DNA from: Bacteroidaceae bacterium
GTDB lineage: Bacteria > Bacteroidota > Bacteroidia > Bacteroidales > Bacteroidaceae
Reading direction: 5' to 3'
Assembly: GCA_017617235.1 (NCBI GenBank)
Contig: JAFZWQ010000031.1
Span: 30,425 to 94,424, forward strand
Length of the DNA: 64,000 bases
Shown here piece by piece: positions 1 through 64,000 of the stretch. Below the pieces are notes generated by a model. It saw only the letters and a program-made list of their open reading frames with translations. It searched no databases and was not told the origin of the DNA. The position numbers were made by a program, and so were the translations under genes. Every line of letters begins with the position of its first letter. Position 1 is the stretch's first letter.

Positions 1-1
1 C

Positions 2-550
2 GATGTGCGTTGTCCCGACCCGGAGACTGCTAATCGCATGGCCCAACTCATTAGCGAGGTAAAGGCCGAAGGCGACACCATAGGAGGCGTAATAGCCTGT
101 GTTGTGAAGGGTTGTCCCATAGGTTTGGGCGAGCCTGCCTTTGGCAAACTGCATGCCGAACTGGGGCACGCCATGCTCTCGATTAATGCCGCAAAGGGAT
201 TCGAATACGGTATGGGATTCGCTGGTGTCACAGAGCGTGGTTCCCAACAGAACGACATATTCATACCCGACGAGGACGGAGGAATCACCACACGCACCAA
301 CCACAGCGGCGGCATACAGGGCGGCATCTCGAACGGACAAGACATATACTTCCGCGTAGCCTTTAAACCCGTTGCCACCCTGCTGCGCGAACAGCAGACG
401 GTGAACATCGAAGGCGAAGCCACAACCCTGACAGCCCGTGGGCGTCACGATGCCTGCGTGTTGCCACGTGCAGTGCCCGTGGTGGAGGCAATGGCTGCCA
501 TCACCCTGCTCGACAATTACCTGCTGAACAAAACAACCCAGTTGATTTAA
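2..550 (+). CDS. aroC: Chorismate synthase, C-terminal part (truncated by window start)
   Basis: Chorismate synthase removes phosphate from 5-enolpyruvylshikimate-3-phosphate to make chorismate, the last common step of aromatic amino acid synthesis, using reduced FMN in the cytoplasm. The frame is open from the first bases and runs 182 codons, about half of the usual ~360-residue enzyme. Recognisable family stretches include [18 protein letters not shown], the region around [15 protein letters not shown], and [13 protein letters not shown] followed by the FKP segment, all part of the FMN and substrate site. The N-terminal half lies outside the window. The next gene starts 20 nt downstream on the same strand. 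Confidence 0.93.
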
Positions 551-570
551 AGATTTTAGGATTTGATGCC

Positions 571-1413
571 ATGAAACGATTATTTCTCATTATCTCATTT
601 TCTCAATTTCTCATTTTCAATTTTGCTCACGCTCAGTATCTGAACAAGGCAGTCGAGATTTGGCCCAAAGAAGTGCCAGGAGAAACAGAAAAGAAAGACC
701 TGGTGTGGAGTGAGCGGCCTGGCGACGGACGTTGTTTCTTTGGTGTAACAAGTCCCACACTGGAGGCCTTTACCCCTGACGTTTCGAAGAGTAATGGCAA
801 AGCCGTTATCGTATGTCCAGGCGGAGGATACGGCATGTTGGCCTACGAGAAAGAAGGACAGGAAGTGGCGCAATGGTTGGCAGGACTGGGTTATAACGCC
901 TACGTGCTGGCCTATCGCGTTCCCAACAACCGTTTGGGTGCCCTGCAAGACATACAGCGAGCCATTCGTCTGGTACGTAGCAAAGGAGCCTCCCAGATAG
1001 GCGTTATCGGCTTTTCGGCTGGCGCCAGTCTCTCGTGCCGCGCTTGCACCCGTTGGAGCGAACCCGCCTACGAAGCGAATCCCAAGGATAAGGTGGACAC
1101 CCTGTCGTGCCGACCAGATTTCGGCATCCTCATCTACCCAGCCTATCTCGATGAAGGACCAAACCACACGCTCACCCCAGAACTTACCGTCACCAAGGAC
1201 ACCCCTCCCCTGTTCGTATTCGGAACAGAGGACGACGTGCGATACAGTGGTCCGTCCACACCCGTCATCATGCAAGCCATGCAACAGGCAGGTGCACCCA
1301 TAGAAGTACACTACCTCACGAAGGGTGGACACGGCTATGGAATGCGTCACGGAGCAGGACTCCTGTGGCCCGTTCTGGCCGCACAATGGCTTACAAACCC
1401 TCCCGTAAGATGA
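571..1413 (+). CDS. Secreted alpha/beta hydrolase (esterase-like)
   Basis: This 280-residue protein starts with a signal peptide (basic MKR, hydrophobic stretch to about residue 20, cleavage near AHA-Q), so it is exported. The body is an alpha/beta hydrolase: an oxyanion-hole region CPGGGYG near residue 88, the nucleophile elbow GFSAG near residue 150, an acidic loop FGTEDD near 215, and a late GGHGYG supplying the histidine. This pattern fits the BD-FAE or acetyl-xylan-esterase-like hydrolases common in Bacteroidota, which often remove acyl groups from plant polysaccharides. The substrate cannot be read from the sequence and no glycoside hydrolase lies next to it. It overlaps the following gene by an ATGA, which suggests translational coupling. 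Confidence 0.8.
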   Translation: MKRLFLIISFSQFLIFNFAHAQYLNKAVEIWPKEVPGETEKKDLVWSERPGDGRCFFGVTSPTLEAFTPDVSKSNGKAVIVCPGGGYGMLAYEKEGQEVAQWLAGLGYNAYVLAYRVPNNRLGALQDIQRAIRLVRSKGASQIGVIGFSAGASLSCRACTRWSEPAYEANPKDKVDTLSCRPDFGILIYPAYLDEGPNHTLTPELTVTKDTPPLFVFGTEDDVRYSGPSTPVIMQAMQQAGAPIEVHYLTKGGHGYGMRHGAGLLWPVLAAQWLTNPPVR

Positions 1414-1721
1414 ATGTCAAAGAGGCACAGGAGTTTCAGAAGGCTGTGCTGGACATTGTCAGTCAGATACCACGCGGACGGGTCACAACCTATGGCACCA
1501 TAGCCGCATTAGCAGGGTGGCCAGACCACTCACGCATGGTGGGACACATCCTACGTTATACTGTCGAAGCCGCAAAGCTACCCTGTCATCGTGTCGTGAA
1601 TGCAGCAGGGCGCACAGCCCCCGGCTGGTTACAACACCGTCCCCTGCTCGAAGCCGAGGGTGTCCACTTTCTCCCCAATGGCCACGCGGACATCAAACAA
1701 CATCTTTGGCTGTTAGAATAA
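1410..1721 (+). CDS. Short MGMT-like (alkyltransferase-domain) protein
   Basis: A 103-residue protein consisting only of the DNA-binding, active-site domain of O6-alkylguanine-DNA alkyltransferases. It has the helix-turn-helix segment RVTTYGTIAALAG and the active-site box PCHRVV. The cysteine is present, whereas the non-catalytic alkyltransferase-like (ATL) proteins usually have tryptophan there. The end, with LLEAEGV, resembles ATLs of similar length. It therefore either repairs alkylated guanine or flags it for excision repair. I chose the ATG at 1410 because it overlaps the hydrolase stop codon (ATGA); in-frame starts at 1365 and 1386 would overlap further. In the ancestral order it faced yraN convergently. 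Confidence 0.75.
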   Translation: MNVKEAQEFQKAVLDIVSQIPRGRVTTYGTIAALAGWPDHSRMVGHILRYTVEAAKLPCHRVVNAAGRTAPGWLQHRPLLEAEGVHFLPNGHADIKQHLWLLE

Positions 1722-1730
1722 ATACGGATT

Positions 1731-1781
1731 GAAATACTATATCAGGCGGACGTCCTCGATGTGCTGGATTTCGGGCTCTGT
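1731..1781. repeat. Left copy of 51-bp direct repeat (3' end of yraN)
   Basis: These 51 bp are identical to 14903-14953. Read on the reverse strand they encode the last codons of yraN (PEIQHIEDVRLI then a stop at 1737-1739). No start or N-terminal part of yraN is present here, so this copy is a gene fragment. Together the two copies bracket the type I restriction-modification island. Confidence 0.9.
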
Positions 1782-1821
1782 CGGCATTTTTTATTCCCTT
1801 TATTAATTAATTGAGTATTTG

Positions 1822-1853
1822 TTTGCAGATGTAAGATATTATATCTACATTTG
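1822..1853 (+). promoter_or_regulatory. Promoter of the type I RM operon
   Basis: TTTG at 1822-1825, a 20-nt spacer, then TACATTTG at 1846-1853 match the Bacteroidota sigma-ABfr pattern exactly. Transcription should start near 1858-1860, on top of the first ATG of the next gene, so the mRNA would be leaderless or translation begins at the later ATG (1894). Confidence 0.75.
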
Positions 1854-1857
1854 CAGC

Positions 1858-2439
1858 ATGAACACATCGAGTAACTCAATTACTAAAGAAAAAATGAGCT
1901 TAAAAAGGCTTGCAAACATACAATCGGGGGTTTACATAAAGGGGACCCCCACAGGAAACGTTGCCTGTTTGCAGGTCAAGGACATCATTCTGTCTTCTCC
2001 AGAGAAGACGGCTATCCACGTAGAGTTTTCACCAAAGATTGAAAACTATATTCTTCGCAAAGGTGATTTGCTGTTTGCCGGAAAGGGCACTACGTACTTG
2101 TGTCAAGTATTTAACTTCGACATCCTGGCAATTCCTTCTACCACATTGTACGCTATTCGACTACGGACAAACAAAGTTTCTCCAGAATATCTGTGCTGGT
2201 ATATGAATCATCCCAAGGTTAGGGCTATGGTTAAATCGGCACAAGTAGGGACAGGCTCTCCTTTGATTCACAAATCGACATTGGAGAATTTGGAAATCAT
2301 TGTTCCCGACAGAGAGACACAACAACAGATCGTAGAGTTAGCCAACTTACAAAAGCGGGAGGCTTATCTTATTAACCAAATAATGGAAAGGAAAACACAA
2401 ATCACCAATCAGATACTTATTAATGAATTAAATAAATAA
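1858..2439 (+). CDS. Half-size type I specificity subunit (single TRD)
   Basis: This 193-residue protein resembles one half of an HsdS subunit: an N-terminal target recognition domain beginning LKRLANIQSGVYIKG, the region LLFAGKGTTYLC, and the closing IIVPDRETQQQIVELANLQ segment followed by a helical spacer. Full HsdS proteins carry two such units; half-size versions can pair to form a symmetric reader. It sits directly before hsdM (5 nt gap), while a full-length hsdS lies two genes later. The start may be 1858 or 1894; the promoter predicts RNA beginning at about 1858, and the second ATG would then have a normal leader. It either gives the methylase a second specificity or helps assembly. 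Confidence 0.75.
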   Translation: MNTSSNSITKEKMSLKRLANIQSGVYIKGTPTGNVACLQVKDIILSSPEKTAIHVEFSPKIENYILRKGDLLFAGKGTTYLCQVFNFDILAIPSTTLYAIRLRTNKVSPEYLCWYMNHPKVRAMVKSAQVGTGSPLIHKSTLENLEIIVPDRETQQQIVELANLQKREAYLINQIMERKTQITNQILINELNK

Positions 2440-2444
2440 CAGAT

Positions 2445-3974
2445 ATGGATACGACAAAAATTAGTCAGGAGGACATTAACCGCACCGTATGGAAGGCCTG
2501 CGATACGTTTCGAGGAGTGATTGACCCCAGCCAGTACAAAGACTATATTCTTACGATGTTGTTCTTGAAGTATGTGAGCGATGTCTACAAGTCGAAACTG
2601 AGCGACTATCTTATTAAATATAATGGTGACAAGGAGCGTGCTGAACGTGCCATGCGGCATGAACGTTTTGTCGTGCCAGAGAGAAGTTCGTTTGATTTCC
2701 TTTATGATAATAGGAATGCCACCAATATCGGAGAACTGATTGATGAGGCATTGGCAGACCTTGAGGATGCCAATCGTGAGAAGATGAGCAGCGAGGACGG
2801 TAGCAGTATCTTCCGCAATATTAGTTTCAATAGTGCCAACTTGGGTGAACCGAAAGAGAAGAATGCCCGTCTGAAGAACCTGTTGCAAGACTTTCGCGAG
2901 TTGGATTTGGACGAATCGCATTTGGAGAACAACGATATCATCGGTGATGCCTACATGTATCTTGTTTCTACCTTTGCAGGAGAGGCAGGCAAAAAAGCTG
3001 GAGACTTCTTCACGCCAGCAGAGGTTTCTACCCTATTGGCAAAACTGACGAAAAGTAAGCCTGGCGCTCGTATCTGTGATGTTACATGCGGTTCTGGCTC
3101 ATTGTTGATTAAGGCGGGCAAGGAAGTAGAGAACAAAAATTTCTCACTCTATGGTCAGGAAGTGAACGGCAGCACATGGGCGCTCGCCATGATGAACATG
3201 TTCCTACATGGTTTCGACAATGCTGTCATTCGTTGGGGTGACACATTGCGTAATCCTAAACTGAAGGTCAACGACAAACTCATGAAGTTTGATACTGTGG
3301 TGGCCAATCCCCCTTTCTCTCTCGATAAGTGGGGAGCCGAGGATGCTGCCAGCGACCCCTATAACCGTTTCTGGCGTGGCATCCCTCCCAAGAGCAAGGG
3401 CGACTGGGCTTTCATCAGTCACATGTTGGAGGTGGCTGACGACAATACGGGCAAGGTGGGTGTCATCATTCCTCATGGTGTCCTCTTCCGTGGAGGCAGC
3501 GAGGGAAAGATACGTCAGTACATCTTAGAGAACGAACATACTTTGGAAGCAGTTATTGGCCTGCCTGCCAACCTATTCTATGGTACTGGCATTCCTGCCG
3601 CTATTGCCATCTTCCGTAAGGGCCGCAACTCCGAAAACGTGTTGTTCATCGACGCCAGCCGTGAGTATGAGAATGGCAAGAACCAGAACAAACTGCGCCC
3701 GCAGGATATAGAGCATATCGTCACCACTTATCGCAAGTTCGCTGATGGAGAGTTTGCTCCTGGTGTAGCCGAAGACAAATATGCCTTTGTTGCCACCCCT
3801 GATGACATCCGAGAGAATGACTTCAACCTCAATATCCCCCGTTATGTTGATACATACGAGGAAGAAGCCGAGATTGACATCCCTGCTGTTCAGAAGGAAA
3901 TAGAGCAGCTAGAAACTGAACTTGCAGAAGTGCAGGTGAAGATGAAAGAGTATTTAAAGCAATTAGGTTATTAA
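2445..3974 (+). CDS. hsdM: Type I restriction-modification methyltransferase subunit
   Basis: HsdM methylates adenine in the sequence chosen by HsdS and forms the methylase (M2S) and, with HsdR, the restriction enzyme. The 509-residue protein has the N-terminal helical HsdM domain (WKACDTFRGVIDPSQYKDYIL), FTPAEVS near residue 188, the AdoMet-binding motif DVTCGSGSLLI near 212, and the catalytic NPPF near 288. The length is normal and all key motifs are intact. It is the second gene of the operon driven from about 1850; the next gene follows after 19 nt and encodes a membrane protein rather than the expected hsdS. Confidence 0.96.
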   Translation: MDTTKISQEDINRTVWKACDTFRGVIDPSQYKDYILTMLFLKYVSDVYKSKLSDYLIKYNGDKERAERAMRHERFVVPERSSFDFLYDNRNATNIGELIDEALADLEDANREKMSSEDGSSIFRNISFNSANLGEPKEKNARLKNLLQDFRELDLDESHLENNDIIGDAYMYLVSTFAGEAGKKAGDFFTPAEVSTLLAKLTKSKPGARICDVTCGSGSLLIKAGKEVENKNFSLYGQEVNGSTWALAMMNMFLHGFDNAVIRWGDTLRNPKLKVNDKLMKFDTVVANPPFSLDKWGAEDAASDPYNRFWRGIPPKSKGDWAFISHMLEVADDNTGKVGVIIPHGVLFRGGSEGKIRQYILENEHTLEAVIGLPANLFYGTGIPAAIAIFRKGRNSENVLFIDASREYENGKNQNKLRPQDIEHIVTTYRKFADGEFAPGVAEDKYAFVATPDDIRENDFNLNIPRYVDTYEEEAEIDIPAVQKEIEQLETELAEVQVKMKEYLKQLGY

Positions 3975-3993
3975 CACAAAGTGGATTTACGAA

Positions 3994-5007
3994 ATGCAAA
4001 ATCTAATTATTAATTTCTTGTCCAATTATACATTGAGTATTGCAATGGTTCACTTCATTGCTGCTGTTGTTTTGTTTTACTTAGTCAACTGGGTTGGTGC
4101 TCGTTCAATATCTGTCGGTTATATGCAGATGTCTATTATCGCAAAAGAAGAAACAGCGCCAGCGTTTAATTTTCTATTCAAGGTACTTTCTCCTATAGTT
4201 TTTCTTATCCTGTTTATTGTAGTCGTCCAAACACTTAATCACAAAGAATTCGTTCAAGCAAGTTATCTAATTGTAGTATATTATTGGTTATTTCGTACAT
4301 TCGTCATTATACTTTTAGGGCGTAGAAGATTGACAAATTGGAAATTGCACTTTATATACTGGGTGGTATCTATTGTTCTGTCAATCTGGATTTATTCTCT
4401 TGTTGAACAGGTAGATAAACTTTTACCTACTCCTCGCTCTCTATTAGATCAGATGTGGATACTGATAATCATGTTTCTCTATAGTGTGTTTAACAACATT
4501 GAACTCTCACGTGCTGGAATACTAAAACGAAAAGAGGATTATATCTGTCACCAGTATGCTTATTTCAAAAAGAAATACGGTGTTATTATATCAAAGCATT
4601 GTGAAAACGATTTTTATGAAGTGGCTACTTATTCTATCTTGATATGTGAGAATTTTAACCGCCCCACGATTGTTCGTTGGGTTGAGTATTTACGTTTCTT
4701 TTTAACCCGAACACCTCATACATTAGGCGTAATGCAGGTACGCACGAATAAATATATCAATGATGGTAAATCCATAGTTAAAGCCATTGATATTATAAAA
4801 CAGGCGGGCTTAAAACATAAGCAAAAGGTAGCGACAGAGAAAAATGAATATAGTTATGATTCTCCTAATTCTGCGCTCTACGAAATAGCTGGATGCTACA
4901 ATTGCAACAACGTGGACTATCAGTCTGAAGTTTGCAGTATCTATGAAACGGTAAAAGAAAATTATGACTATGTTGAAAGAGACTATGAAAGCATTGTTGT
5001 AGTGTAG
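3994..5007 (+). CDS. Membrane protein of unknown function inside the RM operon
   Basis: I do not recognise this 337-residue protein. The first 170 residues contain about five hydrophobic segments (roughly 14-34, 58-81, 87-110, 116-138 and 148-170). The rest is a soluble, probably cytoplasmic domain of about 165 residues with a late CYNCNN motif. It lies between hsdM and the full hsdS with short spacers (19 and 44 nt) on the same strand, so it should be co-transcribed with the restriction system. Base composition is AT-richer than hsdM and hsdR, as in the other embedded genes, which suggests a separate origin. A membrane protein is not a normal part of a type I enzyme; a role as a defence effector or anchor is possible but unproven. 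Confidence 0.8.
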   Translation: MQNLIINFLSNYTLSIAMVHFIAAVVLFYLVNWVGARSISVGYMQMSIIAKEETAPAFNFLFKVLSPIVFLILFIVVVQTLNHKEFVQASYLIVVYYWLFRTFVIILLGRRRLTNWKLHFIYWVVSIVLSIWIYSLVEQVDKLLPTPRSLLDQMWILIIMFLYSVFNNIELSRAGILKRKEDYICHQYAYFKKKYGVIISKHCENDFYEVATYSILICENFNRPTIVRWVEYLRFFLTRTPHTLGVMQVRTNKYINDGKSIVKAIDIIKQAGLKHKQKVATEKNEYSYDSPNSALYEIAGCYNCNNVDYQSEVCSIYETVKENYDYVERDYESIVVV

Positions 5008-5051
5008 TGGAATGACGGTATGAGTATTAGACAAAATATAGTGTAAATAAA

Positions 5052-6287
5052 ATGAATAAAGAAAGGGTTATACCACAAGGCTATAAAGACTCTCCACTTG
5101 GTATCATTCCAAAGGAATGGGAAGTGAAGAGGTTGGGAGACTATGTTACTATAACAAGTGGGGAGAGTCCGTCATTATATGAATTAAGGGAAACAGGGTT
5201 ATACCCTTATGTCAAAGTTGAAGACTTGAATAACTGTTCAAAATATCAAATTGAAAGCAGAGAGTATTCTAATGACACTAGAAATATCATACCGAAAGGA
5301 AGTATTATTTTTCCGAAGAGAGGTGCTGCGATTCTAAACAATAAAGTACGGATAGCACAGACAGATATTCTTATGGATAGTAATATGATGGCAATTACTG
5401 TAAAAGATAGCTGTCTTGATTATGAGTTTCTATATTATACGATTATTAGAGAGCAATTATACAAAATTGCTGATACTTCTACTATACCACAAATAAATAA
5501 TAAACACATTATACCATATCGCTTTTGTTTGCCATTAATGGACGAACAAAAGAATATTGTATCTTTATTGATAACATGGGATGTTGCCATAGAGAAACAA
5601 TCTAAATTGATTGAAAAACTCACTTTGCGCAAACGTGCATTGATGCAGCAACTCCTCACTGGCAAGAAACGTCTGCCAGGATTTAGTGAGGATTGGAAAG
5701 AAGTAAAATTGGGAGAATTTGGGACTTTTTTCAAAGGTGGCGGTGTTCCAAAAGACAAGATAATTGGAGAAGGACATAAATGCTTAACATACGGAGACCT
5801 TTACACTAAATATGATTTCGTAATTTCTGACGTACAATCTTATATTGACGATGAAACGGCAAATGAAAGTACGGAAATCCAATATGGTGACATTTGCTTT
5901 GCTGGCTCAGGTGAAACCAAAGAGGAGATAGGCAAATGCGCTACATTTATCGATGGAGAATATGGTTATGCTGGAGGAGATATTATCGTATATAGAGCAA
6001 AGGGTGTAAACCCTATCACGCTTTCGTATATTCTTAACTCTGATAATGTCATTAGACAAAAAAGCAATATGGGGCAAGGACATTCTGTTGTACACATTTA
6101 TCCATACCAACTGGAGAAAATCTCAATAAAACTGCCTCCTAAGGAGGAGCAAGATGCTATTGCTTCTATTCTTATGAAAGCAGACAAAGAAATAGGACTC
6201 GCCAATGAGGAACTAACAAACCTAGAATCTCAAAAGCGAGGCTTAATGCAGCAATTATTAACTGGTAAAAAAAGAGTAATAGGATAA
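5052..6287 (+). CDS. hsdS: Type I restriction-modification specificity subunit (two TRDs)
   Basis: HsdS chooses the bipartite DNA target for the HsdM/HsdR complex. This 411-residue protein has the classical layout: TRD1 starting GIIPKEWEVKRLGDYV, a first conserved helical region ending RKRALMQQLLTGKKRL near residue 208, TRD2 starting with EDWKEVKLGEFGTFFKGG, and a second conserved region ending LMQQLLTGKKR at the C-terminus. The two conserved regions are direct repeats at protein level but differ at many synonymous sites. Both TRDs are AT-rich, as expected for horizontally exchanged recognition domains. It is followed after 2 nt by the next gene. Confidence 0.94.
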   Translation: MNKERVIPQGYKDSPLGIIPKEWEVKRLGDYVTITSGESPSLYELRETGLYPYVKVEDLNNCSKYQIESREYSNDTRNIIPKGSIIFPKRGAAILNNKVRIAQTDILMDSNMMAITVKDSCLDYEFLYYTIIREQLYKIADTSTIPQINNKHIIPYRFCLPLMDEQKNIVSLLITWDVAIEKQSKLIEKLTLRKRALMQQLLTGKKRLPGFSEDWKEVKLGEFGTFFKGGGVPKDKIIGEGHKCLTYGDLYTKYDFVISDVQSYIDDETANESTEIQYGDICFAGSGETKEEIGKCATFIDGEYGYAGGDIIVYRAKGVNPITLSYILNSDNVIRQKSNMGQGHSVVHIYPYQLEKISIKLPPKEEQDAIASILMKADKEIGLANEELTNLESQKRGLMQQLLTGKKRVIG

Positions 6288-6289
6288 GT

Positions 6290-7078
6290 ATGGAATCAAA
6301 TATCGCAAAATATCAAAAGGATATTGAGTCTCTATCCCAAAGAGGTCGTCTGCTTTTATTTGGTTTGTATAATGAATTAGGGAAAGAATATAAAATTCCC
6401 AATAATGTGCCAGAAAAAGAAAAAACGCTCTTCAAATCACTTACTTTCATAGACAAATACAATTCATGGTACAACGAGGCTTTAATTGTTGTTAAGCAAT
6501 TAATGCCTGAAAGACTTATTGATTTTATTTCTTATTATAAAATAGAGAAGAGGAAAGATATTGATTATGAGACATACACAATCAGTGATTATCTTATCAA
6601 TCTTAGAGTAACTCAAGGTGCCCGTGTATTAGTTGACACTTCTTCTGTTCTCAATAAGTATACCCAGCAATATTTTATAGTAGAGTCATTAAAAGATAGA
6701 TTCTCAAGTTCTCTATATAACATCAAACAGTTATTGCAAGCTGATTTATTTGATTCAGAGATAGATGCTGCAAGAGAATTATGTAAGAAAGGTTTTTATA
6801 GAGCATCTGGTGCAATTTATGGTGTTGTCATCGAGAAACACCTGAGTGAAATATGCACACAAAGAGAAATTAAAGTCAGTAAAAAGAATCCCGCAATAAA
6901 TGACTACAATCAGTTATTAAAAGATAATGATGTGATAGACACCCCAACATGGCGATATATTCAGAGGCTTGGAGACCTTCGAAACTTATGTGACCATAAG
7001 AAAGCAGAAGAACCAACAGAAAATAATATTAAAGATTTGATAGAAGGTACGGATAAAGTAATAAAGACAGTTTATTGA
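6290..7078 (+). CDS. Hypothetical protein with HEPN-like C-terminal region
   Basis: A 262-residue soluble protein with no clear family in its N-terminal half. The C-terminal third (from about residue 165, RELCKKGFYRASGAIYGVVIE, to WRYIQRLGDLRNLCDHKK) reads like DUF4145 or HEPN-type helical domains. It includes an R-N-x3-H stretch (RNLCDH) that fits the Rx4-6H signature of HEPN RNases. HEPN proteins are frequent toxins or effectors in defence loci. The gene begins 2 nt after hsdS and is followed after 6 nt by a membrane protein, so the two are tightly linked. The HEPN assignment rests on a short motif and secondary-structure impression only. Confidence 0.6.
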   Translation: MESNIAKYQKDIESLSQRGRLLLFGLYNELGKEYKIPNNVPEKEKTLFKSLTFIDKYNSWYNEALIVVKQLMPERLIDFISYYKIEKRKDIDYETYTISDYLINLRVTQGARVLVDTSSVLNKYTQQYFIVESLKDRFSSSLYNIKQLLQADLFDSEIDAARELCKKGFYRASGAIYGVVIEKHLSEICTQREIKVSKKNPAINDYNQLLKDNDVIDTPTWRYIQRLGDLRNLCDHKKAEEPTENNIKDLIEGTDKVIKTVY

Positions 7079-7084
7079 TTTGCA

Positions 7085-7966
7085 ATGAGTCTTGGCACAT
7101 TTATAATAGACTTCTTCACATCAAGGGAATGGGCATCCATTACTCTGATTGCATTATTTGTCCTTCTGTCAGCAAGGGCAAAAAGTGTTAGAGGAAGTAT
7201 ATTAGGAGTCGTAAAAGCATTCTTCCATTGGAAGATACTCCTGCCTATTATTTGTGCCCAGATATATTTATCCATATTTGCATACGCTCTCTATAAATAT
7301 GGTTTGTGGAATACAACAATCTTACGAGAGACAATATTCTTTTTGTTCTACACAAGCATAGCACTTATAATTAAGTATAACAATAACGATGACCGTATCA
7401 CAAGCATCAAGGGGATTGTTGAAGATACAGTAAAGGCAACACTGGTCATAGAGTTTTACCTTAACATTCATACCTTTTCATATGGAGTTGAATTAACCAT
7501 TCAGTTCCTTCTTTGTATTTTATATTTAATGGGGACATTTAATAAAAGAGATACAAAAGAATTGCAGAAAGTAGATGGTTGCACTCAAACTATATTCTAT
7601 TGTCTCTCAATATATTTATTAACCTACAGTATTTACATGTCCATAAACCAATGGAGGGAGAATTTTATGCCACAAAATGTCATATCGCTATTATTCCCTA
7701 TTGTAGCAACAATAGCATATTGGCCCTTTTTTTATCTATTCTCGGTTATAAAAGCTTATGAAGAATGGTTTGTTAGAATGAGGTTTGCGTCAAACAAAGA
7801 AGAATATGGGTTTAGAAAGAAACAAGTCTTTAAAACCTGTAGAATAAATTTGGGCATGATTAATTTTGTGAGTAAAGACTTTCATGTATATATACCACAA
7901 ACACAAGAACAGTTCGTGGAAGACTTAATTAAATCGGTTGAGAAATACAAAACAAAGAAAATATGA
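7085..7966 (+). CDS. Second membrane protein of unknown function inside the RM operon
   Basis: A 293-residue protein with about six hydrophobic segments (near residues 14-32, 47-70, 77-98, 140-158, 172-195 and 205-235) and a basic cytoplasmic tail ending in KYKTKKI. I do not recognise the family. It is not obviously similar to the membrane protein at 3994-5007 beyond general layout. It starts 6 nt after the HEPN-like gene and its stop codon overlaps the ATG of the AlbA_2 gene by 4 nt (ATGA), so it is translationally coupled on both sides. A HEPN-like protein paired with a membrane protein is an arrangement seen in abortive-infection systems; here that is inference. Confidence 0.75.
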   Translation: MSLGTFIIDFFTSREWASITLIALFVLLSARAKSVRGSILGVVKAFFHWKILLPIICAQIYLSIFAYALYKYGLWNTTILRETIFFLFYTSIALIIKYNNNDDRITSIKGIVEDTVKATLVIEFYLNIHTFSYGVELTIQFLLCILYLMGTFNKRDTKELQKVDGCTQTIFYCLSIYLLTYSIYMSINQWRENFMPQNVISLLFPIVATIAYWPFFYLFSVIKAYEEWFVRMRFASNKEEYGFRKKQVFKTCRINLGMINFVSKDFHVYIPQTQEQFVEDLIKSVEKYKTKKI

Positions 7967-9405
7967 TAACTAAGGACGAATTACAGGAATTATTGCAAAG
8001 TACCGAGACATATCGGGTGGAGCGTACAACCTCTACTGGCGATATGGATAAGTTTCAAGAAGCAATCTGTGCTTTTTCCAATGACTTGCCAAACTCCCGA
8101 AAGAATGGATATTTAATTATTGGGGCTCACGATAATGGTACGTTGTCAGGACTAAAAGTAGATGATGCCTTGATGAAAAAGATTGCAGCCATCCGTTCTG
8201 ATGGAAACATCTTGCCATTGCCGATTATGTCTGTTGAGCGTTTTGAGTTTCCAGAAGGTGATTTGCTTGTAGCTGAGGTGTCCCCTTCTTTACTCCCACC
8301 CGTTCGCTATCGTGGAAGGACCTTTGTGCGCGTTGGTCCTCGTCGGGATATTGCAACAGAAGCCGAAGAAAGAATATTATTAGAACGTAGAACTTCATAT
8401 ATGGCGACTTTTGATGCTATGCCTTGCCTGGGGGCAAGCATCAATGATGTTGATACAAACTATATCAAACAGGACTATCTTCCACAGGTGATTGATACTG
8501 AAGTGTTAGCAAGTGACAGGCGTGATATAAAGGAGCAACTGGCCTCCATACATCTTTACGACCTGACACACGATTGTCCGACCAATGCAGCAATTATTCT
8601 TTTTGGTAACAATCCACGTCATTTTTTGCCAGGCTTTTACATTCAATTTGTTCGCTTTGCAGGAAAAACCATTGGAGGGCAGGTCCTCAATGAAAAACGA
8701 TTCCAAGGACCACTCTATCGGCTTCTGCCTGAATTGGAATTGTTTGTAAGCAATGCCATTATTACTCAGAGGCCGATTGCGATAAGTCTGTTTCGCGAAA
8801 AAGCAGTCATCAACTATCCCAACAACGCACTACGCGAATTGTTGATGAATGCGTGTATGCATCGTGATTATCAGTCGAACATGCCTATTCGTCTATATCA
8901 GTTTGACGACCATATTGAGATTATGAATGCTGGCGGACTATATGGTGAAGCACGTCCTGAGAATTTCCCTACAGTCAATGACTATCGGAATCCTATCATT
9001 GCAGAAGCCATGAAGGAGATGAAATACGTTAATATGTTTAATCAGGGTATCAGGCGTGTACAAGAAATGCTTCAAGACAACAATAACAAGGAAGCTGTTT
9101 TTGATGTTTCTAAGTTAACCGTTTTTGAAGTGAATGTTTTCTCAACAGTTGAAGATGTCCCTCAAGGTGATACCCAAGGTGATACTCATGATGATACTCA
9201 AGATGATACTCAAGGTGGTACTCAAGAGAATAATCTTGATTTATGGATAGAGAATCAGATAAAGAAAAATCCCAAAGTGACAACAGAGGAGTTGGCAAGT
9301 TTGAGTAATAAAGGAGTAGCAACGATTAAACGTCATCTTGCAAAACTCTCCCATATCAAATATGTGGGAAGCGGTTATAGTGGACACTGGGAAATAGAAG
9401 AATAG
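7963..9405 (+). CDS. AlbA_2 / ATP-binding / winged-helix protein
   Basis: This 480-residue protein matches the COG2865-type architecture. Residues 5-130 are an AlbA_2 (Schlafen-like) domain with the core GYLIIGAHDNG and LSGLKVDD. Residues about 200-390 are a GHKL-type ATP-binding region with NALRELLMNACMHRDY near 285 and IEIMNAGGLYG near 321. A short acidic repeat linker of GDTQ/DDTQ units lies near 401-421. A C-terminal winged helix (VTTEELASLSNKGVATIKRHLAKL) ends the protein. Proteins of this kind are thought to be regulators and are often found with type I RM genes. The gene lies 7 nt before hsdR, so it may control the operon. Confidence 0.85.
   Translation: MITKDELQELLQSTETYRVERTTSTGDMDKFQEAICAFSNDLPNSRKNGYLIIGAHDNGTLSGLKVDDALMKKIAAIRSDGNILPLPIMSVERFEFPEGDLLVAEVSPSLLPPVRYRGRTFVRVGPRRDIATEAEERILLERRTSYMATFDAMPCLGASINDVDTNYIKQDYLPQVIDTEVLASDRRDIKEQLASIHLYDLTHDCPTNAAIILFGNNPRHFLPGFYIQFVRFAGKTIGGQVLNEKRFQGPLYRLLPELELFVSNAIITQRPIAISLFREKAVINYPNNALRELLMNACMHRDYQSNMPIRLYQFDDHIEIMNAGGLYGEARPENFPTVNDYRNPIIAEAMKEMKYVNMFNQGIRRVQEMLQDNNNKEAVFDVSKLTVFEVNVFSTVEDVPQGDTQGDTHDDTQDDTQGGTQENNLDLWIENQIKKNPKVTTEELASLSNKGVATIKRHLAKLSHIKYVGSGYSGHWEIEE
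9162..9227 (+). repeat. 12-bp tandem repeat in the AlbA_2 gene
   Basis: About five copies of a 12-bp unit close to GGTGATACTCAA lie in frame and encode four-residue units (GDTQ, GDTH, DDTQ, DDTQ, GGTQ). Unit changes keep the frame, so slippage would lengthen or shorten the linker between the ATPase and the winged helix without breaking the protein. Confidence 0.85.
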
Positions 9406-9412
9406 GTCAGAT

Positions 9413-12400
9413 ATGGATAGGATATCATTCAAGGAAAACGATATTAGCCAGAGGCCGGCAGTAGAGTTATTACAGAAGCTGGGGTATCAATATATCTCGC
9501 CAGATGAGGCTTTGGCTATGCGTGGCGGAAAGACTTCCAATGTACTATTGGAGGAAGTGCTGAGGCGGCAGTTACGAGAACTAAACTCTATCAGAATAGG
9601 TACGCATAAGGAGGCACGCTTCTCAGAACAGAACATCGAGAACGGCGTGGTTGCCATGAAAAATGTACCCATGCAGGGCGGTTATCTCAGTGGCAATGAG
9701 GCAGTCTATAACATGCTAACATTGGGCAAGGCTTTTGAGCAGAGTATTGATGGCGATAAGAAAAGTTACACGATGCGGTATATAGATTGGGAACATCCAG
9801 AGAATAACGTCTATCATGTAACAGAGGAGTTTGCTGTAACCCGCACAGGTTCATCAGACACCTATCGTCCTGACATTGTCCTGTTTGTAAACGGAATTCC
9901 ACTGGTCGTTATTGAATGTAAACGACCTGACATCAAAGGGGCAGAGGAACAGGCGATTTCCCAACACCTACGTAATCAGCTGGACGATGGAATCAGGGGG
10001 CTCTATGTATATAGTGCCATGCTGTTAGTCGTAGGAAATAATTTTGGGCGCTACGGGACAACGGGATCCGCAGCTCAGTTCTGGGGAAGCTGGCATGAGA
10101 TGTTCATCAACAAGGAAGAAGAACAAATGTATCATAAAAAAATCTCGACCATCGTAAACGACAGTTGCGAGGAAGAGCGCATCCCTACCCTACAAGATGA
10201 ATACATCTACAATCTTTGCCGCCCCCAAAGACTACTGGAACTTACTTATCATTTTACGATATATGATGCTGGAATAAAGAAACTAGCTCGCTATCAACAA
10301 TACTTTACAGTAAAAGAAACAGTAGAACGTATAAAGCAGATTGAGACCGGCAAGCGCAATGGAGGCGTAGTCTGGCATACACAGGGAAGCGGAAAGTCAT
10401 TGACGATGGTCATGCTGGCACAGAAGATAGCTACCGTAGTGCAAAATCCCCGCATTATTTTAGTAACGGATCGTACAGACTTAGACGCACAAATCACTAA
10501 GACCTTCCGCAAATGTGGCAAGGACGTAAAAAATGCTACAACGGGTAAGATGTTGGTGGAACTGCTGGAAAGCAATACGGATTCTGTGGTTACGACTATC
10601 ATCAACAAATTTGCTACTGCCATTAAGAAAATAAAGCAGCCGTTGACAGACCCGAACATCTTTGTGCTGATAGACGAAGCACATCGTAGCCAGTATAAAG
10701 AGATGGCAATACAGATGAACCGAGTATTGCCCAATGCCTGTAAGATAGCTTTTACGGGTACACCGTTGATGAAGAAAGACAAAAACACGGCACTTACCTT
10801 TGGCGGTATCATCAAGCCTGTATATACTGTAAGGCAGGCCGTGGAAGACCATGCTGTCGTTCCTCTGCTTTACGAAGGGCGAATCGTACCACAGCTTGTT
10901 ACAGAAGGCCCAATAGATAGTTTCTTTGACCGTGTCTGCGAGGACTTGACAGAGGAACAATCAGTTGACTTGAAAAAGAAGTTCTCGCGTACCGATGTAC
11001 TTAATCAGACTGAGCAACGCATCTATTCCATCGCTATGGACATTTCCGACCACTTTGCCAATAGATGGAAAAATACAGGATTCAAGGCAATGCTAGTAAC
11101 CCCAAAGAAACGAGTAGCCATATTGTACAAAAAGTTTCTGGATGAAATAGGCAAAGTTTCATCCGAAGTGCTGATTACAGCACCCGATGACCGAGAAGGA
11201 GAGGAAACGGCCTACGGAGGGACATCGGAAGAGGTGAAAATGTTTTGGAAAGAAATGATTGACGAGCACGGAACACCTAAGAAATATCAGGATAACTTGA
11301 TTGCACGATATAAAGGACAGGCAGAACCTGAGATAATGATTGTCGTGGATAAACTATTGACGGGATTTGACGAACCAAAGGTTGCAGTGATGTATCTCGA
11401 CCGTCATCTGTGTGGACACACATTATTACAAGCCGTAGCTCGTGTAAACCGCACTTGCGAAGATAAGGAATACGGATATATCATAGACTATTATGGAGTA
11501 TTGGCAGAACTGGATAATGCCCTAAGTATTTACTCTGAATACGACGAAGAAGACAAGGAGGTATTCCGCGAGACCCTGACACCCGTCAGTGATAAAATCT
11601 TCGAGCTGCCACAAAAGAATGCCGAGCTATGGGATATGTTCGAGACGATTCCTAACAAACGGGATTTGGAGGCATATGCACAATACCTTCGGCCCGCAGA
11701 CCGCCGTCATGAGTTCTATGACCGTTTGACCGCATTTTCATCGACTCTTCAACTGGCTCTTTCGACAAAAGAGTTCTTTGAGCATACTGATGAGAAAAAC
11801 ATTCAACGATATAAGGATGATTTGAGGATGTTTGCCAAGCTCCGAACGTCTGTCCAACTGCGCTATTCAGATGCCGTCGATTATAAAAAATATGAAAGCC
11901 GGATTGAGAAATTAATTAATCGTCATGTAGAAAGTGACGAGGTTAAGGTTATTACGAATCTGGTCAACATCTTTGATACTGAAAACTTCCAAAAAGAGGT
12001 TGATAACATAGTTGGTATTGCAGCGAAAGCTGATACCATAGCATCACGTACTGCTAAATATATTAAGGAGAACATGGACTCCGACCCAGCGTTCTATAAA
12101 AAGTTCTCTCAACTCATAAAGGAGACCATAGAAGCTTACGAACAAGGACGGCTTAGTGATAATGAATATCTGGAACGAATGATAAAGGCAAAAGGAGATG
12201 TTTTGAATCATACAGATAATGAGATACCCATAGAACTGAAACATAGCAATACGGGAAAAGCCTACTATGGTATTGCGTTAGAGAACTATAAGCGATTATT
12301 CCCCGATCAGGACGTTAAGAAAATAGCACTCAAAACTGCTAAAGCATTTGACCAAATCATTCAAGGTATGGTAGTTGTCGACAATTCCGTGATTATTGAT

Positions 12401-12559
12401 TGGCAGACGAATTCAAACCTTATCGGCCAGGTGAAGATTGCATTAGAGGATGAGCTCATTGACAACGTCAAGCGAAAGTATGAACTTGACTTCTCATTTG
12501 ACGATATGGATGCGATTATTAACGCGTGTGTCGATGTTGCAAAAATATGGATCAAGTGA
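9413..12559 (+). CDS. hsdR: Type I restriction endonuclease subunit R
   Basis: HsdR cuts unmethylated DNA after ATP-driven translocation by the HsdR2M2S complex. The 1048-residue protein has the N-terminal PD-(D/E)xK nuclease (YRPDIVLF and VVIECKRPD, residues ~150-172), the SF2 motor with Walker A TQGSGKSLTMVM near 322, DEAHRSQ near 420, FTGTPL near 447, and a C-terminal helical region for binding HsdM. The length and motifs are complete, so the system looks active. It follows the AlbA_2 gene by 7 nt and overlaps the metallopeptidase gene by 13 nt. Confidence 0.96.
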   Translation: MDRISFKENDISQRPAVELLQKLGYQYISPDEALAMRGGKTSNVLLEEVLRRQLRELNSIRIGTHKEARFSEQNIENGVVAMKNVPMQGGYLSGNEAVYNMLTLGKAFEQSIDGDKKSYTMRYIDWEHPENNVYHVTEEFAVTRTGSSDTYRPDIVLFVNGIPLVVIECKRPDIKGAEEQAISQHLRNQLDDGIRGLYVYSAMLLVVGNNFGRYGTTGSAAQFWGSWHEMFINKEEEQMYHKKISTIVNDSCEEERIPTLQDEYIYNLCRPQRLLELTYHFTIYDAGIKKLARYQQYFTVKETVERIKQIETGKRNGGVVWHTQGSGKSLTMVMLAQKIATVVQNPRIILVTDRTDLDAQITKTFRKCGKDVKNATTGKMLVELLESNTDSVVTTIINKFATAIKKIKQPLTDPNIFVLIDEAHRSQYKEMAIQMNRVLPNACKIAFTGTPLMKKDKNTALTFGGIIKPVYTVRQAVEDHAVVPLLYEGRIVPQLVTEGPIDSFFDRVCEDLTEEQSVDLKKKFSRTDVLNQTEQRIYSIAMDISDHFANRWKNTGFKAMLVTPKKRVAILYKKFLDEIGKVSSEVLITAPDDREGEETAYGGTSEEVKMFWKEMIDEHGTPKKYQDNLIARYKGQAEPEIMIVVDKLLTGFDEPKVAVMYLDRHLCGHTLLQAVARVNRTCEDKEYGYIIDYYGVLAELDNALSIYSEYDEEDKEVFRETLTPVSDKIFELPQKNAELWDMFETIPNKRDLEAYAQYLRPADRRHEFYDRLTAFSSTLQLALSTKEFFEHTDEKNIQRYKDDLRMFAKLRTSVQLRYSDAVDYKKYESRIEKLINRHVESDEVKVITNLVNIFDTENFQKEVDNIVGIAAKADTIASRTAKYIKENMDSDPAFYKKFSQLIKETIEAYEQGRLSDNEYLERMIKAKGDVLNHTDNEIPIELKHSNTGKAYYGIALENYKRLFPDQDVKKIALKTAKAFDQIIQGMVVVDNSVIIDWQTNSNLIGQVKIALEDELIDNVKRKYELDFSFDDMDAIINACVDVAKIWIK

Positions 12560-13254
12560 TACACGACAGCATTCAATATGGGACAACTACAATAGAATAC
12601 GACTTCGATCTTGTCCCAAGAAAGACATTGGGTATCTATGTACATCCTAATGGGAATGTGTTGTTGAAAGCTCCTCTTGATTCCACATTAGAAGCTATCA
12701 GGGAGAAAGTTGAAAAGAAAGCGATGTGGATATTACGGCAAAAACGTTTTTTTGCGTCTTTTACCCCCTCCACTATAGAACGTCGTTATGTAAGCGGGGA
12801 ATCTCATCTATATTTGGGGAGACAATATATGCTGAGAATAAAGGAGAGCGAAATTAATGCCGTTCACTATCAAAGCAACGTCATTGAGATAGAATGCCGT
12901 CAAAAAAAGAATGCTGGTATTTTGCTACAAACATGGTACAGGAAACGTGCAAACATTAAGTTCTTAGAATATGCACAGCCTATTATTGAACAATTTGCTG
13001 TTTATGGTGTATCACCCAAAAGCATTTCGATAAAGATAATGCAAAGGCGATGGGGATATTGTTCTTCGAATGGAGAAATTACATTAAATCCCAGACTTAT
13101 CTGTGCCCCCAGATGTTGTATAGAATATGTAATTACCCATGAAATGTGTCATCTAATTTACCGTAATCATAACAAAAAATTCTACACCCTGCTTACAAAG
13201 GAAATGCCCCATTGGGAGAAATGGAAGGCTAAACTGGAAAGAATGTTAGCCTAA
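12547..13254 (+). CDS. YgjP/SprT-like zinc metallopeptidase (DUF45)
   Basis: A 235-residue protein of the YgjP-like (DUF45, M48-like) family. The zinc site HEMCH lies near residues 198-202, preceded by the family segment RRWGYCSSNGEITLNPRLICAP and followed by a later histidine in RNHNKKFYTLL. These proteins are very often encoded next to type I hsdR genes in Bacteroidota and are presumed to process or regulate the restriction complex; the substrate is unknown. I use the ATG at 12547, which overlaps the end of hsdR by 13 nt, rather than the upstream in-frame start at 12526. Confidence 0.87.
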   Translation: MDQVIHDSIQYGTTTIEYDFDLVPRKTLGIYVHPNGNVLLKAPLDSTLEAIREKVEKKAMWILRQKRFFASFTPSTIERRYVSGESHLYLGRQYMLRIKESEINAVHYQSNVIEIECRQKKNAGILLQTWYRKRANIKFLEYAQPIIEQFAVYGVSPKSISIKIMQRRWGYCSSNGEITLNPRLICAPRCCIEYVITHEMCHLIYRNHNKKFYTLLTKEMPHWEKWKAKLERMLA

Positions 13255-13306
13255 ATTACACGCATACTAGGACACTTATTCCCTATAATACATATTATTA
13301 AGACGG

Positions 13307-13936
13307 ATGAAAGAGCAACGCCTGTACACAATCGGTCATTCCGACCACTCTCAAGAGGAATTCATATCCATGCTTCGCCAATACGAAATTGATTGTATTG
13401 TCGATGTTCGAAGTGTACCTGCCAGCAAACACGTTCCTCAATATAACCAAGAAGAACTGAAATGGCTATTGAAACAAAATGGAATAGCATATCTGCATTT
13501 TGGTAATGAATTCGGAGCACGACGAACAGATTGTATAAATATAGACGGACAGGTTGATTTTGAACGAACCACAGAAACACCTGCTTTCAAGAAGGGGATA
13601 TTAAGAATAAATAAGGGGCTGGAAAGAGGCTTTCATATTGCATTAATGTGTTCTGAGGCCAATCCCTTGGAATGTCACAGATATTCGCTTGTTGCACGTT
13701 TTTTTTATGAACATGGATATGACGTACAACATATTCTACATGACGGGACATCGGTATCGCATGCTATACTTGAAAGAAAGATGATTGAAGAGCTTCTGCA
13801 TTCTAGAAAATATCATCTTGCAAAGACAGATCCCCTGTTTGGATCTTACACAGAGGAGGAACAACGAACAGATGCATATCGGCTGAAGAATAAGGAAATC
13901 GGCTACCGTCCGCAGGAAGAATATGAAATCGACTAA
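13307..13936 (+). CDS. DUF488 family protein
   Basis: A 209-residue DUF488 protein. Visible family features are YTIGHS near the N-terminus, the DVRSVP segment near residue 30, and the MCSEANPLECHR box (cysteine, acidic residue, CHR) near residues 113-124. The function of DUF488 is not established; the conserved cysteines suggest metal binding or catalysis. It follows the metallopeptidase after 52 nt and its stop overlaps the next ATG (TAATG), so the two downstream genes form a coupled pair at the end of the RM operon. Members occur in many defence islands next to nucleic-acid enzymes. Confidence 0.85.
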   Translation: MKEQRLYTIGHSDHSQEEFISMLRQYEIDCIVDVRSVPASKHVPQYNQEELKWLLKQNGIAYLHFGNEFGARRTDCINIDGQVDFERTTETPAFKKGILRINKGLERGFHIALMCSEANPLECHRYSLVARFFYEHGYDVQHILHDGTSVSHAILERKMIEELLHSRKYHLAKTDPLFGSYTEEEQRTDAYRLKNKEIGYRPQEEYEID

Positions 13937-14892
13937 TGGATAAAACTTTTATTTGTCTTGCTAATTCATATAAACGCGGGGGACGTTGCATTGCCGGTGT
14001 TGAGGTCATGATTGATGAGAACCGACATTGGACAGTTGTTCGCAATCCCAATGGCACTCCCCACTGGATACGACCAATTGACAACACCACAGAGTTTGGA
14101 GAAATTCCCGAATTCGAAGCTGTACCTATTCGTCTGCTATCTGTTATACGTCTTAGAGATGTTACTCCTTGTTTATGTAAGGCTCATTCCGAGGATGTCA
14201 GTTTTTCACGAATGGAAATTATAGGGAGTATACTCCCCTGCAAAGCGGCCTTAGAGGAAATGGCAGATTTTCTTCATCATGAAATCTTTTACAATAATGA
14301 AAGTGCCATATCACTTGACATTTATGCCCAAGGAAACTATTCTCTAATGCTCGTTCGTCCGGAAAGGATTGAATTACGTCCCGATATGACCAAACTGAGA
14401 GCAAAATACCGAATGATTATATCATATCATGGGACAACTTATGATCTGCCTGTTACTGACCCTGATTATCTTCGAGAATTAGAGAACACCCCATCTACGC
14501 CTATTCCACCTCATGAGGCATATCTGTGTCTTTCACTCGGAATGGAGTTTGAAGGACAACATCACAAACTAATAGCTGGTGTTATCATTCCATCGGACAG
14601 GAATGTAAGTACACCCCATATCATCAAAGGAAATGATGCCACACTATGGGAAACATTTGAGATCCGTCCTTTCACATTATGGGAACGCCTAACTATAAAA
14701 TCAGCCACATATATCCCCTCTTATAGAGGCCCCTCCATCTACCTGCGTAAATGGAACGGAGATGAATTATTTCTACCTTTTGAAAATGCGCCTAAGTTGG
14801 AAGCATGGACAAAAATCAGTTTACGAAAGACGCTCCTCGTGACCTACGAAGACGAAAGTGGGACCAAAGTTCAAAGAATTCGGCTGAAATAG
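13936..14892 (+). CDS. Partner of DUF488, possible dual OB-fold protein
   Basis: A 318-residue protein beginning MDKTFICLANSYKRGGRC, a start I associate from memory with proteins annotated as carrying a dual OB-containing domain that are encoded beside DUF488. Two beta-rich halves of about 160 residues are compatible with this (first half around CIAGVEV and ITRPID-like strands, second half from YLCLSLGMEFEGQHHKLIAGVII). Both halves contain an alternating hydrophobic pattern and a similar GV(E/I) core. OB folds usually bind nucleic acid. It is the last gene of the island and ends 10 bp before the right copy of the flanking repeat. The family assignment is unverified. Confidence 0.65.
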   Translation: MDKTFICLANSYKRGGRCIAGVEVMIDENRHWTVVRNPNGTPHWIRPIDNTTEFGEIPEFEAVPIRLLSVIRLRDVTPCLCKAHSEDVSFSRMEIIGSILPCKAALEEMADFLHHEIFYNNESAISLDIYAQGNYSLMLVRPERIELRPDMTKLRAKYRMIISYHGTTYDLPVTDPDYLRELENTPSTPIPPHEAYLCLSLGMEFEGQHHKLIAGVIIPSDRNVSTPHIIKGNDATLWETFEIRPFTLWERLTIKSATYIPSYRGPSIYLRKWNGDELFLPFENAPKLEAWTKISLRKTLLVTYEDESGTKVQRIRLK

Positions 14893-14902
14893 ATATATTG
14901 TA

Positions 14903-14953
14903 GAAATACTATATCAGGCGGACGTCCTCGATGTGCTGGATTTCGGGCTCTGT
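14903..14953. repeat. Right copy of 51-bp direct repeat (native yraN 3' end)
   Basis: Identical over 51 bp to 1731-1781 and diverging on both sides. This copy lies at the end of the intact yraN gene, including its stop codon (14909-14911), so it is probably the original sequence, or the sequence restored by insertion. The distance between copies is 13,172 bp. Confidence 0.9.
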
Positions 14954-15268
14954 GGTGTTATGGAGAACGACGGAGATGATATCGAAACGCACATTGAGGT
15001 CGATGCGTTTATAACGGATATAATGGTTGATGGCGGCTATCAGGTTGCGTTGCTTGCTGTAGTTAATGGCCTCGTAGGGCTCGCCGAAGTCACGATTGCG
15101 GCGTGTCTTCACCTCCACGAAAACGATGGAGTCCGCAGTTCGGGCAATGATGTCAATGTCGCGATGACCCGATTTCCAGTCGCGTTCCAGTATCATATAC
15201 CCCTTACGCTCCAGATAGTCTATTGCCAAATCTTCGCCCCAGCGCCCCAGTTCGTTGTGTGCTGCCAT
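14909..15268 (-). CDS. yraN: YraN family (UPF0102) predicted endonuclease
   Basis: A 119-residue protein of the UPF0102/YraN family. It has the N-terminal GRWGEDLAIDYLERKGY segment, then a Holliday-junction-resolvase-like PD-(D/E)xK core with DIDIIA near residue 38 and VFVEVKTR near residue 50. The biochemical role is unclear; DNA-uptake or recombination roles have been suggested for relatives. The gene is complete. Its last 15 codons are duplicated at 1737-1781, at the other end of the RM island. It is divergent from lysS and shares a mirrored promoter region with it. Confidence 0.93.
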   Translation of the reverse strand: MAAHNELGRWGEDLAIDYLERKGYMILERDWKSGHRDIDIIARTADSIVFVEVKTRRNRDFGEPYEAINYSKQRNLIAAINHYIRYKRIDLNVRFDIISVVLHNTTEPEIQHIEDVRLI

Positions 15269-15295
15269 GTTACACTTAATTATCGATTACAGGGA

Positions 15296-15327
15296 CAAAA
15301 ATACGAATAAGTGAGCGAAATACCAAA
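15296..15327 (-). promoter_or_regulatory. yraN promoter
   Basis: On the reverse strand TTTG (15327-15324), 20 nt, then TATTTTTG (15303-15296). The spacing is exactly the Bacteroidota consensus. The predicted start is about 25 nt before the yraN ATG. Confidence 0.7.
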
Positions 15328-15444
15328 TTTTTCACTTTTCACTTTTCACATTTCACTTTATTTCGTATCTTTGAGAGAAAAGTCTCTAAAATACTCCCGT
15401 TCGGAAAAACCCAAATAAATTTGGTTTTTCGCTCACTTATTCGT
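15303..15444. repeat. 28-bp inverted repeat carrying both divergent promoters
   Basis: The arm 15303-15330 pairs with 15417-15444 with a single mismatch. Each arm contains the TTTG box, a spacer with GTGAGCGAA or its complement, and reaches into the TAnnTTTG box of its own gene (yraN to the left, lysS to the right). The 86 bp between the arms contain ttcacttttcac filler and a further TATCTTTG at 15366-15373. Confidence 0.85.
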
Positions 15445-15451
15445 ATCTTTG
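15420..15451 (+). promoter_or_regulatory. lysS promoter
   Basis: TTTG at 15420-15423, 20 nt, then TATCTTTG at 15444-15451. RNA should start near 15457, giving a leader of about 50 nt before the lysS ATG. Confidence 0.75.
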
Positions 15452-15505
15452 CACGCGACACATATAAATTGTAAATAGTAAATCGTAAAATTGTAAATTA
15501 TCTCG

Positions 15506-17281
15506 ATGAATATATTGGAACTGAGCGAACAGGAGATAGTTCGCAGAAACAATCTTCAGCAACTGCGCGACCTGGGCATCGACCCCTACCCCGCTGCAGA
15601 ATATCCCGTAACAGCTTGGAGCACGGACATCATTCAGGACTTCGTTGACCTGCCCATTATCGGCAAGGACGAAGAGGGCAATGATGTGCGCGAGACTGCC
15701 ACACCAGAGAACAGCCCCGTTGTAAGCGTAGCTGGTCGTATCATGAGCAAGCGCATCATGGGTAAGGCTGCCTTTGCCGAATTACAGGACTCAAAGGGCC
15801 GCATCCAGGTGTACGTACAGCGTGACGCCATCTGTCCTGACGAGAACAAGGACCTCTACAATATCGTCTTCAAGAAGTGCCTGGACCTGGGTGACTTCAT
15901 TGGTGTGAAGGGTTATGTCTTCCGCACCAAGACGGGTGAGATTAGCGTCCACGTAATGGAGATGACCGTGCTGAGCAAGAGCCTGAAGCCTCTGCCTATC
16001 GTAAAGACGGATGCCGAGGGTAACGTGTTCGACTCATTCGATGACCCTGAGCTCCGCTATCGTCAGCGTTACGTTGACCTTATCGTGAACAACGGTGTAA
16101 AGGAAACCTTCCTGAAGCGTGCCACCATCATCCGCACCATGCGTAAGATTCTGGACGATGCAGGATATACCGAAGTGGATACTCCTATCCTGCAGAACAT
16201 CCCCGGTGGTGCCAGTGCCCGTCCCTTCATGACTCACTTCAACGCCCTGAACCAAGACATGTACATGCGTATCGCCACAGAGTTGTACCTGAAGCGTCTG
16301 ATTGTAGGCGGCTTCGAGGGCGTGTACGAGATGGGCAAGAATTTCCGCAACGAAGGAATGGACAAGACCCACAACCCCGAATTTACCTGCATGGAGCTGT
16401 ACATCAGCTACAAGGACCTGAACTGGGGAATGACCTTTACGGAGAATATGCTGGAGCAGATCTGTACAGCCGTCAACGGTAAGCCCGAGGTGGAGATTGA
16501 CGGTAAGGTTATCTCTTTTAAGGCTCCTTTCCGCCGTCTGCCTATCCTGGATGCCATCAAGGAGAAGACAGGCTACGACCTTTATCCCATGAACGAGGAT
16601 GAGATTCGTGAGGTGGCCAAGAAACTGAACATCGAGGTTGACGAGACCATGGGTAAGGGCAAGCTGATTGACGAGATCTTCGGTGAAACCTGCGAGGGAA
16701 CTTTCATCCAACCCACCTTCATAACCGACTATCCTGTTGAGATGTCTCCCCTGACCAAGATGCATCGCAGCAAGCCCGGTCTGACTGAGCGCTTCGAGTT
16801 GATGGTGAACGGTAAGGAGTTGGCCAACGCCTACTCTGAGTTGAACGACCCCATCGATCAGGAAGAGCGCTTCATCGAGCAAATGAAACTGGCAGACAAG
16901 GGTGATGACGAAGCTATGATTATCGACCAGGATTTCCTGCGTGCCCTGCAGTACGGTATGCCTCCCACCTTTGGTATCGGTATCGGTATCGACCGTTTGG
17001 TGATGCTGCTCACAGGTAAGTTTGCCATTGGCGAGGTCATGCTGTTCCCCCAGATGAAGCCCGAGGTAAAGGCTCCACGCGACAAGGATGAGCTGTTCCT
17101 GGAGAAAGGCATTCCTGCCGAGATTATCCCCATCCTGCGTAAGGCTGGATACAATCTGGTAAGTACACTAAAGGATGAAAATCCCGCCAAGATTCAACAA
17201 CAGATTATCGAAATCATAAAGAAATACAAGCTGGAAGTTGAGCGTCCATCGCAAGACGAGATAAAAGTCTGGACGGAGTGA
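15506..17281 (+). CDS. lysS: Lysyl-tRNA synthetase, class II
   Basis: LysS charges tRNA-Lys with lysine using ATP. The 591-residue protein has the N-terminal OB anticodon-binding domain (VAGRIMSKRIMGKAAFAEL, residues ~74-150) and the class II core, with motif 1 near YVDLIVNNGVKETF, motif 2 FRNEGMDKTHNPEFT near residue 280, and motif 3 GIGIGIDRLVMLLTG near residue 490. About 80 residues follow motif 3; this C-terminal extension (ending EVERPSQDEIKVWTE) is typical of Bacteroidota LysS. gpsA follows in the same direction. Confidence 0.97.
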   Translation: MNILELSEQEIVRRNNLQQLRDLGIDPYPAAEYPVTAWSTDIIQDFVDLPIIGKDEEGNDVRETATPENSPVVSVAGRIMSKRIMGKAAFAELQDSKGRIQVYVQRDAICPDENKDLYNIVFKKCLDLGDFIGVKGYVFRTKTGEISVHVMEMTVLSKSLKPLPIVKTDAEGNVFDSFDDPELRYRQRYVDLIVNNGVKETFLKRATIIRTMRKILDDAGYTEVDTPILQNIPGGASARPFMTHFNALNQDMYMRIATELYLKRLIVGGFEGVYEMGKNFRNEGMDKTHNPEFTCMELYISYKDLNWGMTFTENMLEQICTAVNGKPEVEIDGKVISFKAPFRRLPILDAIKEKTGYDLYPMNEDEIREVAKKLNIEVDETMGKGKLIDEIFGETCEGTFIQPTFITDYPVEMSPLTKMHRSKPGLTERFELMVNGKELANAYSELNDPIDQEERFIEQMKLADKGDDEAMIIDQDFLRALQYGMPPTFGIGIGIDRLVMLLTGKFAIGEVMLFPQMKPEVKAPRDKDELFLEKGIPAEIIPILRKAGYNLVSTLKDENPAKIQQQIIEIIKKYKLEVERPSQDEIKVWTE

Positions 17282-17409
17282 CCCCACCCCCAATCCCCTC
17301 CCGAGGGAGGGCCATAGATACGAACACAAAGATATATGAATATAGGAATGGGCATAAGCGGCAATAGTAACCACTCCTCCCCCTCGGGGGAGGTTGGAAA
17401 GGGGGTCGG
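17282..17409. repeat. Two GC-rich repeat units in opposite orientation around the gpsA start
   Basis: Unit A (17282-17313) and unit B (17374-17409) each contain a short palindrome of the CCTCCC-GAGGGAGG kind beside a CCCCA/CCCCC run; B resembles the reverse complement of A. Such units recur between genes in Prevotella-like genomes. Unit A directly follows the lysS stop codon and unit B lies inside the gpsA reading frame. The two could pair over the gpsA start region. Confidence 0.7.
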
Positions 17410-18391
17410 TAAGATAGCCATTATGGGCGGAGGTTCGTGGGCAACGGCCATCGCCAAGATAATGTTAGAGAGTACCGACGAGATTTGGTGGTACATGCGT
17501 CGTGACGACCGTATCGAAGAGTTCCGTCGCCTGTCGCACAACCCCGCGTACCTCACCAGTGTGCACTTCGACGTCAACCGCATCCACTTCTCCAGCGACA
17601 TCAACGAGGTAGTGAATGTTTGTCAGACGCTTATCTTCGTCACTCCCTCACCTTACATGAAGAGCCACCTGAAGAAGTTGAAGGTGCGCCTACGCGACAA
17701 GTTCATCATCACAGCCATCAAAGGTATCGTACCCGACGAGAACCTCGTGGTCAGCGAATACTTCCATCAGGTGTATAGTGTGCCCGACGAGAATCTGGCC
17801 GTGTTAGGCGGTCCCAGTCATGCCGAAGAAGTGGCGCTGCGCCGTCTGACCTACCTGACTGTGGGTTGTGCCGATTTGGAGAAGGCAGAAGAGTTTGCCG
17901 ACCTCATAGCTAGCGATTACATCAAGACAAAGACCTCGGACGATGTGCTGGGCATCGAATATGCCAGCGTGCTGAAGAATGTATATGCCATTGCTGCCGG
18001 CATCTGTAACGGCCTTAAATATGGCGACAACTTCCAAGCCGTACTGATGACCAATGCCGCACAGGAGATGGAACGTTTCCTGCGTGCCGTGCATCCCATC
18101 GACCGCAACATCATCGACTCCGTATATATGGGCGACCTGCTCGTAACTGGTTACTCGAACTTCTCGCGCAATCGTGTCTTTGGTACGATGATAGGCAAGG
18201 GGTACTCTGTGAAGAGTGCACAGGTGGAAATGGAGATGATAGCCGAAGGTTACTTTGGCACCAAGTGTATGAAGGACATCAACCGCCACATGCACGTAAA
18301 CATGCCCATCCTGGATGCCATGTACAACATCCTTTACGAACGCATTGCTCCCAGCATCGAAATCAAACTGCTTACGGATTCTTTCCGCTAA
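17336..18391 (+). CDS. gpsA: NAD(P)-dependent glycerol-3-phosphate dehydrogenase
   Basis: GpsA reduces dihydroxyacetone phosphate to sn-glycerol-3-phosphate for phospholipid synthesis. The nucleotide-binding loop KIAIMGGGSWATAIAK is followed by ITAIKGI and the substrate-site region NVYAIAAGICNGLKYGDN. Related proteins start only a few residues before KIAIMGGG, but here about 25 residues precede it. Those residues (SNHSSPSGEVGKGVG) are encoded by a GC-rich palindromic repeat, and no other start codon lies between the repeat and the core. The start is 17336 or 17348. It lies between lysS and pgi in the same direction. Confidence 0.93.
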   Translation: MNIGMGISGNSNHSSPSGEVGKGVGKIAIMGGGSWATAIAKIMLESTDEIWWYMRRDDRIEEFRRLSHNPAYLTSVHFDVNRIHFSSDINEVVNVCQTLIFVTPSPYMKSHLKKLKVRLRDKFIITAIKGIVPDENLVVSEYFHQVYSVPDENLAVLGGPSHAEEVALRRLTYLTVGCADLEKAEEFADLIASDYIKTKTSDDVLGIEYASVLKNVYAIAAGICNGLKYGDNFQAVLMTNAAQEMERFLRAVHPIDRNIIDSVYMGDLLVTGYSNFSRNRVFGTMIGKGYSVKSAQVEMEMIAEGYFGTKCMKDINRHMHVNMPILDAMYNILYERIAPSIEIKLLTDSFR

Positions 18392-18431
18392 GCAGTTTTT
18401 ATATGACAACAAACTATAAAACACATAAAAA

Positions 18432-19748
18432 ATGAAACTTGACATTACAAAGGTGACCCCGTTCGTGGGTCTCGACACTATTAATGGTTACAAAGTTCGT
18501 GCTACAGAGGCACAGAAGACACTGGAAAACGGCACCTGCCCCGGCAACGATTTCCTCGGTTGGCTGCATCTACCCAGCAGCATCACGCCTGAGTTCCTCG
18601 GCGAGGTGAAAGCTGTGGCCCAGACGCTGCGCGAGGAGTGCGACGCTGTGGTCGTAGCTGGTATCGGTGGGTCGTACCTGGGTGCCAAGGCTGTTATCGA
18701 AGCCCTGAGCAACAGTTTCCAGTGGTTGGTTAACGACGGCAAGAATCCCGTTATCCTGTTCGCCGGCAACAACATCGGCGAGGATTATCTCTACGAACTG
18801 ACACAATACCTGCAGGGCAAGAAATTCGGCGTCATCAACATCTCCAAGTCGGGTACCACGACGGAGACGGCTCTGGCTTTCCGTCTGCTGAAAAAACAGT
18901 GCGAGGAACAGCGCGGTAAGGAGGTTGCCAAGAAGGTTATCGTGGCTATTACCGATGCCAAGCGTGGTGCTGCACGTACCTGTGCCGATAAGGAAGGTTA
19001 CAAATCGTTCATCATCCCCGACAATGTGGGTGGTCGTTTCTCTGTCCTCACTCCCGTAGGTCTGCTGCCCATCGCAGTAGCTGGCTTCGATGTTGACGCT
19101 TTGGTGAAGGGTGCTCAGGATATGGAGAAGACTCCCGCTCTGGCTGCCGAGTATGCAGCAACCCGCTATGCTCTGTATGCCGAGGGTAAGAAGATTGAGA
19201 TTCTGGCCAACTACCAGCCCAAGCTGCACTTCATTGCCGAATGGTGGAAGCAGTTGTACGGCGAGAGCGAGGGTAAGGATAACAAGGGTATCTATCCCGC
19301 TAGCGTTGACCTCACCACCGACTTGCACTCTATGGGTCAGTGGATTCAGGAAGGCGAACGCACCATCTTCGAAACCGTCATCAGCGTGGAGAATGCCGAG
19401 CACAAGCTGCTCTTCCCCAGCGACGAGGAGAATCTGGACGGTCTGAACTTCCTGGCTGGCAAGCGTGTTGACGAAGTGAACAAGATGGCAGAGTTAGGCA
19501 CACAGCTGGCTCATGTCGATGGAGGTGTTCCCAACATCCGCATCAGCATCGATCGTGTGGATGCCTACAACCTTGGTCAACTCATCTACTTCTTCGAACT
19601 CGGTTGTGGTCTCTATTGCCAACTGCTGGGTGTGAATGCCTTCAACCAACCTGGCGTAGAGGCTTACAAGAAGAATATGTTTGCCCTTCTTGGCAAACCT
19701 GGTTACGAGAAGGAGACAGAAGCAATCAAGGCTCGTCTCGCTCGCTAA
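18432..19748 (+). CDS. pgi: Glucose-6-phosphate isomerase
   Basis: Pgi interconverts glucose-6-phosphate and fructose-6-phosphate. The 438-residue protein is of the short bacterial type (about 450 residues), with [15 protein letters not shown] near residue 75, the sugar-phosphate loop [14 protein letters not shown] near residue 140, and the late signature around [14 protein letters not shown]. Its stop codon overlaps the ATG of the HAD gene (TAATG), so the two are translationally coupled. Confidence 0.97.
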
Positions 19749-20452
19749 TGCTGAATAAACTTGAATTAACAGGACGGCTACGTGCCGTCCTGTTCGATAT
19801 GGACGGTGTGCTGTTCGACAGCATGCCGAACCATGCATATGCCTGGAGTCATGCTATGACGGACTTCGGCCTGAAGATGGAACCGGAAGAAGTCTATATG
19901 AACGAGGGACGTACGGGCAAAGGCACCATCAACATCCTGTCGAACCGCTATTGGGGTCGCAACGCGACGGACGAGGAGGTGCAACAGATATACGATGCTA
20001 AAAGTGCCCTTTTCAATTCATTACCCGAAGCACGACCCATGCCTGGTGCTATGGAATTGCTGCAGAAGATTCGCACGCAAGGACTGATGCGCGTCATCGT
20101 TACCGGTAGCGCCACCCATGCCCTACTCGACCGCGTGAATGCGGCCTTCCCCGACATTTTCTCGCCAGAACTGATGGTGACAGCCTTTGATGTGCGACAG
20201 GGCAAGCCCAATCCCGAGCCCTACCTGATGGGACTGAAAAAGGCAAACATAAATGCAGATGAAGCCATCGTTGTGGAGAATGCACCCTTAGGTGTTCAGG
20301 CCGCCCGTGCTGCCGGCATCTTCACCATCGCCGTCAATACCGGTCCATTGAAGGATGAAGTGCTGAAGCAGGCTGGTGCCAACCTCGTCCTCCCATCGAT
20401 GCAACACCTCGCCGACCACTGGGAAGAAGTCTTTCTTCAGATTTCTCAATAA
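19748..20452 (+). CDS. HAD-superfamily phosphatase/phosphomutase
   Basis: A 234-residue HAD protein with motif I DMDGVLFDSMP near residue 17, motif II threonine in VIVTGS near 117, lysine in QGKPNPEPYL near 150, and motif IV VVENAPLGVQAARAAG near 175. The alpha-helical cap after motif I puts it with the beta-phosphoglucomutase/phosphatase group. Coupling to pgi by a one-base overlap suggests a sugar phosphate substrate, but this cannot be fixed from sequence. I place the start at 19748 because the upstream extension of the frame runs through pgi. Confidence 0.87.
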   Translation: MLNKLELTGRLRAVLFDMDGVLFDSMPNHAYAWSHAMTDFGLKMEPEEVYMNEGRTGKGTINILSNRYWGRNATDEEVQQIYDAKSALFNSLPEARPMPGAMELLQKIRTQGLMRVIVTGSATHALLDRVNAAFPDIFSPELMVTAFDVRQGKPNPEPYLMGLKKANINADEAIVVENAPLGVQAARAAGIFTIAVNTGPLKDEVLKQAGANLVLPSMQHLADHWEEVFLQISQ

Positions 20453-20463
20453 ATCCTTACAGA

Positions 20464-21252
20464 TTAACGAATGCCACGGGCGCGGAAAATGCGGTCCTTG
20501 GCATCTGCGATTTCCTGGAAGCGACGCTCGGCTTGGCGACGGATGTCCTCGCCAAGGGAAGCCACGCGGTCAGGATGGTTCTCGCGAGCCATGCGCTTGT
20601 AGGCCTGACGAACCTCTTCGTCCGTAGCCTCGGGGGTAAGACCCAGTACACGATAGGCATCGTCGAGCGACTCACCACCCAAACCCAGCATCTGCTCGGC
20701 AGTACCACCATCCAATCCCATATTCAGGCAAACCTGTTGCAACGCTTCGCGTTCTTCCGGCTGTATGGTTCCATCGGCTTTGGCAATCTCGCACAGCATA
20801 GCCACGAGTTGCAAACGTTGCTCCATAGGCATAGCATAGGCCAACTGTTGGCACACAGCCACGATTTGCCTGAGCCACGCCTCGTCGCCCATGCGTTTCT
20901 TCTCGTCGAAAAGTTTCAACAGGATGCTTTCCCCTTCGCGCTCGGCATCGGCAGAGAAATTGGTGCGCAGGAACAGGCGGACGTATTCCATCTCGGAATG
21001 CATGACCCGTCGGTCGGCATGGATAATGTGTGCCGCCAACACCATCAGCGAGAACAGGAAACCATTGCGGGCTCCTATCTCATCGCGACTTCTCTGGTAT
21101 GTATACGCCCTGCTGCCTGCCGTGGGCTGAATGTAATTATCTGAATCGAATACCGAATCTGCCACAGCACCCAGTACAATGCCTGCCAGCATTCCCAACG
21201 GACCGCCGCTGAGCAGTCCCAGGAAGCCTCCTATCCATTTTCCTATTGCCAT
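20464..21252 (-). CDS. TerB-J domain (DjlA-like) membrane co-chaperone
   Basis: A 262-residue protein with a glycine-rich hydrophobic N-terminus (GKWIGGFLGLLSGGPLGMLAGIVLG, one membrane segment), a TerB-like helical domain (about 65-170, including AAHIIHADRRVMHSE and EIAKADGTIQPEE), and a C-terminal J domain with the HPD motif (ENHPDRV). This is the DjlA layout: a membrane-anchored DnaJ that stimulates DnaK. I use the ATG at 21252, not the in-frame codon at 21309, because a TACCTTTG promoter box lies between them (21285-21278). It is convergent with the HAD gene, 11 bp apart. Confidence 0.85.
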   Translation of the reverse strand: MAIGKWIGGFLGLLSGGPLGMLAGIVLGAVADSVFDSDNYIQPTAGSRAYTYQRSRDEIGARNGFLFSLMVLAAHIIHADRRVMHSEMEYVRLFLRTNFSADAEREGESILLKLFDEKKRMGDEAWLRQIVAVCQQLAYAMPMEQRLQLVAMLCEIAKADGTIQPEEREALQQVCLNMGLDGGTAEQMLGLGGESLDDAYRVLGLTPEATDEEVRQAYKRMARENHPDRVASLGEDIRRQAERRFQEIADAKDRIFRARGIR

Positions 21253-21368
21253 CTTTGTGATTTTCGAATTGTGGGTGCAAAGGTACGAATCTTTTTTCCT
21301 ATTCCTCATCGAATAACTAATAATAAGTGTTAAATAATATCCTTTTCTCGTAAAAACCTTTCCTTTTG

Positions 21369-21401
21369 TTTGATATTACTAAATGTTTAGTTTTACCTTT
21401 G
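21369..21401 (+). promoter_or_regulatory. Promoter of the blaI-like operon
   Basis: TTTG at 21369-21372, 21 nt, then TACCTTTG at 21394-21401. Two palindromes flank the downstream box, so the promoter looks self-repressed by the BlaI-like protein. Confidence 0.7.
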
Positions 21402-21424
21402 CATCAAACAACTAAGAACTTAGT
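21378..21424. promoter_or_regulatory. Two BlaI/MecI-type operator palindromes
   Basis: ACTAAATGTTTAGT (21378-21391) and ACTAAGAACTTAGT (21411-21424) are 14-bp palindromes sharing ACTAA/TTAGT half sites, 33 bp centre to centre. One lies between the two promoter boxes and the other covers the predicted transcription start, just before the repressor ATG. This is the placement expected for autorepression. Confidence 0.75.
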
Positions 21425-21427
21425 AAT

Positions 21428-21805
21428 ATGAAAGACAAAAACGGATACACTTTGACAAAGAGCGAAATGCAGGTAATGAAAGCCCTTTGGTCGGCAGGAA
21501 AGGCGTTGGACGTACACGAGGTGGTGGCACAATACGACGAGCCCCAACCCGCATACACCACCATATCGACCTTCCTGAAGATTCTTTCTACTAAAGGTTT
21601 CGTAGATTTCAAGAAGGGCAATGGCAAGCAATACCTCTACTTCCCCCTAATCTCGCAAGCCCAGTACACCAGTCGTGTAATGAAGGAGGTTAAGAACAGT
21701 TTCTTCGGCGGCAGCGTGAAATCCATGCTCAGCTATTTCGTTCAAGAAGAGAACCTTTCGGAAGACGAAATCAAGGAACTGCTTGATTTAATTCATAATT
21801 CATAA
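21428..21805 (+). CDS. BlaI/MecI-family transcriptional repressor
   Basis: A 125-residue winged-helix repressor: LTKSEMQVMKALWSAGKALDVHEVV in the first helices, the recognition region PAYTTISTFLKILSTKGFVDFKK, the wing NGKQYLYFPLI, and a C-terminal dimerisation part. BlaI proteins are released from DNA when a partner M56 membrane peptidase is activated. That partner is the next gene, 15 nt downstream. Palindromic operators sit in its own promoter. Confidence 0.92.
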   Translation: MKDKNGYTLTKSEMQVMKALWSAGKALDVHEVVAQYDEPQPAYTTISTFLKILSTKGFVDFKKGNGKQYLYFPLISQAQYTSRVMKEVKNSFFGGSVKSMLSYFVQEENLSEDEIKELLDLIHNS

Positions 21806-21820
21806 TGCATAATTCTTAAT

Positions 21821-23638
21821 ATGTCAAATCTATTAATGTATTCCCTGAAATCGGCAATGGTGCTGGCCCTACTCTATCTGCCGTATATGCTCATGCTGCG
21901 TCGCGAGAGTTTCTTCCGCTTCAACCGCCTGATGCTGCTCGCCATCATGGTTTTGTCGCTACTGCTGCCCCTGTGCAACATTCCCGGTATGTCGCTCGAC
22001 CGTCAGCCTGTGATGCATGCCGCCCAGGTTCAGATGATAGAACTAGGTATTCCTGTACACATGTTGCCCGAACTGCAGGTTACTGCCGACACGCCGTCCC
22101 AAACCGCCATCAGCATCTTCATGCTCGTCAGCCTCCTATATATTATAGGTATGGTGATGGTGTTGGTGACGAGACTTTGGCAAGTGGGTCGCCTGTGGTA
22201 CGGGTTGAAGCGCGGTTCGCTGTGGCAGCAGCAGGAGGATGGCATCACCGTATGCTGTCATGCCGAACAGGTTATGCCCTTCAGTTGGATGAACAGCATC
22301 GTCATTAGCGAACAGGACTACCGCGAGGCAGGTCGCGAGATTGTCTTGCACGAGACAGGTCACATCCGCGGCGGCCATTCGTGGGACGTACTCATGCTCA
22401 CGCTGGTGCAGATGGTGCAGTGGTGGAATCCGCTGGTCTATGTGCTGGGTATCAGCCTGCGCGATGTCCACGAGTACGAAGCCGACGACTACGTGCTGCG
22501 ACAGGGCGTTTCGGCCCAGGAGTATCAACTGTTGCTCATTAAAAAAGCTGTTGGTTCAGGTTCCTACGCTTTTGCCAACAACTTCAACCATAGTTTAACC
22601 AAAAAACGTATCACTATGATGAAGAAATCAAAATCTAATCCGTGGATGCTGAGCAAGGCGCTCTACGTCATCCCTGTGGCTGCGTTGGCACTCAGCGCCT
22701 TCGCCACGCCCAAGTTCATCGCTCCCATCGAGAGCGCAGTATCGAAACTCGAAGGAATGAGCACGGAGAATGTTGACGAGAAATTAGTCTCTTTTAAACC
22801 CGGTGACCCGTCCCGCATAGGTTTTACAATCCTTAAGGGCACATGGGTAGAGCAAGAAGTAGATGGCAAGAACAGTTCTTTTATTGAGGAGAAAACAACT
22901 ACGACACCTTATCTTCCTATCAATTCCGTTACCATAAAACTTGATGGCAAAGTAGTAGACGTCAATGACCTGTGCGATATGCCAGCTTCTGCCTTGAAGA
23001 AGTTCGAAAAGAAGTTCCCTGAACGCGAAGTCAATCTTGTGACTACGTCCGAAACAACAGACAAGAAGATGATTAATGTGAAGGAAGGTAGCCTGAAGGT
23101 CGTTGTCGATGGAGAGGAGATGACAGAGCAAGAGGCCGTGAAAGCCGTGGAAGGCAAGGAAATCAAGAACGCCGTCAGCATGCAGTCCGATGGTACGGCT
23201 GTGCTTGAAACCACGACAGCCGAACCCGATGACGAGCCTGTAGTCGACAAACCCGAAGTACTGCCCGAGTACCCTGGTGGCCAGAACGAATTCTGGACTT
23301 ACATGCGCCAGACAGTCAAGTACCCGAAGGAGGCCTTGGAATGGGGTGTAGAGGGACGCATCTACGTGGAGTTCGTCGTGGAGAAGGACGGCAGCATCAC
23401 GAACATCAAGGTCATTAAAGGCGCTGGTGAACTCAAGGAGGTCGTGGTTATGGCTCGCAAGGCCAAGGACGACTCGCCCGAGGAGATAAGGAAAGAGCAT
23501 GAGGACAAGGGGCGCATCGCCCTGCAAGAAGAGGCAATGCGCGTAGTGAAAGCCATGCCGAAGTGGACGCCTGGTCGCCATAATGGCAAACCCGTTCGCA
23601 CCAAGTTCGTCCTCCCCGTTTCCTTCCGCCTAAGATAA
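21821..23638 (+). CDS. BlaR1-like M56 membrane peptidase with TonB-type C-terminus
   Basis: A 605-residue protein. The first 110 residues hold about three membrane helices, followed by an M56 metallopeptidase with the zinc motif HETGHIRGGH near residues 177-186 and the EYEADDY segment after it. Another membrane helix lies near residue 285 (YVIPVAALALSAFATP). The periplasmic part ends in a TonB C-terminal-like domain (YPGGQNEFWTYMRQTVKYP, then EGRIYVEFVVEKDGS and VRTKFVLPVSFRLR). No penicillin-binding sensor domain is visible, so this is unlikely to be a simple beta-lactam sensor. It probably receives an envelope signal and cleaves the BlaI-like repressor. Confidence 0.88.
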   Translation: MSNLLMYSLKSAMVLALLYLPYMLMLRRESFFRFNRLMLLAIMVLSLLLPLCNIPGMSLDRQPVMHAAQVQMIELGIPVHMLPELQVTADTPSQTAISIFMLVSLLYIIGMVMVLVTRLWQVGRLWYGLKRGSLWQQQEDGITVCCHAEQVMPFSWMNSIVISEQDYREAGREIVLHETGHIRGGHSWDVLMLTLVQMVQWWNPLVYVLGISLRDVHEYEADDYVLRQGVSAQEYQLLLIKKAVGSGSYAFANNFNHSLTKKRITMMKKSKSNPWMLSKALYVIPVAALALSAFATPKFIAPIESAVSKLEGMSTENVDEKLVSFKPGDPSRIGFTILKGTWVEQEVDGKNSSFIEEKTTTTPYLPINSVTIKLDGKVVDVNDLCDMPASALKKFEKKFPEREVNLVTTSETTDKKMINVKEGSLKVVVDGEEMTEQEAVKAVEGKEIKNAVSMQSDGTAVLETTTAEPDDEPVVDKPEVLPEYPGGQNEFWTYMRQTVKYPKEALEWGVEGRIYVEFVVEKDGSITNIKVIKGAGELKEVVVMARKAKDDSPEEIRKEHEDKGRIALQEEAMRVVKAMPKWTPGRHNGKPVRTKFVLPVSFRLR

Positions 23639-23671
23639 TATCGTCCGAAGGCGGTCAGCGCCAAACTTTGC

Positions 23672-23710
23672 AAATCCGGTCCCGGCATTTTGTCTGGTCC
23701 GGATTTTTTT
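23672..23710 (+). terminator. Terminator after the M56 gene
   Basis: AAATCCGG (23672-23679) pairs with CCGGATTT (23699-23706), with a 19-nt loop and a run of seven T. It ends the blaI-M56 operon and physically overlaps the next promoter. Confidence 0.7.
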
Positions 23711-23719
23711 GTACCTTAG
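23689..23719 (+). promoter_or_regulatory. Promoter of the flavoprotein gene
   Basis: TTTG at 23689-23692, 19 nt, then TACCTTAG at 23712-23719, one base off the TAnnTTTG consensus. The TTTG lies in the loop of the terminator hairpin. Confidence 0.55.
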
Positions 23720-23752
23720 CACCATCATTTACAATAAAGAAGGAAAAACGAT

Positions 23753-24370
23753 ATGAAAGTATTGCTTATCAACGGAAGTCCACGCGAACAGGGGAACACC
23801 TTTACGGCCCTCTCGGAAGTGGCAAAGGCGCTGAATGCCGAAGGCGTGGAGACAGAAATCATCAGCATCGGCAAGAAGGCTGTGCAGGGTTGCATCGCCT
23901 GCGGATGGTGTGGAAGGGAAGGCAGATGCACGTTCCGCGACGACCTGTACTTCAAGGTATGGCGGGCTGTGAAAGACGGCATCGACGGACTCGTCATTGG
24001 CTCACCCGTCTATTATGGCGGTCCTAACGGTTCGCTTTGCGCCCTACTCGATCGCGTGTTCTACTCGCTTGGGGCCGACCTTCGCTTCAAGCCTGGAGCC
24101 AGCGTGGTTGTCTGCCGCAGAGGTGGTGCTTCGGCTGCCTTCGACCGCTTGAATAAATACTTCACCATCCTGAATATGCCCGTTGTCAGTTCGCAATACT
24201 GGAACATGGCCTACGGACAGACACCCGGTCAAGCCGCACAGGACGAGGAAGGCATGCAGACGATGCGCACCCTGGGCCGCAACATGGCGTGGATGATAAA
24301 GAAACTGGATGTCCGCAACGAGGGGCACCCGGAAATCGAGCCCCAGGTCCGCACCAACTTCATTCGATAA
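23753..24370 (+). CDS. NADPH-dependent FMN reductase / iron-sulfur flavoprotein-like
   Basis: A 205-residue flavodoxin-fold protein: the phosphate-binding loop LINGSPREQGNTFT at residues 4-17, a cysteine cluster CIACGWCGREGRC near residues 46-58, and GSPVYYGGPNGS near 86 contacting the flavin. The cysteine spacing resembles the iron-sulfur flavoproteins and related oxidoreductases. It should transfer electrons from NAD(P)H or ferredoxin to an unknown acceptor. It is transcribed alone: its own promoter lies upstream and a strong terminator follows. Confidence 0.85.
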   Translation: MKVLLINGSPREQGNTFTALSEVAKALNAEGVETEIISIGKKAVQGCIACGWCGREGRCTFRDDLYFKVWRAVKDGIDGLVIGSPVYYGGPNGSLCALLDRVFYSLGADLRFKPGASVVVCRRGGASAAFDRLNKYFTILNMPVVSSQYWNMAYGQTPGQAAQDEEGMQTMRTLGRNMAWMIKKLDVRNEGHPEIEPQVRTNFIR

Positions 24371-24387
24371 TCAGTAAGGACAAACAG

Positions 24388-24420
24388 AAACGGCCCCCGA
24401 TTGGAGGCCGTTTGTTTTTT
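24388..24420. terminator. Terminator between convergent genes
   Basis: AAACGGCC (24388-24395) pairs with GGCCGTTT (24406-24413) and is followed by TTTGTTTTTT. It serves the flavoprotein gene; on the other strand it would follow the lipoprotein gene. Confidence 0.8.
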
Positions 24421-24448
24421 ATTCGATGGGAAACGTGGGAAGGCGTTG

Positions 24449-25006
24449 TCAGACACCATCGTCGCTGAGGTAGATGGAGTCGCCTTCCTCCAGGTCGAGG
24501 TTCTCGTCCTTAACAAAGGAGAAAGAGCCGCTGTCGGTGATGGTCATGAGAAAAGGCACGGACATGTCGCTGTCGGGATAGCTGACGGCAAAGGAAAAGA
24601 CCAGTCCCTGTCCGGGTTCCACCTTCAGGAATCGAATGCCGTCCAGCATGGCGTTCTGGTAAAAGCTCTTATCCATGCTTGCGGCGAATGTGGCCTTGGT
24701 AAACGTCTTGTCGAAGAACACGTTCCCATCGCGACGAATCGTCAGCCGTATGGTGTTGTCGAGATACAGGTCTCCCATGTCGTCCTTCACCTTTGCCAAC
24801 GAGTCGCAGGGTGTGCGCAGGATTTCGTAAACGTACTGACGGCCAGCCAGTCGCACGCTGTCCTTCACCTGCAGGTCAGGCAACTGCCGCGTCACCGCTT
24901 CGTGTTCGGGTGCCACCCAGGCATCTTCCTTCTTGTTCCCATTGCCGCAACTGGCCAGCACCATTGCCGCCACCGCCAGCACCATCCATAGTTTCATGTG
25001 ATTCAT
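24449..25006 (-). CDS. Lipoprotein of unknown function
   Basis: A 185-residue predicted lipoprotein: a short hydrophobic leader ending in the lipobox LASC near residue 20, followed by a polar GNGNKKED stretch typical of a lipid-anchored tether. The rest is a small beta-rich domain. It resembles short Bacteroidota lipoproteins of the DUF4738 kind, but I am not sure of that name. The start may be 25006 or the ATG three codons later. It is convergent with the flavoprotein gene. Confidence 0.75.
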   Translation of the reverse strand: MNHMKLWMVLAVAAMVLASCGNGNKKEDAWVAPEHEAVTRQLPDLQVKDSVRLAGRQYVYEILRTPCDSLAKVKDDMGDLYLDNTIRLTIRRDGNVFFDKTFTKATFAASMDKSFYQNAMLDGIRFLKVEPGQGLVFSFAVSYPDSDMSVPFLMTITDSGSFSFVKDENLDLEEGDSIYLSDDGV

Positions 25007-25098
25007 GCGAATTAAACGATTGTTTTCTTGCGATTGATAAGATTTCTAGCGACAAAGTTACGAATAAATCCCAGAATAAGCAAGGTAACTGATTGATT

Positions 25099-26706
25099 TT
25101 AGCGGATTCCGCCGCCGAAGCCGCCTCCCGAGAAGCCGCCTCCGCCGCCCCACGACGATGAGCCGCCTTTGCCGGAGGCGCGAGCTTCGCGTTCTGCCTT
25201 GCTCATGGCTGCGCGGGCTGTACTGCGATGCATGGTCGAGCGGATGATGGGCAATGTGGTTTCGTTGGCCATCTGTTGTGCCACTTGGTCCATGTTGAAG
25301 TATTCGGGGTTGATGCGCTTCATTTCGCGGATGACCTGTTCGGCTATTCCGAAGAGGGTGGCGTATATCATGTAGTCTTTCCAGAGGCCTACTTCGCCCA
25401 CGCTGCGTTCGTCCAGCAGGGTGAATTCCTGCAGGAATTTGCGGAGGCCGAATACCTTGCGCACCTCGTCCTCTTCGTTATGGTATTTGTAGAGGCTGGT
25501 TTTGGTGTGCAGGGTTTGTACGAACGAGTCGGTGTAGGACTGGTTTTGGTTGCTCTTCATCCACGCTTTCAGTTCGCGAGGTTCCAGTATGGTGTCTTTG
25601 CCAGCGGCGTCACGGAATATCTTGTGCACCATTTTCAGGAGTTGGGGGTAATTCGCGTCCTGGGGCAGTTGGTGTATGACGAAGCGCTGGTTTTCGATGC
25701 TGATGGCGCCGTCGTTGATGAGTCGCAGGATGCATGCCGACAGCAGGTTGTTGTAGTCGGCTCCGAAGTATTTGTAGGCATTCAGCACATCGTTGGCCTG
25801 TTGCAGATTGCCGCCATAGGGCAGGTCGCGGTACCAGAGGAGGTCTTTCATGATGCGCCTGCGCTTGCGCCACACGTAGAAGATGTATCCGAAGAAGCAG
25901 AGCAGGGGGAAGACGACGAATGCCAGGATGGTGAAGATGAGTGCAACGATGTCCTCACGAGTCATTTCATCTGTATAGTCGCTGTTTTCGAAGGCTCGTG
26001 TCTTCAGTTCCTCGAAGGTGCCTTCGCCTGCGAGTGTGGGCTGGAAGACGCCTTTTTCGAAGCGGGCCATCACTATCATGGCGCTGCGGCTTTGGAAGGG
26101 TTCGCTGCTTTCGGCTATGATGCTGTCGCCTTGGAAATTGATGTCGCCGATGTAGCGGAAGGCCCATATGCGGGCTGTGTCGGCAGACAGGTCGATACCG
26201 GGTTCGGGGACGATGACGAGGCGTACGTGTTCAGGGCTGGGTTTGATGCCTTCTGCCACGAACATGTACAGGAAGCCGTCGGCATCGGGATAGCTGCGCA
26301 GCAGGCCGCTGACGGTATATCGGGCCGTATAGGTGCGTTTGCCCCGTTCGCCGATTCCCCAGCAGAGTTCGTATCCGTCGCGGGTCGTGACGATGCCGCA
26401 GCGGTTGGTCTTCCACTGGCGGCTCTGGTCGATGTCCCACGTGGGCTGCAGTTCATAGGTCTGTCCCGTTTCGTCTGTGACGCTGAAATCGCTCAGCCGG
26501 CTGTCGCCCAGGTTTCCCACGACGATGTAGCACTCGGTGCCCTGCGAGTCGATGGTCATGTGTCGCGTCTCCGTGATGCGTGCATCGCCGTTGCGCTGCA
26601 GGACGACGTGGATGTCGAGGTCGTGCAGTTGGGGTTGGGCGAAGGCCGTCGCTGCCGCTGCCCACAGCACAAGGGCCGCGAGGAGTTTATTTCTTGAAAG
26701 CTTCAT
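25099..26706 (-). CDS. DUF2207 membrane protein
   Basis: A 535-residue DUF2207 protein. A signal peptide (LLAALVLWAAAATAFAQ) precedes an extracytoplasmic beta domain (RNGDARITETRHMTIDSQG and so on). A membrane helix lies near residues 255-280 (DIVALIFTILAFVVFPLLCFFGYIFYV, immediately after an acidic stretch), then a cytoplasmic part. The end is a glycine/serine-rich tail (GGSSSWGGGGGFSGGGFGGGIR), characteristic of this family. DUF2207 genes commonly sit beside lemA, as here; the role is unknown but likely envelope-related. I use the ATG at 26706, which overlaps the lemA end by 20 nt. Confidence 0.88.
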   Translation of the reverse strand: MKLSRNKLLAALVLWAAAATAFAQPQLHDLDIHVVLQRNGDARITETRHMTIDSQGTECYIVVGNLGDSRLSDFSVTDETGQTYELQPTWDIDQSRQWKTNRCGIVTTRDGYELCWGIGERGKRTYTARYTVSGLLRSYPDADGFLYMFVAEGIKPSPEHVRLVIVPEPGIDLSADTARIWAFRYIGDINFQGDSIIAESSEPFQSRSAMIVMARFEKGVFQPTLAGEGTFEELKTRAFENSDYTDEMTREDIVALIFTILAFVVFPLLCFFGYIFYVWRKRRRIMKDLLWYRDLPYGGNLQQANDVLNAYKYFGADYNNLLSACILRLINDGAISIENQRFVIHQLPQDANYPQLLKMVHKIFRDAAGKDTILEPRELKAWMKSNQNQSYTDSFVQTLHTKTSLYKYHNEEDEVRKVFGLRKFLQEFTLLDERSVGEVGLWKDYMIYATLFGIAEQVIREMKRINPEYFNMDQVAQQMANETTLPIIRSTMHRSTARAAMSKAEREARASGKGGSSSWGGGGGFSGGGFGGGIR

Positions 26707-27247
26707 CGAGGTTGGGATAGTTCTTCTTCTCTTCATTATCCACACGCAGGTACTCCTTCTGTTCGAAGTGGAGCAGCGAGGCCACGATGCTCGAGGGCCA
26801 CTGGCGAACCATACGGTTCATCTTCGTGGCGGTGTCGTTGTACACCATTCTCGACAGACGCACGTTTTCCTCGTACTGCTTCATGCCGCTCATGGCCTCC
26901 TGATAGAGGCTGGCTGCCTTCAGGTCGGGATATGCCTCACCGATGGCTATCAGGCGACCCATCACCTCGTTCAGCGCCGAGGTCTGCTCGTTGACGGCCT
27001 CAGGCGTGTTCACCTGTTCGCCGCGACGCTGCTGGATTACCTCCACCAGGGTCTCCGACTCGTGTTTCGCATACTGGGCGGCAGTCTTCGCTAGAGCCAG
27101 AACGGCGTCCCAACGCGAGTTCAACTGCACCTCGATTTGGCTGAGGGCATTCTTGCAGAGTTCATCGAGATTGACCAGCGAGCGCTGGGTCATAATGAAA
27201 TAACCGATGACGATTACCGCCACGACAATAAGAATAATTGCTACCAT
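26687..27247 (-). CDS. lemA: LemA family protein
   Basis: A 186-residue LemA protein with one N-terminal membrane helix (IILIVVAVIVIGYFIMT) and a long coiled alpha-helical domain containing the family signatures NLDELCKNALSQIEVQLNSR and the later YNDTATKMNRMVRQWPSSIVA segment. It is exported or membrane-anchored with its helical bundle outside the cytoplasm. It forms an operon with the DUF2207 gene. A reverse-strand TAACTTTG box at 27286-27279 lies about 30 nt before the ATG. Confidence 0.93.
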   Translation of the reverse strand: MVAIILIVVAVIVIGYFIMTQRSLVNLDELCKNALSQIEVQLNSRWDAVLALAKTAAQYAKHESETLVEVIQQRRGEQVNTPEAVNEQTSALNEVMGRLIAIGEAYPDLKAASLYQEAMSGMKQYEENVRLSRMVYNDTATKMNRMVRQWPSSIVASLLHFEQKEYLRVDNEEKKNYPNLDEAFKK

Positions 27248-27359
27248 TTTTCTATTCGTTTTAAAGGTTTTGCGACATCAAAGTTACGATAAACCGCGGA
27301 GAATACAAAGTCTTCGGCCGATTTTTATGACGTTCCTGGCGGAGGGTTGCAAGGCTTCG

Positions 27360-27450
27360 CTTGACACACAGCTGTGTGACAAGAGAAACGACGCATCGTT
27401 AGGCGCCTAGGAATAGTAATCCTTCCCTTGTCACACAATTGTGTGTCAAG
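27360..27450. promoter_or_regulatory. Two matching 24-bp dyads upstream of the HU-like gene
   Basis: Sites at 27360-27383 and 27427-27450 are near-perfect palindromes with half sites CTTGACACACA/TGTGTGACAAG and different central bases (GC versus AT). They are 67 bp apart centre to centre. The second ends 22 bp before the TTTG box of the downstream promoter, which is where an activator or repressor could bind. They lack T-runs, so they are unlikely to be simple terminators. Confidence 0.7.
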
Positions 27451-27472
27451 AAGAAGAAAGTATCGCTCCGCG

Positions 27473-27504
27473 TTTGGAAATGTGACGGAAAAGCCGTAAC
27501 TTTG
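27473..27504 (+). promoter_or_regulatory. Promoter of the HU-like gene
   Basis: TTTG at 27473-27476, 20 nt, then TAACTTTG at 27497-27504. The ATG at 27527 is about 17 nt after the expected start of RNA. Confidence 0.75.
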
Positions 27505-27526
27505 TTTGGCTTTAATTCAAACGACT

Positions 27527-28147
27527 ATGTCCATTCATCACTACGACTACATCATTGCGGCCAATCCGCCTGCCTCGCGTGGGGCAGACTCGGCCGAACC
27601 CCTCAGCCACCATGTAAGGCTGTTGCATTCGACGTGCGTTCCTGCCAACCAGTTGATGGAAGAGATGCACCGTCAGGAACCGACCCTGAGCGTGGGAACC
27701 TGCATTGCCGCCGTTTCTGCCTTGGCCCGTGCGCTGGGTCAGCTGCTGGCAGACGGCCATTCGGTGGAGATTCCTGATGTGGGAGTCTTGCAACCCAGCA
27801 TCTCTGGTCGCGTTTCGGAGACGGCCCGCGGACCTGTCGCCAGCGACGTGCACATCAGCGGCATCCGCTTCACTCCCAGCACGGAACTGCTGGCAGAGGC
27901 CAACGAGGGAAAGGCAACCTTCAATCCCCACGGCATGCGCCAACAGCCGACTGACAACGAGGTGCAGGCCTTCCTCGCGGAACACTTCGCCCAGCACCCC
28001 ACACTCAGCCGCAAACAGCTTGTCGGGCGTTTCAACCTCACTCGCTATCAGGCACTTGTGCTCCTGCGCCGCCTCGTATCCGAGGGGCAGTTACAACCTG
28101 CAGGCTCGCGTTCTACAGCCTGCTACACCCGTTCCACACAAGGGTAA
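27527..28147 (+). CDS. HU-like domain plus winged-helix protein
   Basis: A 206-residue protein. Residues about 10-115 resemble the HU-like DNA-binding proteins of Bacteroidota, with LSVGTCIAAVSALARALGQL and the beta start HSVEIPDVGVLQPS. The C-terminal 65 residues look like a winged helix (FLAEHFAQHPTLSRKQLVGRF then YQALVLLRRLVSEGQL). It may be a nucleoid-associated or gene-specific regulator. A start at 27527 is supported by the promoter; the in-frame codon at 27506 lies on the expected transcript start. Two conserved dyads upstream could be its own sites. It is convergent, with no gap, with the next gene. Confidence 0.72.
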   Translation: MSIHHYDYIIAANPPASRGADSAEPLSHHVRLLHSTCVPANQLMEEMHRQEPTLSVGTCIAAVSALARALGQLLADGHSVEIPDVGVLQPSISGRVSETARGPVASDVHISGIRFTPSTELLAEANEGKATFNPHGMRQQPTDNEVQAFLAEHFAQHPTLSRKQLVGRFNLTRYQALVLLRRLVSEGQLQPAGSRSTACYTRSTQG

Positions 28148-29080
28148 TTACTCGAGGAACGAACGCAGGCGGCTCAGGTATTCAGCCGTATAATCTCGAT
28201 AGGAAAGGGCATGTTCCGTGCCTGGCGTCACCCACAGGGACTTGGGTGCGGGCTTTGCCTCGTACAGCGGCTTCACCATCCATGAAGGTACGAAATGGTC
28301 GTTGTCGCCATGAATGAACAGCATCGGCCAACGGCACTTAGCGACCTGTCGCAGAGGGCTGGCCTCGCCAAAGCTCCACCCGTTTCGCAGGCGGCACAAC
28401 AGCGAAGTGCTGTACATCAGCGGGAAATCGGGCAATCCGAACTCATCCTTCAGTTCATAGCTGAACTCGTCCCACACGCTGGTGTAGCCGCAATCCTCCA
28501 CAAACCGCACCTCCTTCACTTCCTCGGGCATCTCTTCGCCGCTCACATTCATCGTTGTGGCAGCACCCATCGACACCCCGTGAACCACGAAACTGTCGGA
28601 ACGGAACAATCCTGCAGCCACACGCATCCAACAGAGCACGTCGAGCCGCTCCTTCCAACCCATGCCGATAACCTCGCCCTCGCTCAACCCATGAGCATGC
28701 AGGTCGGGCATCAGCACGTTGTACCCCAATTCCTGGTGGTAAAGCCGTCCGATATACATAAAGTCGATAGCGCAGTTGCGCCACCCGTGCAGCACAATAG
28801 CGACGGGACTTCCAGGCCGACTCGAAACAAAATAACCATGATGTCGTTCGCCCGTTGGCATCGTCACGAACGTATCTCGCAAACCATCCGTGCAGCGAAG
28901 GCTGTCCAGCCAATCCGCCAGCTCCGGGTGCTGCTCCACAAGATGTCTGAAACAGCGGGCCGTATCCTCGCGCTCACCCTCAGGTGCCAACGAGTACCTC
29001 AACATATACACCCCGCCGCCCAGCAGCAATCCCACAATCACCGCCACCAGCGCCCCCACCGCATACCAAACCTTCCTCAT
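28148..29080 (-). CDS. Membrane-anchored alpha/beta hydrolase
   Basis: A 310-residue protein with an N-terminal membrane helix (AVGALVAVIVGLLLGGGVYML) and an alpha/beta hydrolase domain: VAIVLHGWRN near residue 95, PDLHAHGLS near 125, the nucleophile elbow GVSMGA near 169, the acid in IHGDNDHFV near 255, and the histidine in GTEHAL near 286. The substrate is unknown. It is the last gene of the hexuronate operon, its ATG overlapping the exuT stop by 4 nt. A role in releasing acyl groups from uronate-containing sugars is possible but not shown by the sequence. Confidence 0.82.
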   Translation of the reverse strand: MRKVWYAVGALVAVIVGLLLGGGVYMLRYSLAPEGEREDTARCFRHLVEQHPELADWLDSLRCTDGLRDTFVTMPTGERHHGYFVSSRPGSPVAIVLHGWRNCAIDFMYIGRLYHQELGYNVLMPDLHAHGLSEGEVIGMGWKERLDVLCWMRVAAGLFRSDSFVVHGVSMGAATTMNVSGEEMPEEVKEVRFVEDCGYTSVWDEFSYELKDEFGLPDFPLMYSTSLLCRLRNGWSFGEASPLRQVAKCRWPMLFIHGDNDHFVPSWMVKPLYEAKPAPKSLWVTPGTEHALSYRDYTAEYLSRLRSFLE

Positions 29081-30483
29081 TCAGTTATCTTCTGGAAGCG
29101 GGGGACGAGGGATTTCATGACGGTCCAGGCTACGAGGTAACCCACGGCGCAGAGGCAGAAGACAATCATGTAGCTGGCTTCCTTGCCTTCGAATCCGGCA
29201 AAGGAGAACTGGCTGCCCTGCGCCTCGGCATAGTCGAAGAAGAGACCCGCCCCCCAGTTGATGGCGAAGGATGCAATGCCGCCTGCCATAGTGCCGATAC
29301 CCGTGATGGTGGCTACTGTGGAACGGGGGAACATATCGCCGATGGTGGAATAGAGATTCGCCGACCAAGATTGGTGACCGGCTCCTGCCAAACCGATGAT
29401 GACGGCAGGGAACCAGGCGCTATACACGCCCAGCGGCTGAGCCAGCAATGCCGTCAGGGGGAAGAAGGCAAAAAGCAGCATGGCTCGCATGCGGCCTGCA
29501 TAGGCCTCCATGCCTCGCTTCTCTACAAAGTATTTGGGCAGATAGCCGCCGCCAATGCTCAGGAGCGTTACGATGAGGTAAAGCACGAAGATGAGCATTA
29601 CGGCCTGGGGCGAATCGCTGCGGTAGCCGTACTGGTCGCTGAAGTATGCCGGTGCCCAGAACAGGAAGAACCACCAGACTCCGTCGGTAAAGAACTTGCC
29701 GGCAATGAAGGACCATGTCTGCCTGTAGCAGAAGCAGCGCAGGAAGGGGATTTGCGGCTCATCGGCACTCGTCTCCTTTGCCGCAACAGTTTCGCTGCCT
29801 ACGGGGCTGTCGTCCTGACGGATGTAGGCCAGCTCTGCCTCGTTCACATGGCGGCTCAGCGACGGTTTCTCGTACATCGACATCCAGAAGAACATCCACA
29901 CAAAGCCCAGTGCACCGATGATGATGAAAGCCATCTCCCAGCCGAACAAACGTGCCAGATAAGGAATGGAGGCAGGTGCCAGCAAGGCTCCAATCGAAGC
30001 ACCGGCGTTAAAGATACTGGTGGCCAGCGCACGGTCCTTGCGAGGGAAATATTCCGCCGTCACCTTGATGGCAGCAGGGAAATTGCCCGCCTCGCCCAAC
30101 GCCAGCACAAAGCGGCAGAAGAGGAACAGATAGACGGACAGCGTGCCGGCAGTCAGCGTCAGCAGCGAGGCCATACGCAAGGCCCCCCAACCGCAGACGG
30201 CATGTAGACAGGCACCCAGACTCCACACGAAGATGGCAATCAGATAGCCCTTTCGCGTCCCCATCCAGTCGATGAAGCGACCCGCGAACAAACTGATGCC
30301 GGCGTATGCCAACGAGAAGAAGCCCGTAATCAGTCCGTAATCGGCAGACGACCATCCAAACTCCGGAGCGATAAAATCCTTCCACGTCAGCGAAAGCACC
30401 TGACGGTCCATATAGTTCACCATGGTGGCAACAAACAGCAGGCTGCAAATCCACCACCGCCAATTAGTCTTGATGTTATTCAT
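29077..30483 (-). CDS. exuT: Hexuronate transporter, MFS
   Basis: A 468-residue major facilitator transporter with about 12 hydrophobic segments, beginning WRWWICSLLFVATMVNYMDRQVLS, the start typical of the anion:cation symporter (ExuT/GudP) family, with RFIDWMGTRKG between helices 2 and 3. It should import galacturonate and glucuronate by proton symport. A central cytoplasmic loop of about 30 residues contains SPVGSETVAAKETSADE. It lies 2 nt after uxaC in the uronate operon, which supports the substrate. Confidence 0.9.
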   Translation of the reverse strand: MNNIKTNWRWWICSLLFVATMVNYMDRQVLSLTWKDFIAPEFGWSSADYGLITGFFSLAYAGISLFAGRFIDWMGTRKGYLIAIFVWSLGACLHAVCGWGALRMASLLTLTAGTLSVYLFLFCRFVLALGEAGNFPAAIKVTAEYFPRKDRALATSIFNAGASIGALLAPASIPYLARLFGWEMAFIIIGALGFVWMFFWMSMYEKPSLSRHVNEAELAYIRQDDSPVGSETVAAKETSADEPQIPFLRCFCYRQTWSFIAGKFFTDGVWWFFLFWAPAYFSDQYGYRSDSPQAVMLIFVLYLIVTLLSIGGGYLPKYFVEKRGMEAYAGRMRAMLLFAFFPLTALLAQPLGVYSAWFPAVIIGLAGAGHQSWSANLYSTIGDMFPRSTVATITGIGTMAGGIASFAINWGAGLFFDYAEAQGSQFSFAGFEGKEASYMIVFCLCAVGYLVAWTVMKSLVPRFQKITE

Positions 30484-30485
30484 GA

Positions 30486-31922
30486 TTAGAAATTAAAGTA
30501 TCGTTTTGCATTGTAATAGCATATGTCCTCCACCATCTGGTCGACACGTGCCTTCTCGTACCCGTCATACGGCACTTCGCCGCGTTCGATGTCTTCCCCG
30601 ATGAGGTTGCACAGCACGCGACGGAAATACTCGTGGCGAGTGTAGGAAACAAAGGAGCGAGAATCCGTGAGCATGCCCACGAAGCGGCTCAGCAGGCCCA
30701 GCACCGACAGCGTGTTCATCTGCTCCTGCATGCCCTTTATCTGGTCCATGAACCACCATCCCGAGCCCCATTGCATCTTGCCCGGAATCGAGCCGTCCTG
30801 AAAGTTGCCAATCATCGTGGCCACCATCTCATTGTCGGCAGGATTCAGGTTGTAAACGATACTCTTGGCCAGTTTTCCCTTGGAATCCAGACGGTCGAAC
30901 AGTCGCGCCATAGCCTGGGAATTTATCCCCTGCCCGATGCTGTCGAAGCCCGTATCAGGACCCGCCAGTTGCATCAGGCGGCTGTTATTGTTGCGTTGGG
31001 GACCATAGTGGAATTGCTGTGCCCAACCCATCTCGTGGTTCATCTCGCAGAACAGTTCCAGCATCGCCGTCTTGAACTTTGCCGTCTGTTCCTGGTTCAG
31101 TTCCTTTCCGCTGCGGATTTGGCCGAAGATGGCATCAATCTCCGCCTGCGTGTAGGGTTCCGAGAAGAAGTCGCCCAGCCCATGGTCGCTCAGTCGGCAG
31201 CCCACCTCGTGGAAATACTGCTGACGACGGCGCAGGGCATCCGCCATACGGGGGAACGTATCAATCGACACATCGGCAACCTCCGCCAGACGGTCCACAT
31301 ACTGGTTCCAGGCCTGTACGTTCTCCACAGCCATCGCCTTGTCCGGACGCCAAGCCGGCAACATCAAGGTGGATTTACGATTTGACGATTCATTCTTTCC
31401 TATTTCCTCTGCATAGGCGCGATGGAAACGCAGGTCGTCCACGGGGTCGTCCGTGGTGCAAACCACCTCCACCCCATAGCGGCGCATCAGTCCACGTGCC
31501 GTCATCTCAGGGTCGTTCTGCAGGCGGTCGTTACATGTATCGAAGATTTCCCTGGCGGTTTCGGGGTTCAGACGTTTGTCGATACCAAAGGCCGTCTTCA
31601 GCTCCAGGTGCGTCCAGTGGTACAGGGGGTTACGCATGCAGTAAGGCACGGTTTCCGCCCACGCCTGGAACTTTTCCCAATCCGAGCCGTCGCCCGTCAC
31701 CAACCGTTCCGGAACACCATTGGCACGCAAGGCCCGCCATTTGTAATGGTCGCCGCTAAGCCACAAATCCGTGATACTGCGGAAACGATAGTCCTCGGCC
31801 ACCTGTTGGGGATTCAGGTGACAATGGTAGTCGATGATGGGAAGCCGACTGGCGTGTTCGTGATAGAGCCGTTGCGCTGTCTCGCTTTGCAACAGGAAGT
31901 TCTCGTCCATGAAAGGTTTCAT
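30486..31922 (-). CDS. uxaC: Glucuronate/galacturonate isomerase
   Basis: UxaC isomerises D-glucuronate to D-fructuronate and D-galacturonate to D-tagaturonate. The 478-residue protein opens with the family start MKPFMDENFLLQSETAQ, then the metal-binding IIDYHCHLNPQQ, the TTDDPVDDLRFH segment, and ends with VEDICYYNAKRYF. The enzyme belongs to the amidohydrolase-like fold. I prefer the ATG at 31922 over the one two codons upstream. The SDR gene lies 16 nt upstream and exuT 2 nt downstream. Confidence 0.96.
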   Translation of the reverse strand: MKPFMDENFLLQSETAQRLYHEHASRLPIIDYHCHLNPQQVAEDYRFRSITDLWLSGDHYKWRALRANGVPERLVTGDGSDWEKFQAWAETVPYCMRNPLYHWTHLELKTAFGIDKRLNPETAREIFDTCNDRLQNDPEMTARGLMRRYGVEVVCTTDDPVDDLRFHRAYAEEIGKNESSNRKSTLMLPAWRPDKAMAVENVQAWNQYVDRLAEVADVSIDTFPRMADALRRRQQYFHEVGCRLSDHGLGDFFSEPYTQAEIDAIFGQIRSGKELNQEQTAKFKTAMLELFCEMNHEMGWAQQFHYGPQRNNNSRLMQLAGPDTGFDSIGQGINSQAMARLFDRLDSKGKLAKSIVYNLNPADNEMVATMIGNFQDGSIPGKMQWGSGWWFMDQIKGMQEQMNTLSVLGLLSRFVGMLTDSRSFVSYTRHEYFRRVLCNLIGEDIERGEVPYDGYEKARVDQMVEDICYYNAKRYFNF

Positions 31923-31938
31923 ACACAAAGGGCTTTAG

Positions 31939-32754
31939 TTACATGGCAAAGGCATTGAAGCCGCCATCCACCACAGCGACGGTTCCCGTTACGAAACGCG
32001 CTGCGTCGGACATCAGGTAATGAATGGTTCCGCACAGTTCCTCGGGCTCTCCCATGCGACCGAACGGTGTCTGTCGGATGACGTCCTGTCCGCGCTGGGT
32101 GAAGCTGCCGTCGGGATTCGTCAGCAGGGCCCTGTTCTGCTCGGTGATGAAGAAACCAGGGGCTATGGCATTCACGCGGATTCCCTCGCCGAACTTCTTG
32201 GCGCACTCTGTTGCCATGTATGCCGTAAAGTTCGATATGCCAGCCTTTGCTGCAGCATAACCGCAAACGCGGGTCATGGGACGGAAGGCTGCCATCGACG
32301 AGAAGTTGATAATGCTGCCCTTGCCCTGCTTCACCATGGGTTCGAGGAAGACTTGTGTGGGAATGACCGTTCCCGTCAGATTCAGGTTCAATACCGTCTG
32401 GAACTGTTCGGGGTCGAGGTCGAAAAAGGTCTTGTCAGGAGCAATCGTTGCACCGGGCATGTTACCTCCCGCCGCATTCAACAACGTGTCGATACGACCG
32501 TAGCGGGCCAGGATGTCCGCCAAGTTCTGCTTCAGGATGCTGGCATTCATCACATCCGTCTTCAGGAAAAGGGCCTCGCCCCCTGCCTTGCGGATGTCTG
32601 CTACGATGGTCTCTCCCACTTCTTGTTTGCGTCCCAAAATGACAACTTTGGCGCCCTCGGCAGCCAGATACTTGGCGATGGCACGACCCAGTACGCCGGT
32701 GCCACCCGTTATTACCACGACATTGTCGCGGATATCAAAAAGCATGTTATTCAT
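31939..32754 (-). CDS. SDR-family D-mannonate oxidoreductase (fructuronate reductase)
   Basis: A 271-residue short-chain dehydrogenase: the cofactor loop VVITGGTGVLGRAIAKYL near residue 12, the NAAGG motif near 92, catalytic serine in INFSSMAAF near 149, and YAAAKAGISNF (YxxxK) near 165. By position in the operon, between uxuA and uxaC, it should reduce fructuronate to mannonate, the step done by UxuB in E. coli. UxuB belongs to the mannitol dehydrogenase family, so this is a non-homologous replacement. The operon already has one mannitol-dehydrogenase-type enzyme (uxaB) for the tagaturonate branch. It overlaps uxuA by 8 nt. Confidence 0.85.
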   Translation of the reverse strand: MNNMLFDIRDNVVVITGGTGVLGRAIAKYLAAEGAKVVILGRKQEVGETIVADIRKAGGEALFLKTDVMNASILKQNLADILARYGRIDTLLNAAGGNMPGATIAPDKTFFDLDPEQFQTVLNLNLTGTVIPTQVFLEPMVKQGKGSIINFSSMAAFRPMTRVCGYAAAKAGISNFTAYMATECAKKFGEGIRVNAIAPGFFITEQNRALLTNPDGSFTQRGQDVIRQTPFGRMGEPEELCGTIHYLMSDAARFVTGTVAVVDGGFNAFAM

Positions 32755-33988
32755 AAAATCCTGGTTGTTTATAATCGATTCCTAATTCACGGTCCACGGT
32801 GGCCAGTATGCCCTGCACCTGTCCCATGGCAAACATGCGGCCCAACAGCGTGTAGCCGGCATTGTGTCCGTGACTGCTTTCATCAAAGATGCCGCCTGGC
32901 TCGTCGGTGAATGTCATGCCGTGATCCACCCTCATGGGCACATGATGTGCTTCTTTTTCGAAGATGCGGCATAGTTCCACCAAGTCGGCACGTCCGCCCA
33001 GATGACTGGCTTCCGTAAAGTCGCCGTTGGGGAAGATGTGGCACGAGCGAAGGTGAACGAAGTGGGTACGCGAGGTAAACTTTCTGGCCATCTCCACTAC
33101 ATTATTGTAAGCCCCTGCCGACAGGCTGCCAGCGCAGAAGGTCAAACCGTTGTGTGGATTAGGCACAGCATCCAGGAACCACTGGATATCCTCCTCGGTC
33201 CGCACGATACGCGGCAGTCCCAGAATCTCGATGGGAGGGTCGTCGGGGTGCACACACATGTTCATGTCGCACTCTTCGCAAACGGGCATGATAGCTTCGA
33301 GGAAATATTTCATATTCTCTCGTAACTTATTCTTATCTACATCTTTATACAGCTCCAAAAAGTCGCGAAACTTCTGAATAGGCGCTTCGTCGTTCTCGCT
33401 GAAGTTACCCGATACAAAGCCCTGCGTCTTGATGACTATATTCTCCACCAACTTATGCTCTTTCTCGGGTGTCATCGTTGCTGCCAGCGCATCAGCCTCT
33501 GCCAAAACGTTGCGTCCTGGGAAGTCACAGAACGAGGCCCATTCCTCGCGCGCGCCCTCGCGCCGTAGAATAAAGATGTCAAAATAGGCAAATTCGGCAT
33601 ACGAGAAATAAAGATTCGTCGAGCCGTTGGGGTTGGCATGCAGCAAATCGGTGCGTGCCCAATCCAGCACCGGCATAAAGTTGTAGCAAACGGTATGTAT
33701 GCCCTCGGCTGACAGATTGCGCAGACTCTCCTTGTAGATTTCTATCTGTTGGTCACGGTCGGGACCTCCATATTTGATGGTTTCCGTTACCGGTAGGCTT
33801 TCCACCACGCTCCATCGCAGTCCCTCGGCCTCGATGTATTGACGCAAGTCTCGAATGGCCTCGCGTGTCCAAACCTGCCCCAGAGGCACATCGTGCAGAG
33901 CGGTAACAATGCCCTCTACGCCAATCTGCCGCAACATTTTCAACGTTATCTTATCTTTCTTCCCAAACCATCTCCATGTTCTTTCCAT
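32747..33988 (-). CDS. uxuA: Mannonate dehydratase
   Basis: UxuA dehydrates D-mannonate to 2-keto-3-deoxygluconate. The 413-residue protein begins MERTWRWFGKKDKITL and has the family stretches GVEGIVTALHDVPLGQVW, MCVHPDDPPIEILGLPRI, and FVHLRSCHIF with the metal-binding residues, then RVDHGMTF near the end. The TIM-barrel fold and length are typical. It lies 17 nt after uxaA and overlaps the SDR gene. Confidence 0.96.
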   Translation of the reverse strand: MERTWRWFGKKDKITLKMLRQIGVEGIVTALHDVPLGQVWTREAIRDLRQYIEAEGLRWSVVESLPVTETIKYGGPDRDQQIEIYKESLRNLSAEGIHTVCYNFMPVLDWARTDLLHANPNGSTNLYFSYAEFAYFDIFILRREGAREEWASFCDFPGRNVLAEADALAATMTPEKEHKLVENIVIKTQGFVSGNFSENDEAPIQKFRDFLELYKDVDKNKLRENMKYFLEAIMPVCEECDMNMCVHPDDPPIEILGLPRIVRTEEDIQWFLDAVPNPHNGLTFCAGSLSAGAYNNVVEMARKFTSRTHFVHLRSCHIFPNGDFTEASHLGGRADLVELCRIFEKEAHHVPMRVDHGMTFTDEPGGIFDESSHGHNAGYTLLGRMFAMGQVQGILATVDRELGIDYKQPGFYE

Positions 33989-34005
33989 AGTTCTTCGCTT
34001 ATGAT

Positions 34006-35466
34006 TTATAGGGTGATACCATTCTTGAATATGGCTATTTCTGCATAGCCGCGCTGTTCGCTGGTGGTGTGCACGCTGCCATTAACTATGGCAAGCACCG
34101 TTGCCTTGAAACGTTCCAACAGGCTGTCCATCGACTCTCCCTCAACGAGCGAACCAGCACTAAAGTCTATCCAATGAGGCTTCTCGCTGGCCAGACGGTT
34201 GTTTGTGGCCACCTTCATCGTGGGAACGAATGTAGAAAATGGCGTGCCGCGTCCCGTTGTGAACAGGACTAGCTGACAACCCGCAGCAGCCAACGCTGTG
34301 GATGCTACGAGGTCATTACCAGGTGCTGAGAGCAGATGCAAGCCGGACTGTTTGCCAATGCGTTCGCCATAGGGCAACACACCACAGACAGGCGACGAAC
34401 CCGACTTCTGGGTGCATCCCAGAGCCTTTTCCTCGAGGGTCGAAATGCCGCCGGCCTTGTTTCCGGGCGACGGATTTTCGCCTACAGGTTCGCCATGCGA
34501 CAGGAAATATTCCTTGAAGTCATTAATAAGATGAATGGTTTGCTGCAAGAGTTCGGGTGTGGCGCAACGCTTCATCAAAAGGGTTTCGGCTCCAAACATC
34601 TCAGGCACCTCCGTCAGCACCGTCGTACCTCCCTGCTCCATGCAGAGCCAGTCGGAGAAACGACCCAAAAGCGGATTTGCCGTAATGCCTGAGAAACCGT
34701 CCGAGCCGCCACACTTCAATCCGATGCGCAGTTTGGAAAGCGGCTGTTCCGTACGCTGGAAGCCAGCGGCCTGACGATACAGTTCCGTGAGCAGAGCAAC
34801 GCCGTGTTCCACCTCGTCGCCCTCAACTTCCTGACACGTCATAAAGCGCACGCGCTGCTGATCGTAATCGCCACAGAACTTCTGGAACTCGCGGGGTTGG
34901 TTGTTCTCACATCCCAGTCCCACCACCATAATGCCACCAGCATTGGGATGGTGTACCATGTCGCGCAGAATCTTGCGTGTATTCTCGTGGTCCTCGGAAA
35001 GCTGCGAGCAGCCATAGTTGTGGGGGAAGGCCACGATGGCATCCACTGCTCCACCCTGCTGAAAGACTTCCGCCTTCACACGGTCCACAATCTTGCGAAC
35101 GATGCCATTTACGCAACCCACCGTAGGAATAACCCACACCTCGTTGCGGATGCCCACCTGTCCGTCGGAACGTAAAAAGCCCTGGAATGTGGAAGGAGAA
35201 GCGGAAAACGGACGAACGGCCTGCGGCTGAATGCGGATTTCGCTGTAATCCAGCGTGCCGCTCAGGTTTGTAGCAATATCGCGATGGTCCATCAGCGCCC
35301 CCTTGGCAACAGGGTGCTTGGTGTGTCCGATGGGGAAACCGTACTTGATGACGGTTTCGCCCTCTTGGAAATCTCGTAAAGCTATCTTGTGACCAGCCGG
35401 TATGCCAGGAAGGTCCTGCAGGGCCACGGCCACATTGTCGTCGGGATGAATCTGGATGGTCTTCAT
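34006..35466 (-). CDS. uxaA: Altronate dehydratase
   Basis: UxaA dehydrates D-altronate to 2-keto-3-deoxygluconate. The 486-residue protein has the N-terminal SAF-type part (MKTIQIHPDDNVAVALQDL to TKHPVAKGAL) and the large domain with GFLRSDGQVGIRNEVWVIPTVGCVN, the cysteine-containing GLGCENNQP and LKCGGSDGFSGITANP. I place the start at 35466, where ATG overlaps the uxaB stop codon (ATGA), rather than at the upstream in-frame codon at 35520. Confidence 0.95.
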   Translation of the reverse strand: MKTIQIHPDDNVAVALQDLPGIPAGHKIALRDFQEGETVIKYGFPIGHTKHPVAKGALMDHRDIATNLSGTLDYSEIRIQPQAVRPFSASPSTFQGFLRSDGQVGIRNEVWVIPTVGCVNGIVRKIVDRVKAEVFQQGGAVDAIVAFPHNYGCSQLSEDHENTRKILRDMVHHPNAGGIMVVGLGCENNQPREFQKFCGDYDQQRVRFMTCQEVEGDEVEHGVALLTELYRQAAGFQRTEQPLSKLRIGLKCGGSDGFSGITANPLLGRFSDWLCMEQGGTTVLTEVPEMFGAETLLMKRCATPELLQQTIHLINDFKEYFLSHGEPVGENPSPGNKAGGISTLEEKALGCTQKSGSSPVCGVLPYGERIGKQSGLHLLSAPGNDLVASTALAAAGCQLVLFTTGRGTPFSTFVPTMKVATNNRLASEKPHWIDFSAGSLVEGESMDSLLERFKATVLAIVNGSVHTTSEQRGYAEIAIFKNGITL

Positions 35467-36941
35467 AGGATGCTCTCCACCGTTGCCATCATGCCGTGCT
35501 CTTGAATCGAATCCAAGCATTCAGCAACACGTTGCGTCAGACCAGGAATCTCGTTCAGATCGCCCTGTTCGCCCCAGATGATATCGCTGGCTGCCAGCAC
35601 GCCCTGGGCCACCTTTTTCGTGTCACCCGTCTGCCACAATTCGCTGAGCAGACTCACGATACGCTGGTCGTCATTGGGCTGTATGGGAGTACCGTCGGCA
35701 CGCTTTCCACCCCGATAATAGGTGATAATTGCTGCCAGTCCCAACACAATGCCTTGCGGCAGGCTGCCCTTGCGCTCCAGATACTTGCGCAAACCAGGCA
35801 GGTCGCGTGTCTGGAACTTGGGGAAGGAATTCAGCATGATGCTTGTCAACTGATGGTCGACGAATGGATTCTGGAAACGCTCCAGCACATCGTCGGCAAA
35901 CTGCTTCAGCTCGTCGGCGGGTAAATCCAGTGTGGGCAACAACTCTTCATACATCACCTTGCGAACGAAGCGTCCCACCACGGGGTGCTGACAGGCATCG
36001 CGCACAATGTCGATACCCGACAGGAAGGCAACAGGCGACAGAACCGTATGCGGACCATTAAGCAGCGTCACCTTGCGTTCGTGGTAAGGAGATTCGTCGT
36101 GGGTGAAGATGACATTCAGGCCTGCCTTGGGTGCAGGGAACTCACGCTCCAGCTGTTCAAGAGACAAGTTCGGAGCCGTCTCGATGACCCACAAGTGGAA
36201 TACCTCGCCCTGCGATACCATGTTGTCCTCGTAACCCAGGCGATGTTGGATGGCGGCGATATCCTTTCTGGGGAATCCGGGCACGATGCGGTCCACCAGC
36301 GTGACACAGACATAGCAATATTTGTCGAACCACTGCAGGAAGGCCTCTGCCTTTGCACCCATCTCTTCGCGCCACAGTTCGATATAGCGGTGTATGCACT
36401 CCGTCAGGTGCTTTCCATTTTGGAAAATCAGTTCACAGGGCAGGATGATGAGTCCCTTCTCGGGGTCACCGTCGAAAGCCAGAAAACGCTGCCACAGCAA
36501 CTGTGTCAACTTGCCGGGATAACTGGCAGCTGGCTGGTCATTCAGCTTGCAGGCAGGGTCGAAGGCGATGCCGGCCTCGGTAGTATTGGAAACCACGAAA
36601 CGGATGTCGGGCTGCTTGGCCAGGTTCCAGTAGCTAGCGGTATCAGCATAGGGATTGATGGTGCGACTGACGCAATCTATCATCTCCAGCGAATCCACAG
36701 CCTTGCCTGCCTGCAAACCCTGCAGGTTCACGTGGTACAGGCAATCTTGCGCCTCCAATCGTTCCACCATACCTGTTGCCAGGGGCTGCACGATGACTAC
36801 GTTGGCATCGAACCCGACGCTCTGATTCATATGTGTGATAATCCAATCGACGAAGGTACGCAGAAAGTTACCTTCGCCAAACTGTACGATGCGCTCTGTG
36901 CGCTGCGGCTTCTCAGCCGTTTGTTTATTTAAGGGTTGCAT
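35463..36941 (-). CDS. uxaB: Tagaturonate reductase (altronate oxidoreductase)
   Basis: UxaB reduces D-tagaturonate to D-altronate with NADH. The 492-residue protein belongs to the mannitol dehydrogenase family: IVQFGEGNFLRTFVDWII near the N-terminus for the cofactor, and VTLLNGPHTVLSPVAFL near residue 290 with the conserved lysine-free substrate loop region. Its place directly before uxaA (ATGA overlap) and 13 nt after the GHL10 gene supports the tagaturonate role over fructuronate. Confidence 0.92.
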   Translation of the reverse strand: MQPLNKQTAEKPQRTERIVQFGEGNFLRTFVDWIITHMNQSVGFDANVVIVQPLATGMVERLEAQDCLYHVNLQGLQAGKAVDSLEMIDCVSRTINPYADTASYWNLAKQPDIRFVVSNTTEAGIAFDPACKLNDQPAASYPGKLTQLLWQRFLAFDGDPEKGLIILPCELIFQNGKHLTECIHRYIELWREEMGAKAEAFLQWFDKYCYVCVTLVDRIVPGFPRKDIAAIQHRLGYEDNMVSQGEVFHLWVIETAPNLSLEQLEREFPAPKAGLNVIFTHDESPYHERKVTLLNGPHTVLSPVAFLSGIDIVRDACQHPVVGRFVRKVMYEELLPTLDLPADELKQFADDVLERFQNPFVDHQLTSIMLNSFPKFQTRDLPGLRKYLERKGSLPQGIVLGLAAIITYYRGGKRADGTPIQPNDDQRIVSLLSELWQTGDTKKVAQGVLAASDIIWGEQGDLNEIPGLTQRVAECLDSIQEHGMMATVESIL

Positions 36942-36954
36942 ATTATAAGATGTA

Positions 36955-38433
36955 TTAAAGTTTCACTCTTCTGCGGGCAGGTCTCGATTCGTTCTGCACG
37001 TGATCCAGTGCCGTCACCACATAGGTGTAACGGTTCTTACCTCCGCTATAAGGGAGTTTCAGGAACGTGTCGCCCGTAATGGTCACGATGCCGCTGGGGT
37101 CGTATAGATTCACACGCTTTCCCTTCTCGAAACGGTACACCACATAACGGGTGGCCTTGTCCATTTCGGTCTTGCCCTTCGGAGCAGTCCAGAACAGCAC
37201 GGGGCCATCTTCCATCCAAACCACTCTCACTTTCTTCACGCGACGCGGAGCCTTCTTGTCAAGCCAAGGCATCTGTGGCTGCAGAGCGGGATAGGGATGA
37301 TAGTACTGACGCAACACAGTGGTGTAGTTCTGTGGATTGTCCACACACGCTTTGGCGTACCACTGGCACGAACCCACCACATTGGGCAGTGCGCGCTGCA
37401 GGTTGTATTTCTGGAACACTTGGTGAGCCTGTGGGTTCGTGGTATCGGCGTACTTCACGGTGCGCTCCACGTCCTGGCCGATAATCAGGGGACGTCCGCC
37501 TGCATTGGCATCCCACCAATAGGCCAGCGTAGCGTAGTCGGCCGCCTTGTTGCCGATTTCCCAATAGATTTGCGGAATATTGTAATCCACCCATCCCTGC
37601 CGAATCCACTCCAGCACGTCAGCATACAGGTCGTCGTAGTTCTGCAGACCGTTTGTCTGACTGCCGTTGGGGTCGTTCTTCTGGTTACGATAGATACCAA
37701 AGGGCGAAACACCGAACTTCACCCAAGGTTTCGTGGAATGTACGGTTTGATACAGATCGCGAATGAACAGGTTCACGTTCTGTCGGCGCCAATCGTCGCG
37801 GTTCATGCCCTGTCCGTACATGCTGTAGGAACGGTCGTCGGGAATGGGCAGTCCAGCCACGGGATAAGGATAGAAATAGTCGTCGATATGAAGTCCGTCC
37901 ACATCATAGCGACTCACGATGTCCTGTGCCACTTCGCAGATGTAGGTGCGGTTCTCGGGTATTCCCGGGTCGAAAAGCCACAGTCCGTCGTACTCAAAGA
38001 AACGCTCGGGGTGCTGCCGGTAGTATGCACTGGTGAGCATAGGCGTGGCCTTTGTCTTGGCCCTGTAGGGGTTAATCCATGCGTGCAGTTCCATGCCACG
38101 GCGGTGACATTCGTCAATCATCCACTGCAGGGGATCCCACATGGGTTCGGGCGCCAGTCCCTGCTCTCCCGTCAAGAATCTACTCCAGGGCTCCATGTTG
38201 CTTTGGTACAGGGCGTCGCCCTCTGCTCGCACCTGGAACAGGATAACGTTGATGTTCGACTTCTTCAGCTCGTCGAGTTGGTACGTCAGCGTCTGCTGCA
38301 TACGGTCGCGTCCGATGCCCTTCCACTGGTTGTTTACACACTGTATCCACGCACCGCGGAATTCACGTTTGGGCTGCTGTGCCACCACTGCCAACGGCAA
38401 CAGGAGCAACATTAAAAGGAGGTTTTTCTTCAT
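36955..38433 (-). CDS. Secreted GHL10-type (DUF187) glycosyl-hydrolase-like protein
   Basis: A 492-residue exported protein with signal peptide MKKNLLLMLLLLPLAVVAQ. The main domain is the GHL10 (family-10 glycosylhydrolase-like, PF02638) TIM barrel, starting REFRGAWIQCVNNQW, with NVILFQVRAEGDALY, HAWINPYRA and DGLHIDDYFYPYPV carrying the likely acidic residues. The last 90 residues look like a fibronectin-type or Ig-like beta domain. Relatives have been linked to uronate-containing glycans or peptidoglycan, but the reaction here is unknown. It heads the hexuronate operon, so it may release uronates or sense substrate. Confidence 0.85.
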   Translation of the reverse strand: MKKNLLLMLLLLPLAVVAQQPKREFRGAWIQCVNNQWKGIGRDRMQQTLTYQLDELKKSNINVILFQVRAEGDALYQSNMEPWSRFLTGEQGLAPEPMWDPLQWMIDECHRRGMELHAWINPYRAKTKATPMLTSAYYRQHPERFFEYDGLWLFDPGIPENRTYICEVAQDIVSRYDVDGLHIDDYFYPYPVAGLPIPDDRSYSMYGQGMNRDDWRRQNVNLFIRDLYQTVHSTKPWVKFGVSPFGIYRNQKNDPNGSQTNGLQNYDDLYADVLEWIRQGWVDYNIPQIYWEIGNKAADYATLAYWWDANAGGRPLIIGQDVERTVKYADTTNPQAHQVFQKYNLQRALPNVVGSCQWYAKACVDNPQNYTTVLRQYYHPYPALQPQMPWLDKKAPRRVKKVRVVWMEDGPVLFWTAPKGKTEMDKATRYVVYRFEKGKRVNLYDPSGIVTITGDTFLKLPYSGGKNRYTYVVTALDHVQNESRPARRRVKL

Positions 38434-38453
38434 TGTTATAAAAAATATTTCCA

Positions 38454-38512
38454 CAAAGATACAAATTAATTAACAATTCACCATTAACAATTCATAATTA
38501 TTGTTAACTTTG
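38454..38512. promoter_or_regulatory. Divergent promoter boxes between the uronate operon and uvrA
   Basis: TATCTTTG on the reverse strand (38461-38454) lies 20 nt before the GHL10 ATG. TAACTTTG on the forward strand (38505-38512) lies 22 nt before the uvrA ATG. No clear TTTG partner box is seen at the right distance for either. Copies of attaacaattca filler fill the middle. No operator for a LacI/GntR regulator was recognised. Confidence 0.5.
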
Positions 38513-38534
38513 TAGGAAAATATGGAATAGGCAG

Positions 38535-41429
38535 ATGGAAGAGAACATCAAAATAAAAGGCGCCAGGGTGAACAACCTAAAGAACATCGACTTGGAAATT
38601 CCACGCGATAAACTGGTTGTCGTCACCGGTGTCAGCGGCTCGGGCAAATCCAGCCTGGCCTTCGACACACTGTATGCCGAAGGGCAGCGGCGCTATGTAG
38701 AAAGCCTCTCGTCCTATGCCCGCCAGTTCCTGGGTCGCATGCAGAAACCCGAGTGCGACTACATCAAGGGCATTCCCCCCTCCATCGCCATCGAACAGAA
38801 GGTTTCGAGCCGCAATCCGCGTTCCACCGTGGGAACCTCGACGGAAATCTACGACTACCTGCGTCTGCTCTTTGCCCGCATCGGCCGCACCTTCTCGCCC
38901 ATCAGCGGCAAGGAGGTTCGCAAGCACACCACCGAGGATGTCATCCAGACGATGCTCACCTATGGTCGTGGCACCAAGTTTGCCGTACTGTGTCCGTTGC
39001 ATGTACCCGAGGGACGCACTCTGCTCGAACAGTTGGAAATGGAACTGAAAGCCGGTTTCGTGCGTGTCGAGGTGGACAGCGAAATCCTCCGCATTGAGGA
39101 TTTAATGGCAAAAGACAAAAGTCTAAAGGCAAAAGACAGCCAAGACCTTTCGCACTTAGCCCTTAGTCCTTCGCCTATCAACCTTGTTATCGACCGCCTG
39201 ACGGTGAGCGACGAAAAGGATGTCATTGCCCGTCTGGTGGACTCTGCCGAAACGGCTTTCTACGAAGGCAACGGCGAAATGATGCTTCGATTCTACCCTG
39301 CCGGCATCCTACACGCCTTCAGCATGCGCTTCGAGGCCGATGGCATCACCTTCGAGGAGCCTTCCGACAAACTGTTTGCCTTTAACTCACCCGCTGGTGC
39401 CTGTCCCGAATGCGAGGGCTTCGGACGCATTGTGGGTATCGACGAACAGCTGGTTGTCCCCAACTCTGCCCTGTCGGTTTATGAAGGGGCCGTTATGCCT
39501 TGGCGCGGCGAGAAGCTGAGCGAATGGAAGAATTGGTTCATCCGTTTCAACTCGGAACGCGGCTTCCCCGTTCACAAACCCTACTTCCAACTTTCGCGCG
39601 AGGAGAAGGACTGGCTGTGGCACGGAACTTTCCCTGCCCGTCTCACCCCCGAGCAGCGCCGTCTGGCACCCGAGGAGGAAGAATGGGGGGTGGTAAGCAT
39701 CGATGCCTTCTTCGACTACCTGCGCGAAGGGCAGTACAAGATACAGAACCGTGTTATGCTGGCTCGCTACAGGGGAAAGACGCTGTGTCCCAAGTGCCAC
39801 GGAACGCGTCTGAAACCCGAGGCCAACTACGTGAAGGTGGGCGGACGCAGCATCACCGACCTAGTGGACCTGCCTATCACGGAACTGAAACGCTGGTTCG
39901 ACGATCTACAACTCACGGAACAAGAAGAGCGCATCGCCCAGCGCATCATGGTGGAAATCCGGAACCGTCTGGGATTCTTGCTCGATGTGGGGTTGGGTTA
40001 CCTCACCCTGAACCGCCTGTCGAACTCGTTGTCGGGCGGCGAGAGCCAGCGCATCAACCTGGCCACCTCGCTGGGTAGCAGTCTGGTGGGCTCGCTCTAC
40101 ATCCTGGACGAACCCAGCATTGGCCTGCACAGCCGCGACACCCAGCGCCTCATCAACGTGCTGCGTCAGTTGCGCGACTTGGGGAATACGGTGATTGTGG
40201 TTGAGCACGACGAGGAAATCATGCGTGCTGCCGATTGGCTCATCGACATTGGTCCCGATGCGGGTCGCCTCGGTGGTCAGGTCGTCTACCAAGGACCGCC
40301 AATCCTTGACATTCAGAGTAATCAGAGTACTCGGAATACTCGGAATATCGAAAGCCACACGCTGGCATACTTGAATAGCGAGGAGACACTGCCCGTACCC
40401 CAAAGCCGCAGGCCGTGGAACAATTATATAGAGGTAAAAGGTGCTCGAGCCAATAACCTAAAAGGCATCGACGTACGGTTCCCGCTGAACGTAATCACTT
40501 GTGTCACAGGCGTCAGCGGCTCAGGCAAATCCACGTTGGTAAAGGACATCCTATATCTGGCCATGAAGCGATATTTCGACGAACCTGCCGACCGTCCGGG
40601 CGAACACCTGTCGCTGGAAGGCGATATGTCGCAGGTACGCCACATCGAGTTCATCGATCAGAACCCCATTGGAAAATCCACGCGTTCTAATCCCGTCACC
40701 TACGTCAAAGGCTGGGACGAGATTCGCAAACTATTTGCCGCACAGCCGCTGGCCGTCCAGATGGGCTACACCGCTGGCCATTTCAGCTTCAACACCGAAG
40801 GAGGCCGCTGCGAAGAATGCAAGGGCGAAGGCACCGTCACTGTCGAGATGCAGTTCATGGCGGACCTGGTGCTGGAGTGCGAATCGTGTCACGGACGGCG
40901 TTTCAAGAACGACATTCTGGAGGTTAAGTTCCAAGGGCGCGACGTGTGCGAAATCCTGGACATGACGGTGAACCAGGCCATCGAATTCTTCACGGAGCAC
41001 AAGCAGAAGCGCATCGTCAGCCGTCTGAAGCCGCTACAGGACGTAGGCTTGGGTTACATCAAACTGGGTCAGTCATCCAGCACCCTTTCGGGCGGCGAGA
41101 ACCAGCGCGTAAAGCTGGCCTACTACCTGGGTCAGGAGAAACACGAACCCACGCTGTTCATCTTCGACGAACCCACCACGGGCCTGCATTTCCACGACAT
41201 ACGGAAACTTATGGCGGCCTTCGACAAACTCATCGCCCACGGGCACACCATCGTCATCATCGAACACAACCTCGATGTCATCAAGTGTGCCGACCACGTT
41301 ATCGACCTGGGCCCCGACGGGGGCGACCGCGGTGGCGAACTCGTGGTCCAAGGCACTCCGGAACAGGTGGCCGCATGTGCTGCCAGCTACACGGGGCAAT
41401 TCCTGAAAGACAAACTCACCAAACCATAA
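38535..41429 (+). CDS. uvrA: Excinuclease ABC subunit A
   Basis: UvrA recognises DNA damage and loads UvrB in nucleotide excision repair. The 964-residue protein has both ABC ATPase modules: Walker [16 protein letters not shown] near residue 33 and [15 protein letters not shown] near 658; signatures [12 protein letters not shown] and [12 protein letters not shown]; zinc pairs [24 protein letters not shown] and CESCHGRR. It is slightly longer than usual (about 940) because of two low-complexity inserts near residues 190-210 and 593-607. It is divergent from the uronate operon. Confidence 0.97.
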
Positions 41430-41743
41430 TCATCATAAACTTGCGCAGCAATTCGTGGGTGTTACGAAGTCGGGAAAAACTAGTTTCCTCGAACAGCTAT
41501 TGGATTTTACCCTTCTGGACCACCGCGCATTTATACCAAGACTACTTCTTTGCCAACGAGTCTCTAACTTTAAGCATTAAACACTATACTATATGCTTAG
41601 AGAGCGCCCAAAGTAACCATTTCTATCAACAGAATTGTATTATCAGTGCAAAGTTAGTGTTGAATTGATTCTCATCGAATTATTTTGATATTTTACGCAC
41701 TTTTCGTAACTTCGGGCCATGAAAGCATAAAAAAGAGGATACC
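41430..41743 (+). other. Gene-free stretch between uvrA and the LOG-like gene
   Basis: 314 bp without a convincing gene. A 45-codon open stretch from about 41437 contains a P-loop-like GVTKSGKT, which is within chance expectation. No strong hairpin or repeat was seen. A weak TAACTTCG at 41706 could be part of the promoter of the following gene. Confidence 0.5.
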
Positions 41744-42727
41744 ATGATTACGAATGCGAATTTTTCCAATGTCGGGAAACTGGTGGAATACATGCATGGG
41801 GTGCCCTATGATGTGAGCCACACGAGGTTGTACAATGCCGATGAGTTGTACGAGGGGTACGACCCGAAGAGACCTGAGACGTTCGATGAATGTTTCGACA
41901 CGAAGATTTATCGGCATTATCTGGAGACGGGGAAGCAGACGAACGACATACGGGAATCGATGGCTCGCACGCTGCACGACCACGGGGTTTACGTTGCGCT
42001 GGGTGAGTTTATCCGGGAGCACGACTACCTGCGCTGCATTGGCGTGATGGGAGGACACGGGTTACTGCGAACGGACCGGATGTACCGCGAAATAGTTTTC
42101 CTGAGCAAACGGCTGACGAAGATGGGATTCTACATGCTGAGCGGTGGCGGACCGGGAGCCATGGAGGCTACACACCTGGGGGCATGGATGGCGGACCGTC
42201 ACGACGACGAGGTGGAGGATGCACTGCACACGATGGAGAAGGCGCCCTCGTTCCGGTGTTCCGGATGGTTGGAAACGGCATTCGAGGTGATGCAGAAATA
42301 CCCACAGACGAAATACGAGAGTCTGGGCATACCGACTTGGCTGTACGGGCACGAGCCATCGACGCCACTGGCCACACATATTGCAAAATTCTTTGATAAC
42401 AGCATACGCGAAAATTGCATCCTGACGTTGGCCTTCGGTGGCATCATCTACACGCCGGGCAGTGCGGGAACCATGCAGGAAATCTTCCAGGATGCGGTGC
42501 AGAACCACTATCTGTCCTTTGGATTCTCGAGTCCCATGATATTCCTGGGCTCACATTTCTGGACAGAGGAGATGCCGACATATCCGCTGTTGAAAACGCT
42601 GATGGATAACGGGAAATACAAGAATCTGCGACTGACACTGACCGACGACCCCGAAGAGGTGATGCAGGAACTGATTAAGTTCCAGCACAGCGCAAACGTA
42701 CACCCCGAGGATTTCTGCCTACATTAA
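41744..42727 (+). CDS. LOG-family (lysine-decarboxylase-fold) nucleotide-processing protein
   Basis: A 327-residue protein with the Rossmann-like LOG fold: IGVMGGHGLLR near residue 95, MLSGGGPGAMEATHLGAW near 125, and the box PGSAGTMQEIFQDA near 240, a variant of the family PGGxGTxxE. LOG proteins hydrolyse nucleoside 5'-monophosphates at the N-glycosidic bond. The N-terminal ~90 residues are extra compared with small LOG proteins, as in PpnN-like enzymes. The substrate is unclear. It is convergent with nudC (4-bp overlap of the ends). Confidence 0.8.
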   Translation: MITNANFSNVGKLVEYMHGVPYDVSHTRLYNADELYEGYDPKRPETFDECFDTKIYRHYLETGKQTNDIRESMARTLHDHGVYVALGEFIREHDYLRCIGVMGGHGLLRTDRMYREIVFLSKRLTKMGFYMLSGGGPGAMEATHLGAWMADRHDDEVEDALHTMEKAPSFRCSGWLETAFEVMQKYPQTKYESLGIPTWLYGHEPSTPLATHIAKFFDNSIRENCILTLAFGGIIYTPGSAGTMQEIFQDAVQNHYLSFGFSSPMIFLGSHFWTEEMPTYPLLKTLMDNGKYKNLRLTLTDDPEEVMQELIKFQHSANVHPEDFCLH

Positions 42728-43488
42728 TTATTCAGTCCTTTTTCAATCCAGTCGTCGATGAGCCAGCGAGCCAACGACGAACGGTTGGGAATCTGTGGCA
42801 GGCGGTCACGTGTGAACCATCCCCCACTGCCCAGTTCGGAACGTTGCAGCTGAATTTCACCGCCGTCGTATTCGGCTGTAAAGCCCACCATCAGTCCAGC
42901 CGGATAGGGCCAAGGCTGGGAGGCGAAGTAACGGATGTTTCGTACACGTATGTGGGTCTCCTCCCACACCTCGCGCTGAACGCACTGCTCCAACGTCTCG
43001 CCCGTCTCCACAAAGCCGGCCACCAGTCCGTAGTGGTTTCCGCGGAAGTTGAGAGCATGCACCAGGAGAACCTCGTCGCCTCGGGTGACGCGGACGATGA
43101 TGGCGGTCTGCAACTGAGGCCACAGTTCCTTGCCGCATTCGGTACAGTGCTTCGAGATATCCGTGTGCCACTTCATGGGGGCACCGCAACAGCCGCAATA
43201 CTTTGAGTTCTGGTCCCAATAGACCAACTCGGCACACTTGCCAGCCAACTGGTACATCTCGGGCGACAGCACCTCGAACGTCTGCCTGAGGCCCATCATC
43301 TGCAGGTCCGCACGGTCCGTCACAGGACTGTCCAGCCGATAGATATGAGCAACCCCCTGGGGAGACTGTATGTCGGTAACATGCTCCCACGGCTGGAAGT
43401 CGACGGGGGGCGTTTCACCAGAAGGGATGTGTCCCTCGCTGGTGAGCAACACATCCCCCTGACAATATGCAAAATACAGGTCAGTCAT
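42724..43488 (-). CDS. nudC: NADH pyrophosphatase (NudC type)
   Basis: A 254-residue Nudix hydrolase that should cleave NADH to NMNH and AMP or remove NAD caps from RNA. It has a zinc ribbon CGCCGAPMKWHTDISKHC plus CTECGKELWPQ near residue 98-125, and the Nudix box G-x5-E-x7-REVWEE in GFVETGETLEQCVQREVWEE near residue 165. The SQPWPYPAGLMVGF segment after the box is the NudC signature SQPWPFPxS. Its start overlaps the preceding gene by 8 nt. Confidence 0.93.
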   Translation of the reverse strand: MTDLYFAYCQGDVLLTSEGHIPSGETPPVDFQPWEHVTDIQSPQGVAHIYRLDSPVTDRADLQMMGLRQTFEVLSPEMYQLAGKCAELVYWDQNSKYCGCCGAPMKWHTDISKHCTECGKELWPQLQTAIIVRVTRGDEVLLVHALNFRGNHYGLVAGFVETGETLEQCVQREVWEETHIRVRNIRYFASQPWPYPAGLMVGFTAEYDGGEIQLQRSELGSGGWFTRDRLPQIPNRSSLARWLIDDWIEKGLNN

Positions 43489-44356
43489 CGGTCTCCTCGT
43501 CGGTTTCCTCGTCCTTGCTTTCCGTATCTTCCGTACTCTTCGTGTCGCGCTGGCGACGGGCAGAGGCTACGGGAGGCTCGGACTTTTTCTGTTCCTTCTC
43601 CAACTTCTTGCGGGCCTTTTCATCAGCCTTGGCGGCCTTCTGCTTCTGCTTCAACTGCTTTTCGTAGTATTTGTTACGTTCTTTCTGCAGTCGCAGGGCT
43701 TCCTGGTTACTGATGCGACGGTTCGGAGTCAAGGGAGCGGCGTTTTTCTTTTCGGGCTTCTTCTCAGCAGCTTTCTCGGAGTCCTTCGCAGTCGTCCTCG
43801 CAGCTACGGAATCTGCCTTCTCGGCAGCAGCCTTTTGTCTTTCGGCACGCTTGGCCGCCCGCTCTGCCTGCTCGGGAGTCATGGTTTTCTCGGACTTCTT
43901 GGCTTTCTCAGGCTTTTCGGGTTTTTCAGGCTTTTCAGTCTTCTCGGCCTTTACCTCCTTATCCGGTTTCTCGGGTTTCTCAACTTTTTCGGGTGTTTGG
44001 GGCTTTTGAGGACTTTTTACCTTCTCGGAAGCCTTAGTCTTATCGGCTACCCCACCATTTTCCACCTTCTTGTTGACGCGTTCCACGGGTTTGGGAGTAA
44101 AGGCCTTACCACTCTTCTTGGCTTCGCGAGCACGCTGTTTGTTCTGCTGAATGGTGGCACGTGTGCGTTCCAACTCCGTATTCAGTCGGCGCAACTCACG
44201 CTCCTGGTCACGCAGCAGTGTGCGTGTCTCCCGCATCTTGGTCTTTACGGCCTGTATGTCGTCCTTGATACTCTGCACCACCTCCTCGTCGGTCTGCGCC
44301 AACATGGGCAGCACCGCCAGGAAGAGCAGCATGAGTATGGATGCAATCTTCCTCAT
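43481..44356 (-). CDS. Secreted Lys/Glu-rich coiled-coil protein
   Basis: A 291-residue protein with a signal peptide (IASILMLLFLAVLPMLAQ), a coiled-coil region (VVQSIKDDIQAVKTKMRET to about residue 75), then a very charged middle made of repeated EKPEKPEK and KKSEK units, another KQKAAKADEKARKK helix and an acidic tail ESKDEETDEETDD. No domain family is visible. I use ATG at 44356, which shares a base with the phosphomutase stop; a GTG at 44359 is possible. It lies between the phosphohexomutase and nudC in one operon. Confidence 0.72.
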   Translation of the reverse strand: MRKIASILMLLFLAVLPMLAQTDEEVVQSIKDDIQAVKTKMRETRTLLRDQERELRRLNTELERTRATIQQNKQRAREAKKSGKAFTPKPVERVNKKVENGGVADKTKASEKVKSPQKPQTPEKVEKPEKPDKEVKAEKTEKPEKPEKPEKAKKSEKTMTPEQAERAAKRAERQKAAAEKADSVAARTTAKDSEKAAEKKPEKKNAAPLTPNRRISNQEALRLQKERNKYYEKQLKQKQKAAKADEKARKKLEKEQKKSEPPVASARRQRDTKSTEDTESKDEETDEETDD

Positions 44357-46098
44357 CACAGTCCCAGGCTCTGCTTGATGGCCTCAACGCGTTTCTTGGC
44401 CTCCTCGACAGCAGCGGGATAGGCATCTGCACTACTGATTTGGCCCTTGACCTCGAGGTAGAACTTAATCTTGGGCTCCGTTCCGCTGGGACGCACGCTG
44501 ACCTTGGTGCCGTCGGCGCAGAACCACTGCAGCACGTTCGAGGTTGTGGGCATATCGAGTTTCGATACATTGCCCTCGCCATCGGTAGCCGTCAGTGCCT
44601 GGAAGTCCTTGGTGCATACAATCTTGCTGCCGGCAATGTCCTTGGGAGCCTTGGCACCACGGAAGTCCACCATCATCTGCTTGATTTCGTCGGCACCCGA
44701 CTTACCCGGACGGACCACGTTGACCGTGAACTCGTAAGAGAAACCGAACTCCTTATAGATGTCGATGAGCAGGTCGTAGAGCGTCTTGCCCTGATCCTTG
44801 GCCCATGCGGCGATTTCGCAAATGAGACAGATGGCAGCTGGAGCATCCTTGTCGCGCACCTTGTCGTAAGGCAGGAAGCCGAAACTCTCCTCGCCACCGC
44901 CGATGTACTTCTGCTTGCCCTCGCTGATAGCAATCTCGCGGGCAATCCACTTGAAGCCGGTGTAGCAGTCGCGCAGTTCCACGTTGTTCTTCTTGGCAAT
45001 CTCGGCAATCACCTCGGTGGTTACGATGGTCTTTACCAGGAAGTCGGTGGGCTTGAGCTGACCCAGTGCAATCTTGTTCTTAATGATGTAGTAGCAGAAC
45101 ATCATGCAGGTCTGGTTACCGTTGATGATAATCCATTCGCCCTTCGGGTCGCGGCATACGATGGCCAAGCGGTCGGCATCGGGGTCGCTGGCAATCACCA
45201 GGTCGGCATTCAGCTTCGTGCCCCACTTCATGCCCAGCGTCATGGCCTCTGCATTCTCGGGATTCGGGCTTACAACGGTAGAGAAGTTACCATCGATGAC
45301 CATCTGCTCGGGAACGACGTTGATGTTCTTGAAGCCCCAGCTGCGCAGGCAGAGCGGCGTTACAACACGTCCGGCTCCGTGCATCGGGCTATAGACGATG
45401 TTCAGGTCCTCCTGACGCTTGATGACTTCTGCATCCACACGAGCTTCGCGAACGGCCAGCATGTAGTCGTAGTCCACCTCGCCACCGATAATCTTGATGA
45501 GGTCGGGATTACCTTCAAACTTCACATCCTCGATAGCTACCTTGTTCACCTCGTCGATGATGCCCGTGTCGTGCGGAGCAATTACCTGTGCTCCGTCGCT
45601 CCAGTAAGCCTTGTAGCCGTTATATTCCTTGGGGTTGTGCGAAGCGGTGACATTCACACCAGCCACAGCACCCAGATGACGGATGGCAAAGCTGACTTCA
45701 GGTGTGGGACGCAGGCTCTCGAAGAGGAACACCTTGATGCCGTTGGCCGAGAAAATATTGGCAACGGTTTCGGCAAACATACGTCCGTTGTTGCGGCAGT
45801 CGTGACCCACCACAACGCTCTTGCCACCTTCGGGGAATGCCTTGTTGATGTAGTTGGCAAAGCCCTGTGTGGCAGCGCCAACGATATACTTGTTCATGCG
45901 GTTGGTGCCAGCACCCATGATGCCACGCAAACCACCCGTACCAAACTCCAGCGTCTGATAGAAGGCATCTACCAGGGCGGTCTTGTCCGCATCGTCGAGC
46001 ATAGCCTTCACTTCGGCCTTTGTTTCGGCATCGTACACACTGGAAGCGAGCCACTTCTGGGCCTCAGCTTCACACTTTTTGATAAGTTCCTGTTCCAT
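44356..46098 (-). CDS. Phosphoglucomutase/phosphomannomutase
   Basis: A 580-residue alpha-D-phosphohexomutase that moves phosphate between C1 and C6 of glucose or mannose. Visible are GTGGLRGIMGAGTNRMN near residue 50, the catalytic phosphoserine loop TASHNPKEYNGYK near 145, the metal loop SDPDADRL near 305, the sugar-binding GGEESFGFL near 405, and phosphate contacts RPSGTEPKIKFY near 540. The length and the TASHNP loop fit the PgcA-like group. It likely feeds polysaccharide and envelope synthesis. Confidence 0.94.
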   Translation of the reverse strand: MEQELIKKCEAEAQKWLASSVYDAETKAEVKAMLDDADKTALVDAFYQTLEFGTGGLRGIMGAGTNRMNKYIVGAATQGFANYINKAFPEGGKSVVVGHDCRNNGRMFAETVANIFSANGIKVFLFESLRPTPEVSFAIRHLGAVAGVNVTASHNPKEYNGYKAYWSDGAQVIAPHDTGIIDEVNKVAIEDVKFEGNPDLIKIIGGEVDYDYMLAVREARVDAEVIKRQEDLNIVYSPMHGAGRVVTPLCLRSWGFKNINVVPEQMVIDGNFSTVVSPNPENAEAMTLGMKWGTKLNADLVIASDPDADRLAIVCRDPKGEWIIINGNQTCMMFCYYIIKNKIALGQLKPTDFLVKTIVTTEVIAEIAKKNNVELRDCYTGFKWIAREIAISEGKQKYIGGGEESFGFLPYDKVRDKDAPAAICLICEIAAWAKDQGKTLYDLLIDIYKEFGFSYEFTVNVVRPGKSGADEIKQMMVDFRGAKAPKDIAGSKIVCTKDFQALTATDGEGNVSKLDMPTTSNVLQWFCADGTKVSVRPSGTEPKIKFYLEVKGQISSADAYPAAVEEAKKRVEAIKQSLGL

Positions 46099-46189
46099 AT
46101 TATTGGGAAATTAAAAATTAACAATTAAAAATGATAGTATTGCCTGCTGACAACAAAACAATTAATTTTTCACTTTTCACTTTTCATTT

Positions 46190-47836
46190 TCACTTTACAA
46201 GGTATTTGCTGCCGGATTCCTGAATGATGGCACGTCGATAGCGCTCGGGATAACCGGGACGATTGACAGGCACCTGGTTGCCACCCGGGGTCTTCAGGTA
46301 CTCACCGTTCTTGTCAACCTTCTTCTGCGCCATATCGTTGTATTTCACGATGATGAGTTGGGCCAGTTGCATCCAGTTTTCCATCATCCGTGCGCTCTGC
46401 TTGTACGTATAATTAGAGAGGTATTTGCGGGCCTCGGCCTCCGTCATCGTCAGCGCATTCTTCTCCACCTCGGGCTGCATCTTATTGAATTCGTTCTCCA
46501 GCCCATCACGTACCTTCTGCAGTTCGGGGAAGAGAATCGAATAGCGCAGATACACCATGTTAGCTACCCAGTTCTGCATCCAGTAGGCGCTCTTGAAAGA
46601 GAAGGTAAACGTATCGCCCGTCTTCTCGTTGAAGCACTCGGGGGCATCCACGGTGCAGCAATACACGGGCACCATAGCCACCATGTTGGCATCGTCGTTA
46701 CCGAACCACAGCACGCCACCCACATAGTCGGGCAGCCACGAACGCAACTGAGCCACATAGATGCAGCTGGCCTGCTGGGTCGAGATGGGACGTTCGTTGA
46801 AATATTTCTTGCCGTCAACATTGAAAGTCAGGGGTGTGGGACGATAAGGCATCTCGTAGGGACCGGCTCCCAGACCCGTGCGGATATCCATCGGCGTGTC
46901 CTCGTAGTGGTCGCGCATCATGTTTTTCACATCCTGCACAGTCAGCTTGGCCTTGGGTTGCACATAGAGGGGGAAGGGATTTGTGAGGTCCTCGCCCATC
47001 GCATATTTCAGGTAGGGCTGCATGTCGATGGCAGCCCAGTGGTTGAAGAAACTCCAAACGCGAGCCTCGCAATAACGGGCACCACCAAAGTCCAGGGGAT
47101 TATAGGCATCGGCAAACGAGAAATCCTTGTCCTTGCCCGTAAAGTATCCTTTCTTCTTGGCAAACGTGATTACATCCTTGGCATACAGGCAATTCTCCTT
47201 GTCCTTCAGGGGGAACTGGCGGATGCGGGCTTGGTTGGCGTGACCAGAGATGCAGTCCTCGGGAATGCGCACGGCCACCCAAACAGGAGCGCCACCACCG
47301 GGGCCCTTGCCTATCATGTCCATAATCCACACCTCGTTGGGGTCGGCAATGGTGAAAGACTCACCCTCACTCTGGTAACCGTATTTCTCGACCAAGCCGG
47401 TCATTACCTGAATGGCCTCGCGAGCTGTACGGGCACGCTGCAGCGTCACCTGCATCAGACTTCCGTAGTCGAACAGACCTGTGGAATCGGCCAACTCCTC
47501 GCGACCGCCCCATGTGGTTTCCAGGATGGTCAGCTGGTGCTCATTGGTCAGTCCGATTACGGCATACGTCGAGTCGGCCTCGGGAATCTCTCCCAGATAG
47601 TTGTTCGACTCGTAGTGATAGAGTTTGCGCATCTCACCCGGCTGGTGCTTGCCGCCCTTCTGATAAAAGAGGTACCCGTATGCGCCATAGTCGTCGCTCG
47701 AATAGGTTACTATCACACTGCCGTCGGCACTAGCCTTCTTACCAACAATCAGGTTGGTACAGGCACTAAGGGTATTGAATATTGAAAATTGAAAATTGAA
47801 AATCAAAGCACCTAATAAAATAACGAACTTTTTCAT
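46190..47836 (-). CDS. C69 family dipeptidase
   Basis: A 548-residue peptidase C69 (PepD-like) with an N-terminal signal sequence (KFVILLGALIFNFQFSIF). The mature enzyme should begin at the cysteine of SACTNLIVGKKAS, which becomes the N-terminal nucleophile after processing. Family stretches include ADGSVIVTYSSDDYG, TTWGGREELADSTG, and VWIMDMIGKGPGGGAPVWVAVRIPE. It cleaves dipeptides, probably in the periplasm. The start at 47836 gives a normal leader; the in-frame upstream ATG at 47860 is less likely. It is followed by pgm at 91 nt in the same direction. Confidence 0.9.
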   Translation of the reverse strand: MKKFVILLGALIFNFQFSIFNTLSACTNLIVGKKASADGSVIVTYSSDDYGAYGYLFYQKGGKHQPGEMRKLYHYESNNYLGEIPEADSTYAVIGLTNEHQLTILETTWGGREELADSTGLFDYGSLMQVTLQRARTAREAIQVMTGLVEKYGYQSEGESFTIADPNEVWIMDMIGKGPGGGAPVWVAVRIPEDCISGHANQARIRQFPLKDKENCLYAKDVITFAKKKGYFTGKDKDFSFADAYNPLDFGGARYCEARVWSFFNHWAAIDMQPYLKYAMGEDLTNPFPLYVQPKAKLTVQDVKNMMRDHYEDTPMDIRTGLGAGPYEMPYRPTPLTFNVDGKKYFNERPISTQQASCIYVAQLRSWLPDYVGGVLWFGNDDANMVAMVPVYCCTVDAPECFNEKTGDTFTFSFKSAYWMQNWVANMVYLRYSILFPELQKVRDGLENEFNKMQPEVEKNALTMTEAEARKYLSNYTYKQSARMMENWMQLAQLIIVKYNDMAQKKVDKNGEYLKTPGGNQVPVNRPGYPERYRRAIIQESGSKYLVK

Positions 47837-47872
47837 GTCAATACATTTATGCGGATTCATTCAAAAATTAAT

Positions 47873-47951
47873 AATCTTCTAATCGACGAAGTCGCTTGAC
47901 TCGTTCAAGTAATCGACGTAGTCGCTTCGCTCGTTAGGGCAGAAGAATTTT
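47873..47951. repeat. MITE-like repeat, expanded copy
   Basis: This 79-bp element starts AATCTTCTAATCGAC and ends GGGCAGAAGAATTTT. It contains two tandem versions of a unit close to AATCGACGAAGTCGCTT. It is the inverse of the element at 63133-63181, with an extra tandem unit of about 30 bp. Its end touches the nadC stop codon. Confidence 0.75.
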
Positions 47952-48829
47952 CAACTTTCAATTTTCAATTTCGAAGAGCCTGCCGCCTTAAAACTCATGT
48001 CCAGACCCTTCACACTGTGAGTAAGCGCTCCGAAGGAGATGAAGTCCACACCGGCCTTGGCGTAGGGTATCATCGTGTCGTAGGTAATGCCGCCGCTGCT
48101 TTCTGTCTCTGCTCTGCCAGCAACAATCTCCACAGCCTTCTTGGTGTCTTCGGGCGTGAAGTTGTCGAACATGATGCGGTCGCAGCCCTCAGCCAGCGCC
48201 TCGTCCAGTTCCTTGAAATTGCGCACCTCACACTCTATCTTCAGGTCCTTACCCTTTTCCTTGCAATAGGCTTTGGCACGGCTGATAGCGTTGTGCACAC
48301 CACCGCAAAAGTCGATGTGGTTGTCCTTCAGCAGAATCATGTCGAACAGCCCGATGCGATGGTTCATGCCGCCACCAATCTTCACGGCTTCCTTCTCCAA
48401 CATACGCATGCCCGGCGTAGTCTTGCGGGTGTCCAGCACGCGGGTCTTGGTGCCAGCATCTACGAGGGCCTGCTGGTAGCGATGGGTCATGGTGGCTATG
48501 CCGCTCATGCGCTGCAGGATGTTCAGCATCAGTCGTTCCGTCTGCAACAGGCTCTGCTCGCGTCCCTTAACCGACATCACGATGTCGCCTGGCTTTACGT
48601 GCGCACCATCCTCTATATACACCTCAACCTGCAATTCCGGGTCGAAGCGACGAAAAACCTCCTTCGCAATCTCCACACCGGCAAAGATACCTTCTTCCTT
48701 AATCAACAGTTTCGACTCACCCATTGCATCGGCAGGAATGCAACACAGGGTGGTATGGTCTCCGTCGCCAATATCCTCGGCAAAAGCCAAATCAATCAGG
48801 CGGTCATTTAACTCTTCTACACTCAACAT
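47951..48829 (-). CDS. nadC: Nicotinate-nucleotide pyrophosphorylase (carboxylating)
   Basis: NadC converts quinolinate and PRPP to nicotinate mononucleotide in NAD synthesis. The 292-residue protein has DIGDGDHTT near residue 18, TRKTTPGMRMLEKEAVKIGGGMNHR near 130, ILLKDNHI near 165, and the SGGITYDTMIPYAKAGVDFISFGALTHS end. The last residues (SSKLKIES) read like ttgaaaattgaa filler that has become coding. A TAAATTTG box on the reverse strand (48863-48856) lies 26 nt before the start. Confidence 0.96.
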   Translation of the reverse strand: MLSVEELNDRLIDLAFAEDIGDGDHTTLCCIPADAMGESKLLIKEEGIFAGVEIAKEVFRRFDPELQVEVYIEDGAHVKPGDIVMSVKGREQSLLQTERLMLNILQRMSGIATMTHRYQQALVDAGTKTRVLDTRKTTPGMRMLEKEAVKIGGGMNHRIGLFDMILLKDNHIDFCGGVHNAISRAKAYCKEKGKDLKIECEVRNFKELDEALAEGCDRIMFDNFTPEDTKKAVEIVAGRAETESSGGITYDTMIPYAKAGVDFISFGALTHSVKGLDMSFKAAGSSKLKIES

Positions 48830-48889
48830 GTTTTTAATGATTTAAAGATTTGGTACAAATTTACAAAAATATTTTGTAATTTTGCAAGC

Positions 48890-49363
48890 ATGAAGACCAT
48901 TTTTATTGTAATCGGAAAGACGACAGACCAGCGGATGGCTTCGCTGACGGATGAATACATCCAACGCATCCAGCACTACATGCCCTTCGAGATGCAGGTG
49001 ATTCCAGAACTTCGCAATGCCAAGAACCTGAGTCAGGAACAGCAGAAAGAGCAAGAAGCCGAGCTCCTCAAAAAGAGCTTACAATCAGGCGATTATATCG
49101 TTTTGTTAGACGAACACGGGAAGGAGCGCCGCAGCATGGAATTTGCCTCGTGGATCGAGAAACGCATGGCAGCCAGTCCCCGTCGTCTGGTCTTCGTGGT
49201 GGGTGGTCCCTATGGCTTCGCACCACAGATACACAAAATGGCCCAGGAAAAAGTTTCCCTGAGCCAAATGACGTTCTCGCACCAGATGATTCGACTGCTG
49301 TTCGTCGAACAAATCTATCGTGCCCTCACCATCCTTCACAACGAGCCCTACCACCACGAGTAA
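48890..49363 (+). CDS. rlmH: 23S rRNA (pseudouridine-1915-N3)-methyltransferase
   Basis: RlmH methylates pseudouridine 1915 in helix 69 of 23S rRNA. The 157-residue SPOUT protein has KTIFIVIGKTTDQRM, the DYIVLLDEHGKERRSMEFA region, the knot segment VFVVGGPYGFAPQI near residue 103, and the family end MTFSHQMIRLLFVEQIYRALTILHNEPYHHE. A TAATTTTG box at 48877-48884 is only 5 nt before the ATG, so the transcript may be nearly leaderless. It is divergent from nadC. Confidence 0.96.
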   Translation: MKTIFIVIGKTTDQRMASLTDEYIQRIQHYMPFEMQVIPELRNAKNLSQEQQKEQEAELLKKSLQSGDYIVLLDEHGKERRSMEFASWIEKRMAASPRRLVFVVGGPYGFAPQIHKMAQEKVSLSQMTFSHQMIRLLFVEQIYRALTILHNEPYHHE

Positions 49364-49551
49364 CCACCCTCGTTACGATAACCCTCAGTATATTCAGAAC
49401 ATTCATTGTTTTTCAGTACCTGCCAAACAGGATGCACCTCGGCATAGTCGATGCAAGCATCACTCTGCACTCGGTTTTCACTGTTTTTTTTTGTTTTATT
49501 TTTTCCTTTTCAATATTATTTGTAACTTCGCATCGTAAAACCAATTCGACG

Positions 49552-50190
49552 ATGAATCATGACCTATCTCAACCCATTCCACAAGGAGGTGACGGAGCGC
49601 AAGAAGCGGAAAATAGCCGCATCGCAGCAATCGCCGATGAGCTCGAGCGACTTTGCGCAATACATGAAGCGCAATGTGGAGCTGGCCGAACAAATGTAAC
49701 CCCCTTCGATATCGAACAGCAGGCCGCTGAGCGAATGGCCAAGGAACAAGGCTTTTGGATTCCCATGCTGGATGTCTTCAGCCTCGGCGTCCCAGGTCCA
49801 AGCGGCAACGAGAACGACACCTATGTGGCAGAAAAGGTCATATACAAAATCAATAACCTTTTCAATAGCGGCAGCATCGTGAGACTTCTCCGCAAGATTC
49901 TGATGCACAACGTCATTTTCCCCGATACAGCCTATAGCTTTCATGGTTTTGCTGGATTCGATGGCCGTTCCGTACAACCAGTCATCATACAGCCGCGTGT
50001 GGCAAATGCCCATCCCGCAAACCAAATAATAATTGACACCTATATGGCAGCTTTGGGGTTTGAAAAGAAAGATAAAGTTGGACATTTCATCAACGAAACC
50101 TATGAGGTTTGGGACCTTCTTCCCCGCAATGTCCTTATGGATTCCGAGGGCGACATCTATGTCGTTGATGCCGAAATCAAAAAAAACTAA
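49552..50190 (+). CDS. Kinase-fold protein of the polyvalent-protein type
   Basis: A 212-residue protein whose residues about 60-212 match, by reading, the small serine/threonine/tyrosine-kinase-like domain found in polyvalent proteins of mobile elements. It has an N-lobe segment FWIPMLDVFSLG, then FPDTAYSFHGFAGFDGRSVQPVIIQPRV, a catalytic-loop-like WDLLPRNVLMD and a DFG-like VVDAEI at the very end. The ATG at 49552 is chosen because the upstream frame runs through rlmH. A TAACTTCG at 49522 is a weak promoter box. It faces an XRE-type gene convergently, with paired hairpins between them. Confidence 0.6.
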   Translation: MNHDLSQPIPQGGDGAQEAENSRIAAIADELERLCAIHEAQCGAGRTNVTPFDIEQQAAERMAKEQGFWIPMLDVFSLGVPGPSGNENDTYVAEKVIYKINNLFNSGSIVRLLRKILMHNVIFPDTAYSFHGFAGFDGRSVQPVIIQPRVANAHPANQIIIDTYMAALGFEKKDKVGHFINETYEVWDLLPRNVLMDSEGDIYVVDAEIKKN

Positions 50191-50199
50191 AGCTACAGT

Positions 50200-50266
50200 T
50201 TTGGTAGGGAAATCGATTTCCTTACCAAATTTGTGTTGTATTGGTAGGGACATCAATGTCCTTACC
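50200..50266. terminator. Two tandem hairpins between the kinase and XRE genes
   Basis: The hairpins at 50200-50229 (TTTGGTAGGGA paired with TCCTTACCAAA) and 50243-50266 (GGTAGGGACAT paired with ATGTCCTTACC) share nearly the same arms. Either arm can pair within its own unit or across units. They lie just after the kinase stop codon and may stop transcription from both sides. Confidence 0.65.
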
Positions 50267-50308
50267 ACTACTTAGCCATAAAGCCATTAGCCTTTCGCCG
50301 TTAACCCA

Positions 50309-50635
50309 CTAAGGCTCTGCCGCCACGATACACACTGGTTCATCGATTTCGTAGGTAGCGTGGCGCGCGTGCCCAGCCACGTTGATAACATCCTCGCCCA
50401 ACGCAGCTGAGATCTTGCAAATCGTAGCCATTGTCAGATTATGGGTACCAGACAGCCAGCGACTCACTTCCGTCTCCGTCTTTCCCATTAAAAGGGCAAA
50501 CTCCTTTTGCGACATTCCCTTTGCCTCAAGAATATCGTAAATACGATTAGCTATAGCCACAGACAATTCCATCTGCAGTTTCATCTCTGGTGAAATCGTG
50601 CTACGTATTTCATCCATTATTCTATTCGTCTTCAT
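50309..50635 (-). CDS. XRE-family transcriptional regulator
   Basis: A 108-residue helix-turn-helix protein. The HTH covers about residues 30-85, with LEAKGMSQKEFALLMGKTETEVSRWLSGTHNLTMATICKISAAL, a classical XRE/Cro fold. The N-terminal MDEIRSTISPEMKLQMELSVAIA helix and the length fit antitoxin-like regulators. It lies opposite the kinase-fold gene and has its own strong promoter with interleaved dyads, suggesting autoregulation. No toxin lies directly in its operon. Confidence 0.85.
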   Translation of the reverse strand: MKTNRIMDEIRSTISPEMKLQMELSVAIANRIYDILEAKGMSQKEFALLMGKTETEVSRWLSGTHNLTMATICKISAALGEDVINVAGHARHATYEIDEPVCIVAAEP

Positions 50636-50654
50636 ATTTGCCTCTTGTTGGCCA

Positions 50655-50722
50655 CAAAAATAAACATAAAAGTTAATTCCACCAAATTAGAAGCAGATAA
50701 AATCAACTTTTATGCTAATTTG
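50655..50722 (-). promoter_or_regulatory. XRE promoter with interleaved inverted repeats
   Basis: On the reverse strand TTTG (50686-50683), 20 nt, TATTTTTG (50662-50655). Two inverted repeats interlock here: CATAAAAGTT (50665-50674) with AACTTTTATG (50705-50714), and CAAATTAG (50683-50690) with CTAATTTG (50715-50722). Both overlap the promoter, as expected for operators of the XRE protein. Confidence 0.7.
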
Positions 50723-50812
50723 TTAGTTTCAAGGATATGGGATTAGGGGTGAGTTGGAGTTTGCAGTCTTCAGGCACATTCAGAAGTACCGTATTGCCAA
50801 GATATTCCATAA

Positions 50813-52276
50813 TCATAGACCATAAGAGATTTTCGTTTTCTTTAGTGTATTCTCTCCAACGGTATAAGCATAACAGGCTGCAGGCATAAACTGCAAACTT
50901 CCATACGACATTTTTTTCATTCCAGTTTCAGAGATGGAGGTAACCAATGCAAAAGGAAGTCCGTTGGTCTTCATATAATACTCCAATGACTTTAGTTCTT
51001 CACTTGGATTATGAAATGGCTTGTCTGTCCATTTGACCTCTACGGCCCAATCAGGTTTTTGTCGAGCATCATCGATACCAACTATATCGACTTCTCCCTT
51101 CTTTTTCCCTTCATTCCAATTGGCATACGAAATATTTGCATTTCGAGGAATCCACTGTGCATAGATGGCAGTTTCCACCATATTTCCTATTACCTCATCA
51201 TTCTCGTCAATTGGCTGAAACAAAGCACATCGTAATGAGGGGTTGGTCAGATAGAGTTTGAATAACATTTCGCGTCTGTAGTTTTTTGCCGTATCATCAG
51301 AACGCCTGATCTTTTTGATTAAGAATGCTGCTTCAAGGTACTGAATATATTTTCTGAGTGTATCTTTTTTCACACCTGAATCTTTCGACAGTCCCTCGTA
51401 TGAAAATTGCGCCCCTGAATGATAGGCTATCATCGTAAACAGAGAGTTTAGCTCCTGGACGTCTGTGATGCCATACAAACTGGGTAAATCCCTCAACAGT
51501 ACCTTGTCAATAATATCATGTCTGACAAACTGGCCAGGATTCTCCTGAATTTTCTCGGAGAACACCACCTCTGGATATCCGCCATAATTGATATAATCAA
51601 CAAACAGCTGATTCAGTTTGACGATATCCATAGTATTGTTCGCAGTAATAATGCTCCCTTCCGTCCATTCCATCTGATACGGAAGCATCAGATGCGAATA
51701 ATCTTTCAAATGAACATATTCATAGAAGGTTAATGGAGGAAGTGTGAAATCCGTAAAACGCCCTGCGCCGCTCTCGTTGCTTCGTTTCTTCAACTCAGCT
51801 GCAGCAGAACCTGAAGCCACAAATTTGACGTTATAATACGTATCAACCAAAGACTTCAGGTTGACCTCCCAATCCTTGAGATATTGTATCTCGTCAAAAA
51901 ACACATAGAATTGCTCTGTGCTATTGTCACTTTTGCCTAAAGCGCGTTTAGCCAGGTTAAACAATTGCTCCAGAAGAATCTGGTTGTATATGGGAGTCTC
52001 CACAGATATATATATGATGTTTTGTGGGGGTACCCCGTTGGCAAGCAGTCGTTGTATGGTGTGAAATATCATCACCGTTTTTCCCACACGCCGAGGCCCC
52101 ATCAAAATAATAGCACGTCTTAAATCCGACTCTGCCACCAATGGATAAAAGATATCAAGGTATAGACGAGGGTGCATTTGAGCGTAAAAGGGAGCTATCT
52201 CCTTTTCCGTCCACCAAGGGTTGTCAAATCTAAGCCTACCAATAATCTGTTTCTCTAATAGTTCGTTGTATTGCAT
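50813..52276 (-). CDS. AAA ATPase with DUF4143 C-terminus
   Basis: A 487-residue ATPase of the AAA_14/DUF4143 family: Walker A MGPRRVGKTVMI near residue 61, Walker B YVFFDEIQYLKDW near 125, the sensor VASGSAAAEL near 155, and a DUF4143 domain ending with the nuclease-like strand WAVEVKWTDKPF. These are common single genes in Bacteroidota; their role is poorly known. I use ATG at 52276, about 14 nt after the predicted RNA start. Confidence 0.88.
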   Translation of the reverse strand: MQYNELLEKQIIGRLRFDNPWWTEKEIAPFYAQMHPRLYLDIFYPLVAESDLRRAIILMGPRRVGKTVMIFHTIQRLLANGVPPQNIIYISVETPIYNQILLEQLFNLAKRALGKSDNSTEQFYVFFDEIQYLKDWEVNLKSLVDTYYNVKFVASGSAAAELKKRSNESGAGRFTDFTLPPLTFYEYVHLKDYSHLMLPYQMEWTEGSIITANNTMDIVKLNQLFVDYINYGGYPEVVFSEKIQENPGQFVRHDIIDKVLLRDLPSLYGITDVQELNSLFTMIAYHSGAQFSYEGLSKDSGVKKDTLRKYIQYLEAAFLIKKIRRSDDTAKNYRREMLFKLYLTNPSLRCALFQPIDENDEVIGNMVETAIYAQWIPRNANISYANWNEGKKKGEVDIVGIDDARQKPDWAVEVKWTDKPFHNPSEELKSLEYYMKTNGLPFALVTSISETGMKKMSYGSLQFMPAACYAYTVGENTLKKTKISYGL

Positions 52277-52295
52277 AATATCTTCTTTTTGGCTG

Positions 52296-52327
52296 CAAAC
52301 ATACAACTATTTTCCTTAATTTCCAAA
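52296..52327 (-). promoter_or_regulatory. Promoter of the DUF4143 ATPase gene
   Basis: On the reverse strand TTTG (52327-52324), 20 nt, then TATGTTTG (52303-52296). Both boxes and the spacing match the consensus. Confidence 0.75.
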
Positions 52328-52698
52328 TTTTATTCAAAATAAGAAGAAAGGAATCTGCTTATTTAGCATTATTTGTTGATTATTTAATTATAAGAGGGCT
52401 TCATTAATAAAAAAACGTCCCTAAATACTGTCTATTATTTCTTATTTTTCATTTATAAGTAATTATATATTAGTCAATTATATCAATATTTCCAATTAAG
52501 AAGGTTTAAATCCGCTTAATCAGAAGAAAGGGATTAATCTTAATTCAATTGAGATTTCCTCGACTCCTGTCGCGACTTGGCATAGTTCGAACGAGTTTGA
52601 CTCTGCTCTCACTGCTCCATCAGTTCATCACCCATACGGTATTTGATGTCGTCATTGTCAATTATAGTATCAGGTGTTAAAGGTTAACAATCCATTAG
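52328..52698. other. AT-rich stretch without a clear gene
   Basis: 371 bp. The first 230 bp are very AT-rich with no long frame. From about 52627 to 52680 the reverse strand has a short open stretch ending IIDNDDIKYRMGDELMEQ and a stop near 52607. This looks like the tail of a lost gene but is too short to name. No tRNA or array was seen. Confidence 0.45.
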
Positions 52699-53511
52699 TC
52701 ATTTGTCGTAACTCCAATTAATTTTTTTTTCAAGTTCCTTTGCCTTTGTAGCAAAGCGCTTCCAGGTATGTTTGAGGATATCTGGATCATTCCATGACCT
52801 TTCGAAGTGACACATCGGAGCCTGCAACATCGGGCCCCACACCATCATACCCGCTTCGAAATTTCTGCGTTTTCTTCCAGTACGTTTACCAATAGCAGCA
52901 TCCGTTATGTTCGCAGAACCGAAGTATGCACACTCATCGTCAAAGATAAATATCTTCATGTGGTTGTGCACGTTATGGCGTAACTCGAAAAGAGGATTCT
53001 CCAGAAGCTTAGGGCACCTATTCTTAGCATACAGGTAGAAATAGAAAGGTTGCATACACACCACCTGAACGTGAACACCACGCTCTACAAGTGAAAGGAA
53101 GAAATCACATATACGAAGTGTTTCTTCTCCACTATCAGACTTAACGGTGACTTTAAAAATATCAAGATTTCCTGTTGCTATTCTCAAGCTGCGTTTAACT
53201 TCTGTCATCCGTTTAAATACAAGCGTGTAATGCTCATCGTCAGCCACATAAGAGAAGCATTCCTCTGCATGAGGTTCCTCGAATGTAGGAGAAGATAGCA
53301 CATTGGGCGCAGGCTTTTCAACCTCCTCTATAGGTTTGTTGACTTGGATGCCGAAATACTGCTGCACTGCCTCCACGTTAAAGCGGTAATGCCCTCTACG
53401 TGTTTTGTGGGTAGGCAGCACACCAGTCTTAGCAAGATTCAGCACCTCGTTAGTCGTGCGTCCTGTAAGCTCTACCACATCTGCCGTGTTGATGTATTTC
53501 TTGATTGCCAT
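52699..53511 (-). CDS. Excisionase-like HTH plus phospholipase-D-like nuclease protein
   Basis: A 270-residue protein with two parts. The first 55 residues are a MerR/excisionase-type HTH (YINTADVVELTGRTTNEVLNLAKTGVLPTHKTRRGHYRF). From about residue 95 comes a phospholipase D (HKD) domain with the catalytic segment HNHMKIFIFDDECAYFGSANIT near residue 195. Only one HKD motif is present, so the enzyme would act as a dimer. Such proteins are nucleases or DNA-binding partners. I start at 53511; the in-frame codon at 53538 overlaps the upstream gene. It is the last gene of the helicase/methyltransferase operon. Confidence 0.82.
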   Translation of the reverse strand: MAIKKYINTADVVELTGRTTNEVLNLAKTGVLPTHKTRRGHYRFNVEAVQQYFGIQVNKPIEEVEKPAPNVLSSPTFEEPHAEECFSYVADDEHYTLVFKRMTEVKRSLRIATGNLDIFKVTVKSDSGEETLRICDFFLSLVERGVHVQVVCMQPFYFYLYAKNRCPKLLENPLFELRHNVHNHMKIFIFDDECAYFGSANITDAAIGKRTGRKRRNFEAGMMVWGPMLQAPMCHFERSWNDPDILKHTWKRFATKAKELEKKINWSYDK

Positions 53512-53534
53512 AGGCGTAGTTATAGAGCAATTAA

Positions 53535-54206
53535 TCATTCAGGCTTGCCCTCTTCTATCTTTAGTCCCAGATGATAATGGTCGGAGATGTGCTTTAGATC
53601 TTCAGCTTTTGTGGGATTACTGATGTTCGAGTAGATGTACCAGCCATCGCACTCATGTTGCCAGATATGACCAGCCACAGGGGGACGTTTCTCTTTGCTG
53701 ACAAGGTTGAAGCCTCTGCCATGTTCTATTCCCAAAACAGGAATGCGTTCCAAACCAATCTTCCTAAGAGTATCGATAAAGGTATCAATAGCTTGGCGAT
53801 GCCAGATGACAGTTCCGTCTGGGAAGGTCACTTTCAAGCCCTTTGTCGGATTCTTAACTTGTTTTGTAGGTTCATGAGGTGCTACTTCCTCTGGCACTTC
53901 CTCGCTCCTAACAGGCGTGCTGCTACGAGGTGTCAGCACTTTAGCACCCGTCATTTCGCTAATCTTCGTCTTACGACTCAGAGCTACGCTGATAGGTTCG
54001 CCAGGATGATACTCCACCACCAGCACCAAGTCGCGCTGAATGGGGTTTAACCTTGGAGCAATATCACTACTGAGGGCAGGAAGAATCTCTTTCTTGATGA
54101 TTTCCTCCTCCAGTTCCTCCACTTGTTGGAGGACATCTTTGTTGAGTCGAACTCCTAAATCGCGAGAGTTTTCAATGATACTGTATAGTTTTTCAAGTCT
54201 TGTCAT
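53535..54206 (-). CDS. Hypothetical protein of the helicase/methyltransferase operon
   Basis: A 223-residue protein I do not recognise. The N-terminal 90 residues are helical (RLEKLYSIIENSRDLGVRLNKDVLQQVEELEEEIIKKEI). A proline/serine-rich linker follows (TPRSSTPVRSEEVPEEV). A C-terminal domain from about residue 120 starts GLKVTFPDGTVIWHRQAIDTFIDTL and has beta strands with WQHECDGWYIYSN. It starts 8 bp after the remnant methyltransferase tail at 54215, so it probably once followed the methyltransferase gene directly. It is followed by the PLD gene 23 nt later. A DNA-recognition or adaptor role is a guess. Confidence 0.75.
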   Translation of the reverse strand: MTRLEKLYSIIENSRDLGVRLNKDVLQQVEELEEEIIKKEILPALSSDIAPRLNPIQRDLVLVVEYHPGEPISVALSRKTKISEMTGAKVLTPRSSTPVRSEEVPEEVAPHEPTKQVKNPTKGLKVTFPDGTVIWHRQAIDTFIDTLRKIGLERIPVLGIEHGRGFNLVSKEKRPPVAGHIWQHECDGWYIYSNISNPTKAEDLKHISDHYHLGLKIEEGKPE

Positions 54207-54214
54207 ATTTCTTG

Positions 54215-54316
54215 TTATTCTGATTGTTCTACAATTTTGATTTCTTCCTCTGTTAAAGCATATAACTGATAAACGAGGCGGTCGATTTCGGATTCAAAGA
54301 ACCGTTCTGTGGTCAA
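54215..54316 (-). pseudogene. Remnant of a methyltransferase C-terminus
   Basis: The reverse strand encodes FESEIDRLVYQLYALTEEE followed by IKIVEQSE and a stop at 54215-54217. This matches the end of the intact methyltransferase (ESEIDRLVYQLYGLTEEE then ILVVEKVS, stop at 56099) with several substitutions, and 17 bp in the middle are identical. No start codon or upstream part of the gene remains. The similarity fades upstream of FESE. Confidence 0.85.
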
Positions 54317-54323
54317 AGAGGAT

Positions 54324-54692
54324 TTACATAGCAGTACTAATGATGTGTATTCGCTTATAAACTATTCCATCTTTATTAAAAACTGATGATGACCCCTTAC
54401 TTCTTTTAGGAATTTTTCTTTTCTTCAACTTCTTTAGCCTCTTTCTCTCTTTACTTAATTGCTCAACTAGGCTATCCAATTCTCTTATTTTCTCTATGAA
54501 ATACGGTCTTATTTCTTCATTCATAGCATCCAATATTTTTGAACAATCAGTGGTACATATTGATTGAAACTTGCTATTGAAACAAAGTGCAAACAGCTCG
54601 TCGATTTTCTCTTCGGAATCAAGCGGCTGATAATACTCAAGGAATGTTATAAGATTCATAGTGTTGAGTTCTTTTTTTTGTAAAGTTTCCAT
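54324..54692 (-). CDS. Small coiled-coil protein downstream of SIR2
   Basis: A 122-residue protein without a recognised family. Residues about 15-60 are mixed helical (MNLITFLEYYQPLDSEEKIDELFALCF) and residues 62-95 form a likely coiled coil that becomes strongly basic (LVEQLSKERKRLKKLKKRK). The gene lies 35 nt after the SIR2 gene on the same strand and ends just before the methyltransferase remnant, so it travelled with SIR2. It may be a partner, sensor or inhibitor of the SIR2 protein. The start could also be 54659. Confidence 0.65.
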   Translation of the reverse strand: METLQKKELNTMNLITFLEYYQPLDSEEKIDELFALCFNSKFQSICTTDCSKILDAMNEEIRPYFIEKIRELDSLVEQLSKERKRLKKLKKRKIPKRSKGSSSVFNKDGIVYKRIHIISTAM

Positions 54693-54727
54693 TGCTTTAT
54701 TTATATAACTCGCTGTGTGACATGCTC

Positions 54728-55990
54728 CTATTGTTTTTTAAGTCTTGTATTTATCGTATTTGTTTTACAATCAAGGGAAACAATCTCCCAGACCTTTTCA
54801 TATATTATGGAATAATCATCTACATATAGCATTTCCACGTTAACGCTTTTCAAAAAAGTCTCTTTAGCTTTAGACTCTTCCTTTTCACAAAGAGGAGCTA
54901 TATACCAGCTTTTTAGATTTTTATCAAACATTTGATTGTATTTAGCCCTTTCTTCTAAAAGCCATCTCAAAACGGTTTCTTGCTCAGATAGGTCTAATCC
55001 GAAAATGAATAAATCTTTCCTTAGTACAATGCTTAACCAAGTACAATTCCCAGACCATGTATTATCAATATTAGGAGAATTAGTTTCTCTTAATCTTACT
55101 TGGATCTCTCTTTTTAAGTTCTCATAGTCACCTTTGCCAATTCTAATGCTATTAACATAGTTGTACAAACCATGAATATGCCAAATAGCGAAACTATCCC
55201 AAGGACGAATTATTGGAAATGGCGCAAAATACGTTTCAAAAGGAAAACCTTCTTGGGTCTTATTATTCGCCCCAACAGCTATTCGTGGATTTAAATGTAC
55301 TTTTTTGCTTAATGAGGTATCATAATTAGTGGTTAATATAGGAGTCTGAATAGCTTTTGCAACGTTCAAAAAGGGCAAAATCCAATCCTGCAATGTATAA
55401 TCTGCAAATATTGTTTTAACGATTTGCTTAGATGCATAATCGTCTGTTGTTCCATGCATTGCAATATGTTGAGCAATAGCTAGCGCATCAAACGAACTCG
55501 GGTTGTAGCTAATTCCGACAGATTTTAAAATTATATTTAATCGCTTGATAATTTCGTCCTTGACCAATTCCAAGCTTTCACTATTATAACATGTAGTTAA
55601 ACGTACATGATTGCATTTCTCTGTCGAAATTCCTATTGTCTGCGCAAACTCATTATAACAAATATTGGGGGGTACGTCATATTTTGGGAAGCTATTTATT
55701 AGTGAGGATAAGTATTGCGTCGTTTCTACATTTTCGCGCTCAATTGTAGCTCTCGTTTTTTCGTCAACAATAGTATCGAACTCCTCTGGAAGCGTGTGGG
55801 CTTCTTTAATATGCCTCGGCGTTTTATTTATAGATATTCCTTCACGAACTTTATCTATCAGCTCTTTCCAGGTGACTTTCCCAGAAACATGCTTCTCATA
55901 ACGATCATAGTTATGTATTCCATTGCCTACCAAAAAGGCTATGGAGTCACGATTCTGCATAACTAACGATGAAAGTTCTTCACAAGTCAT
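54728..55990 (-). CDS. SIR2-like domain defence protein
   Basis: A 420-residue protein with the SIR2-like NAD-binding fold: FLVGNGIHNYDR near residue 19 (the GxG loop), ILTTNYDTSL near residue 237 (family TTNxD), IWHIHGLYN near residue 283 with the catalytic-type histidine, and LFIFGLDLSEQE near 338. Bacterial SIR2 proteins in defence systems destroy NAD+ when phage infection is sensed. The 80 C-terminal residues after the SIR2 core are not assigned. I use the ATG at 55990, not the upstream TTG. It has its own TACTTTTG promoter box, so it may be expressed apart from the methyltransferase. Confidence 0.87.
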   Translation of the reverse strand: MTCEELSSLVMQNRDSIAFLVGNGIHNYDRYEKHVSGKVTWKELIDKVREGISINKTPRHIKEAHTLPEEFDTIVDEKTRATIERENVETTQYLSSLINSFPKYDVPPNICYNEFAQTIGISTEKCNHVRLTTCYNSESLELVKDEIIKRLNIILKSVGISYNPSSFDALAIAQHIAMHGTTDDYASKQIVKTIFADYTLQDWILPFLNVAKAIQTPILTTNYDTSLSKKVHLNPRIAVGANNKTQEGFPFETYFAPFPIIRPWDSFAIWHIHGLYNYVNSIRIGKGDYENLKREIQVRLRETNSPNIDNTWSGNCTWLSIVLRKDLFIFGLDLSEQETVLRWLLEERAKYNQMFDKNLKSWYIAPLCEKEESKAKETFLKSVNVEMLYVDDYSIIYEKVWEIVSLDCKTNTINTRLKKQ

Positions 55991-56048
55991 AATTACCAAA
56001 TACTATTATCTTTCCAACCGAAAAAACTTTATTAGATCGCTGGCCTTT

Positions 56049-56056
56049 GCAAAAGT
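56049..56056 (-). promoter_or_regulatory. Possible SIR2 promoter box
   Basis: TACTTTTG on the reverse strand, 58 nt before the SIR2 ATG, in the 108-bp gap after the methyltransferase. No TTTG partner was found at the right distance. Confidence 0.45.
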
Positions 56057-56098
56057 AGGAAATATTTTCAAAACCATCACGTTTTATCAACTTTTTCT

Positions 56099-59000
56099 TC
56101 AAGAAACCTTCTCTACAACCAGTATTTCTTCTTCTGTCAAACCATAGAGCTGATAGACAAGACGGTCGATTTCGGATTCCAAAAGAGATGTATCAGTAAA
56201 AGGATTGTCGCGTTTTGCTTTTACAATTTTTTCAGCTAATACCGTCAAATCTCTTCCTAATTGTTCGCCAGGAAGTTCTATCGGCAACTTTTTGAGATGG
56301 GTTAGTTTTACCTGAGGGAATACTCTACCAGATTCTTGAACAAGTTTATTGTAAAGGAACCTGATATATGAAGAATTTAAAATTGCTAGAAATGCGAGCA
56401 TGCTTATCTTGTCCGAATACTCTTCCCTAACCCATGCACATTGAATAGTATTTCTAAACCAAATGTAGTTGGTGTCTATTGTTGCGATAGGGTATGGTGC
56501 AGTTTGTCTCCAAATTATTTTTTCCTTTCTCGCAAATGCTTCTTTGTTGAAACTAACCTGCTCATTTGATTTCAATATTGTTCTATAGTCAAGATTAAAG
56601 AATTCATCGGTATCAGGAGAACAATAATAACGGTTTATTAATTTACCATACCAAACAGGATGACTATTCATAAAGTACATCTTGTTGTCATTAAAAAGAC
56701 GCTCATAGAGATCATTTCCTCCTTTGTTTTTAAGACCAATATTACTTCTGTGATATTGTATGCCTGCATCGCGTATATCAAAAACATCATTAAACAAAAG
56801 AGCACCAATAGATGTAGAAGGCAAGAAATTCAAATCGCTTTGCTTCTTTATTTCATCGGTCCTTACTATCTCGACAACACCATTAACAATCCAGTTGTTT
56901 GATTTACTTGCATCCACATACTTTACATTACCATCAGTGGTTGTATTCTTAATAAAAGATATGCAAACAGGAACTACTGCATTCTCAAAAACGCCCATTC
57001 CTAAATTAACTACTCTTTCAATTTTATAATGAACAAGTACTGAACGAATATCTTTATAACGTGGTTGGCTTAAATATGTATTAGGTGTTATGTAACATAA
57101 ATATCCAGTTTTATTGTTTGAGATATTCAATCCTTCTCCAATAAACATTTTGTAAATATCTGCATAGTTCTTTACCATTGCTTGATATTTCTTTTTGTAT
57201 ATCTCAATATCTTTGTCAATATTAGCACCATATGGCGGATTTCCAATCACAATATCAAAGCCTCCTTGTGAAAAAACATCATAAAACCAAGTGTGCCAAA
57301 GCATGAATTGATTGTTGCCAGATAGGTCAAGGTCACCAAAGTCAACGTTGATGCTTTGCTCGCGGAGTTGCTGCTTTACATTGTCAGTTATCTCTTTGCG
57401 AAGGGATTGCTTCTCATGATGGTCTGTGCAATTATAGTATTTGGCCAGCATCCTGCGCAGGTCAAGACGATAGACATCAAGCATACTGTCGAAGATGGAA
57501 AGCATGCCTGACTCATCGGCTTTCTTCTCTGTCATAGTCGAGAGGTCAATACCCTTGTATTGCTCCAACAGCGAATTGCCTTGCATAATCTTGAAATCAA
57601 GGTTGGGCAGAGCCTGTGGGGTTTCTTCATCAACAATCAGGGAGAGCCAGAAACGGAGGCGGGCAATATCAACAGCACCACGCTCGATATCTACACCATA
57701 GATATTTTGTTGAATGATGTGTTTTTTGATTTCTGCGGCTTGATGTTGGCTGATTCCTTCGAGGGCTATGCGGCATTGGAAGAGTTCTTTCAGCAGACCC
57801 ATTGGGAATGCACCAGAGCCAATAGCTGGGTCGCATATTTTGACGTTCTTCAAGGCTTCATCTACCTGCTGACGGAATCTATCGTTGGCGCCAAGAGTAG
57901 CAACATTATGAGTGGTCACGAACTGACGAATGGCCTCTTTGGTCTGTTCGTCTTCAATGCCTGTCTGGAGATAGGCAATCAGGCTTTCGCGACACATATA
58001 GCTGACGATTTCCTTGGGCGTATAGAAAGCACCTTTATCTTTATTATCTTCCAATAGGTTCTCAAAGATGCGACCCAACATCTCTGGGTCAACACCTACT
58101 TCTGCATCATCTGGATCGTTCTCATCAATAGTGAAGTTATAAGAGGCAAAGAAGTCGAGCAAACTCTGCATGTATTTGGCAGGCAGAGGGAACTCTGTCT
58201 CATCAGTTGCATCACGCTCAAATAAACCACCATTCAAATATGGCGTGCGATATTGAGGAAGTCGTTTCTCGTTTTCGCTATTGAGATCGTTGAAGAGCGA
58301 TTCCAACACGTTGTCGATGAAGTGGTCTTTATCTTGACATTGGGCAAAGAGGGTTTGTATGAACTCTGCATCACCCGTCCCCCATTCTGCACCAGCAGGC
58401 ACACCCAGCCAACCTTTTTTCTGTAGGAACTGAAGGAACACAAGGCGTCCCATGAGTTTCTTCACATAGTCGCGAACTGCCTTTTCTGGATTCTGGAAGT
58501 GGGCGAACTCCTGCATGATTTCCTCACATGGGTCGTTCTTGACTTGCTCCTCCCACTTGTTGGAAACCTTTACCATTCGCTTACCCGTGATATATTGGAT
58601 AATGTCCTCATACTGCTTCTTGTAGCCATCAAAGAACATGTCGCTGACAGCATCCACAGAGAATGCTTTGGTCAGGTCTTTCAGCGTGAGACTACTGTCG
58701 CGCAGTTTCTCGAACTGCTGAATGGCAGTACGGCTGCGATGACCTTCACCCAGCAGATAAGTGAAACGCTTGGCATCAGTTGATTCTTTCTGATAACTGC
58801 CATCATCGGCAAACGTCCAGGCTTCACTAACATACGAGAATCGAAGCACACTCTCGTTCTTGCGATAACAGAACATGAAGGCACCAGCATTGCCGTTGTT
58901 TCGCCAGTCGGTCAGCAGCATATCGCGAATGCCTCGCCGGTTACGTTCTATATCAACGCTATCAGAGAGTTCCACTTCGTAGACGGAAATAGTTTGATTA

Positions 59001-59170
59001 TCACTCAAAGTGATTGTTCCTAACCATAGAGCCTGCTTGGCAAACTGACTACTGGTTGGAATCGTTGATGGCGTATTCCAAAACTTTATCTTGTTGCCAA
59101 AAATGTCGTGCAACAGCAACTGCCAGTTCTGGCGATTATATCTCGATTCAATAACTTCCTTGTAGTTCAT
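56099..59170 (-). CDS. Eco57I-type class I DNA methyltransferase
   Basis: A 1023-residue DNA adenine methyltransferase of the Eco57I/type IIG-like kind. Key parts are KGAFYTPKEIVSYMCRE near residue 385, the AdoMet motif CDPAIGSGAFPMGLL near 457, DIERGAVDIARLRFWLS near 505, and the catalytic NPPY in FDIVIGNPPYGAN near 645. A target-recognition region follows to the C-terminus (ESEIDRLVYQLYGLTEEE). The N-terminal 350 residues are family-specific and no PD-ExK motif is evident there. The nuclease is probably the PLD domain of the helicase encoded upstream. The end of the gene seems to have been replaced or duplicated: a second, diverged tail lies at 54215. Confidence 0.93.
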   Translation of the reverse strand: MNYKEVIESRYNRQNWQLLLHDIFGNKIKFWNTPSTIPTSSQFAKQALWLGTITLSDNQTISVYEVELSDSVDIERNRRGIRDMLLTDWRNNGNAGAFMFCYRKNESVLRFSYVSEAWTFADDGSYQKESTDAKRFTYLLGEGHRSRTAIQQFEKLRDSSLTLKDLTKAFSVDAVSDMFFDGYKKQYEDIIQYITGKRMVKVSNKWEEQVKNDPCEEIMQEFAHFQNPEKAVRDYVKKLMGRLVFLQFLQKKGWLGVPAGAEWGTGDAEFIQTLFAQCQDKDHFIDNVLESLFNDLNSENEKRLPQYRTPYLNGGLFERDATDETEFPLPAKYMQSLLDFFASYNFTIDENDPDDAEVGVDPEMLGRIFENLLEDNKDKGAFYTPKEIVSYMCRESLIAYLQTGIEDEQTKEAIRQFVTTHNVATLGANDRFRQQVDEALKNVKICDPAIGSGAFPMGLLKELFQCRIALEGISQHQAAEIKKHIIQQNIYGVDIERGAVDIARLRFWLSLIVDEETPQALPNLDFKIMQGNSLLEQYKGIDLSTMTEKKADESGMLSIFDSMLDVYRLDLRRMLAKYYNCTDHHEKQSLRKEITDNVKQQLREQSINVDFGDLDLSGNNQFMLWHTWFYDVFSQGGFDIVIGNPPYGANIDKDIEIYKKKYQAMVKNYADIYKMFIGEGLNISNNKTGYLCYITPNTYLSQPRYKDIRSVLVHYKIERVVNLGMGVFENAVVPVCISFIKNTTTDGNVKYVDASKSNNWIVNGVVEIVRTDEIKKQSDLNFLPSTSIGALLFNDVFDIRDAGIQYHRSNIGLKNKGGNDLYERLFNDNKMYFMNSHPVWYGKLINRYYCSPDTDEFFNLDYRTILKSNEQVSFNKEAFARKEKIIWRQTAPYPIATIDTNYIWFRNTIQCAWVREEYSDKISMLAFLAILNSSYIRFLYNKLVQESGRVFPQVKLTHLKKLPIELPGEQLGRDLTVLAEKIVKAKRDNPFTDTSLLESEIDRLVYQLYGLTEEEILVVEKVS

Positions 59171-59251
59171 AGGGCTTAGCTATTTTGAAAACTTTGAACT
59201 TCGTTCGAACTTTTCTCGCCTCAGCAGATGAGCAAGCTCTCTGCGTTCGGC

Positions 59252-62200
59252 TTATCGAAAACTTTCAGACAATATGATGACAGCGGCAGATTCCTCCTCT
59301 GCCTTTTGTGACTCGCGATAATAGGTGCTGTAGTGGTTTGCCATATCGAGCACTTGTTTTAGCGCATCCTCAAAGGTCAGTTTTGCCTTGCTACCACCCT
59401 GGCGCTGCAAGTCCTTCTGAATGCGTTGCAAACGTTTGGCGATGTAGGTAATGGTGCCTCGTTCTGCCAATTCCTTGAGCTGGATAATCTTCAAACGGGT
59501 ATCGCCATCATCAATGTGCGGCAGCATACTATTCAACAGGCTGACAGCCGTTGTGACCTGAGCACCCAGATTGCTACGCTGGCTCTGATTGGATTCCTCT
59601 TCGTGCAATTCCTGTTCCTTGGTTTTATTGAATTCATTCAAAGCTTTCTCCACATGCTCATGATGCTGTTCAATGCGTGCTACAGGCTTTTCCTCTGGTG
59701 TGGCTTTGAAATAGTTGAAGGCATCGAGTACAGACAATTCACGTGTCTGCTCATCGCTGACCAAGTAGAAGAGCTTGCGGAAGTTGGTCTTCAGGAACAC
59801 CAACGTGTCACCAGAAAGCGTAGTTCCATCTACTTCACGAGAAGCCCGACCTGTTCGGCTTCGTAATGAAAGGCGTTCAATACGCTTGTACTCTCTGCGA
59901 TTCTGCTGATACAACGCTCTCAATTCTTCATAGAACGGCAGTTCTAGGTTGCGGTCTTCCTCCTCTCGTTTGATTCCTTCTTTAAAGAGTTTGTCGAGGT
60001 CACGGTCAATAATCTCTTCCGTTGAGTAGATTTGGTTGTCCTCGCCAAAGGTTGTATGGAAGGTCTGTATCTTACTGAGGGCTATCTGGTTCAGTTTGAT
60101 TTCCTTGTTGCCTTGGCGAGATGGGTAGAAGACATAGTTATAAATGGTGTCGGATTTGGAGCCGATACGGTTCACACGTCCGATGCGCTGCATCAGTCGA
60201 GTCGAATTCCAAGGTGTGTCATAGTTGATGATAATGTTTGAGCGATGGAGGTTCACACCTTCTGCCAGCACGTCTGAGGTCAGGATTATGTTGTAGTCGT
60301 TCTTCTGTTCCTTCCAGTTGGCATCAAAGTTTGCACGGATAATCTTGAAGAGGGTGCTACGGTTTTTAGCTGAGATGACCATGACATCTGGGCGATTGAT
60401 GCGACGCGCCAGGTATTCAATGGTATCTACAGACTCGGAGAACACAACAATCTTTCCTTCCGGATTGCGTTCCTTTTTGAAAAGCTCGTGTTTCAACAGG
60501 TCTTCGAACTTTGCAAATTTCGAATCGTCAGCATCATCGATACATTCCCAATCCAACCACATCTCGTCCAAGAGTTGTTGGTCCTTCCGCAGCATCTCTA
60601 TGTATTCAGGCAGGAAGTCATCGCGCTTGAAGACGGCGTTCTTAGGATTGTCCTCTGCTTTCTCGTTCAGTTTCTCTTCTATCTCATCGTCTGTATAGCC
60701 TTGAGCGTAGAGCAGATTGATATCCATATCCGGAGCAATGAAGATGCGGTCATTCTCCCACATCGTGAGCATATTCTCATTGGCTTGGCGGAAGTTCTCG
60801 ACAGACTTCCTGAATGCGTAGAAGCTGCTCTCCAATCGCTTAACGAGACCATTCTTACGAATGCCTGCCAAACTGCGGCTGATAAGCTCTGCATTATCAT
60901 AAAGACCGTTGGAAGTTTCTGGTTTCAAATAGGCAATGGCTTGATAGCGGGCGTATGTGAGTTGCTTGTCCAGAATGTTCATCGCCTCCTCAAAGAGATT
61001 GGCCAGATGGTCGTTCAGTTCATATTCCTTCTTGATTGGTTCTGCCACCTTAGGGAAGCGTTTCACATCTTTGTTATAACGGGCAATATGTTCAATATCT
61101 GTTCTTGTACGGCGAACGGTCAGAGGTTTGATGACACGGTCACGGACGCGCTCTGCCAGTTTCTTGAACTGTTTGATGTCGAAGTTCTCCTGCTTGCGGA
61201 ATTTTCGGAATTCAACGTTAAGCGGCGAGAAGAATGAGGTGAGGTTAGGCACACCGTCAATCGTACAATGACGTGGGTCTTGGAACATCAGAATTTGATA
61301 GTATATATCCAAAGGCGTGTTATTCATTGGCGTAGCAGAGATGAGCATCACCTTCTTTCTGTATCCTGGAATAAATCCCGTTTCCATACGTGGCATCTTG
61401 CAGATTTCCTGCAGCTGCTGAAAAGCACCAGTCGTATGATTACGGAACTTATGCGCTTCATCGACAAGGACAAGGTCATACTCGTCGGCATTCCATATTT
61501 CCGGATCGCTATCGTCAAGAACTTTGTTGAGACTTCCATTCGATACAAAACGAGCATATTTGTCAATACCAAAATCTCTGAAAGTAGTTACCCAGTTATC
61601 CTTGACAGCAGGTGGGAAGACAACCAGAATCTTAGTATGCTCCCAACCGTTTTCAATGAGGAACTTCTTGGCAATCATTGTGGCGATGACAGTCTTCCCA
61701 AGACCTACCACATCAGCAAGGAAGAAGCCATCGTAGCGTATCAACTTCTGATAGCCCTCGATGACAGCGTCCATTTGATACTCGAACTTGTCATACTTCT
61801 CAGGCATATCAAAGGGATCGCCTTGGTCAATAGCAAGGACTCGGTCAGAGAAATACTCCATCAGCATCTTGATATAGAGCTCATACGGAGTTACGTCACC
61901 TTTCAGGTAGGTCTTGTCGAGTGCGGCCTGATAGTCTTCTGCATTGATGGGAACATTCTTGGCTTCTTCCCACAGCAATTCAAATTCGTTTTTGGCAAAC
62001 TGCACATCGTCGTACTGCGTCAGTTTGACGTTGAACTCATATTGCTTTTCTTCGCTAATCCCCAAGCCGTTGCCACTCAGATTACTGCTGCCAGTAATGG
62101 CTGCACCAAAGCAATGCTGGTTATAATTGTCTGGATAAAGAATGTAGATTTTTGCATGAATCTTCTTGGAGGGATGGGCGCGAAGTTCCAACTTGCCGTC

Positions 62201-62575
62201 AATCAAGTCCTGTACCATCTGGAGCATACCATCCTCAACCTTCTTGGTATAGTGCGACTGTTCGATGTCCTCTTTCAGCAGTCTGAGGCATTCTTCCTTC
62301 ACTTCCTCTTCTGCGCCAAAGAAGAGTTCTCCCTTTTGGTGGGCACGGGCAATGTACTTATCTACATCGATGCCTATCAGGATACGCACTTTGTTGATAC
62401 CGTCAAGAAACGGGCGTAAAGAGAAATAGCCTGATGCTCGAAGAAAGCCCACAACGGCATCAAGGTTCTTTACTTGAGGGTTATTGCTAAGAATGCCCTC
62501 AAACTCTTTCATCAATGTGTTCCCATCCCTGTTAGTGAAGAAATGGGAGGAAATAGGTATGTCCTGTTGAGTCAT
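59252..62575 (-). CDS. PLD-nuclease / SNF2-type helicase
   Basis: A 1107-residue protein. Residues ~1-200 contain a phospholipase D-like nuclease with HAKIYILYPDN near residue 145 and the following GSSNLSGNGL. Residues ~270-800 are an SNF2-like SF2 motor: Walker A DVVGLGKTVIATMIAK near 290, LVDEAHKFRN near 371, LISATPMNN near 415, and helicase C motifs DVLAEGVNLHRS and QRIGRVNRIG near 770. The C-terminus is helical. Together with the downstream methyltransferase it forms a restriction-like system in which methylation protects host DNA. It is the first protein gene of the operon and is preceded by about 350 nt of highly structured sequence. Confidence 0.92.
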   Translation of the reverse strand: MTQQDIPISSHFFTNRDGNTLMKEFEGILSNNPQVKNLDAVVGFLRASGYFSLRPFLDGINKVRILIGIDVDKYIARAHQKGELFFGAEEEVKEECLRLLKEDIEQSHYTKKVEDGMLQMVQDLIDGKLELRAHPSKKIHAKIYILYPDNYNQHCFGAAITGSSNLSGNGLGISEEKQYEFNVKLTQYDDVQFAKNEFELLWEEAKNVPINAEDYQAALDKTYLKGDVTPYELYIKMLMEYFSDRVLAIDQGDPFDMPEKYDKFEYQMDAVIEGYQKLIRYDGFFLADVVGLGKTVIATMIAKKFLIENGWEHTKILVVFPPAVKDNWVTTFRDFGIDKYARFVSNGSLNKVLDDSDPEIWNADEYDLVLVDEAHKFRNHTTGAFQQLQEICKMPRMETGFIPGYRKKVMLISATPMNNTPLDIYYQILMFQDPRHCTIDGVPNLTSFFSPLNVEFRKFRKQENFDIKQFKKLAERVRDRVIKPLTVRRTRTDIEHIARYNKDVKRFPKVAEPIKKEYELNDHLANLFEEAMNILDKQLTYARYQAIAYLKPETSNGLYDNAELISRSLAGIRKNGLVKRLESSFYAFRKSVENFRQANENMLTMWENDRIFIAPDMDINLLYAQGYTDDEIEEKLNEKAEDNPKNAVFKRDDFLPEYIEMLRKDQQLLDEMWLDWECIDDADDSKFAKFEDLLKHELFKKERNPEGKIVVFSESVDTIEYLARRINRPDVMVISAKNRSTLFKIIRANFDANWKEQKNDYNIILTSDVLAEGVNLHRSNIIINYDTPWNSTRLMQRIGRVNRIGSKSDTIYNYVFYPSRQGNKEIKLNQIALSKIQTFHTTFGEDNQIYSTEEIIDRDLDKLFKEGIKREEEDRNLELPFYEELRALYQQNRREYKRIERLSLRSRTGRASREVDGTTLSGDTLVFLKTNFRKLFYLVSDEQTRELSVLDAFNYFKATPEEKPVARIEQHHEHVEKALNEFNKTKEQELHEEESNQSQRSNLGAQVTTAVSLLNSMLPHIDDGDTRLKIIQLKELAERGTITYIAKRLQRIQKDLQRQGGSKAKLTFEDALKQVLDMANHYSTYYRESQKAEEESAAVIILSESFR

Positions 62576-62639
62576 AGCCCTGCGATAGATTTAAGGAGCA
62601 ATCAGACTATATCTTCAGGGTTGCTTACAGGTAATATCA

Positions 62640-62920
62640 AAAGACCTCAGGACACAAAAGAAGCGCGAGTCATGGCTCTTCTCTTGAATCTTGAGGTCCT
62701 CGGAATGTACCTGTAACACTAGATCTAAGTCATGCCCGCGCTATACACGGGCATCGGCTGACTTACTCAAAGTGTTACATCTATGAAATTTCCGAGGTTT
62801 CAAGATTCTCTGAATAAATAGCTGATGCTATTATTTTCCAATAAAATAGTACAGCCACCCTGCGCTCAGAGACCCTGCCTTAGCATGCACCGTTTACGGT
62901 GAATCGGCCGTACTCGATTA
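62640..62920 (-). ncRNA. Candidate structured RNA or 5' leader upstream of the helicase gene
   Basis: The 123-bp unit 62686-62808 folds into one long hairpin with five nested stems: 62686-62694/62800-62808 (9 bp), 62698-62705/62790-62797 (8 bp), 62712-62720/62771-62779 (9 bp), 62726-62732/62759-62765 (7 bp) and 62733-62738/62748-62753 (6 bp). A second hairpin lies at 62807-62872 (outer TCTCTGA/TCAGAGA) and a third at 62888-62901 (CACCG-TTTA-CGGTG). TACTTTTG on the reverse strand at 62928-62921 could start the RNA. I see none of the conserved boxes of tmRNA, RNase P, SRP or tRNA, and no long frame. It is either a leader of the helicase mRNA or a separate RNA. Confidence 0.5.
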
Positions 62921-63138
62921 CAAAAGTACAACTTTTGGTGAAAAATTAAAAATTAAAAGTGAAAAATGAAATGGGTTTTTGTAAAAAAAGTGTGCTTGCA
63001 TATATTATTGTTCTGTTGAGTACATAACGACGGATGTCGTATAGCACAGCTACGATGCTCTATAATCTGGTATTTCCGAGGCGCATCCTATCTTGGAGAC
63101 GCAAAGCGGCTCAAAAGTACAACTTTTGGTGAAAAATT
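62921..63138 (-). repeat. Duplicated 27-bp promoter-like sequence
   Basis: The 27 bp at 62921-62947 recur exactly at 63112-63138 in the same orientation, 191 bp apart. Read on the reverse strand each contains a TTTTTCACC stretch, a palindromic CCAAAAGTTG/CAAAAG core, and ends in TACTTTTG. Each copy stands in front of a structured stretch. Confidence 0.8.
62983..63111 (-). ncRNA. Candidate small RNA
   Basis: From the second TACTTTTG (63119-63112) a reverse-strand RNA of about 120 nt would run to seven T at 62989-62983. It contains a small hairpin (CGTAGC then GCTATACG, with a bulge) and another (CGAC-atcc-GTCG). There is no reading frame. The T-run lacks a clear stem directly before it, so the 3' end is uncertain. 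Confidence 0.3.
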
Positions 63139-63181
63139 CTTCTGCCCTTCGAGCGAAGCGACCAAGGTCGATTAGAAGATT
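63133..63181. repeat. MITE-like repeat, short copy
   Basis: A 49-bp element from AAAATTCTTCTGCCC to GATTAGAAGATT. It matches the reverse complement of 47873-47951 without the internal tandem unit. The ends (AATTCTTCT and AGAAGATT) form imperfect terminal inverted repeats. It overlaps the end of the 27-bp repeat. Downstream filler to 63260 consists of cactaaa and ttctaaa repeats. Confidence 0.7.
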
Positions 63182-63267
63182 GAAGATTGAAAATTGAAGA
63201 TTAAATTACTAAACTTCTAAACTTCTAAATCTCTAAATCACTAAAACTCTAAATCACTAAAAGAGAG

Positions 63268-63296
63268 AAAGGCGCTATCCGGGGGATGGCGCCTTT
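63268..63296. terminator. Strong hairpin terminator
   Basis: AAAGGCGCTATCC (63268-63280) pairs with GGATGGCGCCTTT (63284-63296) over 13 bp with one G-U and a 3-nt loop, followed by T. On the reverse strand it is followed by a T-rich stretch, so it could end the small protein gene transcript coming from 63580. Confidence 0.8.
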
Positions 63297-63382
63297 TGGT
63301 ATCATTGCTTAGTACTTTATTAGCTTAGTAGCTTATTTGCTTAAGGAAAATGAAGTGACTTCAGTTGATTATCATCTTTCCT

Positions 63383-63580
63383 TCATAATCTGGCGAGCAC
63401 AGCCTGTTCGAGTTTAACGATGAACTCTTCTACTGTGTGTAACCTATTCATAGGCGTAGAACGCTTTAGGGATTTTTGTGTGCCTATACGATTAGTGGAT
63501 TTTGGAGAATATGTCAAATCTGCAACCGGTTCTGCCAATTGCTGAGAACTCTCTTCTTCCATGTGATATTCCTTTATCAT
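63383..63580 (-). CDS. Small hypothetical protein (65 aa)
   Basis: A 65-residue protein, MIKEYHMEEESSQQLAEPV to the end VEEFIVKLEQAVLARL. The last 25 residues (RLHTVEEFIVKLEQAVLARL) form an amphipathic helix. Upstream in-frame codons to 63721 encode low-complexity filler, so I use the ATG at 63580. A TAATTTTG box at 63626-63619 fits that start, with a leader of about 33 nt. A terminator lies 87 bp past its stop. I do not recognise a family. Confidence 0.6.
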   Translation of the reverse strand: MIKEYHMEEESSQQLAEPVADLTYSPKSTNRIGTQKSLKRSTPMNRLHTVEEFIVKLEQAVLARL

Positions 63581-63618
63581 ATCTCTAATGTTTCTCGCAT
63601 ATTTCCTATAGTACACGG

Positions 63619-63626
63619 CAAAATTA
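63619..63626 (-). promoter_or_regulatory. Promoter box of the small protein gene
   Basis: TAATTTTG on the reverse strand, 39 nt before the ATG at 63580. No convincing TTTG partner was found. Confidence 0.5.
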
Positions 63627-63639
63627 CGAATTTTAAGTG

Positions 63640-64000
63640 AAAAATGAAAAGGGAAAAGGGAAAAATTATATGAATAGGGGAAAATGTTGGTGGTCATGAA
63701 TGTCATTGTCATGAATGTCATTAAGGGTTTCTGATTCGAGTTTTTTGTAAAAACAGTATATAACTTATTATAAATTCGTATTTTGGTTGTATGTTTTTGA
63801 TGACCGTACGTTTCATACGGTCACAGAATATCAACATGGATTTACGGATAACTTACTGTAAATCAGCGAACAGATATCTGCATTGTACCATTGTACCATT
63901 GCACCATTTTGCGTTTTCGGGACAGATGGCAGATGGCAGTTTAATTTAGACACACAATGTCAACCAACAGCCACTATCAAATTGTAAAATAAATAGTATG
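63640..64000. other. Gene-free end of the window
   Basis: 361 bp of AT-rich sequence with short tandem repeats: atgtcattg near 63700-63722 and a 9-bp unit close to TACCATTGT near 63885-63905. No frame, tRNA or hairpin terminator was identified. The gene that follows is outside the window. Confidence 0.5.

Follow-up and report, generated by a model that had tools for sequence, protein, structure and literature searches.

Why would an operon for a type I restriction-modification (RM) enzyme carry, between its hsdM, hsdS and hsdR genes, several genes that such an enzyme does not need? The question is raised by a locus within a 64,000-nucleotide stretch of Bacteroidaceae DNA (hereafter the window). 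A first-pass annotation had described an eleven-gene type I RM operon here, and all eleven ORFs are present in the window's ORF list at the same coordinates and on the plus strand, with families assigned by Pfam and TIGR profiles (Table 1). Position 1858, where the first gene begins, is an ATG inside a longer ORF whose listed start is a TTG at 1819. From g1 to g11 the intergenic gaps are 5, 19, 44, 2, 6, -4, 7, -34, 52 and -1 nt; those between hsdM and hsdR thus span -4 to 44 nt, as the annotation had it, and the single 52-nt gap lies further down. HsdR contains Walker A, DEAH and PD-ExK-type motifs; HsdR, HsdM and HsdS genes with catalytic motifs are present together, and non-RM ORFs sit between them, as in the rlo/mlo-like loci discussed below. 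Judged from its sequence, the locus is a complete type I RM operon with embedded, probably defensive genes, an arrangement of an already known kind.

Table 1. Features of the operon, in window coordinates.
Feature	Positions	Strand	Basis
Block common to the window and locus L021	1791..14897		blastn and mafft comparison
g1, half-length HsdS, one specificity domain	1858..2439	+	Pfam Methylase_S 9.3e-10
g2, HsdM, N6-adenine methyltransferase	2445..3974	+	Pfam N6_Mtase 3.1e-99, HsdM_N 2.5e-26; TIGR00497; NPPF motif
g3, slot 1 cargo, membrane protein, ~5 helices and 165-aa C-terminal part	3994..5007	+	Slot 1 homologues
g4, HsdS, two specificity domains	5052..6287	+	Pfam Methylase_S 2.5e-34, two stretches
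g5, slot 2 cargo, HEPN-type, putative RNase	6290..7078	+	Sub-cut-off Pfam HEPN; R-N-x3-H motif
g6, slot 2 cargo, membrane protein, 5-6 helices	7085..7966	+	No family; homologues
g7, SLFN/AlbA_2, HATPase_c_4 and weak HTH, adjoins hsdR	7963..9405	+	Pfam 2.8e-15, 1.5e-13
g8, HsdR, type I restriction/translocase subunit	9413..12559	+	TIGR00348 2.4e-143; motifs
g9, YgjP-like metallopeptidase	12526..13254	+	Pfam 7.8e-53
g10, DUF488 protein, PADLOC candidate PDC-M45B	13307..13936	+	Pfam 9.4e-21; PADLOC 1.1e-58
g11, dual-OB protein, PADLOC candidate PDC-M45A	13936..14892	+	Pfam DuOB 5.8e-30; PADLOC 1.9e-24

Related operons were examined in a sample of 82 loci gathered by HsdR similarity. The order hsdM..hsdS..hsdR-ygjP is found in 61 of these loci; among the remaining 21, the gene caller gave no hsdR ORF in 4, and the stretch examined holds no upstream hsdM in 14 and no hsdS in 3. 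Within the 61, ygjP lies immediately 3' of hsdR in every case and an hsdS-like gene lies directly 5' of hsdM in 48. We call the hsdM-hsdS interval slot 1 and the hsdS-hsdR interval slot 2. Scored by same-strand ORFs of at least 120 aa, both slots are occupied in 44 loci, one in 11 and none in 6. Clustering of the 205 cargo ORFs gives 118 groups, and cargo sets differ in 19/19 scored loci whose HsdR identity is 79% or more. The intervening genes therefore vary among related operons in the rlo/mlo-like manner and the hsd genes are kept. The earlier view that the embedded genes are dispensable to the type I enzyme and sit in a defence setting is upheld.

Cargo families stay in their slot even as the slots reassort: 163 of 167 pairs occupy the same slot, versus 83 expected. 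The tendency holds when each cluster is represented by its one most divergent pair (22/25) and where the hosts' HsdR proteins are less than 60% identical (15/18). Homologous recombination or inheritance may be the source of this constancy, which raises the question of whether position is functionally relevant to the cargo or is a mere trace of homologous exchange.

We consider it probable that the type I RM operon doubles as a platform for exchangeable defence cargo, most likely autonomous and co-expressed. The constant part comprises the half-hsdS, hsdM, hsdS, hsdR and ygjP, and the cargo of slots 1 and 2 is swapped. In the window, slot 1 holds g3 and slot 2 holds g5 and g6, followed by g7, with the DUF488 and dual-OB pair after ygjP. 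The cargo proteins, each with its own presumed activity and trigger, would most likely act independently, although expressed as part of the RM operon, presumably on a single transcript. On infection the HEPN protein would cut RNA, g3 and g6 would act on the membrane or envelope, and their action would catch phages that escape restriction.

The cargo of related operons is rich in defence genes, including CBASS, Pycsar, TIR, AriA-like, reverse-transcriptase, Fic and RhuM genes. Individual cases are a Pycsar cyclase with PycTM, an RT-nitrilase, AriAB, a ThsB-like TIR, Fic/PDC-S04, Bro-N/PDC-S13 and HAD/PDC-S34, and the PDC models matched are S04, S05, S10, S13, S34 and S66. These matches to known defence models support the wider idea of defence cargo put forward in the first-pass annotation. 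They also bear on the proposal that the slots are tolerant insertion sites whose genes are neutral hitchhikers, kept by RM addiction and by homologous recombination in hsdM/hsdS, with window cargo that is perhaps non-defensive. Allele exchange alone could yield slot constancy, the operon is transferred as a block and 6 loci have no cargo of at least 120 aa, all of which would fit neutral carriage. However, 94 cargo cluster representatives gave 479 PADLOC model matches, whereas 94 flanking ORFs, sampled from 298 on the contigs that carry the cargo, gave 28, and we regard neutral carriage as improbable. The counts are inflated, since one protein can match many related models, and the enrichment is partly circular, because embedding is what the PADLOC PDC models were built from. 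For g3, g5 and g6, no match was found among PADLOC 2.0.0 models at E 1 save that of g6 to CARF_2M, which at E 0.95 was taken as chance; because no PADLOC model matched these three proteins, their proposed defensive role rests on position.

An observed case of cargo exchange is locus L021, whose DNA is 93.7% identical to the window over 1791-5140 and 96.0% identical over 7099-14897. The chromosome at 15402-20428 is merely 84-85% identical between the two, which would be expected if the whole operon also transfers between species as a block. Identity reaches 97-100% over most of hsdM, and 99-100% over hsdR past its first ~490 nt, ygjP, DUF488 and dual-OB, with single intervals at 97-98%. The backbone proteins are 97-99% identical to those of the window and hsdS is divergent: about 5141-7098, covering the hsdS specificity regions and the HEPN gene, has been replaced, and another gene stands in HEPN's place. 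In this one case cargo was swapped together with hsdS.

L021 also bears on the annotation's suggestion that the genes at 6290-7078, 7085-7966 and 7963-9405 (HEPN, g6 and AlbA_2) form one functional module. Gaps of 6 and -4 nt among these genes would suit a dedicated three-gene system, but among the 82 loci, which offer a small sample for HEPN and g6, the neighbours reshuffle. Locus L033 has HEPN without g6 or AlbA_2, L021 has g6 and AlbA_2 without HEPN, and the window-type AlbA_2 gene occurs in 8 loci with neither HEPN nor g6. A fixed module was accordingly rejected, and we hold a dedicated system to be very improbable. Joint recurrence of the whole embedded set was likewise not seen among the 82 loci; recurrence is partial, with g3 found together with g6 in L021 and with HEPN in L033.

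HEPN ribonucleases are characterized by an Rx4-6H motif in the C-terminal HEPN region, and g5 carries this motif. It takes the form R-N-x3-H in 11/11 sequences examined, the window included, in a check that took in 7 of the 13 further genomes with a match. The family profile is less decisive: against Pfam HEPN, g5 scores 14.1 bits (E 0.055; cut-off 22), and its best homologue, at 18.0 bits (E 0.0034), likewise falls below the cut-off. The earlier label 'HEPN-like' is thus upheld by the motif and not by the profile. Inside such operons, HEPN has only one relative among the 82 loci, that of L033. A plasmid search with HEPN returned 26 records, 4 of which cover most of its length.

Relatives of HEPN and of g3 also exist in stretches with no hsdS or hsdR match. 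The HEPN contexts read outside type I operons are L007, L015, L118, L119, L120 and L121, and an adenine-methyltransferase gene lies near two of these six relatives (D12-class in L119, N6-type in L121). Homologues of g3 outside type I operons are found in L117 and L014, the former just downstream of an HNH endonuclease gene. To call these relatives solitary would be too strong, given the neighbours in L119, L121 and L117, and because of these same neighbours there is room for a coupling to DNA modification.

Such a coupling is the core of an alternative in which HsdRMS holds HEPN and the membrane proteins silent, and phage inhibition of restriction frees them as a backup arm resembling PrrC/EcoprrI. 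The precedent of PrrC (PMC2610378), the tight spacing with a 4-nt overlap and the two methyltransferase-associated HEPN relatives are in keeping with this scheme. However, many unrelated cargo families ride the same backbone, and HEPN and g3 relatives occur without hsdR or hsdS matches nearby. In addition, embedded TgvAB protects without HsdR activity, though the whole cluster protects better (PMC11411939). PMC2610378 presents PrrC as an anticodon nuclease with ABC-ATPase motifs whose gene is linked to a type I operon, whereas g5 is HEPN-like and Pfam found no ATPase domain in it. We consider a backup arm unlikely, and favour instead a platform whose cargo most likely acts autonomously.

The slot 1 protein g3 has five hydrophobic segments, in agreement with the five helices first reported, and no credible Pfam or NCBIfam match. 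Its homologues occupy slot 1 of L021, L022 and L033, and a plasmid search gave 1 distant match. We sought lysozyme-like/SLT motifs in its sequence, which we take to be a catalytic Glu, GxMQ and YN, in order; the g3-family motif pattern matches only the g3 family among 1177 ORFs. An hhalign comparison with lysozyme/SLT scored 23.5 at a low probability of 7.6-24.8%; column shuffles reached this score in 0 of 150 trials, although the highest, 22.3, comes close. No SLT or lysozyme match to g3 was found in Pfam or PDB. By our own reading, the charge rule places the C-terminus in the cytosol, and peptidoglycan would therefore be out of reach. A lysozyme-like domain in g3 may thus be entertained as a weak lead.

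For g6, described initially as a six-helix protein, five hydrophobic segments lie above threshold and a sixth is plausible by eye. It has no family by Pfam, NCBIfam or PADLOC, and its sole relative inside such operons among the 82 loci is the L021 homologue, which is 91% identical. A plasmid search gave 3 distant matches, and homologues at 23% lie on Salmonella and Arcobacter plasmids; a search among 301 genomes of the family recovered, apart from the window, a single fragment interrupted by six stops. The AlbA_2/ATPase protein g7 is a semi-constant accessory beside hsdR, with window-type copies (80-93%) in 9 loci, one merely a piece. The g7 gene also carries a 12-nt repeat array, which we do not read as a phase switch because it is in frame.

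Alignments of g3, g5 and g6 found no relative in viral-contig scans and nothing credible in PDB sequence searches. A phage origin of g3 and g6 is unsupported, with no match in the phages collection.

Several known systems resemble this locus. Campylobacter jejuni type I hsd loci carry rlo genes between hsdR and hsdS and mlo genes between hsdS and hsdM (Miller et al. 2005, via PMC5183652 and PMC2610378), and hence variable ORFs at the same two positions. They belong to another phylum and are likened here by gene position, not sequence, and the window's backbone counts the half-hsdS and ygjP among its constant genes. The RRDM island of EPEC, with the order rptR-hsdM-hsdS-darTG2-hsdR-metallopeptidase, was viewed by its authors as a potential recombination hotspot (PMC12255303). 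It resembles the present backbone in having defence genes in the hsdS-hsdR interval, with a metallopeptidase gene on the 3' side of hsdR, but its DarTG2 cargo lies in that interval only, a gene for the RptR repressor comes first, and the metallopeptidase, M48 in that account, is likened to YgjP by position only. The type I RM operon of Vibrio cholerae VPI-2 also holds two extra genes, TgvAB, which give phage defence, but they encode a GmrSD-like restriction system of type IV (PMC11411939). Finally, the PDC families are phage defence candidates identified through guilt-by-embedding (preprint by Payne et al. 2024, as cited in PMC12988326 and PMC12255303); g10 and g11 match PDC-M45, whereas g3, g5 and g6 match no PADLOC 2.0.0 model.

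A more ambitious extension of the platform, which we offer tentatively and regard as rather doubtful, is a chassis with two sockets, in which slot 1 and slot 2 proteins would be of different kinds because position sets expression or contact with the Hsd complex, such that cargo families would be slot-bound across phyla while the slots reassort. Here slot 1 would hold an effector with a lysozyme fold, anchored in the membrane, and the HEPN protein of slot 2 would be an RNase that monitors systems of DNA modification; each would represent a new family of embedded defence.

The embedding of defence genes is known; what this locus and its relatives add are three unclassified genes and the tendency of each kind of cargo to keep to its slot. 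If the operon is indeed a platform for defence cargo, a gene in either slot of this easily recognised backbone would be a defence candidate, the resulting search list would have a built-in control in the constant genes, and g3, the HEPN protein g5 and g6 would be three new candidate families.

All eleven open reading frames (ORFs) of the type I restriction-modification operon were found on the + strand where the first-pass annotation had placed them (ORF listing), with successive intergenic gaps of 5, 19, 44, 2, 6, -4, 7, -34, 52 and -1 nt. By Pfam, NCBIfam and PADLOC, the first and fourth genes encode HsdS (the first at half length), the second HsdM, the eighth HsdR and the ninth YgjP; the tenth (DUF488) and eleventh (dual-OB) match the PADLOC candidate PDC-M45, as PDC-M45B and PDC-M45A. 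Additional genes, here called cargo, occupy slot 1, between hsdM and hsdS, and slot 2, between hsdS and hsdR. The former holds a membrane protein gene, and the latter holds genes for a HEPN-type protein and a second membrane protein, followed by a protein with SLFN/AlbA_2 and HATPase_c_4 domains (same three databases). The AlbA_2 gene carries five overlapping repeats with 12-nt spacing, read as D-T-Q-G/D in the protein, whose copy number varies by eye in one relative (L016/L022).

A Bacteroidales metagenome-assembled genome (RUG12681, locus L021) differs by 15-16% from the window in the DNA downstream of the operon (window 15402-20428), and it is therefore taken as another species. The two share the operon block 1791-14897, in which positions 1791-5140 are 93.7% identical and positions 7099-14897 are 96.0% identical by blastn. 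Measured in steps of 150 nt, identity is 97-100% for the half-length hsdS, most of hsdM, ygjP, DUF488, dual-OB and all but the first ~490 nt of hsdR, 85-91% for the slot-1 membrane protein gene, mostly 88-100% for its slot-2 counterpart, 76-95% for the AlbA_2 gene and 79-93% for the start of hsdR. Other sequence stands in L021 in place of window positions of about 5141-7098, which hold the hsdS specificity regions and the HEPN gene. The operon thus travels as a block, and one lineage or the other has exchanged hsdS along with the adjoining cargo gene.

An HsdR scan of genome contigs yielded 208 candidates, the best 80 of which were kept as 79 loci. Searching 301 same-family genomes added three more (L018-L020): six of these genomes, including the window's own, carry HsdR at E <= 1e-200, and the other two duplicate sampled loci (L016 equals L022, and L017 equals L026). 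Among these 82 loci, 4 lack an hsdR ORF by our own caller, 14 lack an upstream hsdM and 3 lack hsdS in the stretch examined, and 61 carry hsdM, hsdS and hsdR in order. This backbone is found both in Bacteroidales, with HsdR identities of 79-99%, and in other phyla, where they are 38-51%. The ygjP gene directly follows hsdR in 61 of 61 loci, and an hsdS-like gene lies immediately 5' of hsdM in 48, such that the half-length hsdS of the window belongs to the backbone. The DUF488/dual-OB pair recurs among compared loci only in L021, and its site behind ygjP is a possible third cargo position.

If same-strand ORFs of at least 120 aa other than window-type AlbA_2 genes are counted, 44 of the 61 loci carry cargo in both slots and 11 in a single slot, and the remaining 6 have none (one of these, L092, carries two smaller ORFs). 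The 205 cargo ORFs form 118 sequence clusters, and the 19 scored loci whose HsdR shares at least 79% identity with that of the window carry 19 different sets. Slot contents also reassort. In the 40 loci that have cargo in both slots, a slot-1 family is common to 71 pairs, a slot-2 family to 44 and both to 5.

Cargo families nonetheless keep to their slots. For 147 placeable cargo ORFs in 88 clusters (AlbA_2 cluster left out), 163 of 167 same-cluster gene pairs from different loci occupy the same slot, against a mean of 83.3 and a maximum of 119 in 5000 label shuffles, a significance that is overstated because the loci are related. With one most divergent pair per cluster, the slot agrees in 22 of 25; for the 18 pairs from hosts whose HsdR proteins are less than 60% identical, it agrees in 15 (sign test p 0.004). 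Such constancy may, however, stem from homologous exchange between the ends of hsdM and hsdS, which needs no functional rule. No report of cargo families keeping their slot across phyla appeared in the titles and abstract openings searched; Payne et al. 2024 or Miller et al. 2005 may contain one.

The cargo of related operons is rich in defence genes. At 1e-5, 94 cluster representatives (118 clusters in all) matched 479 PADLOC models, and the 25 matches listed include CBASS cyclases, AbiL, AriA, HEC-01A, PtuA and PDC-S05/S66; Pfam families include SMODS, SAVED, ThsB_TIR, SduA_C, RhuM and YhcG_C. By comparison, 94 flanking ORFs of the same contigs (drawn from 298 that qualified, with no more than two from any locus) matched 28 models, a contrast that these counts exaggerate because dozens of models are hit by a single ATPase or cyclase. 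Individual loci carry a Pycsar cyclase (PycC 1e-87) with PycTM (5e-31) in slot 2 (L024), an RT-nitrilase (3e-225; L029), a TIR protein (PDC-S66, ThsB-like; L025) and a relative of AriAB (L044), and the PADLOC hits of the Fic, Bro-N and HAD families are to PDC-S04, PDC-S13 and PDC-S34, respectively. Three of ten scanned cargo proteins (GNAT-like, 570-aa and 239-aa families) had no PADLOC match. The 570-aa slot-2 family (c13; L036, L042, L043), which also lacks a Pfam match, is a candidate further embedded gene. A repeated slot-2 set (clusters c5 twice, c11 and c12; L034, L037, L046), TIR-like by eye and Pfam tallies, is common to Bacteroidia genomes assembled from metagenomes and Ferruginibacter paludis.

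Neither membrane protein of the window has a credible family match in Pfam, NCBIfam or PADLOC. Homologues of the slot-1 protein occupy slot 1 in L021, L022 and L033, and others lie outside type I operons, immediately after an HNH endonuclease gene (L117) and in Rhizobium (L014). In its C-terminal part, predicted from its charge to be cytosolic, 5 sequences share an invariant Glu, T-x-G-x-M-Q-V and Y-N, an order that we take to be that of lytic transglycosylases. The derived pattern matched 4 of 1177 ORFs of the compared loci, all of this family (one locus counted twice). Its profile scored 23.5 against 27 SLT domains of relatives, which none of 150 column shuffles reached (12.1 +/- 2.1, highest 22.3; reversed profile 13.9), at a low hhalign probability of 7.6-24.8%. 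For the slot-2 membrane protein, L021 encodes a relative at 91% identity, and plasmids of Arcobacter and Salmonella encode relatives at 23% that bear an additional C-terminal domain; the protein co-occurs with HEPN in the window only.

The HEPN-type protein matches Pfam HEPN weakly (E 0.055, below cut-off), and the R-N-x3-H motif is present in all 11 HEPN sequences checked, its own included. Homologues were found in one other genome among 301 of the family and in 13 others, most partial, among 385 of the phylum. In addition to L033, the surroundings of six closer relatives were inspected. In L007, L118 and L015 (for L015, among ORFs of >= 180 aa) the relative has no hsdS or hsdR match nearby, nor do those in L119 and L121, and L120 is a short contig. 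Adenine methyltransferase genes, however, are close to two of the six (L119 and L121).

Features of the window and of loci carrying cargo relatives
Feature	Location	Strand	Remark
Half-length hsdS	window 1858-2439	+	
AlbA_2 gene repeats	window 9152-9240	+	
DUF488 and dual-OB pair	window 13307-14892	+	
Second defence-like cluster	window 52699-62575	-	
SNF2-type helicase	within window 52699-62575	-	PADLOC C3a139 HKD+Snf2, DrmD-like
Type IIG-like methyltransferase	within window 52699-62575	-	
SIR2_2-domain protein	window 54728-55999	-	just below cut-off
Protein with weak DrmC/MkoB matches	within window 52699-62575	-	
Two proteins beside HEPN relative	L007:1491-6951		by eye, 1426-aa protein with protease-like start and ATPase-like part, adjoining 399-aa metallo-beta-lactamase-like protein
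HEPN relative with D12-class adenine methyltransferase (1e-20)	L119 (6772-9583)		methyltransferase two genes beyond HEPN gene
HEPN relative with N6-type adenine methyltransferase (N6_Mtase 9e-22)	L121 (6650-8698)		methyltransferase directly 3' of HEPN gene
570-aa family c13	L036:7564-9276		

These methyltransferase neighbours keep alive a model in which cargo is tied to the type I enzyme, and they make independent action less sure. The precedent is PrrC, which EcoprrI keeps silent until a phage peptide releases it (PMC2610378). However, TgvAB of Vibrio cholerae, embedded in a type I operon, is described as protecting without HsdR activity, with the whole cluster protecting better (PMC11411939), and we consider such coupling unlikely here. 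Variable embedded genes are a kind already known, to which this operon adds another case, because Campylobacter jejuni is described as carrying rlo between hsdR and hsdS and mlo between hsdS and hsdM, exactly the same two positions (Miller et al. 2005, cited in PMC5183652), Escherichia coli as carrying DarTG2 between hsdS and hsdR and a metallopeptidase gene after hsdR (PMC12255303), and the PDC families as products of a search for embedded defences (Payne et al. 2024, cited in PMC12988326). The best-supported view, which we hold to be probable, is that HsdRMS would restrict unmodified DNA, whereas the cargo, read together with it on one transcript, would act autonomously, on putative triggers, against phages that restriction misses, with the HEPN-type protein cleaving RNA and the two membrane proteins acting on the membrane or envelope.
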